This document shows, one piece after another, positions 1 through 64,000 of a DNA stretch of 64,000 nt. The translations under genes were made by a program, and so were the position numbers. The DNA lies in assembly GCA_029959195.1 (NCBI GenBank), contig CP114118.1, positions 124,001-188,000 on the forward strand. Reading direction: 5' to 3'. Positions within the stretch are counted from its first letter, which is position 1, and each line of letters begins with the position of its first letter. The notes beneath the pieces were generated by a model. That model saw nothing but the letters and a program-made list of their open reading frames with translations. It had not been told where the DNA came from and ran no database searches. Source of the DNA: Dictyophora rubrovolvata (Eukaryota; Basidiomycota; Agaricomycetes; Phallales; Phallaceae).

Positions 1-138
1 TGTTAAGCGAATGGATCAAGGCTCTAACTTGCATTATAAAGGGTTTATAAACTGTTTATAATGCAAGTTAGAGCCTTGATCTGTTTGCTTATAAACCCTT
101 TATAATGCAAGTTAGAGCCTTGATCCGTTCGCTTAACA
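1..138. mobile_element. Fold-back MITE with about 50-bp terminal inverted repeats
   Basis: The first 50 bases (beginning TGTTAAGCGAATGG) and the last 50 bases (ending CGCTTAACA) are reverse complements with one mismatch, at base 12. The right arm is partly duplicated: bases 55-91 repeat at 99-135 with two differences. There is no coding capacity, which fits a non-autonomous miniature inverted-repeat element. The left target-site duplication lies outside the window, so the family cannot be assigned. Confidence 0.8.
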
Positions 139-669
139 AAAAAATTTAATTTCAATTTTTGCAACATAGTTTAGCAAAATGTACACCTGTTTGCCCCAAT
201 CCGAGACATATCACTTTTGTTTTGGAAGTCATTGGTTAATTTGAAAAACTGATAGGATTGATAACTCAGGATGAGACTGTAACCTGGCGATCACTGACTG
301 TGGTTATCGTATGCTTCTAGATTGACTTCATATGCATTATAAAAACCACCTGTCGTGACTCATCTATGTTTTGGGTTGCTCGTGAATATTGAATGTCAAG
401 TCAGTGACCGCTGAAGCTTCTTTCATATGTATGCATTAATCTTCAATCTTGTGCCAAGTGGAATTGAATATCCAGTGTCTAAGTTTGAGCATGATGTGAG
501 TTGGGTGAAAAAGCAGGTGCCCCGAAGGATGAAGTTCCCATTCACTCACACCCTGTAAGCCAACCCTGCAGCACCATGATGGTTTTCTCATGATGATTTA
601 AAGAAGATTTCAACCTGTGTAATGTCTTAGTCTTAATATTACTCAGAAGAGTTTTCTTAAAAAAACAAG
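139..669. other. Intergenic, nothing recognised
   Basis: This AT-rich stretch holds no open frame of note and no recognisable RNA gene or repeat. Confidence 0.4.
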
Positions 670-671
670 TA

Positions 672-729
672 CAGTCAAACCTGCAATAACCTATACCCTA
701 TTAACTCATAGTCTCTTATATCTCATAGG
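672..729 (+). mobile_element. 5' terminal repeat of a pogo/Tigger-like DNA transposon
   Basis: Bases 672-697, starting CAGTCAAACCTGCAATAACC, are the reverse complement of the element end at 12184-12209 with two differences. TA precedes the end, as expected for the TA target site of Tc1/mariner-pogo elements. Related 'ataaccca' motifs resume at 1630-1695, beyond the LTR fossil, suggesting that fossil was inserted into this element's 5' region. Confidence 0.6.
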
Positions 730-1640
730 TGTCATGATCCGATTCATGACATCACTAGCGATACAGATTCCTTATTATATTCCCTTATCTTATCGTACTT
801 AAACGTTATCTTATCACAATCGCTTCATAGACACTACGACCGGAAGTCTTATCAGACTTCATTACCGTTTTCATGAAGTCCTAGACGCCGTCGTCTTCCT
901 AGGACTTACAGTAAGCCGTGGATAGACCTTTGGTATATATTCTAGTTCCAAACCACACATGAGATCATCTATGACGGTCGTAGGTCCTTATGTGCTTTCC
1001 CTTTGTTCTTGTTGCCTCATGTTTGCCACATGGCAAACTGACCCTGCATATACCTATGATACTCACGAATTGCTATGACATGTATACGTTCTCAAGTTCG
1101 TTATCTATTTCGAACTGAGATTCAAACCTCTAGCGTACTTGTATATAAAGCCTCCTATACTTCGTAGCTAGACTTCTCTTCAGACTTAATATTGAACCTA
1201 GTTCAATATCTCAATATAGTCTTCATTTCCCAATAACGCTTCAGTCATTTCCAAACACTTTAAATCTAAACCGTCCGTAGCAACAACGCCATTCCAGCAT
1301 TAGATCCGCTACTTCTTCCATCTCTTGTTCTTCTGCTTTCTAGTCGACGATCTATTCTACCAGATCGTTCTAGACTTCTTAGAGCTTCAGCTCAATGATA
1401 TTCTTCGACGACTCGAAGATCCCGATCAATGTCAAGACAAGTAGAGCCAATGTCCAGAGGACTGTCGTGGTACAACCCACTCAGGTTGAGACCATGCTCT
1501 ACGACATTATGGTGACGTTTGTATCATTATTAAATACAAGTATTAACATTTATATCTTCGTCGCCGATACCCGAGAATCGGTACTTAACAATAGGAAATC
1601 CTGGATCCCGAGTTGGTGGGCGGGGATTGTAGACCCATAA
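730..1640 (+). mobile_element. LTR retroelement fossil (LTR plus short internal remnant)
   Basis: The segment opens with TGTCATGATCC, has a TATA-like box near 1141 (tatataaag) followed by a pyrimidine-rich leader, and ends with a purine-rich tract near 1610-1625 resembling a polypurine tract. This is the arrangement of an LTR with a reduced internal region. It is an old, broken copy without a complete gag or pol. Superfamily is uncertain, and no clear target duplication was found. Confidence 0.4.
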
Positions 1641-1916
1641 CCCATACAACCTCTAAGACCCATAACCCATGGCCTCTCCGGCATGATAACCCATAGTTAG
1701 TAATACAGTTTGAAAAATTCAATTATACCTTTTAGGAGGTGCAAGGTTGCAGTTTTTTTAAAAAATAATCAACATGTTAGAAAAGTCGACTTTATCATAC
1801 CCATCTACATCAGGAAAAAAAGACATGGCTAAAAGTGGCTATATGATCCAATATAGGCTGGGTAGGCCATGTAGCCATATTGCTATGTCCCCTGTTTTAT
1901 TGGCCGCTGTAGTATG

Positions 1917-2269
1917 TGTCAGGGTATGCTAGCGTCGTCCCCTTATTTTCCTACATTTATCTTTGGTTCTGGTCTATTTTATTTATTTCCATATTTCTCG
2001 TATTCTATCCCATCTCTTGCATTTCCCTCTCCTTCCATATTCCCATTCTCCCTTCAACGGGTGCTGAGCACCCGTTCTCATCAGAGCCATGGCCTAGGCC
2101 CCAGCTAAAAGTCCAGGACCGGTGCATATCCGTGCCCAGTCTACGAACCGAAGGCCACGTGTGGCCTTTGCTGTTTTTCATAGTATATAGTTAGTAGCCC
2201 TAGAGGAGGGATCCCTAAGTTTGTTCTCTTAGGATCCCCTCCCTCTAGTCTGAGTGAGTAGCCCTGACA
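1917..2269. mobile_element. Solo LTR, copy 1 (353 bp), TSD GTATG
   Basis: The ends are TGTCAGGG and CCCTGACA (TG...CA), flanked by the 5-bp duplication GTATG at 1912-1916 and 2270-2274. A second copy at 8472-9286 has the same ends and its own duplication. The pair differs at about 4% of positions, nearly all transitions. A GC-rich hairpin (GGATCCCTAAG and CTTAGGATCC) lies near the 3' end. No internal region is present, so this is a solo LTR fossil. Confidence 0.8.
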
Positions 2270-2274
2270 GTATG

Positions 2275-2692
2275 CTGTAGCCAGACCAAGGCTACATGTA
2301 TATACATGGAACAAGGTAGCACAATAAAAAAGTACTTTTATCTGTAAGACTGCACTATATAGCTCTGGGTAGCATTCATTAGGATAAAAGACCTAAATAG
2401 ACCTACACATACACTGGTCAGTTTATAGTTGGCTTAGGTATATGGCCAGTTTCATTATGCTGTTCAAACAATGAGTAATAAATAAAGTGTTTATTTAATG
2501 AAAAACAATTTGTGACAGCCTGAAAGCTTTAGAAGTTAAAGTAGCTATTCCTCATTTATTTTCGTCATGATAACTATATTGGTTATCACCTGTATCTGCC
2601 ATACCTTTACCTTCATCTTCGTCTTCACCATCACCACCACCTTCACCTTCATCCTCACTTGCCCCACTCTCCGCATCAGAAATCACTCTAGA
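2275..2692. other. Intergenic, nothing recognised
   Basis: The sequence is AT-rich. Around 2600-2660 there is a trinucleotide-rich (cac/ttc) patch just downstream of the DUF6532-like gene, possibly the end of its coding or 3' untranslated sequence. Confidence 0.35.
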
Positions 2693-4562
2693 TCACTTGT
2701 TAGGCTTCAAAGTGCCTGGCATTGATCGTTTGCGGCCAGCTGGATATTGGAGGAGTACTGCTTCATATTCAAGATAAAAGAGAATGAGATACTTACTGAC
2801 AACCTCTTCTTCTTCTTCTTTATTTTCATTGTACTTTCCTGGGTGTCCATTATTTGTGGTCTCAGTTGACTTACTGCTCGTATTTTCAGAATCACTGTCA
2901 GTGTCTTTATCAGTGTCTTCATCTTCTTGTTCGAATTGCGCAATATATATTTCATCAAACACTGGCAATGCCTGAGCTGATGATATTCCTGCATTTCTCC
3001 TAAAGTAAATATTAGTATCAAATGACATTCTTAGATACTGCAAGACTTGGGAATATTACTGGGCATGCCCAAGCATACGGGTATGAATTCATCTCAGCCT
3101 TTCTTTAGCAGTAGCGCTATAAGTACTAACAGACTCTAGTGTGCTTAGATGTTTTTGGTAAACAACTTGATAGGCATTAGCTGTAAAGCAAGTGACAGGC
3201 CGAAAAATGCCACTAGACCAATGGTTGATAACATATTCTATCTAAAAACAAATTCCACAGGTCAGTGAATTATTTCAGAGATTAGTTGTACATACTACTG
3301 TAAATATGAATGCCAGTGTTTGGAGTGGAATAGGTGTGAAATATTTCTCAAACTTGATCCCTTCATTGCGGGTATCTTGGAACCACATGCTGTTGAGGAT
3401 TTCTTGAAAAATCGGATGTTCGAATAATCCAATATGGCTTGCAGGAGACTGACAAGAATGAGAACATGACATAACCAACTTGAAAGTGTGTTATTACCTT
3501 GAATAGAAACAAATCTCCAGCTTTTAGAATGGTATAAAGTTGCTTATTTTCAGCAATACACCTGGGACTACATGAATTGTTGAACCCATAATGGAGCCCA
3601 ACCAATGGGATAGTTTTAGTTCGTAGTTCACTCCAGAGTTGAGAGTCCCGTGCTACAACCTAGAAGGCAAGTTAGTGCATTGAAATTTACCAAAACTGTT
3701 GTACTTTACAAGGTCTATCAATGTCTGCATTAATGTTGCATCAGGCATTGAGATTTTGAGAGCACTACTAGCACAGCGCAAAACAGCCTCAGCCATGACT
3801 TGTTCCCCCATGGTATCAGGGAAAGGGCCACAAGTAGATAAGACTGAACGGTAGTCGGCAACTGTATATTTGACTAGTCCTTGGAATTCCGGTGATAAAT
3901 CACTAATACGTAGATGGTTTCTAATATGAGGGACTTTGGCAGATTCTGGCTCTAAATTGTCAGATTCACTTGAAGAAAGATTGGCGCAGTGTATGAGATA
4001 TATGAGAATAAAGTCAAATGATAAACTTTTACATACCCTGTGGGCACAAAATTTTCCTGTGCTGAAGGTTTTGCAGGCACACATGGGGCGGGCCTCATGA
4101 TAATTTCCTTTTGCAGAACCTGTGGTGGAGGTGTATTTGGCCTAACGGCTGCTGGTGTTGGGAGATGCTTGGACTTGGAGATAAGGATGGGAATGGCAGC
4201 ACAGGCTTTGGATACTGTTTTTTGACATGATTGGACATTGACTCCTGTGGTATGAGTATGGAACTGTAAAAAAGATATATTGACACTACCAAAGTACTAA
4301 GTCAGACTTACAGGAGTTTGGTTACTTATAGTAGAGAGTGGTCTACCCATTTTAGATTGTTGAACTACACAACATATCATATAAACAGATTTAAATATAT
4401 AAAGGATAAAATACCTGGTGGTTCATCCTCAAATGGATCTTCATCTGGGAGAACGAAGTGAGTAATTAACGAAGCAGCCAGTAGCATTATCCTGGGCCTG
4501 CTTGCTACTGAATCAGTGTTTGTAGTCGCTGGTGCGACTGATGTAATAGATTTTTTTGGCAC
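2693..4562 (-). CDS. DUF6532-like protein, multi-exon
   Basis: Read on the minus strand, successive short exons match the layout of the basidiomycete DUF6532 family. An N-terminal low-complexity part (about 4562-4000) is followed by a helical segment containing VKYTVADYRSVLSTCGPFPD (about 3900-3800), then ELRTKTIPLVGLHYGFN (about 3640-3570), LFEHPIFQEILNSMWF (about 3440-3390) and YFTPIPLQTLAFIFTV (about 3340-3300). The C-terminal part is acidic (DEDTDKDTDSDSE) and ends near 2700. Function is unknown; the family is large and often lies near mobile elements, as here. An in-frame stop lies just upstream of the chosen ATG. Exon joins are inferred, and decay cannot be excluded. Confidence 0.5.
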
Positions 4563-5124
4563 TTGGACTCATTTTTTACCAGATTTGGTTTTACTTATTT
4601 GTCCGTTTTCTTTGGCTAATTCAGCAGCTGAAAGACAGTGACAACATGGTAAAAATTAAGGTAGAGGGGTTTTAATACTGTAGTTGGCCCCTTTGGATGT
4701 AGGAACTTGCTGACAGCTGGGCCGCCCATCTATGCTTATGGCTGAAATGCGATTGTTTGAGCCTGTGCTGAAAGTATAAGAAAGAGTGGGTATGATAATC
4801 AAGAACAGTAGAAGGTAAATGATCAAGACAGAATGCGCTAGAGTGACTGGACTTAGAAAGATGTGCGGGCACTGTGGGTTGGTTTTTTAAGATAGTATAA
4901 GAGCACCACATATATATGTATAATATTTTGATCACCTGACTTTGAACAAACCTTATTTTGTTTTTATCACCTACTTTGTGTACGTTCGCTGTGGAATGCA
5001 AATAAGTTCGGGTTTATATCCCCAATCTCAAAAAATTTTCAACCTTTAGGTACTAGATATGCAAACAAGTGTAAGCAACAAACATTGCGCAAAAACTGCA
5101 TGTACACACCATATTACCATTATG
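4563..5124. other. Intergenic, nothing recognised
   Basis: Only short frames without family resemblance are present. The segment separates the DUF6532-like gene from the first Plavaka-like exon. Confidence 0.35.
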
Positions 5125-5132
5125 TTGAAAAT

Positions 5133-5311
5133 GCTTGTCCTCTGTCCCATCTGTAAACAGCCCTTTGCTTCAAAGAAATCACAGCGCAATCACCTTAAAC
5201 AAAGTCAAAAATGCTAGAATGCATTTGAAAAGCATACCAACCAGGCTATACAGGCTCACCAGGCTGACCTCATACCTGTGGACAATGTCTTTGAGCCTCC
5301 CTCTCTTCTGC
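5133..5311 (+). pseudogene. Possible N-terminal zinc-finger exon of the Plavaka transposase
   Basis: The frame beginning at the ATG near 5133 contains CPICKQPFASKKSQRNHLKQ, a C2H2-type finger like the one at the N terminus of Plavaka/KDZ-group transposases. An in-frame stop follows the next Lys-Cys, so the copy is decayed. The frame runs on as ADLIPVDNVFEPPSLL and reaches a good donor (gtaagc) near 5311. The rest of the transposase starts about 2.3 kb downstream at 7640, so either a very long intron or an insertion separates them. Assignment rests on the finger and the collinear order. Confidence 0.45.
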
Positions 5312-6166
5312 TGTAAGCTTCACTATGTGCAAAAGGAAAAATAATACGTCTAGCGAAATACACAAGAAAAGAATGAGTGAGGTAGTCAATCTCCGCAGAG
5401 CGAGTCCAGGTGCTGCTTAGTGTGAAATAAAGGGGGGGAGGTGATGGAAACAACAACAAACAACAACAACAACCAAAAGACGGTTACTGTTGACAAATCA
5501 AGGGTTGCTTGTGAGGCAAAGTACGATAATTGCGATAACTCAGATCACAAGTTTATACTCCGAAATGTACAGTCTCAGAGTTTTCCAAAGGTAAAGATGT
5601 GAGCATAGAGATAGACAAGAGGCAAAACCAAAAACACTAAACAAAAACCACAAACTTAAACTTGAGTCAAACCAACATAGGTATTGCTGCTGTTACAGGT
5701 ATTTACATGCAGTATTTATACATTTTGGAACAATAAGAATGTTTTTGGGCTTTGAGTGGCAACACAATTAGTAATTGTGAGCTGGATTTGTAATAAGGAA
5801 GAAAAGAAACAAAGAGAAAAGTGAGTAAAATAAAAAAAAAAGGGCATATGAGTCAGTGAGACTATACTATTATAAGGAGTGAACAAAAGAATTTCAAGGT
5901 GATGACAAACAAAAAGAAAGAAAGGAGCAACACAAAAGAATGGATTTAGAATTAATACAAGTACAAAAGGAAAGAAAAAGGAGCAAACAAGAAAGGAAAC
6001 GATGAGAATAGGAGGTCATTTTATTCATCCTTACTAATTTTTCCAAAAATAGACATTACCATCGATAAGCGCTTCACAGCCTCAGATTTTCAATCTTCAT
6101 CTCCTTCCTTTAACCTTGGAAACAATGTGCGTTCACCACTGCCATATGTATCCGCGTATTTCGTTG
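5312..6166. other. Purine-rich spacer inside the Plavaka region
   Basis: The + strand is strongly purine-rich (many aaaga/aggaa runs), especially at 5800-6010. No coding frame or repeat ends were recognised. Confidence 0.35.
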
Positions 6167-6697
6167 TTAAACTCTTGTTAAAGAGCTCCAATTGTATGAA
6201 ACTAAAGGTCTCCGCTCAAGGTACTCGGGAAGCAGTTGGGAAGTATCAACCTCTAGCAGACAGTAGTCAGGGGCAGGATGATTGTCAATTGCATTAGTGG
6301 GAGCATCCATGAAAAGAAATTCATCATGATAAAGAAGTGGTCGATGGAATATGAACCACCAAACAGGTTGTTCGCTACGATGAAACTGGCAAACCCAAAC
6401 CAATTCATATAAACAAGCAAGTATGTTAATATGGATTATTTCGTTCACTTTTGGATTCTCTGGGAATTCCAGTTTCTCATAGGGTACCTGGTATTCTTGA
6501 ATGGGGACTAGAGAATGCGGCCATAATGTACTTCTGTCTACCTCGATGTTTGTACCAGAGATGCGATAAATCCATATTGTTGATTCAAAGTTGGCATATC
6601 GTTCGTCCAAAGTTATCCCTGTGAAAGGATAAAAGGGGTAAGGAAGGAAGGAAGTGGGGGTAAGTGATTCATAGCCAAGAGGTTGTACGAGGCTCAT
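6167..6697 (-). CDS. Orphan protein A, intronless, 176 aa
   Basis: This uninterrupted 176-codon frame starts at ATG 6697. The product is rich in Trp, Tyr, His and Pro and has no signal peptide or obvious membrane span. A central segment (IIHINILACLYELVWVCQFH, then WWFIFHRPLLYHDEF) parallels VVVNMYTIHIGLLDMVTRIW and FWHIVFDVPC in the neighbouring 6842-7393 frame, so the two look like distant tandem paralogs. I do not recognise the family. It lies antisense between the putative zinc-finger exon and the body of a decayed Plavaka transposase, so it may be transposon cargo or a host gene caught by insertion. Confidence 0.5.
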   Translation of the reverse strand: MSLVQPLGYESLTPTSFLPYPFYPFTGITLDERYANFESTIWIYRISGTNIEVDRSTLWPHSLVPIQEYQVPYEKLEFPENPKVNEIIHINILACLYELVWVCQFHRSEQPVWWFIFHRPLLYHDEFLFMDAPTNAIDNHPAPDYCLLEVDTSQLLPEYLERRPLVSYNWSSLTRV

Positions 6698-6841
6698 GAT
6701 AGAAGAGAAGGATAAGAAAGGGTGGAATTAATTTAGACTCTGAAAGAAAAGAAACGAGACAACAAAAAGAGGGGAATAAAAAAATAAAGAAGTCCTTGTT
6801 TTTCGTTTTAATTAGTCCTGATTATTTAAATGAAGTACTTC

Positions 6842-7393
6842 CTATAGCGTTATCCCAGATGTCTTAAATATAGCCGAACAGAATTTCTGAAGCCGATGTA
6901 GCTTGGGGACAGCAGAAACAGGAGTCGTAGGATGAAAAGAAGGTGATGAAGGTTTGGTGGGAGGATCAAAGGTGGAGATAGGAGGTTTTGGAGTCATGGG
7001 AAATTGTGGAGTACCAGAATCGTAGAAAGGAAGGAAAAATTCAGGTTCTGGCATGTGTTGATATTGATGACGGATCCATGAACAAGGGACATCAAATACA
7101 ATGTGCCAGAATGCATGTCCATATTCAGCAGTAGCCCATATCCTAGTAACCATGTCCAGTAGACCTATGTGAATCGTGTACATATTCACCACAACGAACC
7201 ATTCTTCATATCCTTCTAACCATAATTGTATTCCAAAAGAAACCTTCTTATCACCCGCATCTGAATACGAGATCAGATCCGAAGCTTTATGTCGACCGAT
7301 AATAATGGGGTTCGGGTATAGTGGTAATAAGGTGGAGGGATCGAGGTTGAGGTGCGCATAGGATGTGAAGTAGACGTAGTACTGAGTGTCCAA
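6842..7393 (-). CDS. Orphan protein B, intronless, 183 aa, paralog of protein A
   Basis: The open frame of 183 codons starts at ATG 7393. An N-terminal aromatic-rich globular part contains GYEEWFVVVNMYTIHIGLLD, followed by FWHIVFDVPCSWIRHQ. The C terminus is a Pro/Ser/Thr-rich tail (about residues 115-160) and a short basic end. Spacing and resemblance to the 6167-6697 product suggest local duplication. No catalytic motif is visible and the family is not recognised. It is encoded antisense to the Plavaka transposase, 250 bp upstream of that gene's second recognisable block. Confidence 0.5.
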   Translation of the reverse strand: MDTQYYVYFTSYAHLNLDPSTLLPLYPNPIIIGRHKASDLISYSDAGDKKVSFGIQLWLEGYEEWFVVVNMYTIHIGLLDMVTRIWATAEYGHAFWHIVFDVPCSWIRHQYQHMPEPEFFLPFYDSGTPQFPMTPKPPISTFDPPTKPSSPSFHPTTPVSAVPKLHRLQKFCSAIFKTSGITL

Positions 7394-8471
7394 ATCACAG
7401 AGATTGACATCAGGAGTAGGAGGGACAAAACGAAAACAATCAGAGTCATTGATAGAAGGAGCATGAAGGGATGGCAGGGAATGAGAAGAGCGAATCTAGA
7501 GTGAGGACATATCTTTTGTATCAATGTTTTTGGGATAAAAAAAATGTTTTGGACATGGGTTTTGGGTAGTTGCAAAAGTGAATCTAAGCTCCAAGGGACA
7601 TATCGTGGGATTAGGGAATCTTTGGAACATTTACCCTAATTTTTGCCAAATATAGATTTTGGTGCACAACACCACCATTTGATTCATCATGTGCAATCTA
7701 CCCAGAAGACCACCCATCCAACTCACAACCTGCCCCGCCATCATCTTTTCACCCTCTTCATATTCAGAATTATCCTCAAGAAGCTGATGTTGGCTATACA
7801 TTTGGGATTAGTGAGACTCCTTGGGAGAAAGCATTCAAGGATACCAACCCTGCCAATGAATGGGGTGGATTCAAGACTCAGGAGAAATGGGACCTGGCAC
7901 ACTGGGTTATGAAAAGCGGTCTATCCCAAAGTCAAATTGAATCCTTTTTGGCATTGCAATCCATCAGTTTTTAGGGTTTAGGGTTTCAGTCATAGAACTG
8001 ACTGGATGTTTTAGGTTCAAAGGCGTTTGAATTTATCTTTCCATAACAAATGAGCTTTCTTCTAGCAGGTCAACAACATTCTAAGTTTCAATAGTCCCGA
8101 GTTCGAATGCAAAACCATTGATATAACTGGAAATATAGCCAATGAACAAACCGGACCCCAAAAAATTACTGTTGAACTATGGAAATGGAACCCGGTTGAT
8201 CTAATCTGTGAAATCATTGGAAATCCCGCCTTAAAAGATCATCTAGTCTATACACCTACCAAGGTGTTCACTGATGAAACACAGAAAGAACGGATCTTTA
8301 ATGAAATAAACACTGGCGATTGGTGGTAGGAAACACAAGTAAGCTTACACCTGATTACTAGTATGAGTTCAATCTACTTACCACATATAGTCCAAGCTTC
8401 CCAAAAAGGCTACAATTGCACCTGTCATCATCGCAAGCGATGCTACCAAGTTATCACAATTTGGAGGTGAC

Positions 8472-9286
8472 TGTCAGGGTACGCTAGCGTCGTCCCCTTA
8501 TTTTCCTACATTTATCTTTGGTTCTGGTCTATTTTATTTATTTCCATATTTCTCGTATTCTATCCCATCTCTTGTGTTTCCCTCTCCTTCCATATTCCCA
8601 TTTTCCCTTCAACGAGTGCTGAGCGCCCGTTCTCATCAGAGCCATGGCCTAGGCCCCAGCTAAAAGTCCAGGACCAGCGTGTATCTGTGCCCAGTCCACG
8701 AACCGAAGGCCACGTGTGGCCTTTGCCGTTTTTCATAGTATATAGTTAGTAGCCCTAGTGATATGTGCCGCTCAGGAGTACGCAGAGATCCAGGGAACCA
8801 GTGTTTATGTGTTTCGAGGGAAAATAAGGGATTTTTTTAGATAGATAGAGGGAATTGTATAATATAATCCATGGATAGAAGATATATTTCTTAAGGCTCA
8901 AACTGAGGGAAAAGTTGTGAAAAATGGGGGGAAACTCTCTCTCTGATGATATTTTTGTTTAACTATTGGTTATTATATACATGGTTTATGAGTAAGCAGG
9001 AATGAGGGACTTAAGTATCTAATAAGTATGAAGGAAAGGCAAGAAACTGCACTCAATACGAATCAAATACTAATTGCAATATAATCAAATGCTGACCAAA
9101 TGTGCCATTGCTAATTAGTCTATTTCCATGTGATCTCTGTGTAAGCCGTTCCAGTCCTCAACACTAGAGGAGGGATCCCTAAGTTTGTTCTCTTAGGATC
9201 CCCTCCCTCTAGGTGAGTTAGTATTATTCCTAGAATATATTTTGCTTAGGATCCCCTCCCTCTAGTCTGAGCAAGTAGCCCTGACA
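8472..9286. mobile_element. Solo LTR, copy 2, inserted in the Plavaka transposase, TSD GTGAC
   Basis: It has the same TGTCAGGG...CCCTGACA ends as the copy at 1917-2269 and is flanked by GTGAC at 8467-8471 and 9287-9291. The transposase reading frame continues directly on both sides once the duplication is counted. A second solo LTR (8759-9163) lies inside it. Its 3' part also carries an extra repeat of the GC-rich hairpin seen once in copy 1. No internal genes remain; this is a fossil. Confidence 0.8.
8759..9163. mobile_element. Second solo LTR nested in the first (405 bp), TSD CTAG
   Basis: The sequence starts TGATATGTGCC and ends CTCAACA (TG...CA). CTAG flanks both sides, at 8755-8758 and 9164-9167. 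The undisturbed LTR copy at 1917-2269 reads straight through the join as CCCTAGAGGAGG, which proves the insertion. The family differs from its host LTR. It is a fossil with no internal region, younger than the LTR it interrupts. Confidence 0.7.
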
Positions 9287-10932
9287 GTGACAAGGTTGCA
9301 TGGCCAGTGTACCTCTCTATTGGCAATGTGAGCAAGCATGTCCGCTACAGTCCCAGTAATCAAGCTATGTTACTGTTGGCATATCTTCCAGTCAGCAAAC
9401 TGGAATGTTTCACAGAGGAGTCATGCAGTCAGGCTAAATACCAATTATTTCACCATTGTCAGGAGAGTGTCCTACATGCTCTTCATGAAGCTGGGCTTCA
9501 CAGAGTAGAGATGGTCTGTGCTGATAGTCACATCTGGCGCATCTATCCAATTTTAGCTGCTTATGTGGCTGATTATCCTGAACAATGTCTTATCGCCTGC
9601 TGCTTGCAAAGCCATTGTCCGAAATGTCTTGTACAACACAACAAACAAGGTCAGCCTCTAGATGATCCTTCTGTCGAAAGTACCCCACATGATCCCACAT
9701 CCATCCTGACAACCTTGCGGAAGCATGCCAACGGATTGTCCAGCACTATCAAAGAAGATGGAATTAGACCGGACGATCATGATCCGTTTTGAGCAGACTT
9801 GCCTCATTGCAATATTTTCAACGCTTTTACGCTGGATTTGCTCTACCAAATTCACAAAGGCATCTTCAAAGAGTATCTTGTCAACTGGTGTTTGAATATG
9901 ATCAGAAATGCTGAAATTGATGTGTGATTCAAAATGATGCCTATGCACTTTGGACTGCGACATTTCTCCAAAGGAATTTCGGTATTAAGCCAGTGGACAG
10001 GTACCGAAGCAAAGGAGATCCAACAGGTGTTTCTCGGTGTTCTTGCAGATTCTGTCGATGACCAAATATTTCAGGCTACTCGTACATTATTGGATTTCAT
10101 TTATTATGCCAACTTTTCTACTCACTCGACCAAAACATTGAAATACATGGAGGCAGCTTTAATGGAATTTGATAAATATAAAGATCAGTTTATAAGACTA
10201 GGTCAGCCATTGCACTTCAACATACCTAAGTTCCATTCAATCCGGCATTATGTCGAGAGCATTCAGTGATTTGGAACAACCGATGGATTCAATACCGAAC
10301 TTCCAGAATGGCTGCATATCAATCTTGTCAAGGACAGCTTCCGCACAAGCAATCATCGCCAGTACCTAAACCAAATGATTACTTGGTTGCACTGGCAAGA
10401 AACTGTTGATGCCTTTGCAGCTTACCTATGCTGGAGGGAGGGACAACATATGGCTTCCACCCTTCAGGAGCCAAATTCACCAGTGGATGAAGAAGGAGCT
10501 GATACTATTGTTTCCTCAACTAAACATTTTCGACTTAAACCATCAGCGAACTGGGCTGGACTTATGACATTGAATTTGAGTAGAGTACCAGCCCATCCGC
10601 GCACCTCAATTGAAACCTTGCAAGACGCGTATGGAGTGGTGGATTTTTTACTGGAATTACAAACTTTCCTGGCAACTAATGCTCCAGAACTTCATTTGCC
10701 GAACAACTCTCATGCTTTTGATGTCTATAAACGGGTCAAATTGACATATGCATCACTTCAAGGAACAGATGAACCTCCTGAAGATGATTGCATTTGTGCA
10801 ATACATAGTGCTGGTAATTGTCAAGATCCAGATCTGCCGATAAACCTGCTAACCAATATTACTCTGAATTACAACTCCGAAGATTATGAAACTTACGTCA
10901 CATCCATTATGATTATGTTTTCTCTGAAGTAA

Positions 10933-11701
10933 TCCATTAAACCCGAATTACCTGAATTAGAATACAATAACTGATTGTATTCCAAATCCGCTCATTCCCG
11001 TTTTAGTCTTATTGTTTTATTGTAATCCGAATCGTGTTTTATTGTTAAACTGCTTTTATCAGTGCTGACAAACTAGTACATTCCCATAGTATAAATAACC
11101 CCGAATCATGTATCTAGTTCCTCAGTTCTGAAATCAAACTAGTCATCTGACTCGTGGCTATTCTTGTTTGATATTTTCATCTCTAAATCTGACTACTAAA
11201 TCTGGACTCACTCCGAACTCTGTCCTGAACCTCTGACCAATATATCCGCTATCCGTGGAGTGTTGCGAAGCAAATTGCTGAGCATGTACAAGTAAGTGGT
11301 GCAACACATAATTGAAGCCTGCTCAGTATACCAATTGTCTGTGACATCGGTCCCGCGAGTCTGCCCGAATTAACCAAAGTCCGGTATCTTCGGTAACTTC
11401 GGGAACTTAATAACAGTGCCAAATCAGAGAACATAAAGAGGCCATAAAATAACGAGCTTGCACGGCATGGAATTCAAGGAAAACTAATGGTGGAGGTTGC
11501 AACCTGATATCTCACTATATAGCCCAAGTAGCCACCATAGGCACAAAGCACCATGTAATAATACCGAAATGTTGGTTAATTATAGAGGGGTACGGATGAC
11601 AATGTAGAGACGGCCATGGCTACACATGCCTACGGAGTATACATAGCGTAGCCACGTTACATATCACAAGCACGTGCATCATAAATGCCGACGGTTATAA
11701 T
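10933..11701. other. Transposon-flank DNA, no gene
   Basis: The stretch follows the end of the transposase. Around 11090 there is a TATA-like 'agtataaataacc' followed by pyrimidine-rich sequence, reminiscent of an LTR promoter, but no matching ends or duplication were found. No coding frame has support. Confidence 0.3.
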
Positions 11702-12209
11702 GTGTTACTGCAAGACTTGAATTTTCCTGATGTAGAAATCCTCAAAAAGGGTCTGGAAAGGTTGAAGAAGAGCATTCAAAAAAGAAAAGAAAAACTTGAG
11801 GGGCAATTGGCAAAGCGAATATCAATCTCGTCTGTGGACGAAGAATGGCTGGATAACGATGCAAATCTTGTTGTCGAGCAGCGGTGCCCAACTATTAATC
11901 AATTCCTTCAAGTAGCACAATTGATAAACAGATTTCTTGATGTGTTGAATAATCTGAATGCTCGTCAGTTGGAGATGGTATTAGCTTTGTTTTGTCATGA
12001 TATTCATGTTGATCAGGCCAGGTCTCCTAGAGAGACGTCCATTTTAGATTACTTTGCTAAGGCATATACCTATTACATAATTGGGCGTCTAAAATATAAG
12101 TCGTCTATTTTTCTTTCGGAAATTGCCGAAACTTCAGTAGGCCATAGTCTCCAATAACCCATAGGCTCGGGCTTTCACCGAGGGGTATGGGTTATTGCAG
12201 GTTCGACTG
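11702..12209 (+). mobile_element. 3' end of a pogo/Tigger-type transposon with transposase C terminus
   Basis: The frame 11702-12157 encodes a helical stretch of about 150 aa with VDEEWLDNDANLV, NNLNARQLEMVLALFC and SILDYFAKA, the pattern seen at the C terminus of fungal Tigger/CENP-B-related DDE transposases. It is followed by a terminal inverted repeat ending GGTTCGACTG at 12209 and the target dinucleotide TA. The DDE catalytic core is absent upstream, so this is a truncated copy. Its terminal repeat matches the isolated 5' end at 672. Confidence 0.65.
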
Positions 12210-13333
12210 TATCGAGGGATAGTGAAAAATAAAAAAGGAGGGACTTGTCACATGACTTCAATTAATTTTCTCGGCAATAAATTTCACGTACTTACATACG
12301 TTTTATGTAAATAAGAAAGTATTAAAATTTATTTCAGGCCATGATTCTACTTGCTTCACTATGTCAAGAAGATTTATTACTAAACGATATCCAAAAAACA
12401 GGAATTGGTCGGTTTGACACGTTCAATTACTATCGTTACTGTTGAACTAACAATATGTATTAATATGGAATGAAACGGGGTTCTGACCAATTTCCACCAT
12501 CTCCTGAAAGCTGAAGTGCCACGTTGCCAATAAACTGCCAATCAACCCCACGGATCGGGATATGTATTCCTGGGTCACAATAAGTGGTCTAGGAGGGAAT
12601 GAATAGACTTGTACGGTACGTCGTGCCCAGCCCCAGCCGCCCACTTAAATTACACAGATAGACGGAGACGCAGGTGGCACAGCTTTTGGCATAAATGTTA
12701 GAGCTATGTATCATTTTTGGAGGACGTTGTCGAGAAGAGGATGCGTACGAGGGCTTGAAGGATGCGACAAGAGTTGAAGAACGCACGAAAAAGATGAAAC
12801 GGGGAAGAATGAAGCTGCAAGAAAGGTGGTGTAACTTGTCGGACGGAGAATGGTGTACATTCTGTTGAAGTCAGAGACATCGGAGTGCAAGGTCGACTAG
12901 AGGGTCGCTGAAATACTACGGAGCCTTCAACTCATGGCTGGTACTCTTCAAACTGATCGGGTGAACCGGTTGGGCTCAGATAAAACACGTCTCCATCCCA
13001 CCTGTGCCAGATTCTGTCTTGTTACCATTCTAGATTGAGGGACGGAAATGTCGGTGGGATCTTCTTTAACTAGGTTAGTAATGAAAATGATAGGAGATAA
13101 ACGAGTCAAAGGTGTTTGACAAAGGGTATGAATTTGTCAGCTTTGTCAGATGTAAGGTCCGGGCTTGAGAATGAAGATGGCAAGGCGGAGAAAAATAGAT
13201 AAAAATGTTTATAATCATCAATTAAAATGGCACAACGCGAAAAAAAAGCAGAACTTAAGTGATTCGAGTGAATCTGAAAAAGTTCCTGTCACAGGTGAAA
13301 CTCTGAAATAGTTCCAAATCAAAGCAGCTTACC
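12210..13333. other. Intergenic, nothing recognised
   Basis: Short frames on both strands show no family resemblance, and no repeats or RNA genes were recognised. Confidence 0.35.
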
Positions 13334-14152
13334 TCACCGCGGTCGACAAAAATGCTGAAGAGCAGCGAAATATTGTTCTTCGCAGCTATCGCACATGAAC
13401 GTACCGGGTTCCATTGAAAGCTTTATCCCGGCAGTACGGGCGGTCTGACTCTTAACAAGCAAGCATTTGTCGCAAAAGAACCAACATTCTCGAAATTTCT
13501 CGAACAACGATGGAGAGTTAACGATAGTACCTTGACAGTATCCCAAACTTCCCTCTCGCATTGATTGAATTTCGGCAAAAACGTGGGTGGCTGCGTGTCT
13601 GGTAAGTCGCCATTGGACGGGTTGCGTACTTGCTGTAGGACAACGCACGCCGGTGGTGGGATGGATGTATGGACAGCGATTCGAAACTAGACCCCAATTG
13701 ACATCGACAAGGTTTATAGCGCGTGCTGGGGTACGAGAAAGTTTGGGGTCACGCTCCCGGAGTATTTTGACTGTCAATGTCCTAGTGGCAGATGCAGGAT
13801 CCTGACCCCGAGCAGGCGGAAAGTCCTCTTGTTGAGAAAGAGGAGCCTGGTTAACGGGAAGAACTTGGTGAGAGGGAGGGGTTTGTTGCGAGTAAGCGGC
13901 TTGTTGAAAAGGATCTTCCTGGGAGGATACAACATGCTGCAGCGAAGAAGGGACATGCGCAGAAAATACGGTTTGTGGAGGCTGCTGCCCAGACAAAGGG
14001 GGATATTGCGAGAGCGGAACCGGTCTGATAGGGAATGGGATGCCCATATGCACAGCATACCGCGTAGGAACCACAGAGCGGGGATCTTGAGCAGTCTGAG
14101 ACTGGGAGGGATGGTGCGTCGGTGTGGTTGAATTGTTCTGAACAGGGGGCAT
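13334..14152 (-). CDS. Pro/Gln-rich protein with C-terminal Cys/His clusters, hypothetical
   Basis: A 272-codon frame starts at ATG 14152. Residues 1-115 are low complexity, rich in Pro, Gln and Ser (SQQTPPSHQVLPVNQAPLSQ). Residues about 155-200 carry C-x(8)-C...H-x(3)-H (CPYIHPTTGVRC ... RHAATH), a zinc-finger-like pattern. Residues about 220-260 carry CWFFCDKC and CDSCEEQY, a second metal-binding-like cluster. The layout suggests a DNA- or protein-binding regulator, but the family is not recognised. A donor-like gtgagg overlaps the stop, so a further short exon (acceptor near 13288) is possible. Confidence 0.6.
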   Translation of the reverse strand: MPPVQNNSTTPTHHPSQSQTAQDPRSVVPTRYAVHMGIPFPIRPVPLSQYPPLSGQQPPQTVFSAHVPSSLQHVVSSQEDPFQQAAYSQQTPPSHQVLPVNQAPLSQQEDFPPARGQDPASATRTLTVKILRERDPKLSRTPARAINLVDVNWGLVSNRCPYIHPTTGVRCPTASTQPVQWRLTRHAATHVFAEIQSMREGSLGYCQGTIVNSPSLFEKFRECWFFCDKCLLVKSQTARTAGIKLSMEPGTFMCDSCEEQYFAALQHFCRPR

Positions 14153-15706
14153 ATTCGATGGATGACGATAAAGAGTGTGATGATGCAGGCGAGTTGGAAA
14201 GAGAGAAATGATGAAAGGTGAACAAAGCGGTTTATTTCAATTGTTGGGGGTGGGTGGCCATGGTTGAACACGAACTCGGACAAGGTTTGGGGACAATGGG
14301 ACACCACAAGACTTGCGTCCTTGGTACATTAAATTAGACATGTATCTTTGTCAAAAAAAATTTGACTTGAATATTTTCTATGGTTTATCGGAACTTGACC
14401 CTGTGGAGGAGCAAAAGCCTGCCACCTGCCCCAATTTTGCGTGGTGTCCATTGCCCCAGCATGATTTCAACCCCGCGTAGGACGCGTTGGGGACCAATCA
14501 AATAATCGATAACACATAATCCAAAATTTAGAAACATATTTGGAAAAAAGAAGAATATTATGAAAAATAAAGGATAGTCACAAGGGTTGTCTGAAAATTG
14601 GCCAGAGGCTGTTCAGTGTTGGAGCAAGCCTAGTAATAAGACGGGAACATTGGAGCAGTTATCTGTGCGTGTATTTTCAAGATCGATCTTCAATGTTCCA
14701 GAAGAACAAATGACTTCAAAGTCTTTTAGCACATTACTCACAATGATACAAAGTATGGCGATGAAAAGCTGTACTTACTACTGGCCCGCTAATTTGCGTC
14801 AGAATTCGCAATTACATAACCGTATTTATGTAAATGACCATTTTTCAAGTCCGCTCTCCACCTTCTGTTCTCGCTTCCTACGTTCATCGACTCTTTGAAA
14901 TTTGCGTGTTGTTGGGGCACACGCAAATTCAATTTTCATCACTACTTAGTCGAATCTCTCCAATATTCTGTTGGACAAAAGTAGTGCTTTCAGATGGATG
15001 TTTTCGGGTGAAGGTCCATAATCTGCTCGTGTAGGGAGGCGGGTAGAGGCCATGACGTTGGCCAAGGATGCAGAGGCGTGGCTTTTGCAGATTATTGCAT
15101 ACCGTGCTTGACATACATCTTCGCTACGTTCATGCGTTTCCCCTGGGCGTAATGGAGGTGATGATGCTAAAGGTTGTGCTTATAAGTGCCGTTGATCAAC
15201 GTTGCGTGGGCCTAGCCTATTGTCGGAATTGGGGTCATGAAAAAAAAGGTGACGGTCACATACGTTGGATGGTGCGGTTGCTGTTGAATTCACCTAATAC
15301 GGATATGTATCAAGACAGCTGATCATCATAAAGTAGGTATTATAGCCGTTCTTAAATACGTATTAGGTCCGCTTTAAATAAAGATGGTTGTCTTGACCAG
15401 TTTCGGTTTTTTTAAGCTGGCTTGCGTTGTTGACTATTAAGACGAGCATGGTGTGTTTGAACACGAGATGGCATCAATAGCATTTCTATATCTAAATTTG
15501 GAGATATACTAATCTCTTGTTCGCCGCCGGCCTCGGAACTGGGTTCAGCGACGGAAAGCCATTATTAAATGCGGTGTCACTCGGCCTAATGACGGCCCAA
15601 AACGGTCTACTTGGCCATCGATAAATTGCCGCACTGCCCTTGTAATATCAAGTCTTTCTGTGCCCCCTTCTCCCCTCTTTAAATTGATCATCTGAACGTG
15701 GCGTCA
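14153..15706. other. Long intergenic region, no supported gene
   Basis: Frames of up to about 100 codons occur (for example 14587-14898) but have no recognisable domain, splice pattern or paralog. The last 60 bases (15640-15700) are pyrimidine-rich (ctttctgtgcccccttctcccctc), consistent with the promoter of the following transporter gene. Confidence 0.35.
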
Positions 15707-17882
15707 ATGAGCGAGATATCCGAGACTCGGGAGTACCCCAAGATTTCAACGTTGCACAATGATGATAATAGGCAACAAACGAATGCCACGGCGGCTCGCT
15801 ATAACGCAGAGAACAACGATGTCGACGGCAAGGAAGGCATTAATTCACATCCCTCACCAGCTGCAAACCCTCCAGAGGCGGAGAAGAAAACCGCGACGAC
15901 TTTACAAGGAGGCGATGGCGAAATTGATGCTGTCAAGACAGATTCAAGTTCGACACCGTCATCTTCACTTTCGTCCCAGCCTCAGATTACATTTCCTAAC
16001 GGGGGATGGGTTGCGTGGTTGAATGTGTTAGGAAGGTAAGAAATAAAAAACATAAATGACAACTTGGCGTGCGGTTCGTTGATATTTAGAAAGTGTCATG
16101 GTATGTTTTGTCACACTCGGCTCGACCCAAGCGTTCGGTGCATATCAGGATTTCTATACTGTACGTTTCATTCATTAGTTACCTTACCTTTTTATTGATG
16201 ATCTCGTTTTGTGTGATTTAGAGAGTCTTCCTATCGGACCGAACCCCGTCTGAAATCAGCTGGATAGGTTCGACACAAGTATGCTTGATGTTCTTCTTCA
16301 GCCCCATATCCGGTAAACTATTCGACGAAGGATATTTCACATCCTTACTCAGGTCATCGTCCGTGTTATACGTGTTTTGGTCCGTCAATAATGTTACACT
16401 TTTGCGCTTCAAGTTCTCACCTCTGATAAATTCATATTACCCGGCTAATAGCCAATTCATGCTCTCCGCAACAAAACCACACAAATTTTATCAAGTTTTC
16501 CTCGTGCAAGGTATAGGGCTTGGTTTATCTGCAGGAATGATGTTTCTTCCTTCAGTTTCCATCGTCGCACATTATTTTTCTGTTCGGAGGTCTTTAATTA
16601 TGGGTATTGTTATCGCAGGTTTGTGGACTTGAAGGTGTGCGTGTCAGTTCAACTTTTTTCTCAACCCAATATTGTCAGGATCATCTCTCGGAGGAATTGT
16701 GATGCCTATCTTGCTCAATCAGCTATTCAATAATTCTCGAGTAGGATTTGCATGGGGCGTCCGGTATGCAGGTATATTATTATTTTCCATCCTATTTTAA
16801 CCAAACGGGAACTTTTTCTTTAGTTCTCTAGCATTCATCTGCCTAGGTGCTTTGCTCATCGCGAATCTAACCATGAAACCTCGTTTCCCCGGACGTAAAG
16901 GATCATCCAAAGAAGAAGTTCTCAAGCTACTCAAAAAGCTCTTGACTGATATTCCTTATTTGTTGGCCGTTGCTGGTTTGGCTCTTGTCTATTGGGGCTT
17001 ATACTTCCCATGTCAATCGCTGCCCATCATATAAGATCGTTATACTCAAATAGGGAATTTATTACAGTTTTCTACTTGCAATTGTTTGCCGTTCTGCATG
17101 GCATAAACACCAACTTGGCATTCTACTCAGTACGTAAACCTTCCTCATTGTCCATTGATTCAACACAGACTTTTCGCGAAAAGATAACAATCCTAAATGC
17201 ATCCTCCCTCGTGGGCCGGATCGTACCAAATTTAATCGCAGATTTCTATGGACCTATGAACGGTATGGATGATTCTATGTCACACAACGGCTAGGTCTAT
17301 TTAAATTTTTATTTTATTTCAGTTGTCATACCTGCCTCGGTATGCTGCGGTTTACTAATGTTCCTCATGTTCGCTGCGAAAACGGTTGGCGGGTTGATTG
17401 TTTTTGCGATTTTGTACGGGTTCATGTCTGGGGCGAGTAAGTTGAGCTTTGCCGTTGAAATTCTCAAGATCTCAAGGCTTATTTGTGTTCGTAGTTTTAG
17501 CACTGACTGTGCCAAGCGTTACGGCTTTTGCTGATAATGTCGGTGAAGTTGGGTATGTTTTTGTTTTTTTTTTTCCCCTCACTGCCTCATTTTTAAATAT
17601 CTCTGACGTTTTATAAGATTACGTTGCGGAGTGGCAATGTTTTTGAAAGTTTTACATTGCTGGTCGGAAATCCGATTATGGGCGCTCTCCTCGACGCTCC
17701 TCGTTATACCTGGCATCGTGCCATTATATTTAGTGCCGTAAGCAATAACTCTGGATTTTTGATTTTGATTGATGGATTTAATTAATTAATTTATAAAAAG
17801 GTTATGATCTTGGCCGGTGCTGTTCATTTGACGACTTCGCGTATGTTGCTGGCTAAGAGGAGAGGAAGATGGCGTGTTTGAG
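15707..17882 (+). CDS. MFS transporter, monocarboxylate-transporter-like, copy 1
   Basis: The gene has many exons and encodes a 12-span major facilitator of the MCT/Mch type. Recognisable pieces are FPNGGWVAWLNVLGR, VTLGSTQAFGAYQDFYT, RTPSEISWIGSTQ, FYQVFLVQGIGLGLSAGMMF, IVAHYFSVRRSLIMGIVIAG, FFYLQLFAVLHGINTNLAFY, ITILNASSLVGRIVPNLIAD and DAPRYTWHRAIIFSA. Members carry small organic acids or related metabolites across a membrane; the substrate here is unknown. ATG 15707 is chosen because it opens the hydrophilic N-terminal tail. Compared with the paralog at 29104-31279, one T is missing from a T run at 17640-17644 (after GVAM), shifting the frame in the last spans. This copy is therefore either recently broken or affected by a sequencing error. 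Confidence 0.8.
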
Positions 17883-17986
17883 ATAATGTGCAAAGCCTTT
17901 CAATTTTACTACTCTATTAGTTATGCAAATAAACTAAATAAAAAAAACAAGTCCCAAGAAGGAAAAAGAAAGACCACCCCCCCGAT

Positions 17987-19948
17987 TCATCGATTTAGAG
18001 GATTCCTCAATCTAACTTGCTCGCCTTTGAACCACAAAAATATAGGAAACGGTATACCCGTGATAATGGCTAAACCAGCTAACAACGAATTTCCACCCCC
18101 AAATCCTAATTTTTGAAACATTTGTTCTCCAAAAAGTGGGAATACGAATGCGAAAAGGGCTCGAAAGACGGATGCTGCTCCCAGAGCGGAGGCGGCGTAG
18201 GTGAAGGAGTCGACTAGGTAGAGTTGGAGTGGGATAAAGACAAACATTTGACCTGCACCCTTTTTGAGAAGTAGTCAGCGGGAAGAGAAGATATGAGATA
18301 TGAGAGAGAGAGAGAGATGGAGGACATACGAAGATGGCTGTTCCGATGATAGGCATGATCCATGTTGTTTTGGCTTGCGCGGACCACCCATACCAGAATA
18401 GACCGACGGGGACGAATAGACTTCCCAGGAACATGACTGGTATTCGGAATTCAGGTTTGGAAATCCCATTGTTCCTTTCAGTCAACTGATATATAGGTCA
18501 TTTTTTTTTCCCGAAGATCGAATAGCTCTTTTTACTCACTGTTCGATATGATTTTGATAACATCGGTACGCCTATGAGCGTGGAAACGATGAATCCGAAA
18601 GCTGTGCCTAGGTATGCTAGACCTGAGATTCCGGGACTCCAGCCGTATGTGGTACTGTATAGGTCTGGAAAAGTTGTAAACATGAGATATAGGTACCCAT
18701 AAATCCTTTTTTTTTTATGGTTCGAAGGTTAAATTTTAAATTCGAAGCATATATGTGGTCAATTATTACGTACAGGGCCATGTACAAGGAAAGCATGAAA
18801 CAGATCAAGCTACGCGTCAAAAGTATGAAAGGACGGGATAAGCTCGCGAGAAGAGTGTCAGAAGCCGATCGTTGCTGCTCATTGGGTTTCGTCATACTAG
18901 GAGGCGATGGGGATGATGATGTCTTTTCAGACCGCGAGCTTTCGATATCTGCGTGGTTTCTCTTTGATGCGAGATATCGAGCTTTAAGGATGGGATGGTA
19001 CGTTTCTTCCAAAAGAGGTATACCGACCAAGGACGCTGCTGCAGCGAGAAGAGTGAGGAGGATAAAGATCCATTTGAAGCCTATGGTTTGCACGATGAAG
19101 CCACCTGATTGGAATATTCTAGAAGGTAGGTATTATGGGTACGGAAAGACACGCAGAGACACACGCACCTATGACAGGACCCAGACCCGGACCAATCAAA
19201 GGGCCAATACTGTAGATTGACATGGCGGTCCCACGCTGTTCTCCGACGAACACATCGCTTATGACACTCCCTCCTATAGCCACTGGGGTCGAACCACCGA
19301 TGCCAGCTAAGAATCGAAAAACAATCAAGGCGGCTGTATTTGGAGCGAATATACAGCCGATGCAGAAGAGGATAAAAACGATGTTGGAGATGTGGAGGAC
19401 CCATACACGACCGTATATTTCTGAGAGCGGGGAGATCACTAGAGGGCCTAGAGAGTATGCGAGGAGGAATATGCTGAGTGTGAGAGCGGAAACTGTTGGG
19501 TTTGTGATGTGGTAGTGGTCTGCGATTGCGGGAAGGGCTGGAGCCATCATGCTCGATGCCAGGGGACTTGTGAAAAAAAAAGAACGATTGAGCAGCAGTA
19601 CGGAGGATAAAAAGTCGGAATGTGTTACCTGACGAATGTGTACAGGCTTACGACTAGAAGACTCTTCCATTTCCGTCTACTTGGCCACATCAAAGGATTA
19701 GCATCCGAGGATGACCAGTCATTGTCGTCATCGTCGTCGTCGTCGTCGTTGTCGCGCCCTTGTTGTGGTTCATCCTTGTTGGTGAGATAAGGTTTCGTGT
19801 CGGTGACTGTTTCTGTTTGGTCGAACGTGGAGACGTGATCATTGTCATTGTCGTTGGTTATCGTCACTGCGACGGCGTCAATGTCTGCGTCGGGGGTCGT
19901 TACAATAATAGCATTGGTGTCGACGTTGGAAACAGGCCCGACGCTCAT
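17987..19948 (-). CDS. MFS drug:H+ antiporter-like transporter (DHA1 type)
   Basis: The gene is split by about five introns and encodes roughly 540 aa. An acidic hydrophilic N terminus includes a run of Asp encoded by a gtc/cgt repeat (about 19725-19750). The transporter body follows with SSMMAPALPAIADHYHI, the loop motif PLSEIYGRVWVLH, FRFLAGIGGSTPVAIGGSV, SIYSIGPLIGPGLGPVIG, FPDLYSTTYGWSPGISGLAY, RIPVMFLGSLFVPVGLFWYG and VDSFTYAASALGAASVFRAL. This matches the polyamine/multidrug DHA1 group of the plasma membrane. The ATG at 19948 gives the usual short acidic tail. It ends tail-to-tail, about 100 bp from MFS copy 1. The substrate is unknown. Confidence 0.85.
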
Positions 19949-20430
19949 CCTGGTCAAGGGGGGAGAGAGTGAGGTTGTGGCAACTACTCGGTCCTTTTTA
20001 TTTATGCAAGGGTGCAGCGAATTCCAGCTCAACGTCGGAAAAATAATCTTGCCGTAAGCACAACTGACCAATAGGTGGTGCATTACATAAAAGAGATTAC
20101 ATCCTCCATGCGACTTTTTCACACTACTCGTCGCGATCAAACCGGGTGTTTCGTAAAAGAACATGGAAGAACATGAAAACGTAAATGGAAATTGAATGTG
20201 TACATTGGACAGCCCTCAAGACAGTCTTTGAGTCTTCGCCGTTGCCTAACAGCACATGTTGATCTTAGGTAATCACACGGAACTGAGCTCATGTCCGAGA
20301 CGCGGAGACGAATAAACCCTGATATGGCCTGATATGTCACTCGAGTTTACTACTTAGTGCAGGTTGGTGCCTTGAGCTCCGAGTTGACACAAGTTTGATT
20401 TGACATATGTATATACTTATATTTACACAC
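19949..20430. other. Intergenic between DHA1 transporter and sulfotransferase-like gene 1
   Basis: The region serves as upstream sequence of the DHA1 gene and the 3' region of the sulfotransferase-like gene. No further feature was recognised. Confidence 0.35.
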
Positions 20431-21386
20431 TTATTGCACGTTCGGTAGACCTTCCACAAATTTCCTCACTTCATCCTGGAATTCTTCCGTCGTATTAGTA
20501 TGAGGAAATGGCGTATCCGGTATTTCTCTACACGAAATTAGCATGGATCCTTTTGATTTAGGCAACAACCTACACTCCGAGAAATTTAGCCAAAGGGCCC
20601 CATCCTCGACTAACGTCATACTCCAGTAGTTTCTCAGCCGGAATAATTTCTCTCACACGCTGATTATGAGCCAAAATCGCGCCCTGTAAATCACCAAACA
20701 GCCTGCCTTCATATGCAAAAAAAAAAAAAAGTTTTTCTGAATTTGCCAAGAAAAAGAGGACAGACAGTCTTACTTTCTAATTCAACAGCATACCATTCAT
20801 TTAGTGGAATCATAAATGGACTAGGATCTGGAAGCTCTTTGAAACCGTTCACTAACGGTATCAGCGTGGCCTTCATGCTCTTCGCCCACTTTTCAGGATC
20901 CCGTGTAGACTTTTGATCAATAAGTAACCGCTTCCGCATAAAAAACATTGCAGGCAGGCAGGTCAAACATACCAATATAAACTTTGCGTCGGGATACGCT
21001 TCGTACATTTTGTCACAATTGAAAGCCACGGGAAAATCCAAAAAAGAATTGAAATCTTTCAAAAGATCTCGCAGATCGTCAAGTGTAGCCAAGCCTGATC
21101 ATATGAACAGATAGCATCAACGTCAGAAACATGTAATAAACAATGTTCGATCATTGGTACGTACCTCGGCCCAGATCATACCACATCTTAATCTCATTCA
21201 CATCCTTATTATCGACAATGACTCTCATGTGATAACATGGCCCATAACCTAATTGATTCAAAGCAGCCCTCATACTCATGGTCTGGCCTTGAACGTGAGC
21301 CAAATGATTTCCAAAGACGAAAACGAAAGCCAACGTACGCCTGTTCGGCCCAATCCCAAACAAACTACTTTTGGCTTGGAGCTCAT
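20431..21386 (-). CDS. Sulfotransferase-like P-loop protein (Sulfotransfer_4 type), copy 1
   Basis: About 235 aa are encoded in six exons. Exon 1 (from ATG 21386) encodes the P-loop-like start VVCLGLGRTG. Across the first intron it continues as QTMSMRAALNQLGYGPCYHM, the hallmark of the Sulfotransfer_4 family common in fungi. Later exons carry DFNSFLDFPVAFNCDKMYEA, YPDAKFILV then STRDPEKWAKSMKA (the RDPxKW motif), FGDLQGAILAHNQRVREIIP and LLEYDVSRGW. Family members bind a nucleotide such as PAPS, but many fungal ones are uncharacterised, so activity is inferred. Splice joins are supported by the paralog at 23483-24411. It pairs with an LPMO relic upstream, mirroring the second copy. Confidence 0.8.
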
Positions 21387-22277
21387 AGTTGAAAGCCTTG
21401 TGGAGGTCTAATGCGAGCGATGGGGTATACATTATATATACCCGGCTAATAAGACCGTAAACCAGTGCAAGTGACCCTCGGTGCGCAGGTTTTCAATAGT
21501 CCCTCAAGAACTGTGAGCCCGGGTGTATTCTCATGTGGGGCCCCCCTCCATTTGTCTAAGCAGAACTTGAGTATTCCGATGTAAAGAAATTTAATTACTG
21601 CGGTTGGATATACAATGTCGATTCACGATTGTTTGAGCATATGTAGATGTAGTAAATTTGAATAAGGCATTCGTTACGATCCGGCGGACGTTTCCGGCTC
21701 CTCGGACATTTTCTTGACATCTTCGGCCCAGGTGTTTTACACTAATACTCGGTTTGAGGCTATCCATCCTTCGTCTGATACCTGGGGGGCACGCCATCCG
21801 AGTTATTTCCGCGAAGGAAAACAACTAGTTTTCACGATCCATAAACCTGCATTCGAATGAAAGAAAAAACTGGCCACAGCTGTGACTTCTTTTTCAAACA
21901 CCGCTGTTTCGAATTTTCTACCGCTTTTTCGTTGACACACACAAAGGGATTATATCTCTATGTATGTGGCATGTTTTATTTTATTTCGTCAGACAAAAGG
22001 AGCGGATTTTAGCGCGAGTTCAGAGTATTAGGTAGAGATATGTTCGGGTGCTGTTATAAATAACATGTCTTTCAGGAATCAGGATTCCTCATTCATAGGA
22101 TCGCATGAAAGAACTAGATCTATCTATGGGAACGATATGGGGTCTTATGAGTCCTGCGTGGCGCGTTCACTCGTGATAAAAAACGGTCGGTATCATCATG
22201 TAACGAAACAAGGTCTTTATTTCACCGGCACGTAAGCTAACTACATAAACTAGTGCAAAGTCTCCAAGAACTTTGAT
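21387..22277. other. Intergenic, promoter side of sulfotransferase-like gene 1
   Basis: A gggtatatataatg stretch at 21424-21440 lies just upstream (on the gene's strand) of the sulfotransferase start and may act as its TATA element. The remainder shows nothing recognisable. Confidence 0.3.
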
Positions 22278-22502
22278 CTAAACATGGGTATTTACACGAA
22301 AGTTTTTTATGGTACGACTAATGTGACGTGGATGAGGAGAACTCATCCTGGAGTGGCTCGAGTCGTTGCCGTGATTGGGGATATTGCCGGGAAAGACTTG
22401 TCTGTCAATGGTGATTGAAGAAAGAAAGCCGTGTGAGAGGGAGGATGGAATATGGGACGCTGCCAGAGCGAGTATGAAACTGGATGAGGGTGAGAATTTC
22501 AT
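22278..22502 (-). pseudogene. AA9 LPMO relic: signal peptide exon joined to the C-terminal tail
   Basis: The 74-codon frame opens with the same secretion signal and mature N terminus as the intact LPMO at 25038-26079 (SLSHGFLSSITIDRQVFPGN), keeping the would-be copper-binding His1. It then jumps straight to a C-terminal tail (HPRHISRTIKNFR) equivalent to HPRYISRIMKNVR of the intact copy. The middle of the domain, including the second copper His and the axial Tyr, is missing. A deletion of about 0.8 kb explains this, and the frame stayed open across the join. It cannot have oxidative activity, but could still make a tiny secreted product. Confidence 0.8.
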
Positions 22503-23482
22503 GGTGAAAAAAATGAGTTGATAGGTGTTGTTGTGATGTGCTTGATTGCAGTAAAAGATAGGATGTTATTGTTGGGGATTTCTGCGCAGGAGGGCTCGTG
22601 CTTCTATGTGATTCTTGTTCGAGTTGCGTCTACAGGTTTGAGGAGATGTGGTGAGTGTGGGGACATTGTATGTAGGACAAGGACTTGGGGCGATGTAATC
22701 ATGTCCGCATGTCTTTGTGCTAATTGAATGTCTGGTCATTGTCCAAGTTAGTTTACGGGTACTATCCAGAGTTGAGGTTGCACCTCGTTACTATGAGTAA
22801 TTGATTAAAATTTATTCATACTCATGCTAATTTCTAATCTACTCTAAGCTTGACAATGAGATCGTTGGCATCTATAATAAAAGCCATGGCCCTAAGTCAC
22901 TGTAACTATCTTCATATTTTCCAAAGAGTTAATTTGTGCCCCCTTTTCTTTTCATTCGTGTCATTTCATCTACTGCTCGTTATGTTTACTGTACTCGCAA
23001 ACATATACTGCCTTGTCAATGGATAATCGATTGGTCCATGTACCGAGAGAGATGTACGTATCTTAGTCGAAGTTCCATTTCAATTATGACGAATCAACTG
23101 TTGTTGTTTCGCTCGATCTTAAGAGTTAGTGTCAACCAGAAGAACGTATATATGACAAGTAATGTCACTGGCATGTCTTTCCTCAGACTCGGACTATATT
23201 AGTCGTATCAACATGTGTTACATGACTAAGACTAAAATGATGATGACTTAACATTGATTAGTTTACCTTGCAAATATAAGGTAAACTACTTTAGATGATC
23301 AAACTGGGGGATATGGATCGTAATTTGTTCGATGGTGGACGTGTGAATGATATCCTTCGACTGGCATACTTATCCGATTGTACTTACTAATCCCATGATC
23401 TCACCTAAGCTAACCACCAAGAAACTTGTTTAATTCAATTGTAAAACAGTGACATACATAAACTGTCTATAGTACTTTATAC
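22503..23482. other. Intergenic between the two duplicated units
   Basis: The segment lies upstream of the LPMO relic and downstream of the second sulfotransferase-like gene. No coding frame or repeat is recognisable. Confidence 0.3.
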
Positions 23483-24411
23483 TCAGTGCGGTTGGCTTTC
23501 CACAAATTTCTTCACTTCGATGAGAAACTCGTCCGTTGTATTCAGATGAGGAAATGGTGTATCGGGTTTTTCTCTGCTCTCGGGTTAGCTCGTGTATTTA
23601 TAAAACGAAGGAGTGAAAACGTACACTCCGAGAAAGCGAACTAATGGATCCCATCCTTGGCTAACGTCGTACTCGAGTAGTTTCTCAGCCGGAATGGTTT
23701 CTCTCACACGCTGATTGTGAGCCAAAATTGCTCCTTGTAAATCGCCAAATAATTCTAAAAGATGTTCTTGAACAAGACTGTTTGTCAAAGAGGACATGTG
23801 AGGGGGACTTTACTTTGTAGTTCGGCAGCATAAAATTTATTCAACTGACTAATAAAAGGAGTGGGATTTGAAATTTCTTTATGGCCGTTTACTGTCGGTA
23901 TCAGCGTAGCTTCCATGCTCTTTGCCCACTTGGCAGGATCCCTGGTTGACTTGAAGCCAGTAAGTGATCATGCGTCACATAGACCATCTTATTCAAGTAA
24001 AGCATACCAAAATAAATTTTGCATCAGGATACGCTTCGTACATTTTATCACAGTTAAGAGCCACGGGGAAATCTAGAAAAGAGTTGTAATCTTTCAATAG
24101 CGTTCGCAGATCGTCAAGTGTAGCCGAGCCTGATAATTAATATACATTACAACTGAACCATAAACACCAAAAAATTAAGTAATAAACAGTACCTTGACCA
24201 AGATCGTACCACATCTTAATCTCATTTACATCCTTATTATCGACAATGACTCTCATGTGATAACATGGTCCATAACCTAATTGATTCAAGGCAGCTCTCA
24301 AACTCATGGTCTTAGCTTGGAAATAAGCCAGATGAATTCAAAAACGAAACGAGGACAACATACGCCTGTTCGACCCAATCCGCAACAAATTACTTTGGGC
24401 TTGGAGCTCAT
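23483..24411 (-). CDS. Sulfotransferase-like P-loop protein (Sulfotransfer_4 type), copy 2
   Basis: This copy has the same exon layout as 20431-21386. Exon 1 from ATG 24411 encodes KPKVICCGLGRTG; the next begins with KTMSLRAALNQLGYGPCYHM. Then come DYNSFLDFPVALNCDKMYEA, YPDAKFILV joined to STRDPAKWAKSMEATLIP, HLLELFGDLQGAILAHNQRV, LLEYDVSQGW, and a last exon PDTPFPHLNTTDEF ending at Ser-Gln-Pro-His. Predicted to bind a nucleotide through the GLGRTG loop; the acceptor substrate is unknown. Coding exons are much better conserved than introns between the two copies, indicating that both were under selection for some time. Confidence 0.8.
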
Positions 24412-25037
24412 GGCTGAGAAGACTGCAGCGGTCAAACCAAGTATGTAGCGTCTGATAATTTCATATAAGGCCGTGAAACCAGTGCAAATGACCTCCGCGG
24501 GTTTCCGTCGTCGGCAAAAAGAGACCATTGCGACACTCATTCAGAGTCATCGGGTTTGGCAGGGGGAGTAACCGGGTAAAAAGTTCATTCAATTACCCAA
24601 ACGGTGAGTATTCAGTCCAATGAACTGACGACATTCGTGCTGAGAATCGTTTTGTTTTCTGGCGGTTGCCCAAAAGACGCAGAGCCAACGCAGAGCATAC
24701 TCGGAAATTGCCGTCAGGTACGGTCCGCGCGGCTCCTCGGCTACCCTCGGAGACTATTGTTTGTACGTGTCACCGTCGACGGAACAATTGTCGAACGGAC
24801 TCGGATGTGTTTTCATGATCTTCATTTATGGTACTCGATACGCAGCACTTGCTTGATGAAGGTGACAGTTCGTTTTCCAGGTGCATGTTATATCAGACTG
24901 ATGATGTAATGAAATAACTAGTAGGAAAGTCTCTGTTTCAATGAGTCGATGCCATGAGTTACACAAACAGTACCGTTGCTATAAATACGTATAAGTTTAA
25001 TACAGAGTGCTCTTGCGAGGTACTTTAAGCATGACCA
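24412..25037. other. Intergenic between sulfotransferase copy 2 and LPMO 2
   Basis: A frame at 24604-24909 shows no resemblance to a known family and no splice support. Nothing else was recognised. Confidence 0.3.
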
Positions 25038-26079
25038 TCAGCCGCGAACGTTCTTCATAATGCGACTAATGTAGCGAGGATGGTTTATTCCAGAGGAGTT
25101 TACTCCCATCAACGTGTTTCCCGCGGACATCATGTTGCAAGACGTATCATTCGACGTATCATTCGTGCCACTAACGACGTTGGAAATAGGCAGGCCTGGA
25201 AACTGGTAATCTTTCACTGGATCAAAAATCTAAACTGGTGTTAGAAGGTAAGTAGGAACTAAAGCAGCCGATGCTTACGGTTGGAACAAAAATACCGGGG
25301 TCAGTGTCATTGTAAGCACCGGGAAGTGAGACTGTAACGTTTGGCTGAACAACGGTTCCGTTGTTAGAGCTGATTCGGATTTGAGAACAGCTCGGATAGA
25401 ATTCTGCACCACCTAGTTCGTTTCCGAGGTGGAGTGCGATGATTTCATGGCGGACAAGGTAGTCTCCTGGAGGAATGTGCTCCGGAATGGTGACGTTCAC
25501 AGAGTTGCCATCGACTATGAGCCAGTAAAAAACGCTGCCACAGATATAATGGATTGGGACTTACAAAGGGCTTCCTGATGCCAGACACTAAGATTGTTTG
25601 GGAGCTGACCGGCTTCGTCGATTTTGAACCATTCAGCATTGATTGCATCGAATTCGTCACAGGTCGTATTACCACAAAGAGCCATATAGGTCATGATGGG
25701 GCCAATGTTGTGTGGCCACTTTGCAAAATATAATAAATAACGTGAAGATTCGGACAATAAAAGAACAACGTACGTTAGTATTTTCACCGCTGTGCCAATC
25801 GAAGCTAATAACACTCCTAGGGTTCGCAGGTGCAACCACTTGGGCGATCTTCGCATTCTTGCCGCAATTGATATCGCGGTTAAGAGCGCCTTTGACGGGT
25901 GTGATGTCGTCGATAAGTCGAATCGGACTCGGGTTGTTGCTTTGATTGGGGATATTTCCGGGAAAAACTTGACCATCGATGGCAATTGAAAAAAGAAAAC
26001 CGTGGGAGAGCGAGGGTGGAATCTGGGACGCTGCAAGAGCAAGAATGAAGCTGGTTGAAGATGAAAACTTTATAGTCAT
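25038..26079 (-). CDS. AA9 lytic polysaccharide monooxygenase, copy 2
   Basis: Four exons encode a secreted copper enzyme that cleaves cellulose or related glucans oxidatively outside the cell. ATG 26079 gives a signal peptide ending SLS, so the mature protein begins HGFLFSIAIDG with the His1 of the copper brace. The second brace His is in WPHNIGPIMTYMA, and the axial Tyr is in GGAEFYPSCSQIRI. The supporting His is in YLVRHEIIALH. The residue two before the Tyr is Glu, where AA9 enzymes usually have Gln. There is no CBM1; a short Ser/Asn-rich tail ends HPRYISRIMKNVR. All introns have GT...AG ends at the same sites as the 51557 gene. Confidence 0.9.
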
Positions 26080-28077
26080 TATAAGGATGATCGCTGTAAA
26101 ATCGGCTGGCTTCAAGTTGGAGATTGTATTCTGCTTGGAAAGTTGGGAAGTTGGAATGAAATAAAATGTAAGGTTGGAGAATCTTTTGGATGAAGGACTC
26201 CCTCTTTTATGTCGTTTTGTTTTACCTTAATGCTCATAGGTTTTGAGATATGGACAATAGGCTAGGGTGAAAAGAGCCGCAGGAAGAGGGGGAGTTTGGA
26301 AAGGGGAAAATAAGGACAAATATTAACAACAATAATAGAATGGAATGCAAAACCGTAAAAAATATAGGAGTAGATGTGTGCATACAGAGACGAAGGCTGA
26401 GGGTGCGCCCTATGATGATAAATCTCCCTCGCGGGGGGTGGCGATGGTTGGCAGCGCCACCACTGAGGGTCAACCACCGGGGAATTCCTCAAAAAATTGA
26501 ATACCTCAATTGCTGAATATCAAACCGCGAGGAGGAGCTGTGGGGTATTCTTGGGTTCGGCCTACCCGGTATTGGGTCACCCAGTTGATAGCGGGTTACC
26601 ACGAGCTGCCGGTCAGCTTCCTCGTCACCAAAATAAGAAAAAAATAAAACCCCTCTCACTGGCGCCCGCAACCGATTGTACTTGTATGTAGTTCGTAAGC
26701 AACATTTTATACATGAGGGAAGGCACCGCCATTTCTCTAAACAAATTCGCAGATGTATTGCTCATCACGTAGAGGAACAGTGTCATTTATGTAAAACCTC
26801 GAACTTGAAGGGCCGTCTACCATGGGAGGTACATATATGCATCTCCATGGATGTTGGTTATTATTTCGGAATTTTGTACCCAAAACCGTTATTAAGTCGG
26901 TACGGCTCTATGACAGTACATACTTGTTCAAACTAAGATATAGTCCATTCATCTTCCACGCCGGCTCTGGACGAGCAAGTAACTAATTCTAAAACATTGA
27001 ATGTCGAAGTTAAGTTTAGCCAGTCCTCTGGTGCTGAAGATGTTTTGTGTACCATGATTGTTTTAACTGTCATCTCGGCTGCGTTAGCAGGAGGCTGTGT
27101 TTGGTAGCATCATTAGGGGGTTGATTTGAGGTGGGGATTGGGTTGTGAGAAGCTTGAATTATGGTAGCTTCTTCAACACTCTGTCAAGATACTCAAAATG
27201 CAATTGGAAAGTAGCGTGCATTGGAGGGTAGGTGTATTCACTTGCATGACAATTTGAAAGACTGACATCTGTCGTGGAAGGATCAAAGTCGTACGGCGAT
27301 TCTTTTGCCATATAGTTGTATGAAACCCTTGAATGGACCCTGTGCCCAGAATGATATATCTTGGTAATAGAGTTTCATTCCAAGGTTGTTATCCTGCTCG
27401 ACTCAGGAATTTGTCAAATACAAACTACATTTCTTTCCTCAGACTACAATCGCATCGAGAACATAACTTCCCATCACATAATCTATTTTTTTAGAAAAAA
27501 TACCAAAATCCAGTTTATTCCATAACTTGCTTGGATGCTCGGAACGTGTCGCATATGACAATCCTTCTAGTGCTTTAGAACATCCAGTTTCCTTACGTGC
27601 CGCTTGCATTTTGTAACGTATTATTAAGGGCAAAGAGGTTCCTGTGTTCTATTTTGAGCCGTATGAGGTGGGGTACTGCTAATTTTTAGCTACGGAAACT
27701 GCGAGTTTCGGGTTGTAACTTGTACGGCTTGTTTTCTTTCGACATGAGCTGGAGTTTTTTCCGGGGCTGCCTCCTAATTCCTAAGCAAAGTGTCAATGTT
27801 TATATGTATGGTGGTCTTTAGAAGAATCCTATTTGCCGAAAAAGCTCCAGACATGGATTTCATCGAAAATTAGTATTGAGGTGAAGAATGTGGCAGTTTG
27901 AATCTATTTGAAGCCGAACATCATTATAGCTGATTCGGCGGCGAGTTCCGAGTGTTTCAGTTGAATGGTATATATCGTATAGCAAATTTCGACTCAGAGT
28001 CGACAGAAAGTGATAACACTGACAACATTTATCTGTTTAATTGCAAACTCTTTCGACTTGGAACATTCGCCGTCGTA
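26080..28077. other. Long intergenic region, no supported gene
   Basis: Short frames only. Around 26640-26670 an A-rich stretch is followed by TGGCGCCCGCAACCG, which resembles a retroelement primer-binding site, but no LTR ends were found. Nothing else was recognised. Confidence 0.3.
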
Positions 28078-28775
28078 ATGCATCCTTCCGATATTAAACA
28101 TCCCTTGCGAGTACGTTATAAGTTCTTTCACAGTTTATATTGTATAACAGCTGAGCGCTCTGCTGTCTCTATTTTTCGCGTCCCTTTCCAGTTTCACAGC
28201 CAAAGCTCAACAAGTTGAGACGGGCTGTTTTGGGAATGGTATTACAATTGGCAGCGCTCTTGGATGTTCATCGCAGTCGGTTTCTACCTTTTGCAGCACT
28301 TTGCGGGACTTTCAGTGCGTAATTCTTTCGTTGGGCTGATCAGAGCCGATTCAAATATCCAATAATCTGTCCTAGTTTAATCCACTTGACTCAGGGATGC
28401 GTTGTTTCGACGATTTCACTGCTACTTCATGTAAGTGCAACCCAGTTATGTAAAGTCGTTTATAGTCGACTAACCATTGATATGTATCCAAATTTATGTT
28501 CCATTATCCTGTACACAGGTATTTTCACAAAATATTGTAACGGTAGCCGCCTCGCCGGGTAATAAGGCCTGTGAGGATACACTCAACCAAATACTTTCAG
28601 AATGTGCATTTGTACGTACACTGGCATCTATGCTTTTCTTTATCACTGATTCTCTAATCCATTCAATTATCAGGGTGGACTAGGAGCAGTCACTGGAGGA
28701 AGCTTTACTTTCGCAGTCATAGCCAACGAGGGTACCTGTCCTGCTGTAGTTGGAGAAACTACAGCCAACGATTGA
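28078..28775 (+). CDS. Small secreted cysteine-rich protein
   Basis: Five short exons can be read: MHPSDIKHPLR, then a hydrophobic signal segment (LSALLSLFFASLSSFTAKA), then ETGCFGNGITIGSALGCSSQ and STFCSTLRDFQC, FNPLDSGMRCFDDFTATS, VFSQNIVTVAASPGNKACED with LNQILSECAF, and a last exon LGAVTGGSFTFAVIANEG ending at 28775. The predicted mature protein is about 120 aa with at least eight Cys and no known domain that I can name; similar small secreted proteins are common in agarics and some are effectors or lectins. The first intron is short (40 bp) and exon 3-4 borders are the least certain. It is divergent from the LPMO upstream and tail-to-tail with the MFS copy 2 gene. Confidence 0.6.
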
Positions 28776-29103
28776 AGTTCATGACCCAGTCCTAAGCAAT
28801 GTTTTTAATATAAAGAGCCACGAGACTTGCGCGAGATGTTCTTTTTCTTGTGAATATATAAGGAAAATTCTATGGTGGACGTCAACCAACTTGGATTAAT
28901 TGCGAAGTTATCTCAAGGGAGAGTATGCATTTGAGACAATCGACACAAAGTAAAAATTTATTTCAGCAAAGGAATTCGCCATTATATTAGTAGCTTTAAA
29001 CCTGAAATTAATGAATGAGTTTGTTGTGGGAACTCAGATTTTCGTGAAAGGCTACTTTATGCCCCATTCATGTGTCCACGTCTTTATAATTAATCCCGAC
29101 ATC
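28776..29103. other. Short convergent intergenic gap
   Basis: The gap lies between the stop codons of two convergent genes. It presumably contains both 3' untranslated regions; no other feature was seen. Confidence 0.3.
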
Positions 29104-31279
29104 TTAAACACGCCAACTTCCTCTTCGCTTCGCCAACTGCATTCGCGAGACCAACAAACAAATAGAACCAGCCAAGACTATAATCTTCAATTCGATCATT
29201 GATCATATATCTTTATCACGCTTTGTGAAAACCTGTGGTACTTACCCCACTAAATATGATGGGACGGTGCCAAGTGTAGTGCGGTGCATCAAGAAGAGCA
29301 CCCATCACCGGAGTGCCCGTTAGCAGCGTGAAACTTTCGAAAAACATCGCGACTCCGCAGCGAAAACTAGTGATATTTGACCAACGAATTAGTAGGTGTG
29401 TTATTAAAGGAAATGGAATAGGGAGGTGTGCACCCGACTTCACTAATATCATCAGCAAAAGCTGATACGGCTACCATAGATAGACCTAAAACTACAAATA
29501 TAATTATCAGCCAAATAAAGAGAAAAAGGTTATGACAAAGACAGGTGCTATTATCAACTCACTTGTCCCGGAAAAGAACCCATATAGGACTGCAAAAGTC
29601 ACTAGAGCCCCTATAGATTTGGCGGCAAACATTAAAAAAATTATTAAACCGCAACATACTCCCGTGGGACCCACAACTATATGAACTGAGCAGATCACAT
29701 AGGACATGTCTGATGTAAAATACGTACTGTTCATGGGTCCATAGAAATCACCCATAAAGTTCGGGACGATTCGACCGACGAAAGACGAGGCGTTTAAAAT
29801 GGCGATCTTTCTCATTGAGTTAGCATGCTACCTTAAAAAGGAGAGAGCTTACTGAATAAAATGCAAAGCGCATGTCTATCCCATGCAGAACAGCAAATAG
29901 TTGTAAATAGAATACTATAACAAATTTGTGTAAACCACTGGCTGAGCACATCGTGCCTATACTGACTAACATGGAAAGTATAAGCCCAAATAAATTAGAG
30001 TTAAACTATAACTCGTCGATTAATATATTTCTGGTAAGACTAGTAGCAAAAAGCATGAACATACCCCGCAACCGTCAGCAAGTAGGGGATATCCGTAAAG
30101 AGCTTTTTGAGCAACTTAAACGAGTCTTTTTTCGAAAAGCTTTTACGTCCACGGAAGCGCGGTTTCATCGTTAAATTTGCAATTAACAGTAAACCGAGGA
30201 AAATAAACCCGAGATAACTAAATTTAGTTCAACATGAATGGTTAGGGACCATTTTTGGTGGCTTATAAGTTTTCAAAGAGGAACACTTCATACATACCGG
30301 ACTCCCCAGGCGAAACCAACTCGAGAGTCATTGAACCAGTGATTCAACATGATAGAGACGAGAATTCCTGCAACGGAAGATCCTTTTAAGAATCACACAA
30401 AGGAGATTGTGTCAATGATGAATCCAATAAAAAAGGGACCGCACGAACCTGCAACGGCTACGCCCATAATGAAAGAACGTCGAACAGAAAAGTAATGTGC
30501 GATGATGGAAATCGAAGGAAGGAACATGAACCCCGATGCTAAACCGAGACCGATACCTTGAGAAAGAAATATTTCATAAAAATGATGCGACTGAGCTATT
30601 GAAAGCATGAAAAGGCTAATTAGAATAGTGTCAATGTCGAAGCTTACAGGCTCTATATTTAATTCGAGAAAAGCGTACCAAATCAAGTATAAAAGAGAGG
30701 ATGAGAAGAGTAGCAGTCTAAAATATCCCTCATCGAACAATTTCCCAGAAATTGGACTAAGCAGGAACATTAGAAAAATTTGTGTTGACCCTATCCAACT
30801 GATTTCGGACGGGGTCCGCTCGGTCAAAAAGACTCTCTGGTTATGATGCCAAGAATGAGATAGAATAAGGCGAGAGAAAGAGCTTACTGTATAAAAGTCT
30901 TGGAAAGCGCCAAATGACTGAGTAGCACCGACGGTCGTGAAGCAGATCAGTACACTACAAGTCGCATAAATGTTTATCGAAACCTGAATCATCTTAGGAA
31001 GAAGAAAAGGCATGGAACGAACCTTCCCAACACGTTCAACCATGCAACCAAGCCTCCGTCCGGAAATGTAGGTTGACTTTGCGGAAGCACTGGATCGTCG
31101 ACGGCTTGTGAACTTGTCTCTACAATGCCAAGGATTACAACTCCCGAAATGTCACTACTGCTATTATTGTCATAGTCATAGCACAGTTGACCTAGATGAT
31201 CCAGTTTTCCGAGAACAGAATCTGTGTGCAAGGCCTCCGTGTCGAGCGATGGACTCTTGGCTTTGGAGTGTTGTTGCAT
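29104..31279 (-). CDS. MFS transporter, monocarboxylate-transporter-like, copy 2
   Basis: This paralog of 15707-17882 has the same exon order and appears intact. From ATG 31279 the pieces are FPDGGLVAWLNVLGR, GATQSFGAFQDFYT, RVFLTERTPSEISWIGSTQI, SQGIGLGLASGFMFLPSISI, HWFNDSRVGFAWGVR, NLTMKPRFRGRKSF, LTLIYLGLYFP, FYLQLFAVLHGIDMRFAFYS, IAILNASSFVGRIVPNFMGD, GVAMFFESFTLLTGTPVMGA and the final SRMQLAKRRGSWRV, stop at 29104. A 12-span membrane carrier of the MCT type; the substrate is unknown. It provides the reference frame that exposes the one-base loss in copy 1. Confidence 0.85.
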
Positions 31280-31291
31280 CCCACGCCCGAG

Positions 31292-31705
31292 TCAAATCGA
31301 GAAGGGTATTCGAAGGGATTGGGTTGTTTTTTTGACCCTCAATAAATCCTCAGTCGTGTCTTGACGAAGTGTTTTCTTGGATGGCGTAAATAGGCCGTTT
31401 TTCAAAGCTCTTCCGGTCATCTCAAGTGCAGGCCGAGAGCTCCACGCGTCATAGTTATATTCATAACGTGATGCCCCGACACAAATGCCATGCCATCTTG
31501 TAAACATTATGAAACAATAGCAATAGATCACACAAGACGAAGAGCTTACTGTTCCTTCTCTAGGAGACGGGCTTTTCCAAATTTTGGACTGTGTAATTGG
31601 CTGACAAGGTTTGAACTTTGTCACGCGTTCGGCAGCGCCTTCACGTAATGCAACACTGATAACCACGGACTCACTATTGGATCCACTAGGGCCAGGTGCT
31701 TGCAT
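31292..31705 (-). CDS. Hypothetical small protein upstream of MFS copy 2
   Basis: A 137-codon frame starts MQAPGPSGSNSESVVISVAL and contains a possible 53-bp intron (gtaagctc...ttacaag, about 31499-31551). The product is basic, with no signal peptide, membrane span or known motif. It ends 13 bp before the MFS copy 2 start on the same strand, so it could instead be a 5' exon or leader of that transcript. Weak support. Confidence 0.3.
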   Translation of the reverse strand: MQAPGPSGSNSESVVISVALREGAAERVTKFKPCQPITQSKIWKSPSPREGTVSSSSCVIYCYCFIMFTRWHGICVGASRYEYNYDAWSSRPALEMTGRALKNGLFTPSKKTLRQDTTEDLLRVKKTTQSLRIPFSI

Positions 31706-33551
31706 TCTTCATCATCGACTTATTCTCGACTCGTCCTTTGAATTCCTATCTGACACACAAGTGAACATTTTGTCGCGTCTCACCCCGCAAAGTCAAACTC
31801 GGTCCCGAGCGTTCCATACTTGCAGAGTTTAAGTGGACGTTTCAACTTTCCACGGAGGCATTGGACTTGTGATTCAATGGACCCGTCCGAGGTCAAGTTT
31901 GGAAAAGATTTTTAAAAGCCGTCCGGGCGGGCTTGGTTTTTTTGCTGAATTGGAGGTATATTGAACTATAGTACATATATGTCGATACTAATATGTGAAC
32001 GAAATTGCATACGAGTCGCTCGTTAAAGCGATGAATTTGGTCTCACTTGACCAAGGAAGAGTAAAACGTAAGTAATTCTCCCTCATTATTTTTACACCAT
32101 TCGTTACCTCAATTTAGCCGTACAGAATACATTGCTGCAAAAACCCGAGATCCTTGACACTCTAGAGAGCCTGTTTTAGCTCCGTTCAGCCCATTTTCTC
32201 ATCAACATCTTGATTGATGTCAATCGAACTCGTGACGTACAGCGCTCTAAAGCTTTTACCATGATTTTTGCATAGCACGCTACAATATATGTCATATATG
32301 ACACCTTTCGGCTTGAAGCCTTGAAGTGCCTATCACGTATTGTTCCGTGTCCCACTATTGCCAACCGATTGGATGTTACTCCAAAAATGAGGTACGTGAT
32401 GCTAATCATGTATTCCTCTATCTACATGGCAGTTGAAGATGAGCCATACACAGATATGTGCAAGGCAAGAACCCAGTGTGATATGGGTCAGAGAGGAAGG
32501 GGGAAAAAGATTAAAGGGATGTCGACAGGAAAACGGAATTCTTAGTATCTAAGTGTGAAATAGATTATACTCTATGTAAATCACGATAGGAATGTAAGAT
32601 GCAGGGGGGATTTGAATTTAAAAGAAACGAGGAGAGGGAGCAAAGTCGGTACCTCGGAGACGAAAAGACCTTATCTGTTTCGTAATGTCACCGGAACTTC
32701 GTGGCATTGTCAGGAACGTGGAGATTATATGTATACGCGTGTTGAGCTTGATGGGCGGCCAGTTGTTCCGACTGTATGTACCATGTGTCGCTCAACCGGA
32801 TTAGTGCTGCTCTCTTGTTCCGTCACAGTGTGGTCCAAGCGCTGATTTGTAACCCGTCATTTTTTTTAATGGAGGTGTTTATGAGGTGTTTGGACAGAGG
32901 GATCCAGCATTTATAGGCAGCTGGTGCAGTGGTGAATCACTTGTAGTGACCTGTAACCGACGGTAACCGTCATTTCGAGACAATGTCGTGATATATTTGA
33001 TTTGTCACGTCGGGATACGAGTTTTGCGCAAATGACTTGGGCGAGAGGGGTGGGGGTGGATGTGGAAAGCTAAATTTGATATACTTCAAACGGGTTTTTT
33101 TCGTAACTTGTTCTCCTTTTCAACACTAGCCTTGGGAATTTGTGCCTTTGATGAAGTAAATTCGCAATTGAAAACCGAAGAACTGTCATAGTCTCGGTCT
33201 CGGTCCCTAAATACGTGTTAACCAAGGCGAAAAAAAAATAAGGTGCTAGCTTTCCAGTTATACACATGAATGATCATTTAACTTTTACGAGTATACATCG
33301 CATAGGTCCTAGGATCAAGGTTATCAGCAACCAATGATTATGGCCCTCTTAACTGAGGTGAGTTCAATCGCGGCGGAGGTATATAAATAAAATTGTGCTA
33401 TCCTTATTTCAATTCTTAATTAAAAAGTGGCCATTGCCGAAAGATACATCACGAAACCAGTCCAGATTGATCACATGGGCCATGGCAAAAGATTTTCATA
33501 TAAAACACACTATAAAGTTGGGTACTTGCGGATAGCGTCTCCCTTTTACAA
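31706..33551. other. Intergenic, nothing recognised
   Basis: Short frames of up to 77 codons have no recognisable domains. The last 60 bases hold the likely promoter (tataaaac at 33500) of the DUF6533 gene. Confidence 0.3.
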
Positions 33552-35507
33552 ATGGATTCATTAGGTTCACTCATACAAGAACTTGAATTATTTGAAAAAA
33601 CATTGAATCAGGTTTATATTCTCAATTATTTCACAAGTAATATCATTGTCCTGTCACGATTTGTACTGCCAGTGTCTCAATCTCTTTTGCAGCCGCAGTA
33701 TTTGTCACATTGCTATATGACACTGTATTGACTTTGTCAAAAGAGGTCTGTTCTGCATGATCATCTGTCATTGAGTTTGTTTCACCCTAACTTCCTATTT
33801 TCAGATCAAATTCATTTGGAGGTTGTTTTAATTTCTTATCCTTCACTCAGTCTCTAATGAAGGTTCAGCAAACCATTTTCCTTCGCAAAAGTCTTGTATA
33901 TCATTGCTCGATATTATGGATTGTTGAGCTCAGGGTGAGGGTAAAATCTTTGAGGTTAATACCTCCAAGTGTTATGCTAAAATCTGGTTTAGAACTGTAT
34001 TCTTTAGTAAACTTTCTTTCCACACTAATATCTTTCCTGGAATCTGCTTATGATCCGATATAGTGACGGTACTCCCGGATAGGTCTTTGAACGTAAGTCA
34101 ATTCAATTCTATATATAATATTTGCGTTTATCTTGGTCATTTAGAGGTAAACCTGTAGGTTTCCCCTACTACTGAAAACTCGACGTTGACATCATTGATC
34201 GTTTCAGCTGTCGCTCTTTCTTAACATGGTACTCTAGGTAATAACACATTGGAAAGTTTATATTCTATAACTGACGGGTGTGGAAATAACTAGTGTGGGA
34301 CCTGAAATCAATGAGATTGTTGTCAATCTCATCCTTTTGTTGCGGATTTATGCACTATATGGTCAAAATAAGAAATGTTAGTAAATAAATTGAATTTGTT
34401 CTTCCTTGTCTGATCTTTGAGTAACATTATAGTGTTATATCTGATAGTACCGCTTTATATAAGTGAGTCATTAATGGTACAAACAAATCTTTTCGACTGT
34501 CCATGCAAACATTTCTTGGTCTCTCAGCTGAATCAGCGGTAAATTTCATATCTCTTTTAATTTTCAACAACCAACATACATTTTCTTTCAGTTCGTCATA
34601 TATGGTGGTATTGGAGCTGTCATCCAAGATGACAAAGTCCTTGTGCCCTTACCATTCGATATATCTCTCCCCGGGTGTTTCTTTTATTTGAGGGCCCAGC
34701 CGTCATATAGAATCACATTAGCTGCTTGGTGAGCTATTTCCTCCAAATTTGATATGATTAAGTGAATTGTTTCAAGGATTCCCGCCCTGATCCAAGCGGG
34801 TATGTATCGGATTGAAAAATAGGAGACCAATGGCTAACATCTATTTTTTTTATCAGCAACATTCTTTGGATTATCTGTGTATAAGGTTTATGAGAAGACT
34901 ATTACAATTCATCAGGAGTTTTGGAGTTTTAGCAAGGGACTGAAAGTCCCTGAGATTATGAAGGTAATCTTTCTGGACGGTGTTATCTTCTATTTTGCGT
35001 AAGGCTTTCGGCACATGCTGTCCTTCTTTTGTACCTAAAAGTTACTGATGCAAATAAACAGAAACACAGGTACGGTTTTGAATCTTTCACAGTGTGGTGT
35101 TATCATTCCCACTTCGTGTTTTCCAAATGTTTAGCTGTCATTGTGCTGGGTGTCACGCTACTTCTCCGGGAGCACAACCCTTTTTCAGGATTTTCGGCAC
35201 TGTATGTTCAATCCTTTACCGGTTACCATTCACACCCCATCTCATGAGTCATGTATAGAACAGAAATCATCGTCTATTCGATTTGTGTAAATATCTGATT
35301 TCTTTGCCCTGCTCTTTGAGTCTTCCCACAATTCGTTACACAGCACTGATTATTTCTTCCAGGGTTGTCATTTCATTCTTCATCTCTATGAAATTGCAAG
35401 CCGACAACAACAGACATATATTCCGAATACCGATTTGGTTTTCAAAACACAAGAACATGTGTTTGCCGCTGCGACCGAGTTCGAACTATCAGACATTAAT
35501 ACTCTAA
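33552..35507 (+). CDS. DUF6533-like seven-span membrane protein
   Basis: Many short exons build a polytopic protein of the agaricomycete DUF6533 type. In order: an N-terminal segment ending QVYILNYFT, TAVFVTLLYDTVLTLSKE, IKFIWR joined to FSKPFSFAKVLYIIARYYG, then NEIVVNLILLLRIYALYGQN (the diagnostic RIYALYG motif), FVIYGGIGAVIQDD, VLVPLPFDISLPGCFLYL, TFFGLSVYKVYEKT, GLKVPEIMKVIFLDGVIFYF, LHAVIVLGVTLLLREHNPFS and a last exon VVISFFISMKLQADNN. The family is a large group of receptor-like membrane proteins of unknown function. Splice phases fit at the joins I checked; the segment at 33930-34300 is uncertain. Confidence 0.7.
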
Positions 35508-36081
35508 CTCCAGCCTGACAAATTTCGGAACCCTCATCCTAGATGCCAATATTTATTTGGATATGCACTAACGATTGGTTTGACGATCATGATAGTTAAT
35601 ATTGTAGTCCTTTCTAAATGAATAAAGTATTTTAGCACCCCAGTTATACGTAGTGGTCCAAAAAACAATTACGTTGGAGAAAATTCCAAGGTAATTGATA
35701 TCAGTTGAGTAGATCAATCAGGATTTCGGTACCTGGTTATCCGCATATTCGTGAAAACTGTTAATAACAGGACAGTGCATATTCGCTGCCGTTGCTTGGG
35801 ATGGTTGGTTCGTACAGGCCAGGTTGGTGTCGGTGGTGTCGGTTTCGAATAGCCTCGATGTTGGTTTGGTTTTCCGTTCACATTGATCAATTCTGAACTC
35901 GTATTGCTGCGCGATGTACAACCGGAACGTGAGAGGGCCGAGGCACGACTGCGTGACATATCGTGGAAACTCCGCCGTAGCGTGAACCTGGAAACCGACC
36001 AGCCCCTCTGATCTCAGCAGCGCCTTGGCTAAATTGCAGGCAGTTTCCAGAAAGTGACTGATCTCCCTCATCAGCACATTC
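35508..36081. other. Intergenic, upstream of the BRCT gene
   Basis: An antisense frame (35718-36083) overlaps the BRCT start codon and is probably spurious. The region otherwise looks like the BRCT gene's promoter. Confidence 0.35.
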
Positions 36082-39000
36082 ATGACACTCTTTGAGAATG
36101 TCTTATATCATGTTTCTCAGTCTCTTTCAGAAGAAACCCGAACTGAAATCAGTCGTATCCTGCATTTTAATGGAGCCGTGGAAACGAGTCTGAAAAATGC
36201 CACTCACGTCATTAGCAATACTATCGAATTCGAAGGATGCGATACTCTGGCTCAAAACGTTGTTTGTGTTACTGTCAGTTACTCTGATTTTCATCGTACA
36301 GAAGTACTAAAAGATCTGTCTTTCAGCCCTACTGGGTTGAACGGAGCATGGAGCTGGGAACCTTACAAGAGTCAGTGGAATCGTTTCCTCCAACTTAATC
36401 TTCTTTACACTGGACCTTTAGTCCTCACTTTTTCTCCGCGGACAAAGCACAGTTTTTCTCTGGAGTAGTGGCTGCATCTGCAGATGTGCGTGCTGTTCTC
36501 ATCCTTATCCAATACTTCTAAGACATCCCTTAGCTCCCACGGGGTGACAAAGATGTCATTTCCAGTGGTATAGAAGACCGTGGTGGTTCATGGCGAGATG
36601 GCCTAACACGAGACGTCACACATCTCATTGTTACAAACACCAATTCTGAGAAGTACAAAGTCGCCATGCACTTCCGTGACTCTGCCCATATTACAATCGT
36701 CCTGCCGCACTGGTTCGATCAATGTTGGGAAATGCAAATGTCTATACCTACGACTTTATTTCAGTTTCCCGATCCGCCATTTCTCAAGCTTAAGGACGAT
36801 CCAACCTGGTACAAAGGCCAGTTGTCCAACCCGGGGGATACGGACTATCTTAAAGATGGCTTCAATAAGAAGGCGTTGTTCCATGTTTTAGCCCGAGAGC
36901 CTTCTTTCCGTGAGCGCTCTCCTCGTGATATTTGGCAAGGTCGGAGGATTCTTCTGTCCGCTTCTTTGGAACTCAACGAGGACCGAAGAAAGGCGTTGGA
37001 AGAACGGATACGATCAACTTGTGGTCTAGTCCTTTCAGGATCACCAGAAGATGAAGGAACGATTATTGATAGTGCAGATGTTCTAATCACGCGCTACCGC
37101 TCTGGACCTGCGTATTCTCGGGCGTTAGACAAAGGCAAGACAATTGGTTCCCTAGCTTGGTTTTTGTACGTCGAGAGGACTGGCATCTTAAGTCGACCTC
37201 GAGATCAGCTTCTTCACTATCCTGTACGCTCTGAGCCTATTCCTGGGTTTGAACATCACGTTAGTCATTTTCATTCATTCACGTCTATTTCTTATCGATG
37301 AGATTGCTAGGAGATTACTGTGACTAATTACCAAGGCAATGCTCGCGACTACCTCAAGAAATTGATTCAGCTTATGGGTGCGACGTTTACGCCCACCATG
37401 TCTGGCAAAAACACGATTGTGATTGCAGCATAGTAAGTTCGTTACTCTTATTTTGCAAATAGCTTCGTTCTCACATGTAAGATACATCAGTAAAGGCGGT
37501 ACCAAAACTACCAAGGCTGAAGAGTGGTCCGTCCCCATAGTTCACCATAAATGGCTTGAGGATTGCTTTGTTGAATGGCGCAACCTTACGCCTGCACTGA
37601 AGAAGTACGTTGATTTCTCGCCTGGGTTCAACTACGGCACTCTATTGGGGCATCGTGGAGTTGGACATACTGGTCTAGCACAACACGACAGGGTCAACGC
37701 TCAAGTTCCGGATCAAGGTCTGGAAGTTGTCGTCAAGACCTCAACTACACCTATATCGCCTTCGAAATCTCCGAAAAGACCTCAATTGTCTGCGGCCGAT
37801 GCTGCCAAAGTCGCCGCCGTGACTAACAGTTTTCGGGATGCATTGGAGGTGGAGGAAGTGGAGGGTGTTTTGAGTGTTGAGCCTCTTCCAGATGCACCCA
37901 TCAGGTTTGGCCCACCGCGTTCTACTCCATCACCTCCGAAGGCGGTGACAAAGCCGTTGTCGACCTCTAATGCTGCAGCAGGTCCGTCGAAGGCTTCCAA
38001 GCCAAAGGTGAAGAAAGCTCTGGTAGTTGATGAGCAAGGAGAGAAGGAAACGGAGGAGGAGGAGGAGGAGGAGGAGGAGGAAAGGCCGAAGAAGAAACGC
38101 ATTGCCGCCAAGGAAATGACATTGTCGAAGTCGAAGCGTATGTCGAAGCCTTCAACAGAACCGGAGCAAATCGACAGCGACAATTCAATACAAGAGATAC
38201 CCTTACCTTCAAACAAAATTGGTTTGTCGGGGGGCGCTCAAGGTTTCTCTACTGATAGCCTTGGGGCTAAAAACGTTGTTAGGAAGACACGAAAGGATAC
38301 GGTGAAGGACTCTTCGGACGACGATGCGGATGAGGATGGCCTGTCGAAAGCCCTTCGACCATCGTCACCTCCCAGATACAAGTTAAAGTCAAAGTCAAAG
38401 TCAAAGTCGCCGGCCAAACTCATATCTACTAGACGACTGACATCCTTAACTACCGCTTCTTCCAGTGATGAGGATGAAGTTGTGGCGATACAATCACCCA
38501 AAGCTGAAGCTGCCAAGTTGCCGACGGGAATCAAAGTGAAGATAAAGGATCTGTCAGAAGGTCATCAGTCACCACCACCTCCGAAATCGAAGTCGAAGTC
38601 ACCTGTCAAGCTGACCTCTGTTAAACGACCTCTTTCTCCATTCGCCGTCGACTCTAGCGATAGTGACGTTGTCGAAACGAAGAAATCCAAAGTTGTCAAA
38701 ACCTACAAATCACCGACGAAAGCCAAGGCGAAAGCAACCCGCGCCACGTCGTCACCATTGTCATCACTATTGTCATCGCCATCATCTGACGAAAAGAATC
38801 GGCCTGAAGCCGTTAGAAAGACGAAGAAAGCTGCGTCTGGACATAAAGTAGTCACCCAGCAGGTCGTTCGTCCGTCATCTAATCGGACGGTAACCGTGGA
38901 GCTTCCGGAAGCAGACACGCTCCTGAAACAACAGGTTGTCAAGAAAAAGCCCCCAGCGAAGCCATCGACATCATCCAAGGATGACACTGATCAGCTTACT

Positions 39001-40283
39001 CCGTCGTTATCCGATCATTCCGTCTCGGTCATCTCTCTTCTGAATAACACGTTGACATCCCGCCGGTATGCCGCCGCAGCCGCCACTGAGAAGCTACGTA
39101 CCCAAGTCATGCCTGACGTTATCAACTACGAAAACGAGCGTAAAAAGAAGGCTGCTTTGACGCGACGCCGCAAGAGTTCCTTAGGGGCGGCGCTGAGCGC
39201 GAACACCGGTGATACAGAAGACAGCGATGCTAGCGTCAGAGTGATTAAGAAAGCACGTACTTCTGCTGCTGCTGAGGAATCTGGGGATAGACGCAGTCGC
39301 TTTGTTACACATGTTAAGAGCTCCGCAAAGACTGTTGTGGATGGAGATGAAGGTGGCGGGAAGAAAGGACGTGGTTTGTCAAAGCCTCGGAACGGAGCTA
39401 TTGACAAGGAGTATGTTTGGTGTTTTGTATGTCTAAGAGCATCGTTTATTGATCGTGTTTCTTATTAGGCCTGATGGGTCGTCGTCGATGGATCCCAAAA
39501 GGATTCGCATCATGACGACTAAAATTGATGTACCGGATGACGTCGAGCAGGTATGTGATATATTTATGACATAGGTTACCAATGATTTAAAGTTTATAAG
39601 GCTTTAATTAAATTGGGCGTGAAGTTTACGACAAAACCGAGCGAATGCACTCATCTAATTGCCAGTGGGATGGCACGGACTGAGAAGTTCCTATGTGCTC
39701 TACCACAAGCTCCATATGTCCTTAGTAAAGATTGGTTAGCAGTGTGCGTCAAAGAGAAAAGGGTAGTAGGTATGTATGCTCGGGACTTTTGAAAGAGCGT
39801 CCCTTACTGACATCGATGACAATAGCCGAAGGGCCCTTCACGCTGCGAGATCCTGATGTGGAACATAACCACAAATTCAAACTGTCTGAAGCGCTTCAAC
39901 GTGCGAACGATTTGAAGAAGAAGAAACTCAGACTACTTCAAGGACACACGTTTTATATAACGCCTAATATCAAAGTGGATCATAACATGCTCATCAACAT
40001 TCTCAAAGCAAACGGTGCCGAGGTACGTCGAGAATTTTAGCGGGGTTTGGTTTCTTAATATTCATTTGCTGTATAGGGTAAACGAGCTACACCGAATGCG
40101 CGAAATCTCTCAGACTCGAAGCATGTTCATGTCTTATCCTGCCTGAAAGACGAACATCTATGGCGCAGTTTACACAAGAGTGGTATACCAATCTACTCAC
40201 AAGAACTGGTCCTTTCCGCGGCTTTTAAGCAGTTTGTTGACTGGGATTCTCCTGAGATGAGGGTACATGCCGAAGCTGATTGA
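36082..40283 (+). CDS. Multi-BRCT genome-stability protein, Rtt107/Brc1-like
   Basis: Ten exons (36082-36273, 36327-36370, 36422-36485, 36534-37259, 37311-37432, 37491-39410, 39469-39550, 39601-39769, 39826-40022, 40077-40283) sum to 1,240 codons in frame. Four N-terminal BRCT repeats span about residues 1-430: FENVLYHVSQSLSEETR with VVCVTPYWVERSMELG; LTRDVTHLIVTNT with VLPHWFDQCWEM; WQGRRILLSASLELNED; and YLKKLIQLMGATFTPTMSGK with VPIVHHKWLEDCF. A Ser/Lys-rich disordered linker (about 450-1010) includes a run of Glu. Two C-terminal BRCTs follow, with KPSECTHLIASGMARTEKFL and LSKDWLAVCVKEK. This matches fungal Rtt107/Brc1, nuclear scaffolds that bind phosphorylated histone H2A and repair factors at stalled forks. 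Yeast relatives are 880-1,070 aa. Confidence 0.85.
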
Positions 40284-40584
40284 AAATGTATTCTTACTAT
40301 TTGCAGTCTGTTGGTTTTAGGATCGCTGGCTTGTGTATTTTTTTGTATTGGTTAACAACGTTTTCTTTATCAGCTACAACCTCACGCATTTTCAATCTCT
40401 TAACTAATGATAAATGATGCCTTTTTCCTTTCAGGACTGTAGCAGCGTTTCAAATACTTTGAATCTCAGGCTCCCTCAGTTGACTGAAGGCGTTGACGTA
40501 ATCAGGAGTCGCTTCATCTATTGGTCAATTGTTGCGACCACGCCACTTCATGTAAGAACTTGATAACTCTAAAGATTCTCTAAT
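40284..40584. other. Convergent gap between BRCT and DJ-1 genes
   Basis: A 300-bp 3' region shared by convergent genes. Nothing else is visible. Confidence 0.3.
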
Positions 40585-41449
40585 TTAAGCAACATCAGAG
40601 AATGGATCATCTTCCGGGGTGACTTCAGCAACTTCCACTATAACCCTCACCACTTTTGCGAACGCCTTGCTAGTGAGATGTTCAACAAAGGCCAGTGCCA
40701 TATCTGAGCCTACGAGAAAATTTTCTGACACGAACAATAATTAACAATACTCTATCGCTTACCAGATGCGACTCCAGAGCTGGTCCATACGTTTCCATCC
40801 ACAACCCAGCGTGCCTTGTTAACCCATCGAATCTTGTCACTTGTCTGGGCCTTTTTTCGTAATAGATCAGCTCGTCGTTTTTATCTGCTAGGGCATAATA
40901 TCCAACTCACAACAATAAGTTTCAATAAATACTTGCTAGACGTCGCACGTTTTCCGTCCAGGATCCCGGCCGCAGCCAATTGGATAGACCCCGCACAGAC
41001 GGACATAACATATTTCGCTCTGGGAGCTTGCGTGCGAATGAAATCGATTTGTTCCCGTGGAATGGCGCTATGTAATGGGGCTACGCCGTCTGAAGGAAGA
41101 GGACCTGTCGAAACAGCAATTAGAGCCGAGGAAGTTCAATTGGTCGAAAAAGATCAATCATACCCGCGGGGACCCATATAACATCGTATTGAATACCTTC
41201 GTTTAGTACTTCTTTATATGTGCGCGTTGGGTTTACCGTAATTTGCACTCCAGTCAGAGAACTAATGGGCTCTTTAGTCGGAGCTATATAATCGACCACG
41301 ATCTGGTGTTTGACATCTTGGACGAGCTCTTTAGGGAACAGGGGTGAGTCGACCATGTTTACGGATGCAATGATCTCCATAGCAGGAATGAAATCAGATA
41401 AAGTAACGCCGTCGCAGACACAAACACCGATGGTGAGTTGTTGCGGCAT
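40585..41449 (-). CDS. DJ-1/PfpI superfamily protein, tandem copy 1
   Basis: Three main exons encode about 230 aa of the class I glutamine-amidotransferase-like fold. From ATG 41449: LTIGVCVCDGVTLSDFIPAM (the usual N-terminal strand with the Asp seen in isonitrile hydratase relatives), VQITVNPTRTYKEVLNEG, YDVIWVPAG, then AKYVMSVCAGSIQLAAAGIL with the nucleophile-elbow Cys in VCAG, and a last exon with DGNVWTSSGVASGMDMALAF and EDDPFSDVA. Cys plus the DGxxxTSSG motif suggest a hydratase or amidase-like cytosolic enzyme; the substrate is unknown. It heads a row of three same-strand paralogs. Confidence 0.85.
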
Positions 41450-42475
41450 TGTCGAAATATAATGTCAGCTAAGAATGCAAGATTGAAGTGCTGGGCTGGA
41501 GTTAATTGGAAGACCGTGAGCTGCCAGTATTAATACACATTTCCGAGGTCAATTAAGTAATCGTACAGTTTAAAGGGGTGTTAAAGTAGGCCCTTTCAAG
41601 GCCGTCTTACCAATCGTTTTGCTGGCCCGGGATCGTTTTCAGTGAAACGGCAGATAAAACTGCATTCGGATGAATGATATGCCATGCTTAGTATGTATCA
41701 GAACTTCAGGGACCCTACAGGGATTAACAGAAACCCTAACCGAGGCTGACCGGTCGACACATGTATGCGACATGAGGCGACATGCGTGTGTACATATGTT
41801 CTTTTTCGGTGTACATATTCCTTATCGATGTTAAACGCCTGCACTGTAACGGACGGCCGCTCATTTTTTATGCAGTTATGCAGAATTTTCTATATCCAAT
41901 TCATATCGAACAACAAGGAGATGGCATCGGCCTTCAGTCTAAATCTGCTTGACCCGTGCCTCAAGTTTCAAGCTTCAAGATCAAGCAAAGACGAACTCAA
42001 GTCACGACCATTCATTGACTATCATTTTTCCAGCAAATCGCCGAAAATCACCAAATCGATGTTCGGCATGTGTAGTAGACACGCAGGTACATAAGGGTAC
42101 ATAGTACTCGGTCTAGTTCGGCGTTGTAGTATCCGGGGCATAGATCACGATCTGAGCCCCACGACATCGAGTCTTTTTTCTTGACCTTGAATTTGTAGCT
42201 CTGAATCCTATGCTCAAAAAACCAGACAACACATACTGGTCCATTCACACCAAAGGTCGGTGCTTTTTTCATCCAACGTCTTAGCTTTATATTCAGTGCT
42301 TTTTAACCATCTCGTATTTTAGTTCCAATTGTGGGATGCGACAGTAATTGAATGGCCTGAATGAATACGACCCATGCACAACTTACACTGCTTCCTTGCG
42401 TCAAAACTGACTACATGTATCTAAATCGTGAGACAAATATGCTTTTGTATTTCAAGCTTCTTCCAATCATAAAGT
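41450..42475. other. Intergenic between DJ-1 copies 1 and 2
   Basis: No supported gene. A frame at 41765-42094 lacks family resemblance and splice support. Confidence 0.3.
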
Positions 42476-43338
42476 TTATATAAGGCCGTGGAAGGCAGCG
42501 AACGGATCATCTTCCGAGTTGGTTGTCCCAGAAACTTCGACTATACCTCTGACTGCCTGTGAAAACGCCTTGCTGGTCAAGTGCTCAAGAAAAGCCAACG
42601 CCATATCCGAGCCTACACACTAAGACCAAGTACGACACCAATAACTTTGATTATCCTTACCAGCTGAGGCCCCGGAACTAGTCCAGATATTGCCATCTAT
42701 AACCCAGCGTGCCTTTGCGACCCATTCAATCTTGTTGCTTGTCTGACTCTTTTATCACAAATCGAGTTCAGTGTTCTTTTCATGTATGATCGCTGTTGGC
42801 TGACTTACTACAATAGCTTTAAAGAGAGATTTGTTAGTCGTCGCGCGTTTTCCATCCAGTAAACCAGCTGCAGCTAGCTGGATAGATCCTGCACAAACCG
42901 ACACGACAAACTTCGCCTTCGGAGCTTGCTTCCGGATAAAGTCTATTTGTTCTTTTGGGATTGCACTCTGCAAAGGCTGTGTCGTGAAGTCCAGTGGAAT
43001 AGGACCTGTCGAAATTATTGGGAGGAAGTCTTACCAGCCGATCAATCCATACCTGCGGGAATCCATAAAATATCATATTGAACACCTTCATCCAGTACTT
43101 CACGGTATGTGCGCGTCGGGTTTACCGTAATTTGCATTTGAGTCAAAGAATGAACGGGCTCTTTGGTCGGTGCTACATAATCGATTGCGAGCCTATACTT
43201 GACATCCTTGGCGATTTCTGCAGGGAACATGGACGTTTCGGCCATATTTACTGATCCAAGGATCTCCATGGGAGGGATGAAATCAGTTAAGGTTACTCCG
43301 CTACAAATGCAGACTGCGAGAGCGAGCGTTTGTGTCAT
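42476..43338 (-). CDS. DJ-1/PfpI superfamily protein, tandem copy 2
   Basis: From ATG 43338: LALAVCICSGVTLTDFIPPM, then PTKEPVHSLTQMQITVNPTR, YDILWIPAG, IDFIRKQAPKAKFVVSVCAG with SIQLAAAGLLDGKRAT, WVIDGNIWTSSGASAG and a C terminus EDDPFAAFHGLI. The catalytic-type Cys (VCAG) and the N-terminal Asp are kept. Exon borders match copies 1 and 3. Its C-terminal tail FAAFHGLI is nearly identical to that of copy 3, so these two are the closer pair. Confidence 0.85.
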
Positions 43339-44008
43339 CGTTGTACGTAGTATGAGTATGGTTTAGTAACTGGAGGATGTAGAAGCCGGGCTGTCATATT
43401 AACGCTTCACGTTCCAGTTCTTATACAGTATTCGCATCAATGAATTACGTGTGGCGCTATCACTTCGTAGTGACGTGCTGATCAAGCTTCAGGTCTGTGT
43501 GCAACGCCCACTTTCGCTTCTGTGTCCATACTAAGAACCTCATTACATATTCTCGTCTTGTGATTCCCTGAAAGGTAAGCACTTCGTGCTCTTTATGAAA
43601 TTAATGCTTCTATTGTAAGTCCCAAGGTGCTCAAGCGCTTAACAACTACATTGAGAAGTTCAAAAGGGTGGGAACCCGGACTTTCCTTTTTTATATCACG
43701 GCTTCAACTTACCCAAACATTCACTTGGATCGGATATTACCTACGTATGTTTGCTGAGTCTTATTCCGGGATTGCAACAATCAATTACGTTGTCAATCCT
43801 TGGCACTGAGTACTGAGTACTGGACCTTAAGCTTGGCAACGTACACGGATGAAACCAACCATGGCACCTGGATAATAGTTGAATATGGCTTATTGGCTAA
43901 GGTATTTAGCATTACTCGGTCAGACTAAGGCTAAGCTAATTTAGTTTATTGCGTATTTCCCAGTGTGACAGACGACCCTGTGTGCTATATAAAGCTCTTT
44001 AGAAGGAT
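43339..44008. other. Intergenic between DJ-1 copies 2 and 3
   Basis: Nothing recognisable beyond likely promoter sequence of copy 2. Confidence 0.3.
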
Positions 44009-44911
44009 TTAAATAAGGCCGTGAATCGCAGCAAATGGGTCGTCCTCGGAATTGCTCGATCCATTAACTTCGGCTCTACCTCTAACTACTTCAGAAAATT
44101 CTTTACTTATTAAATGCTCAAGAAACGCCAGTGCCATATCTACGCCTATAGAAGTCATGAAGAGTTATCAAGGTATAAGACCGTATGCCAGACACTAGGT
44201 TTGAGATCGTATCACGTACCAGCCGAGACTCCGGAACTGGTCCATACATTTCCGTCCACAACCCAGCGTGCCTTGGCAACCCATTGAATCTTGTTGCTTG
44301 TTTGGCTCTTTTGTCACAACCAGGTCAATATCCTACTCATACATGGTTTGCGGGAAAAGACTTGACTTACCACAATAGCTCTATAGAAGGCTTTGTTGGT
44401 CGTTGCACGTTTTCCATCCAATAAACCCGCCGCGGCTAACTGAACCGACCCTCCGCAGACGGACATGACATACTTGGCCTTGGGAGCTTGCTTCAAAATA
44501 AAATTGATCTGTTCCTGTGGGGTACTACTCGATAATGGGATTGTTGGATCCATAGGAATGGGACCTTTTTAATTGCAACCGGAATTAAAGACCCATAAAT
44601 TCACAAGTGCATCAATCCATACCAGCAGGAATCCATATAATATCATACTGAACGCCTTCGCCCAGAGCTTCGCTGTATGTGCGCGTCGGATTTACCGTAA
44701 TTTGCATCGGGCTCATTGCATGAATAGGCTCTTTGGTCGGGGCTATATAATCAATTGCGAATCTGTACTTGATATTATTGAGCAGTTCTGCGGGGAAGAT
44801 CCCGGGCAAATCGGCCATGTTCACTGAAGAAAGGATCTCCATTGGAGGGATGAAATCAGAAAGAGTAACACCATTACAGATGCAAACGGCGATGGTGAGG
44901 GTTTGAGACAT
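44009..44911 (-). CDS. DJ-1/PfpI superfamily protein, tandem copy 3
   Basis: From ATG 44911: LTIAVCICNGVTLSDFIPPM, YRFAIDYIAPTKEPIHAMSP, VQYDIIWIPAG, QINFILKQAPKAKYVMSVCG with GSVQLAAAGLLDGKRAT, a last exon with WVVDGNVWTSSGVSAG and EDDPFAAIHGLI. The nucleophile elbow reads VCGG rather than VCAG, but the Cys remains. An upstream in-frame ATG at 44965 is possible; 44911 aligns with the starts of the two other copies. The gene is oriented head-to-head with the mpaB-like gene, about 870 bp apart. Confidence 0.85.
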
Positions 44912-45784
44912 TGCTGAATAGGTCTTGGTTGAAAAGTGAAGTTGGGCTCTAGAGAAAGTGTTCATTTTTTGGGATGTTTTTATATCCTGTTCAAACTAGT
45001 CATTTGATGATTACAATATCATTGCCTGTGGCAACGCAGCACTGTCGACGCGTTCGTCCGGCCATTCGCTGCGCAACTGCGATCTTTTCTTCAGCAATTA
45101 GTTCAGTCAATGGCAGCACCTCCATTGATAAATCGACTGATCAAGATACTTAAGTTAGTCTTAACCTCTGGGGTATTTTAATAACCTTTGACCTATCGTC
45201 CATTCATGAATCAGGAGCAAGTTCATTCACGGAGTGAAAACACTTATTCACTGGCAATGTAAAAGTATTACTTAAGTACGTGCCAGGCGCTATTTATAAG
45301 CCGCTGATAATCATGATCTCAGCTTGATTGGCGCGGTGACATGTGTCGGAAATTTGAAATCGAATTCGCAACACAACTTGAGCACAACACAACATGAGGG
45401 GAATATACTTCTTGAATTAGTGCAAGGGATTCCGGATTGTTCCACGACTGCCGTTTCGCCGTTTCACCAGCCGTTTCACTGAAATTGAAACGGACAGCGA
45501 ACGCCGAAATGGTCTTGAAATGGCCTACTCTGACGTACCCTAATGCCTAATGATGCACCCGTGACTTTCATTGGCTAACTTAACCCTTTCCCATCAATAG
45601 ACAGCGCCTCAATTCAAATTAAACACCAGGTGACACCACAAAGACTTTTAAGCTCTCCAAACTTCCAGGACCAACTCTCTTGCAGCCTTCCCTGAAAAGG
45701 CCCGGGTTTGATTTTGAAGGCTCAACGAAAACACCTAAACAATCAGATAGAGCCAATTTGAGGGCTTTGCAGCACGTCCTTGAG
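44912..45784. other. Divergent promoter region of DJ-1 copy 3 and the mpaB-like gene
   Basis: No coding frame is supported. Short GC-rich palindromic words (for example cgccgtttcaccagccgtttcactg near 45450-45480) could be regulatory, but I cannot assign a factor. Confidence 0.3.
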
Positions 45785-47592
45785 ATGTCGGTCTTTTCTG
45801 TCACAACTATCCTTCCTGCCGCCCTTTTCGTCTACGTCGCCTACGTCCACCATTGTCGGTACCAACGTGTGCATGCTATTGAGGCTAAATTCGGCTCCAT
45901 ATGGAAACGGAATGAGCTAACACCTAGGCAAAGTCAACAAATATCACTATTAACCATGGCGTACGATTGTCCCCAAATCACCCACCTCGGCGCAGAGGTG
46001 GCATTGATCAAATCGTTTATACCAGTAGGCTTAGTTCAGCCCATTTTCATACTTTATTACTCAAACATGCACAGCAACGGATGGCAGAATTATTACTCAA
46101 AACAGGGCAACTGAAAAATTTGTCAACTTCGGGCAAAAGAGCTATCGATGTATGTGATTACCGACTTAGCGGTTGGTCAAGACAAAGGGTGTCTTTCTCA
46201 CCTCTTTTCACGTAGACGGAAATATTGATGTGGACGTGGCTGGCCTTTCCCTTACCCATAGATCCCAATTCAGTTGATTTCAATTCAGAAGATAATGTCG
46301 ATCCTCGTGCGACAATTGCTATTGCCCGTGTGAACGTTCTTCATCGCAAGTATAAAATTGTAAGGAGCACGTTTTACATATATCTAAAAAAATTGTTAAT
46401 ATTTAAAATTAGGGCAACGAGTATTATTTATATACTTTAGCACTGCTTATGCATGAGCCTATGGTAGGTTTCAAAAAGTCTAATGACAGTCAAACCGTCA
46501 ACTCATCGCTGCGGAAAATGACGATTAGGAATGGATAGCTCGATATGATTGGCGTCAGCCTACTGAAATGGAGAGAGACGTTTGTCCTTGTGTTTTACTC
46601 TGAAAATTTACTGGCCTGACTACGATAAAGGCAACCTTTATTTACTGGAAAGAAGTTGGAAGAATGATGGACATTCAGGATCTTTGGGAGACCCGTTCAG
46701 ATATGGTGCATTGGCTGGAGGTCACTCTTTTTTCGAAACTACCAAAGGATATGACATACCTACTTCCGTTTTTGATAGACGTTCGAAAAAACACTAGCTC
46801 CCTCGAAGGAAGCCAATGAGTTGGTTAATGCTGGCTTCGAATACTTCCTACAACGTGTTCCACGCCAATTTGGCATACCAGAATTGATGCGTAATATTTT
46901 CTCAAGTCTCGTAGGAGAAAACACACGCAGAATTGCAATGTGAGCAATAGTCACTTTTGGCTAAGTCTTCAAAAAAAATTCTCAACTCACGTAGGCTTCC
47001 TGATCCACCTCGTATAATTGAGTATTTCGTGCAATGTTTCTTGAACATCAGGAAATTCTATGTCCGATATCTATGCCTTCCACGAGACGTGCCGAAATCT
47101 CTCATACAGCTAAATCCTCAAATTGACTCAGATTCTCGGCCCTTTCCACGCCTACACGTCAACCAGTATGCTTTCCTTTCCCTAGTTTAGATTTGTTACA
47201 GAGAGCGCTGATCAGAATGACGAAGGCAACGTCCGGATCCTTGGTATTCGCCACAACCCACGGGTCTTAGACTTCTACTACAAAATTTGTTGGTGAACCT
47301 CAATCTGATCAGCAAAGAATATGTACCTGGTCCAAAATGGAAATCTGAGGGCTATCGTTTGGAAGAACTGGTAAGTGCTTTATGGTCTCGTTTGTAACCA
47401 ATGTGATATATTTCGTGGCCCCATGATAACTAGGGTCCTATGCATTTTGAAAAAGGTTAGAGATTGTTATAGTATCGTTTATATGTTTTTATTGACTTGT
47501 GTGCAGAGGGGAAAGTAGTGTTTGAGGAAGCAGCAAAGTTACAAGGGGCACCTATTACAGGTCCATGGGCCATGAACGAAACTCCGAAGTAA
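45785..47592 (+). CDS. ER-bound oxygenase mpaB-like protein (DUF2236-like)
   Basis: About ten exons encode roughly 420 aa. An N-terminal membrane anchor (SVTTILPAALFVYVAYVHHC) is followed by FGSIWKRNELTPRQSQQIS, MAYDCPQITHLGAEVALIKS, MAELLLKTGQLKNLSTSGKR, RATIAIARVNVLHRKYKI, YYLYTLALLMHEPM, WIARYDWRQPTEMER, FIYWKEVGRMMDIQDLW, TFEKTLAPSKEANELV, FLQRVPRQFGIPELM, LPDPPRIIEYFVQCFLNIRK and a final WKSEGYRLEELGP. The motif order matches the fungal mpaB/rubber-oxygenase-type family, heme oxygenases tethered to the ER. The physiological substrate is unknown. Exon joins near 46600 and 47170-47230 are inferred from keeping the frame. Confidence 0.7.
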
Positions 47593-48464
47593 ACGATTTG
47601 AATCCCGGGGCTTAATTTTAGACTTGATCTTGATTCGGTCGATGTCAACGCCAATGTCCATTCTAAATGCATGTACGACGATAGTTCTGCGGCGGTCGAT
47701 TTCGTAGTCACATCGATATGTTTTATTTATATCTGGTCGTGAAAAATCGGCCAACGCAACTTCTTCCCCCTCAGTTCTCCTTTTCTTAAACGATAATGAA
47801 TGGGATATTTTTTTTTATTTGTTGAAATTTTTTGACAGTTTTGATTCTTGGAGGCAGGAAGTGGATAATAGCAGTGGAATTTACATAGTGAGATCGGCTA
47901 GGATAATGGTATGATCAGGGCCCAATTTAGTTTCGTTGCCATCGGCCGGGAGCAATAATTGCGGCATACGTCTGATTCCTGCGGTGGTCGTTGCTTTATT
48001 TCTCAAGAGCGTGTTTGTAGAGTGCAAATGAGACATAAGAGGAAAGCTTTCCACGAAACGCACTTTCGCAATAATCATTTAAGTGCTTATTATCGTTCGG
48101 TTGAACTCTCAGACCGCCGTCAGTGAGCTGTCATATTTAGCACGGCTCCCACACATCCGAAATGTAGGGTGAGTTATGCCCGTAAATAAATTAGCTAATA
48201 GCCCACTGCACTTGTCGTCAACAATTTGGTACTTGGGATACTTACTGCGTTTCGTTCCGCCTATCGTTCCTTCCCTCCTCCTCCATTCCTTTCTATTTGT
48301 CTTTTCGACAAACTTACCTTTCAGGGGTACAGATTCATAAATCTTGGGATAGTCCCCAGGTGTCCTTTTTCCCGAAGGGTGGTACTTATCCACGACTCGG
48401 GTTTTTTTTTCTCGCTACCTCGCTTTGAAGAAAATTGGGCAAAGTGCAATACTCATTATAGCAC
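47593..48464. other. Intergenic; possible small minus-strand gene
   Basis: On the minus strand a proline-rich frame (DKYHPSGKRTPGDYPKIYES) ends at a good donor (gtaagt, near 48320), and another frame at 47881-48078 could be a later exon (RFVESFPLMSHLHSTNTLLR). I do not recognise a family and leave it unassigned. Confidence 0.25.
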
Positions 48465-49690
48465 ATGAGTAGCACATCCACTGGCAAGGGCCTTTCAAGC
48501 GGGATCGTCATCGGTCTAACCATCGTGGCCGTCCTAGCTGCAGCACTGGCTGTTTTCGTCACGCTAGTATTCGTGCAACGAAGAAGACGAGCCGAGATCG
48601 AGCGAAGTTTGCAATTTGTGCAGACAGTTACTTCGACTGTCAATTCAAGTGTCGATCCCGAAAAGTTGAAGTCAAATTCGGTTTTGAATTATGAGTACAA
48701 TTCAAGTAAACTTGTATCGCCGTATGCTTCTGTGAGTAGTATACAGCTGGGGACAACGTCCATAGTGTAAGTTTGTGATTTTGGTCCCATTTTTTGCAAT
48801 ATACATAACTTTCATCGGTGTGTAGTATATCAAGTCCTTTGGCCGTCAGTCGAGACTTGTCGATGCCAAACACTTCGCCGACCTCTTTGAAGAGCTTTCA
48901 TCCGAACGGATTGCCTTCAAGTCCGCGCAAATTAGATGCGCAAGTTGTCAATATACCCCCAAAGAAACCATCATCTTTGTCCAGCCCGTCTGTTCGCAAA
49001 GTATCGTCGCAAGAAATCATAGGGCGTCATGAAGCCAATGGGACGATGCCTCGGCCTTTCGCGCCTCTCCCTGTGTCTGACGAGTCGGACCCTTCGAGTC
49101 CTTCCGACGTCCCCGCCTCCTCCTCTGGGAGTAAACGTCATAGTAAAGCAACGGCTAGAATATCTCGTTCATCTCTTATCAGCAACCGGCGGCGATCTAC
49201 TTTGTATCTCTCAACTTCAGCTTCCGATGGCGAGTTAAATGCCAATCCCAGTCAATCGAACCTCTCCGTCGTATCCCAAACATCTTCTGTTCAGCCTCCA
49301 CTACCCACTCAGCCACAGCCAAACGTCCTAAAAGTCCGTTCCATTTTCACACCGCTTCTCCCTGACGAACTCGTCCTCCGTCCAAACGAAAAGCTCACCC
49401 TTATCAAACGCTGTGCAGACGGATGGTGCATCGTCGGCCGGAAGTCACCGTTTTACGTGCCCTCGTCTCCTGTCAGAACAGAATTCGGGCAACGTAATCA
49501 TAATAACATGGGAAGTGCGGCTGAAATTGAAATTGGAGCGGTGCCTGCCTGTGTTTTTGAAAGTGGGAGAAATGTTCCTGGTGAACGTCCCGCGCGAGAA
49601 GAGAGTCTGAGGGTGGTTGTTACCATGGGTAACGAAGACGGAGACCAGAAGGACAGGAAGAATGTAGTCAGCTGGTCGAATGTTTATTAA
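48465..49690 (+). CDS. Single-span membrane protein with C-terminal SH3 domain
   Basis: Two exons (48465-48766 and 48826-49690) give 388 aa. One transmembrane helix lies at residues about 13-36 (IVIGLTIVAVLAAALAVFVT) followed by a basic stop-transfer QRRRRAE. A long Ser/Pro-rich disordered cytoplasmic region (about 60-290) follows. The last 100 residues form an SH3-like domain: PLLPDELVLRPNEKLTLIKR, CADGWCIVGRK and EIEIGAVPACVF, close to the fungal Fus1-type SH3 pattern (ALxPDELxL...DGWCxG...GxxPxxF). It is likely a plasma-membrane scaffold in polarity or fusion signalling; partners are unknown. The start is the first ATG, just before the membrane span. Confidence 0.75.
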
Positions 49691-50301
49691 AGCGGCTTTG
49701 ACGAGAGACAAGGCGTTGTTATAATATGTAACGTATGAAAACGAAGGCAGGGCTTGTGGATACCCGGCGTATTCTGAGCGTGAATAGGAGTACTTATCTT
49801 CTCTTCCACTATGAGATGTAAATTACATCGTATAATAACCTTGATTGTACGGAATAGCCTCCGTGTTCACGTGAGGATTCGTTTATTAGAGTAAAATTGA
49901 TTATCAAACAAATTTCCGAACTTAACTGAAACAGAGACCATTGACATGAAATCAAATACGTTTTAATATCCGACAACTGAAAATTCAAAACATCATAGTG
50001 ATAGTCGTTGGGTCGTTGCATGACACAATAGACTGACAGCAGTAACAAAACCTCGTGGTAACGGCATGGTCTTCTTGTGTTCTTGTATTGATCCATTATG
50101 GTGTTTCAACAGCCAAATGAATTAATAGAATTGAGATAACGCACTGGTTTGTAGTTCGCACTCGGGACATGTGTTTACCATGTTTCTCTTTGTGACTGGC
50201 ACCCATTCCAGAAAATCTCCGGGAACATGCGCGGGTATACATATATATGGGACAAATCTGGGTGATTTCCTGTAACCGTCGTATTCCTGCACAGTGAGAC
50301 C
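49691..50301. other. Intergenic, nothing recognised
   Basis: 3' region of the SH3 gene and promoter side of the MARVEL-like gene; no other feature seen. Confidence 0.3.
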
Positions 50302-51117
50302 ATGGGTGTCAAACTTCCCTTTTCCTTAAAGCTTTATCTCTTTCGAAAGTGGCTGTACATCGCATTGGTATGCTATTTTGAAGAACAAACCGGGATTGTT
50401 AGAGTCTTACGAAGTCTATTTTCTTTAGATACTATTTTCTGGGACGTTGGTTGGATTGACCGCTGAAAGACTCAACTATACCTTACATTTGCAGCCTGAC
50501 GATCCCTTGAATCATGGCCAGCCCTTCTTCGGTAATATTATACACGTCTACCTCGGATCTACGTCTCCTGACAAATTATCATAGACAATGTCGTCGCAGA
50601 GCTATTTGCTACGTCAGTTTTCACCTTCTTTTGGTCGTTCCATATGTGAGTTACTTGGTATTCTTTGTATGATAACCGACTAGCAACCGTATGACAGGCT
50701 CCATGTCATCTCACGTGAAGTCGAAAGAGGAGGAATCTTCGTCAAAGTCATTTTTGAGCTTTTCTTCCTCGGATGCCTCTGGGTTCTTTACATAACTGGT
50801 GCTGGTGTTGCAACCGTAAGTAACCCAATACCAGATCGAACCATTGACACGTTCCTTATTGTGTTATTCCACATTACGAAAAAAATCAAACTTCTAATAA
50901 TTCTCAGAACTTTTGGGGGGATCTTTCATTCTGTTGGCAATTCGAAACATGTCGGCTTCTTACGGCTCTTGTCGCCTTTGTTTGGATCACGTGGATAACA
51001 ATTTCCATCATTTGGATTTCCAGTATTGTATTCGTTGCCACGAGAGGCCGAGACGCTTTGTTGAGGCATTCTCATGCGAGATGGGCATTTCCGGACAAGG
51101 AGATGCCCACTGTGTAG
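50302..51117 (+). CDS. MARVEL-like four-span membrane protein
   Basis: Five exons are read from ATG 50302: MGVKLPFSLKLYLFRKWLYI, ILFSGTLVGLTAERLNYTLH, DNVVAELFATSVFTFFWSFH, a segment VKVIFELFFLGCLWVLYITG, and a last exon with LLTALVAFVWITWITISIIW and a hydrophilic C terminus HARWAFPDKEMPTV. Four hydrophobic helices and a length of about 165 aa fit fungal MARVEL-domain proteins, which organise membrane microdomains. The first loop carries a possible N-glycosylation site (RLNYT). Exon joins rest on GT...AG sites and frame retention. Confidence 0.65.
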
Positions 51118-51556
51118 TAACTGGATTTTTCCATTCGCCCAACGGCATCCCTGAAAGTCAAGGTCAAGGACTAGTAGGATATTGAAGAATATGGACAACA
51201 AAGGCGGCTTCGGTTGGGGGACGTTGGTATAAGCTTGATGTCGGAGCTAGAATTATAACAATTACGTAATAATCAGTGAACAATTGGAATCCCTTTAATT
51301 TCTTTTTTTTTTTCTACGTCCCTTGTTTGATTGATATGGTCCCGTCCTGCTCTTATGTTGTTCCTTCAACAATGAATTTCGTTGTCCACAGCCTAATATT
51401 GCCCTAATGAAAACCTGGACAAAATGGGAATGAAAGCTATAAAAGTGAGTTATTGTGCTCAAGCGATCTAACACAATAACTTTTCTTCCCACCAAAAACT
51501 GACCCACTACTCAAAAACATTTCCTTTTCGCTTATCTCTCATACTCCCTATCGAAT
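51118..51556. other. Promoter region of LPMO 3
   Basis: A pyrimidine-rich stretch precedes the ATG (51530-51550). A tataaaa-like sequence lies at 51438-51446. No other feature. Confidence 0.35.
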
Positions 51557-52627
51557 ATGAAATACTCAACTAGCTTCGCACTTGCTCTGGCAGCATCGAT
51601 AGCTCCCTCCGCTCTCTCACACGGCTTTCTAGCTTCTATCGCAATCGACGGGAAGGTTTTCCAAGGGAACGTTCCTAACCAAGGAAATTCCCCCAGTCCA
51701 ATTCGTGTGATTGACGATATCACCCCAGTCAAAGGAGCCAACAATCGCGATGTAAATTGTGGCAAAAATGCTGTTATCGCCTCGATGGTTGCTCCTGCCC
51801 ATCCTGGTAGTGTTGTTAGTTTCGACTGGCATAGCGGTGAAAATACAATTGTATGTTCCTCGTTTTTTTATCACGTATGCGCTAAAGCTCATGCTGACTT
51901 TTTTCACCAGTGGCCACATAATATTGGTCCCATGATGACCTATATGGCTGTTTGCGGCAACACGACTTGCGACCAATTCGACGCGATCAACGCTCAATGG
52001 TTCAAGATTGATCAGGCAGGCCAACTTCCAAACAATCTCAGCGTCTGGCAGCAACAGGCCCTTTGTGAGTCTGCATGGCTTGATTTGATTCGGATGTCAT
52101 TAACATGTTATATTTCAGTCGAAGGTCAATCTGTCAATGTCACCCTTCCTCAGAATATTGCCCCAGGCGACTACCTTCTCCGCCACGAAATCGTTGCTCT
52201 TCATCTAGGCAACGAACCTGGCGGAGCTGAATTCTACCCGAGCTGCTCTCAAATTCGTATCAGCTCCAATAACGGTACAGTGGTAGAACCTAATGCCACT
52301 GTTTCCCTTCCCGGTGCTTACAGTGATAAAGATCCTGGTATTTTCGTTCCGACTGTGAGCTGTCTCTCAATTATAAACCTGCGTTCTGTTTTTCATTATC
52401 ATTTTTCTCCACAGATTTTCGACCCTGTTCAGAACTATCAATTTCCCGGACCCTCTATCTCTAACGTCGTCACTGGCGTAAATTCTATGTCTTCCGCCAA
52501 CACGACATCCGCTATACCCGCGTCAAGTGCACCAAAGGCCACAACTATGCCCAAAGCTTCTTGTGCCGTTCGTCCCCGTCAAATAAGTCGTGTCATGAGA
52601 AACTTTCGCTACGCGACTAAATTCTAG
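51557..52627 (+). CDS. AA9 lytic polysaccharide monooxygenase, copy 3
   Basis: Four exons (51557-51850, 51911-52064, 52119-52354, 52415-52627) give 298 aa. The signal peptide ends SALS, so mature His1 is residue 22 (HGFLASIAIDG). The second copper His is residue 101 (WPHNIGPMMTYMA), the supporting His is 172 (LLRHEIVALH), and the axial Tyr is 189 (GGAEFYPSCSQI). Residue 187 is Glu where most AA9 enzymes have Gln. A C-terminal Ser/Thr/Ala-rich extension of about 50 residues ends in a basic tail; no CBM1. Predicted to be secreted and to oxidise crystalline polysaccharide. Close paralog of the 25038-26079 gene, 25 kb away. Confidence 0.93.
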   Translation: MKYSTSFALALAASIAPSALSHGFLASIAIDGKVFQGNVPNQGNSPSPIRVIDDITPVKGANNRDVNCGKNAVIASMVAPAHPGSVVSFDWHSGENTIVCSSFFYHVCAKAHADFFHQWPHNIGPMMTYMAVCGNTTCDQFDAINAQWFKIDQAGQLPNNLSVWQQQALCESAWLDLIRMSLTCYISVEGQSVNVTLPQNIAPGDYLLRHEIVALHLGNEPGGAEFYPSCSQIRISSNNGTVVEPNATVSLPGAYSDKDPGIFVPTVSCLSIINLRSVFHYHFSPQIFDPVQNYQFPGPSISNVVTGVNSMSSANTTSAIPASSAPKATTMPKASCAVRPRQISRVMRNFRYATKF

Positions 52628-53011
52628 AAAGGCCTCACTTTATTTCTTTTTCACCATTTGATCTCATTTTGTATCCTGACTCTCCTTGTGTATTCTTTCT
52701 CTCTCTCAACGATTCTACTGTAGACAATATCTTAGTGTATCATTGAGACTATCACTCTTCAACTCTCTCATGTCTGTTACTGTAATTCGTTTTTTTAATA
52801 ATACTTTTCGTGCATCCTAATCCGATAAGAAAATTCAAGCCTGAATGTATGGACCGATAAATCATCTTTCAAAAGGCTCAATGACGCTGTGACTGAGTTT
52901 CTGTCCTGGTCATAAAGGCACTTTGGACCATTGTGTACAGTAATACCATGTTACAACGCGACCCGTCACAACCGTGACTACACCCTGAGACGCGTTTACC
53001 TTCTTCCTGAT
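52628..53011. other. Intergenic between LPMO 3 and Swi5
   Basis: A ctctctctcaacg and pyrimidine-rich 3' region follows the LPMO stop. Nothing further. Confidence 0.3.
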
Positions 53012-53519
53012 ATGTCCTCAGCGGCGAAAGAATCAGTATAAAGCCCTTATAACCAACCCTCTCACATGAGCTCATACTTTTCTAGTCTGATACGCTCTCT
53101 TCTCGTGCCGTCCTTCTCGAAGCCGAAATTACCAGCTTGCAAAGAAAGTTAGAGGAGCTGGGCGAGTGAGTCATAAGCACATTCTAGCTCGTGAAATTCT
53201 TCATAATCTACTACGATCAAATTTGACGTTCGAAGATATGACCCGGAACAACTTGTCGGTCAGCATATTCATTTGCTTCATCAGTATAACGAAGTGAAAG
53301 ATGCTACGCAGGTGAGTTTCCGAATGTACTGCACCAATTAACATACATATGATGTTACTCACGCATACTGCTCAATTTAAACAGTTATTGATAGGAAAGG
53401 TAGGTGATAGTGGTTTGTTAACGTAATTCATAGGCCGACAAGACTTTTAGCTCGCAGCTCTTCAGCAAGTCACGGTAAAGGAGCTGCATGAAAAATATGG
53501 ACTCACGAACGAAGATTGA
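53012..53519 (+). CDS. swi5: Swi5/Sae3 recombination mediator, five exons, 87 aa
   Basis: Exons 53012-53035, 53086-53165, 53236-53311, 53385-53399 (only 15 nt) and 53451-53519 sum to 88 codons with stop and keep frame. The N-terminal half is a coiled-coil-like helix (AVLLEAEITSLQRKLEELGE). The C-terminal half carries the Swi5 signature: DPEQLVGQHIHLLHQYNEVK, LLIGKLAALQQ and KELHEKYGL. S. pombe Swi5 is 85 aa, so the length fits. Swi5 with Sfr1 (Sae3-Mei5) stimulates Rad51/Dmc1 strand exchange in the nucleus. No single open frame reveals it, because the exons are so short. Start chosen at the ATG giving MSSAAKES before the first intron. Confidence 0.85.
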
Positions 53520-54220
53520 ACTATTATGTATTTGAGCTTGTTCATTCTCAAATGGAAAAACTATCTATGTACAGCTTATTAGGTGTCTCTCAAAATATAT
53601 GTATTACAAATGCCTAAGATGATACAGCCTTACAATAGGGGATTTACCACTATGTGAAATTGGAACCTCATAACCATCATTTTTCGAAACGCATACCAAA
53701 GCGGGTAAGGAAAACTTAAAAGACCGTTATAAAATTCTCGGACGGCTTTGATCAGACGTTTGCGAATCGTTCAGTGTTTCTGCGTTAGCCCCCCAGCTTG
53801 TTAAACTTCAAGGTCTAGAATTTGGCGAAATTGCAGCAGGGATAAGAAGAACTGATTGAGTCCACCATCCGAATCGGATCGCAGCTCAGGACTAAGTACT
53901 CAGTCCTTAGCAGGGATTCCTAGTTCTTTTCCTTTGTCAACACGAGTAACAACGTCGAGATTCTGCGAGGTAAGTATTTTATTTTTAATCGTTATGAAAT
54001 TGTTTCACCCACCGTAAAATATAAATCAGAGAATGAAACTGGGTCTGTTCCGGTTGGGAAGGGTTCAGGCCGGACCCAGGGGCATCATATCAATACTCAT
54101 AGTATGTATATGCACCCTATCCCACCCTTTTGATTCTGTTCACAATCAGATTGATAGACGAACCTTCGCCTAAGAGAATGCGTCGATGAGCGTCGAAACA
54201 TGCCCGGTACTACATGTCTC
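53520..54220. other. Intergenic, nothing recognised
   Basis: No coding frame. The final part may belong to the 5' flank duplicated with the micro-exon locus, but similarity becomes clear only from about 54221. Confidence 0.3.
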
Positions 54221-54713
54221 GATGAACCCCACAGAATACGATATACCTGAATTCTAACTCCTTTGATTGGAGGACAAACCTGTCATCACGTATCTCGGAG
54301 CTCTTAGGCTTTCCGCTCCGGATTGTTCTCGTGACTGGAACACGTTTGAAATTAGGATTGCGGAACAACGTCTGAAGCATCAGAGCAAATCAAAGTATAT
54401 AGCGGGTCTAATCAACGCTCACATTTATATCATCATTTTACTCTTCCTCCCCGGAATTACTGAGTGGTCAAGTCATGTCGTTTTTGAGCCGGCTTAACAG
54501 AATACATATACTGGTTTAATTGACCTCAATACATCGAGTTCCCGGCCAAATCTCCTAGCATTTCGAAAATTTCCCCTTTCTTTATATAATACTGACAGTA
54601 GAAGACCTTCGATTTGATGTGTTCTTGTAGCACGTACTAATAAACCATTAAGTGACTGTGTACACAAGTCGTTCTGAATGATTTCTCATAATTCTAGCAA
54701 GTTGCTACATGAC
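54221..54713 (+). repeat. Flank-only relic of a micro-exon peptide locus
   Basis: Bases 54221-54395 resemble 62215-62405, the 5' flank of the 62553 peptide gene (shared words gatgaaccc, aatacgata, tctcgga, ctcttaggctt, ttgcggaacaacgtc). Bases 54451-54713 resemble 63286-63557, its 3' flank (ctcgagttccc-like, gtcaaatctcct, cacttcgaaaatttc-like, gacagtagaag). The two flanks are only about 55 bp apart here but 880 bp apart at the gene, so the coding part is missing. Confidence 0.7.
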
Positions 54714-55065
54714 AAACGAGATAAAGTTAGCGTTCTGAACAACGTTTTGGTCCTATGTTTGATTTTGACTTTAAGATCCTGGACGAGGAAACAAGTTAGA
54801 ATTCCGGAACTTTACTCGGGTTGCCAAACCACTTGGGACGCTACAAATCACGAGGTCCAGTTAAACGACGTTTCGAGCTCCTGTCTGTAAACCCATTTTC
54901 CAGTTTGTCGCAACAAATCGTCACGTAGCTGTACGCCCCATGTATGTTTTGTATTTTCTAACTCTGCACGTGAAAAAAACTCAGTAGCGAGCGAGAACAA
55001 ACCCAAAGGCAGGTGTTGACCGCGTCGTGGGCCTGCGGCTGGTGATGGATGCAGACTGCCAAGAA
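54714..55065. other. Intergenic, nothing recognised
   Basis: No feature recognised. Confidence 0.3.
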
Positions 55066-55224
55066 TGTAAGTTAATTAGTCTCTTCCCTAGTGGTCGGTA
55101 ACGACGACTAGATTACCTGTAAGTTAATTAGTCTACAGGTGTGTAAGTACGTTATGTTATTATATCGATATGGTTTACTCACCTCTTCCCTAGTGGTCGG
55201 TAACGACGACTAGGGGAGAGGTGA
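55066..55224. repeat. Compound direct repeats with a long hairpin
   Basis: A 31-bp word starting CTCTTCCCTAGTGGTCGG and ending GACGACTAG occurs at 55081-55111 and 55183-55213. A second 17-bp word, TGTAAGTTAATTAGTCT, occurs at 55066-55082 and 55119-55135. Around the second copy, CACCTCTTCCCTAGT (55179-55193 region) pairs with ACTAGGGGAGAGGTG (about 55209-55223), a 15-bp stem with one mismatch and a loop of about 14 bases. It is not a tRNA. It may be the end of an unrecognised mobile element. Confidence 0.65.
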
Positions 55225-55809
55225 CGCGCTTGTACTACGCGTATAGGGCGTGATACTGGCGCTTAGTGCGCCGAATTATAACAAAGAATGCCCGATGTAT
55301 TATCCATTATCCATTCCGGTGACGGGCTCTCATGGGAACGTTGGCGAATTTGACAGGATAACACAAGCCTAACTTGAAAGCCGACTTGATGGTTCTGATG
55401 CGGAGCTCTAGTCGGAGTATGAGATGGATCGGCACCTGCCGGCGGCTTCTCAAAACTGCCACTCTGCTCTACGTCAACTGTTTATCTCCGGCTCAACTCA
55501 GGTTGCATTTCCATCCAATCCCTTTTACATAGCACTATCACAGCTGACTTGATGACGTTCAACTTTCTCATCATGTGACTGGGAGATTTGTGAAGAGACC
55601 GGAGACCGAGGCCCAGCTTCAAGTTATTGCGCACAGCCGGACGTCTTCCACTGTTGTATCCCTCAAAGGACCATGCAATTTAAAGTGCTTGTTATAAGCA
55701 TGTGCAATGATTGACAGGGCGCTTTTCTTATCACTCCACTTGCCTTTTTACGACGACAGTCTCACTTTCCTGTATTCTCGCCCGTCTTCGTTGCTTCTCT
55801 AAGTTGAAT
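55225..55809. other. Intergenic, nothing recognised
   Basis: No supported feature apart from likely promoter sequence for the following small frame. Confidence 0.25.
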
Positions 55810-56199
55810 ATGTCTTGTCCTCCTGGCAATGACAATGCGCGTGTATTGGTTCATTCTCAGCAGGTACCTCCAAATGCCTCAATTTATAAAGAATATGGCC
55901 ATGCCATCGCGAGAGATCAGGACGACCTTGAAGTGCTCGAACGTCTTGTTTCCAGGCTCGGTGATCCGGATGTTTCTGACGGGGGTCAAGCATCCGTCCC
56001 TCACCGTCCATGTGCGGCTTCCGAGGGTACGAGATTCTCTCCTGCGCCACAATTACACAGGCCAAGCTCTGTCCCAGCCAATGAGAATTTTGGTCGCAAT
56101 AATCGCAATTGCTTGTACGTCCATCCCGTATATTCGTGGGCGTGGACGATTGATAAGCCGTCGACTATTCATTATTCGATGTCAACCTTGCTCGAATAG
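55810..56199 (+). CDS. Hypothetical small protein, 129 aa
   Basis: The frame from ATG 55810 encodes a hydrophilic product (NDNARVLVHSQQVPPNASIY, RDQDDLEVLERLVSRLGDPD) with a short acidic helix and a Pro/Ser-rich second half. It has no signal peptide, membrane span or recognised domain. A longer in-frame start at 55711 would add 33 mostly hydrophobic residues that could act as a signal (LFTTTVSLSCILARL). No paralog in the window. Gene status is uncertain. Confidence 0.35.
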   Translation: MSCPPGNDNARVLVHSQQVPPNASIYKEYGHAIARDQDDLEVLERLVSRLGDPDVSDGGQASVPHRPCAASEGTRFSPAPQLHRPSSVPANENFGRNNRNCLYVHPVYSWAWTIDKPSTIHYSMSTLLE

Positions 56200-57797
56200 A
56201 AGCACATGAATCCGAGCATAACGTCTTTGAGCGCTCAGCTATACTCTTTCTATTCGTCAACTCTATATCAGGAAAATCATTTATTACAATTTTTTCTAGC
56301 CACCCTGGCTTTTTCTACCTGGTATTCCAGTATTATAATTCGTATTTCTCCCTAAAATATAAATTTCGTTCATTTGCACCGCATGCTATTAATACTGTAA
56401 ATCTTTTCCAAACATAAACACCCGCGCTTGACACGCCCATGTGGCAGTGGCTGTGGTCGCAATCAAGTTAATTAATAATCTTTGCTTGATGACTGGGGTC
56501 TTACCGGATAGTCCTTAGGGCCGTAATGTTTATATTGGGTAGTACTCGAGTCATCATTTAGTCACATTTACGGTGGTCGATCTGACCCGGTCATGTCATC
56601 TGAGGACTTCGTCAACGACAACCTTTTTGTTAAAATCGGCGCCACAACAAGCGAGCTTGCATCCTCTACCGTTTTATTGCCTTCTTTTTGGCTTTCATAT
56701 TGCAGCTGCTAAGATCTAGGATTATCAAAAGGTAAGGTTTGGAAAAAAATGTAATTATGTGACCTCACCTGAAGCTCATCGTGTCCATAGAAAGATATGC
56801 CACCTTCACGGGCTGCGTAATAGTAAAATACAAAATATGGGATCATGTGGTGCTTTGAATTCGGAGCAGCGTGGCGAAAATAATACTCAACTTGTCAATG
56901 CGTAATTCAGGAGAAGGACTTCCAAAAATGGAAAAATATCCCTAAAAAAACTACGCAAAAGAAAATTCAACTTGCCTGTTCTTGGCCTGTCCGCCAAAGA
57001 AGTTGAAGGACTGTTCCGATCGGAGAATAACTTGAAGCACGTCAGCTGTCAATACAAATGTAAAACAACTCCGAATCTCGGATGCCTTACACTTGTCTTA
57101 CACTGATGTCGCTTTCCCGAGAGTCTTAAGACATTGTTCATAACTGCAGCAAAACTCATAAAAGGTCCTTGAAAAGCCGAGAGGGTTACCGGGGACTGTT
57201 CATCATCGAGTGTAGTGAAAGCGCGTGGGTATATATGTAAATTTCGATGATTTATTATTTAAATAGATTAAAATGTGGAACATCGCTGAGAATATAGGCC
57301 ACTTTTTTTAATCTAAATTTTGTTTTATATCCTAATATCTGATTATAGTAAGTAGATAATTTATTATATATACATACATACCTACAAATGAACTTCCTCC
57401 TGTGTCTTATAGTTGTCGTCTGGACTGAGGCAACAGGAAAAATAACAAGACAGTTATCATCTTTCTATATTTCCAACACAGCGATCTCCTTGTCGATTTA
57501 TCGCAGCGAGAAAAGTTTACTTCATTTGCATCAATCAATGAGCGGGCGCTTGTGCCTTGGCAATGGTTTGCTGTGTCTGACCAATACGAAGTTATGAACC
57601 TCAAGAAAAAAGGCAAATTTGTCAGCTCCTTTCATAGCTTTATAAAGTATTTGTTACGATGAGGCGTAAAGTGATAATAGCTCTCGGTGTTATCAAGCGC
57701 AGTAGATTCGAAGTTGAAAGTGACTAAGATAATGAGTCAAATCGTCTTTTTAGGACCGTCCGATGATAAAGCCCTCTAGGCAAAGCAGGACACGGTT
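56200..57797. other. Long intergenic region, nothing recognised
   Basis: AT-rich with short frames only. No repeats, RNA genes or family matches recognised. Confidence 0.3.
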
Positions 57798-58111
57798 TCA
57801 ACAGACCTTCACGGTGAAACGAAGGACACGTCTCGAGAGGTATTTGTAAAGCCATTTCCTTAAAATAGAGCTTAAGTCAGAAAAAAAAAAGATCGTGTTA
57901 CAAGGGGATATAGATAAAATACCGTCAAGGACATTCATGGAGGTATCGGAAGAAATGAAACCGCCGGTCAGATGTCTTTCTTCACACTGTTCCCGCCCCT
58001 GATAACCAACTTCAGCTCCACCGGACATAGCTTGAACAACACGCTGGCACCCGAAGACCCATAATTGTTGAGGTTCAACTTGATATTCTCCTTTTAAAAG
58101 AACATCAACAA
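57798..58111 (-). CDS. Possible two-exon remnant encoding a Gly/Gln-rich segment
   Basis: The minus strand reads LLKGEYQVEPQQLWVFGCQR and VVQAMSGGAEVGYQGREQCE through about 58100-57925, then GGFISSDTSMNVLDG, a plausible 65-bp intron, and NGFTNTSRDVSFVSP to a stop. The first exon has no upstream ATG in the same frame; starting at the internal ATG (58028) gives about 51 aa. Composition looks protein-like, but the family is not recognised; it may be a gene fragment. Confidence 0.25.
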
Positions 58112-58416
58112 GACTTTAAACACTGAGAATGACTCGGAGTCAGGAGCAGGTACGAAAGCATCCAAATTCGCTGCACCCATATGCAGAAATGAGAAAATGT
58201 GGATGAAAATTTGCGAATATTATCTATATTTTAAGGGTAATCTCAGTCCAAGTATAAAGGTATTATTCTTCGATACCTACCATGCAGAACATTCGTCTCG
58301 CTATACCGTTTACCAAACCACACCACTCGAGCCTCCATCAGTCAATTTCACAGTACGTTTATCCCCCCTGCATTCTCTACAGCACCTTATGAACACTCTG
58401 AACATATGAGCTTAGA

Positions 58417-58707
58417 ATGTGCCACCGATACATCGACTGCAACACTCAATATATGTCCTGCGGTCACACTACAGGAGCCGTCAACATTGACGTCTCTTGC
58501 AGCAGCCCTAGCTGCACGAACAGCAGCGCGCATCACACGCCATGCCAATTTGGAATGAGTGCAACATGCGGAACCTGCAATGGGCAAGGTTTTGCATGTG
58601 GACGTCACCATACGTGTCGACCCGTTCGCCAGACAAGCATCCGCCCTCGCAACATCGTCTGGGGATATTGTCCTAACCATTCTAACATGTGGGTATTGTG
58701 GTATTGA
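58417..58707 (+). CDS. Cys/His-rich small protein, hypothetical
   Basis: The 96-codon frame from ATG 58417 has paired metal-binding-like residues: CHRYIDC, CGHTTG, CSSPSC, HHTPC, CGTCNGQGFACGRHHTC and YCPNHSN. About eleven Cys and seven His suggest one or two zinc sites rather than a secreted disulfide protein, since there is no signal peptide. Similar short CxH/CxxC proteins are frequent in agarics, without known function. A donor-like gtgggt follows Asn-Met at 58690, so another exon may follow. Support is compositional only. Confidence 0.4.
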   Translation: MCHRYIDCNTQYMSCGHTTGAVNIDVSCSSPSCTNSSAHHTPCQFGMSATCGTCNGQGFACGRHHTCRPVRQTSIRPRNIVWGYCPNHSNMWVLWY

Positions 58708-58760
58708 AAAATTCCTCAGAGCAGACCAGACGGATTTGGTTGGGATGATTGAATTCTAAA

Positions 58761-60005
58761 TTCCGCCGTTTTCGTCTTGGGTGTGATTAACCGCGCTTTG
58801 AGCAGACATCTGATAAAGTTTTTTTTTTTTTTTGCAGGGGATAAATCGCACGAAAGCGGATATGGAATAAAGGGACATGAACGTTATTTATCATCGAACA
58901 AAGTTATGAAAGTAAACCTATTTACCGATGTATTGTCGGACATCGTCCCGACCTACGATGTTCGTTCCCCCATGTTACCTTGCGATCTTTTTATGCCATG
59001 AATTCAACAGCAACGTTGATTTGTTTTGAAAAGTTGTGCTTACTTTCAAAGTTCTTGTAGGACATCAATCCTTGAAGACGTTACCTTGCTAAGAAGTTAA
59101 AGATATGGGCAAAGTATTATCCGAGTCTCCGTAACCACAAACATCCCAAATCTACGATAGGATTTACCGGATGGAAGGAGCGAATGTAACCTTGACTACG
59201 CACTGCAAAGCTCCTTGATCGTTTGATCGCAGCAACCCTCGAGAGGATTTACCCTCGAACAGTTTAAATAATGCATAAGGCTACAATAAAAAAACAGCAT
59301 CAAGTTAGCAATAGTGTTACATAAAGCAAGACACGTTGTATTTACCGCCATCTTTTGCTAAATAAAATACCTCATATGGATTCGTCGATTCACCACTTTC
59401 TTACCATCCTTCTGTTTGTGTTAAGCAATATTGTTCAGCATCCATACTGCGATAAAGTACTTACCTTTTCAGTAAGTGATGCAAGAGCACACGTCATACA
59501 AACCAACTGAAGTTCGAAAAACACCGAACCTATATAATCAATATCCAATAAGCCTCACAATTACATTGTAACATGATAACTCAGTTGAGCGACCCAACGA
59601 ACTTATATAAGCCAGAAGAGATGGATTCCTGCAGGTGGAGAGAGGTGGTCGTTCAATGGAGAAGCATCCGAGTCAAATTATGTAAGGGCCAACTTCCAAG
59701 GCGAACTCCGACAATTTTCCAGGTTCCTGCTGGGTTGAAGTTGGACGGTTCCTGCTTACACGACTCGATAGCGTACGTCGTCAAAACCAGCAGCAATATG
59801 ATTTTAGGAGGAAAGAATATATCATTGTATAATTTAAAGCACATAATAAAGATACAGCGCTATCCATCAAACAATTTTGTAGCGTTAGTGCGTTACGTGT
59901 TACATACAGAAAAAAATTCGATTTCTTTAGATTCACAAGTATTGATAGGAGAAATATCCAGGTACTTGGGATCGGAGATATCACTGAGACACGGCTGTGG
60001 TTAGA
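58761..60005. other. Sparse region downstream of micro-exon gene A
   Basis: A 143-codon + strand frame at 59573-60004 has no recognisable domain and abuts the last exon of the opposite-strand micro-exon gene. I do not support it as a gene. Confidence 0.3.
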
Positions 60006-60620
60006 TCACCTGCCATGAATGGATAGAAGGCGAGCACTCACAAAAACTATGAAACAGTTACATATATAATCAGTAGTCAGAATCAACGGACAAGACCAGA
60101 CACTTACAGATGTCTAATATATATAAGCAATCAGAGAAAAAAAAATTCGAAATTAGAGCGACGCATTTCATCAAGCGTTCTACTTACTTTCATCTGTGAT
60201 TAAATTGGAAAAGTGATTAGACTAACGTAATGATTATAAGACTCTCAGACTTACCAAGTGGATTTAAATCAAGGGAAACTAATTCTAAATTAGAATTAGA
60301 AAGTAGTTTCCTTTGTTTGTTAGTATACTCACCCCGTTCGATATGGGCAGGGACTATAAAAAACTCATGAGAAATGAAAGCAGTCAACAATACGAGTGAA
60401 CATACCATTTGATGAGAAGTCTTGGAATAAGAGCTGAGATGTGAACACTGACGACAATTAGCTGAGTTACTCACCATTTTCAGGAACTGTGAACGAATAT
60501 CAAATCCATTGGGTAAGGGTACAAAACTCAAACTGAAAAAAACTCACCAGGGGAAGCAGTCACAGAGACTAAAAGGATGGAGAGAAGAGCAACGAAGAAA
60601 GTGGACCTGGTGAATTGCAT
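60006..60620 (-). CDS. Micro-exon gene A: small secreted peptide precursor
   Basis: Eight exons: 60548-60620, 60475-60486 (12 nt), 60406-60420 (15), 60333-60353 (21), 60255-60278 (24), 60188-60193 (6), 60108-60113 (6) and 60006-60046. Every intron has GT...AG ends and is phase 1. Exon 1 encodes a signal peptide (FFVALLSILLVSVTASP). The rest reads VPEN, DFSSN, VPAHIER, VSLDLNPL, DE, NI and FFVSARLLSIHGR, about 65 aa in total. The first three exons match gene B at 62553 in length and nearly in sequence (VPEN; DF-SN). The two 6-nt exons are the weakest calls. The product is probably a secreted, possibly further cleaved, peptide of unknown role. Confidence 0.6.
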
Positions 60621-62214
60621 GTTGAGTTGAGATTTGAGGAGAATGGTTGAAAGAGCAGGGTAATGAAAATAGAACTCTTAAGAGTACAGAATGAAGATGA
60701 GTGCTGAGGACGGTTTATTGGAGGTTGATTAAATATCCTCTGATTGCATAACCTGAATGAGTATCCGGTTCGAAGTTCAACGTCATCAGCTTCCGAGTGT
60801 ATTTGTTTCGGAAGATTTTGGAAATTCAGCCCGCATTCTCGCCTCATTTGATTTCCCTATTTCACAGTCCTGACTTGAAAAATACAGGAAATAGTTAATA
60901 TAAACAATGGTGGATTCATTAGGGTGTTCATGGAAACGTTAAAAGATAGTGTGATAGATGGCATCTATATTGTAGTCTTTCTCTTCCGCGTGATGTCCCC
61001 TCGAAAGAACCCTGAGCGAAACGGAGCAGTAGGGATGTAGTTCGATTGGTAATATCAGCGCAATTACCCGATTCTACCGACTATCAGGGGTGCGTTTCCA
61101 TTAGGTGATATGATGCAATGATACCGGTCCGGAAGCTTTCCGCGCGGAATTGTTGTCATCCTAAATAGCTAGAGTAAATTAAATACTTCAATTATGCAGA
61201 CAAGCAACAAATAACCTAACACGCAGCGTTGAGCGAGGAAACTCCTTGAACTAGATAGGGTATGATGTCCAAATTCTGTAGGAATGCCGAAAAAGACATC
61301 CGATCTGAATTACACGTGGCTTGATTTGGACAAGGAATTCGATTCACAGCCTAGACGGACTTGTGTCGGACCTCTCAGGGTGCAGAGAGACTTGGGTCCT
61401 ATATATGTAGCGTCTTGCTAGCAGCCTCCTCAACCCAGTAGTATCCTGTATTTAATGAATTATTTGTCTGACATCCTATAGACTATCAATGTGAATATAC
61501 AATTGTTTACACTCAGGACAAAAGAATTTTGACATTTTGACATCACTTGGGGTAGAGTCTTAGAAAGATGGCCAATGGACTCACTCACTGGCAATTTCTA
61601 GGGTTCTAAATCGGATCTGTTTTTTGAGGCAAGCTGAAGGGCTTGTTCTCATGGTTAATGGACCTTTTGATGGTTGAAAACACATGCAAGGAAACGGCGC
61701 CTGCGGCTGTGGTAGGGCATCATGACATCGTTGGGGTATGAATCTAGGTTCAAATTATTGAGACGGAGCGGAAATGAGGGCTGTCATTCTTTTATGAAAT
61801 TTATTGCTCATGGGAGAAGCGACTTACCATGAAGCAGTGAAAGAACTACATAAGGTTAAGTATGCTCAGAATACGAACATACGGTGTTGAATTTTGATCT
61901 CCATATCATGATTCACGAGTTAAAGGATTCTTGCTATTTGCTTCTGGTTGTATTTTCAAGTCAGAACTATGTTAAGCTAGGGAGACTTGCTCTTAGAAAA
62001 GAAGAAACGACAACGAGAATGAAGTGGAAAAGCGAAAAAGAGTGATGTAAGCAAAGGCGCCAGCGGTACGTGTGACAGGGTGTCCAGGGATATCAACATC
62101 CATGTTAAAGTATATCATCCTTACGCACATTTTCGTCCCTGTTTACAGTTGGTGGAGAGCCTAAATACGTCAACGGGACAGCATTGCCAGGGTCACCGGT
62201 AGGTCTTGAATCTT
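60621..62214. other. Region between the two micro-exon genes
   Basis: It includes the promoters of both genes. No coding frame is supported; the sequence is AT-rich with no clear repeats. Confidence 0.3.
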
Positions 62215-62405
62215 GATGAACCCTAAGAAATACGATATGCCTGAAAAGTTTTATTTCTTTGATTACACTGGCAGAACAAATTTCATCCGAATACCTACAT
62301 CTCGGAACTCTTAGGCTTCTCCCTCCCAGATTGTTATGTTCTCACAGACTGGGACATGTTTGAAGTTAGAATTGCGGAACAACGTCATCATCAGAACAGG
62401 TGAAA
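62215..62405 (+). repeat. 5' flank of micro-exon gene B, duplicated at 54221-54395
   Basis: Shared words with the 54.2-kb relic occur in the same order over about 180 bp. In this copy it lies 150-340 bp upstream of the start codon of a secreted-peptide gene, so it may include promoter sequence. Confidence 0.65.
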
Positions 62406-62552
62406 GAGAATACTCAGGTCTTTCAATTAGACAACTGAATCCCGAAAGATAGGGGGCGCTATATCTGTTGCAAAAAGTATTTAAACCGCTTCCAAACAGC
62501 CTATCTCCTCACTCATTCAACCGACGTTTTCCCTCAAACCTCAGACATCAAC

Positions 62553-63163
62553 ATGCAATTCAAATCTGCTTTCTTTGTTACTCTTTTCTCAGTTCTCCTG
62601 CTGTCTGTTGTTGCTTCCCCCGGTACGAATCTTACCAGTTTTGGATTTGTTGTACACTTGCTCAATGAATTTAAAAATTCGTTCATAGTTCCGGAGAATG
62701 GTGAGTTATTTAACTAGTGGCTCAAGCGTTCTCCATTTTCTTAATTACTTCTCCTAGACTTTGTATCAAATGGTACGCTTAATTCACTGATGAATGCTTT
62801 CATCATCCATGATATATGATACTTAGCTAATCCTTCAGTACCCGCTGACGTCGAAGGTGGTGAGTATATTGACACCTATGACAGACGAAAAAACCAAATG
62901 CTCACATTGTTTAGAAAACATTGGTGAGATGATAGAACACTGAGCAAATCAAAATGATATTCAATCGTTCTCCCAGTTTCCGATAATCTCAAACGCGGCG
63001 GGCGTAAGTATACTGACCTCTAACGTGTGTCAGAATTCATGTACTTATGTTACTTAGTTTTTACTTTCCCACTGTTAAACGATGGCGGCGGTGAGTCCGA
63101 CAGTTCTAAGAAGGTTTGTTTGATCTAACCATTATTCCAATTGAACTAATTATAGGTAAGTAA
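62553..63163 (+). CDS. Micro-exon gene B: small secreted peptide precursor with Kex2-type site
   Basis: Eight exons: 62553-62622, 62689-62700 (12 nt), 62758-62772 (15), 62827-62859 (33), 62915-62923 (9), 62977-63003 (27), 63058-63090 (33) and 63156-63163. All seven introns are 53-66 bp, GT...AG and phase 1, so every internal exon is a multiple of three. Exon 1 is a signal peptide (FFVTLFSVLLLSVVASP). Then VPEN, DFVSN, ANPSVPADVEG, ENI, VSDNLKRGG and LFTFPLLNDGG follow, with Gly-Lys and a stop. The Lys-Arg would allow Kex2 cleavage, releasing GGLFTFPLLNDGGGK. Total about 68 aa. The last tiny exon is uncertain, since its sequence (gtaagtaa) also looks like a donor. Confidence 0.65.
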
Positions 63164-63285
63164 AACGTTAGAGATCTACGGAATACATCATTCTGATTCC
63201 GTTTGATGATCCCGTACTTACCGGTAGATAGTAAGTAGTTTATCTTGACCATTGGTTTTGGCTACTGATTTTCACGTAACATTCC

Positions 63286-63557
63286 CCAGAATTCGTGAGT
63301 GCTCAGTTCATGTCATTTTTAGCTGGCTTATTAAATCACATACGTATACTATTCAGTAATGTTTTGACCTCAAAACCTCGAGTTCCCCGGTCAAATCTCC
63401 TGGAGTAGCACTTCGAAAATTTCTCCTTTCTTTTTGTAATATTGACTGTAGAAGATCTTTGACTTGTATGACTTGTACCAAGTACGAATAAATTATTGAG
63501 CCAATGTTTTACACAAATCGGTCCGGAATAATTCCTATTATGATTCGTGCTATGTAG
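63286..63557 (+). repeat. 3' flank of micro-exon gene B, duplicated at 54451-54713
   Basis: It is collinear with the relic copy over about 260 bp (shared gtcaaatctcct, cgaaaattt, tcctttcttt, ttgactgtagaag-like). No coding frame. Confidence 0.65.
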
Positions 63558-64000
63558 CCAAGTCGCACACATCCCAGTGGACCCAGCCTTGTAAATAACT
63601 CAAATTATTCTCTCCTTCATATATCTCTTAACAAACCCTTCATATGACCTTTTTAAATCAAGTCTCGATATCGATTTCCGTATTAGATATCAGTATTACG
63701 TATTCGACCACGTCTTTCCAGAACTTTCCGTACTTTTAAGTTCATCGATTAAATCAAGCTATGCACTCGTCATTAATTAGTCACGAGTCATGATCACTAA
63801 TAGGGTCAAAGTTTGCATCATATCTGAATCTTATCTAAATTAAACACCAAACCACCCAAAGTTGCATCCTGCTGCACCGCATTCTGGCGCCCTCCTATCC
63901 GAATTTGTGAACAAAGAAAGAAATCAGTACCTATAGTTATGTACGTTAACTTCAGTAATTCTGGTGTCCCTTCAATACCGATACCGGTGCGGCGGTGCAT
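63558..64000. other. Window end, nothing recognised
   Basis: AT-rich sequence with only short frames, cut by the end of the window. Confidence 0.3.

What the first reader, a model, noticed from the sequence alone, without database searches (positions are those of the whole stretch)
60006..63163. A pair of micro-exon genes for tiny secreted peptides, all introns phase 1
Two genes in opposite orientation each encode a signal peptide followed by 6-7 exons, most of 6-33 nt, all internal exons divisible by three and all introns phase 1. Exons 2 and 3 are shared (VPEN, then DF-SN) while later exons differ in number, order and sequence. This layout lets exons be skipped, duplicated or swapped without breaking frame, like the micro-exon genes of schistosomes, a device for making variable secreted peptides. 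I know of no described fungal system of this form, though novelty is an inference.
Basis: partly seen in the sequence, partly recalled or inferred. Interest (0 to 1): 0.9.

Follow-up and report, generated by a model that had tools for sequence, protein, structure and literature searches.

The report
Secreted-peptide genes built from tiny exons
Two neighbouring fungal genes each seem to encode a very short secreted peptide whose message is cut into pieces of only 3 to 33 letters, most of which could be left out without garbling the rest, a gene plan known from parasitic worms and aphids.

Summary
The observation largely holds, with corrections. Two divergent paralogues (A, minus, 60620-59981; B, plus, 62553-63359) carry a signal-peptide-like exon, then micro-exons of 3-33 nt between introns of 52-74 nt. 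The two densest GTRAGT donor clusters of the 64-kb window are these genes (7 each; next 3). With the widest site rules the intron chains are 10 (B) and 8 (A); 60 shuffles reach 7 at most, once. At the 14 non-terminal intervals, 17 of 17 acceptor candidates (17 of 20 under looser rules) give exons divisible by three. Exons 1-4 evolve under protein constraint between A and B (dS 1.42, dN 0.17), exons 2-4 alone too. Both genes probably end through a 5-nt exon and one phase-0 intron directly before the stop; so 16 of 18 introns, not all, are phase 1. One 6-nt exon of A is missing in B, leaving abutting introns. A third copy has lost its body. Best reading: real genes for acidic, cysteine-free secreted peptides of about 32 and 44 residues. 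Alternative splicing is possible but unshown. Very short exons are already reported in mushroom-forming fungi; this single-phase secreted layout was not found there in my limited searches.

The parts
60548..60620 (-). Gene A exon 1: start codon and signal-peptide-like segment MQFTRSTFFVALLSILLVSVTASP, ends phase 1
   Evidence: aligned with B exon 1
60475..60486 (-). Gene A exon 2, 12 nt (VPEN)
60406..60420 (-). Gene A exon 3, 15 nt (DFSSN), weak AAG acceptor
60333..60353 (-). Gene A exon 4, 21 nt (VPAHIER)
60255..60278 (-). Gene A exon 5, 24 nt (VSLDLNPL); a second in-frame acceptor 6 nt upstream gives 30 nt
60188..60193 (-). Gene A exon 6, 6 nt; absent in B
60108..60113 (-). Gene A exon 7, 6 nt
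60042..60046 (-). Gene A exon 8, 5 nt; moves the frame from phase 1 to phase 0
59981..59983 (-). Gene A stop codon TGA, first bases of the last exon
62553..62622 (+). Gene B exon 1: start codon and signal-peptide-like segment MQFKSAFFVTLFSVLLLSVVASP, ends phase 1
62689..62700 (+). Gene B exon 2, 12 nt (VPEN)
62758..62772 (+). Gene B exon 3, 15 nt (DFVSN)
62839..62859 (+). Gene B exon 4, 21 nt (VPADVEG); an in-frame upstream acceptor gives 33 nt (from 62827)
62915..62923 (+). Gene B exon 5, 9 nt (ENI), no counterpart seen in A
62977..63003 (+). Gene B exon 6, 27 nt (VSDNLKRGG, holds a KR pair)
63058..63090 (+). Gene B exon 7, 33 nt (LFTFPLLNDGG)
63155..63156 (+). Zero-length exon: abutting introns AG|GTAAGT at the place of A's 6-nt exon 6
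63228..63230 (+). Gene B exon 9, 3 nt
63290..63294 (+). Gene B exon 10, 5 nt; moves the frame to phase 0
63357..63359 (+). Gene B stop codon TAA, first bases of the last exon
63487..63492 (+). AATAAA downstream of B; the relic copy has one at 54639
54204..54409 (+). Relic third copy, 5' arm, 69% identical to B's upstream flank 62196-62421
54448..54686 (+). Relic third copy, 3' arm, 75% identical to 63283-63536; gene body missing, the splice sites in the kept part lost

Best explanation
A and B are real, duplicated protein-coding genes, probably of a mushroom-forming fungus. Each makes one very short secreted peptide (about 32 and 44 residues after an assumed signal-peptide cut, acidic, no cysteine) from a coding sequence of 165 or 198 nt cut by 8 or 10 short introns (52-74 nt). 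Shown from sequence: the splice-site array, exon lengths divisible by three, protein-level constraint on exons 1-4 between the paralogues, and frame-preserving exon differences. Inferred: the short introns are recognised as units (intron definition), so exons of 3 nt, even zero, cost little; because each internal exon but the last is symmetric 1-1, whole exons can be gained, lost or skipped without a frameshift. The conserved part (ASP-VPEN-DF.SN-VPA) would act in secretion and as a pro-region, and the faster-changing exons after it would supply the variable C-terminus; in B a KR pair could allow Kex2 cleavage. Most likely splicing is largely constitutive, with minor in-frame variants at the tandem acceptors and at A's weak exon 3.
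For: Donor clusters and intron chains beyond shuffles. 17 of 17 acceptor candidates divisible by three in the 14 non-terminal intervals. Length differences are multiples of three in 8 of 8 exon pairs and 1 of 7 intron pairs. Nei-Gojobori on the 39 aligned codons of exons 1-4: 19.0 changes at 29.8 synonymous sites against 13.0 at 87.2 non-synonymous sites; exons 2-4 alone 8 at 11.3 against 5 at 36.7; Fisher on rounded counts p 1.2e-6 and 3.9e-4. In the frame shifted by one the synonymous excess is slight, by two it is reversed (2 and 3 of 38 codons with stops were left out). CTNAY branch-like motif in 15 of 18 introns against a shuffle mean of 5.8, 0 of 1000. Aligned in-frame stop right after the last acceptor in both genes. 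Splice sites in the kept part of the relic copy are lost. A 15-nt exon in the conserved Swi5 gene of the same window.
Against: No transcript. By raw nucleotide identity exons (62-83%) are not more alike than gap-aligned introns (68-82%); the coding case rests on the kind and frame of the changes. Exons after exon 4 are too divergent to test for coding constraint. A's exon 3 rests on an AAG acceptor; with introns of 40 nt allowed it has a 28-nt rival that breaks the frame. B's exon 5 may be absent from the mRNA. With the looser motif YTNAY the introns are not significantly enriched (16 of 18; 70 of 1000 shuffles as high). No Pfam match for the peptides. No signal-peptide predictor was run; only a hydrophobic stretch was measured. 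Only two copies of one genome were compared.
Confidence: 0.78

Rival explanations
1. Micro-exon-gene-like device: regulated skipping of symmetric micro-exons makes a repertoire of different secreted peptides from each gene.
For: Non-terminal internal exons all symmetric 1-1 in the model; tandem in-frame acceptors at two exons and one weak acceptor; A and B differ by whole exons.
Against: No isoform data. 14 of 18 donors are GTRAGT and 12 of 14 non-terminal intervals have a single HAG candidate, which suits constitutive splicing. Single-phase introns can also come from common descent or from selection against frameshifts after exon loss (inference).
Confidence: 0.15
2. A Kex2-processed secreted signalling-peptide precursor: the conserved segment is a pro-region and the C-terminal exons are the mature peptide.
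For: KR pair in B exon 6 followed by GGLFTFPLLNDGGDKF; the whole predicted mature part is acidic, pI 4.05 in both.
Against: A has no dibasic site after its signal segment; no repeated cores as in Kex2-processed repeat proteins (definition recalled); no peptide data.
Confidence: 0.3
3. Decaying genes: a small secreted-protein gene rich in introns that is losing its function, as the relic copy did.
For: One copy is dead; A's exon 3 acceptor is weak; the C-terminal exons diverge freely.
Against: Both genes keep an open spliced frame and a low ratio of non-synonymous to synonymous change over exons 1-4.
Confidence: 0.08
4. A chance array of splice-like motifs, or an unspliced open frame over part of the region (for example 62439-62717 +).
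For: Intron 1 of B is 66 nt without a stop, so read-through is open there. With the widest site rules shuffles reach chains of 7 once in 60.
Against: The corresponding intron of A is 61 nt and shifts the frame; no shuffle reached the chain of A (8) or of B (10); the coding signal follows the spliced frame.
Confidence: 0.04

Closest known systems
Micro-exon genes (MEGs) of Schistosoma mansoni (PMC10526429 and PMC8293314, passages)
   Same: Signal peptide followed by many short exons, mostly divisible by three, encoding secreted and variable proteins.
   Different: Probably fungal; introns 52-74 nt instead of 100 to almost 5000 nt; neither printed MEG sequence motif is present; isoforms not shown. 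A few MEG exons are also not divisible by three, so the 5-nt exon is no difference.
Bicycle genes of aphids (PMC9168663, passages)
   Same: Secreted effector proteins from many small internal exons, nearly all of one phase.
   Different: Bicycle internal exons are phase 2, here phase 1; about 17 exons on average; these peptides have no cysteine (the cysteine motif of bicycle proteins is recalled).
Short exons in Agaricomycetes: Phlebia radiata (PMC6540522, one passage) and P450 genes of Phanerochaete chrysosporium (PMC1184071, passages)
   Same: Exons of a few codons or less are reported there as common; the P450 paper also reports frequent introns of 45-55 bp.
   Different: There short exons belong to larger genes; here nearly the whole coding sequence after the signal segment is micro-exons of one phase.
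Xlr2 microexon of Trichoderma virens (PMC11121469, abstract and passages)
   Same: A microexon in a filamentous fungus.
   Different: One regulated microexon in a transcription factor. The paper also says that microexons had been tested in Schizosaccharomyces pombe.
Abutting introns and stwintrons (PMC6616335 and PMC9024468, passages)
   Same: B has two introns without an exon between them, a type said to be removed by recursive splicing.
   Different: Not nested, so not a stwintron; here a paralogue shows a 6-nt exon at the same place.

Membership tests
Schistosome micro-exon genes | Most internal exons short and symmetric | tested here: met
   A: 12, 15, 21, 24, 6, 6 nt; B: 12, 15, 21, 9, 27, 33, 0, 3 nt; last internal exon 5 nt in both
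Schistosome micro-exon genes | N-terminal signal peptide | tested here: inconclusive
   Strongly hydrophobic 12-residue core in both; no dedicated predictor run
Schistosome micro-exon genes | Long introns (100 to almost 5000 nt) | tested here: not met
   52-74 nt; definition
Schistosome micro-exon genes | Conserved motif after the signal peptide (two clade forms) | tested here: not met
   By eye on the peptides: no Trp and no LFL in either, so neither printed form fits
Schistosome micro-exon genes | Variant peptides by alternative splicing | not testable with these tools
   No transcripts; only potential tandem acceptors
Aphid bicycle genes | Internal exons of phase 2 | tested here: not met
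   Phase 1; definition
Kex2-processed repeat proteins | Repeated cores separated by dibasic sites | tested here: not met
   One KR in B, none in A; definition recalled
Stwintrons | Internal intron interrupts a splice element of an external intron | tested here: not met
   63155/63156 reads AG|GTAAGT, two abutting introns; definition
Known Pfam family | Match to a curated profile | tested here: not met
   0 families at E up to 1 for A, B and the longer B form

The most novel reading that the evidence does not exclude
A fungal counterpart of micro-exon genes: a family of secreted-peptide genes in mushroom-forming fungi whose symmetric micro-exons are combinatorially skipped and exchanged to vary the secreted peptide, with micro-exons shrinking to zero length and leaving recursive splice sites as an intermediate of exon loss.
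Probability: 0.17. Interest if true: 0.88.

Novelty: new variant of a known kind. Interest (0 to 1): 0.6.

Why it matters
Only 165 of 640 nt (A) and 198 of 807 nt (B) are coding, so the message is cut on average about every 18 to 20 nt. Gene finders would tend to miss or misbuild such genes (inference), so a class of secreted fungal peptides may be hidden in existing annotations. The pair also gives a natural comparison of a 6-nt exon with a zero-length exon at the same place, which makes the route of micro-exon birth or loss testable. A further lineage in which secreted peptides adopted single-phase micro-exons, besides schistosomes and aphids, would point to a general evolutionary reason.

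Tried and rejected
Tandem exon duplication inside a gene: of 57 exon-plus-intron unit pairs the best two were reached by 3 and 2 of 200 shuffles, not significant after so many tests. Further family members in the window: blastn with both genes against the window with both genes masked gave one significant match, the relic (E 7e-26; the next best 0.58); the relic's 5' arm was found by self-comparison. tblastn with both peptides gave nothing significant (best E 0.12 for A, 0.46 for B; the output had been cut before the rows of B). A structured RNA in the introns: no Rfam match at gathering score anywhere in the window. DELD proteins of Piriformospora indica: considered from memory; the 12 passages shown of 23 give proteins of 101-135 aa and do not mention tiny exons. 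No structure prediction was run.

Paper searches for a fungal precedent: 10 of 10 listed; 25 of 1,932; 25 of 213; 15 of 107; 0; 1; 10 of 10; 1. I saw titles and the start of abstracts there and passages only of the papers named in this report; the long lists were capped, so absence is weakly tested. PMC4545319 and PMC4014442 (one passage each) mention microexons only as a read-mapping option; PMC5126111 gave only entries of its reference list.

I lowered the observation verdict from confirmed to partly confirmed.

Full report
What was given. The finding describes two opposed genes at 60006-63163 with a signal peptide and a run of phase-1 micro-exons. No genome is held for the window. The window carries a Plavaka transposase fragment and an AA9 oxidase; from general knowledge these point to a mushroom-forming fungus (Agaricomycetes), which I did not test.

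Is it there? Yes, with changes. I read both strands, aligned A with B and built explicit models. A runs from 60620 to 59981 on the minus strand: exons of 73, 12, 15, 21, 24, 6, 6 and 5 nt and a last exon that opens with TGA. B runs from 62553 to 63359 on the plus strand: exons of 70, 12, 15, 21, 9, 27, 33, 0, 3 and 5 nt and a last exon that opens with TAA. Introns are 52-74 nt; 16 of 18 are phase 1, the last of each gene phase 0. The peptides are MQFTRSTFFVALLSILLVSVTASPVPENDFSSNVPAHIERVSLDLNPLDENIFF (A) and MQFKSAFFVTLFSVLLLSVVASPVPENDFVSNVPADVEGENIVSDNLKRGGLFTFPLLNDGGDKF (B).

More than chance? GTRAGT occurs 45 times on each strand of the window; each gene holds 7 in 700 nt, the next best independent stretch 3, and 200 shuffles gave maxima of 2 to 6. 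Chains of intron plus micro-exon depend on the site rules. With YAG acceptors they reach 7, 10 and 5 in B and 5, 5 and 6 in A for three donor sets, with at most 3, 4 and 4 in 60 shuffles over both strands; with exon lengths divisible by three, 6, 9 and 4 in B and 4, 4 and 5 in A against at most 3. A suffers there because its exon 3 follows AAG. With HAG acceptors and GTRNGT donors A reaches 8 and B 5 against at most 4; with GTRNG[TAC] donors A reaches 8 and B 10, while shuffles reach 3 to 7 (7 once in 60) and the rest of the window 5; with lengths divisible by three A 7 and B 9 against at most 5.

Exon lengths. With donors fixed, introns of at least 45 nt and HAG acceptors, all 17 candidates of the 14 non-terminal intervals are divisible by three. 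If the intervals were independent the chance would be 2e-7, or 6e-6 if the three shared exons count once. Allowing GAG or introns of 40 nt gives 17 of 18 each, both together 17 of 20. CTNAY lies near the 3' end of 15 of 18 introns (shuffle mean 5.8; 0 of 1000 as high), CTRAY in 10 of 18 (1 of 1000), while the looser YTNAY (16 of 18; 70 of 1000) is not significant.

Is it coding? Over the 39 aligned codons of exons 1-4, A and B differ at 63.7% of synonymous and 14.9% of non-synonymous sites (dS 1.42, dN 0.17). Exons 2-4 alone show 8 changes at 11.3 synonymous against 5 at 36.7 non-synonymous sites. In the frame shifted by one the figures are 29% and 24%, by two 13% and 31%, with 2 and 3 of 38 codons left out because they held stops. 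Fisher tests on rounded counts give 1.2e-6 and 3.9e-4. Exon pairs differ in length by multiples of three in 8 of 8 cases (four differ by 0; one pairing, A exon 5 with B exon 6, is uncertain), intron pairs in 1 of 7; A intron 4 was left out for want of a sure partner. Against this, raw nucleotide identity is no higher in exons (62-83%) than in gap-aligned introns (68-82%), so the coding case rests on the kind and frame of the changes. Exons beyond the fourth are too different to test.

The 3' ends. The alignment shows a shared GTGAGT after a 5-nt exon in both genes and an aligned acceptor followed at once by TGA or TAA, in the frame that the 5-nt exon sets. I therefore prefer the spliced end, which makes the last intron phase 0.

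The zero-length exon. At the place of A's 6-nt exon 6, B reads TTATAG|GTAAGT, with matching introns on both sides (A intron 5 with B intron 7, z 4.9; A intron 6 with B intron 8, z 2.4). B may remove 137 nt in two steps or in one; the mRNA is the same. Abutting introns removed by recursive splicing are a known type (PMC6616335, passage).

A third copy. 54204-54409 and 54448-54686 match B's upstream flank and its 3' end, with the gene body missing. The acceptor and donor of the 5-nt exon and the last acceptor, kept in A and B, are lost there (alignment), as expected for a dead copy.

Background. A Swi5 gene in the same window (PF07061, E 6.8e-18 for the joined peptide) contains a 15-nt exon, so this genome uses micro-exons elsewhere. 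In print, very short exons are called typical of Phlebia radiata genes (PMC6540522, one passage) and microexons are noted in P450 genes of Phanerochaete chrysosporium (PMC1184071, passages). The Trichoderma Xlr2 paper says that functional microexons had not been described in filamentous fungi before, and that they had been tested in fission yeast (PMC11121469, abstract and passages).

How it works. Recalled knowledge: fungal introns are short and are recognised as units, so tiny exons need no special help. Inference: a duplicated secreted-peptide gene carries symmetric 1-1 exons; exons can then be lost, gained or resized in frame, which is what A and B show. The conserved ASP-VPEN-DF.SN-VPA part looks like a signal and pro-region; the variable C-terminal part would be the product. 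The KR in B suggests Kex2 cutting there, but A lacks it. Regulated exon skipping, as proposed for schistosome micro-exon genes (PMC8293314, passage), is possible and untested.

What it is like. The layout works like schistosome MEGs (PMC10526429, passages) but fails on intron length and motif; bicycle genes use phase 2 (PMC9168663, passages). It is not filed as a member of either. My searches for a fungal precedent showed none in an open-access library; three of the lists were capped, and subscription papers were not covered.

Verdict. The genes are very likely real; the exact exon set is likely; function beyond secretion is inferred. Interest 0.6.

Noticed in passing
window 53244-53519 (+): Swi5 gene with a 15-nt micro-exon at 53385-53399; the Pfam match of the joined peptide spans it.
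   Followed up: yes
window 54204-54686 (+): Relic copy of the B locus flanks with the gene body missing.
   Followed up: partly
window 59552-60001 (+): Open frame of 150 aa antisense to the 3' end of gene A, no Pfam match at E up to 1.
   Followed up: partly
window 1540-1584 (+): Weak tblastn match of both peptides around SSPIPENRY (E 0.22 and 0.46, chance level).
   Followed up: no
window 1917-2203 and 8472-8758: Repeat of 287 nt at 95% identity, the second copy near a Plavaka transposase fragment at 9271-9789.
   Followed up: no
window 1-138: The first 138 bases match their own reverse complement at 80%.
   Followed up: no
window 16220-17884 and 29101-30838: Diverged inverted duplicate in two pieces (64-65% identity); the open frames look like membrane transporters (impression, not searched).
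   Followed up: no
window 20440-21392 and 23486-24417: Duplicate at 74% identity; a fragment at 20712-21098 matches Sulfotransfer_4.
   Followed up: no
window 40596-44913: Three paralogous stretches at about 69-71% identity; the three fragments searched had no Pfam match.
   Followed up: no
window 22357-22505, 25273-26058, 51566-52360: Two long related stretches and a fragment; only the one within 51503-52624 was searched and matched AA9.
   Followed up: no
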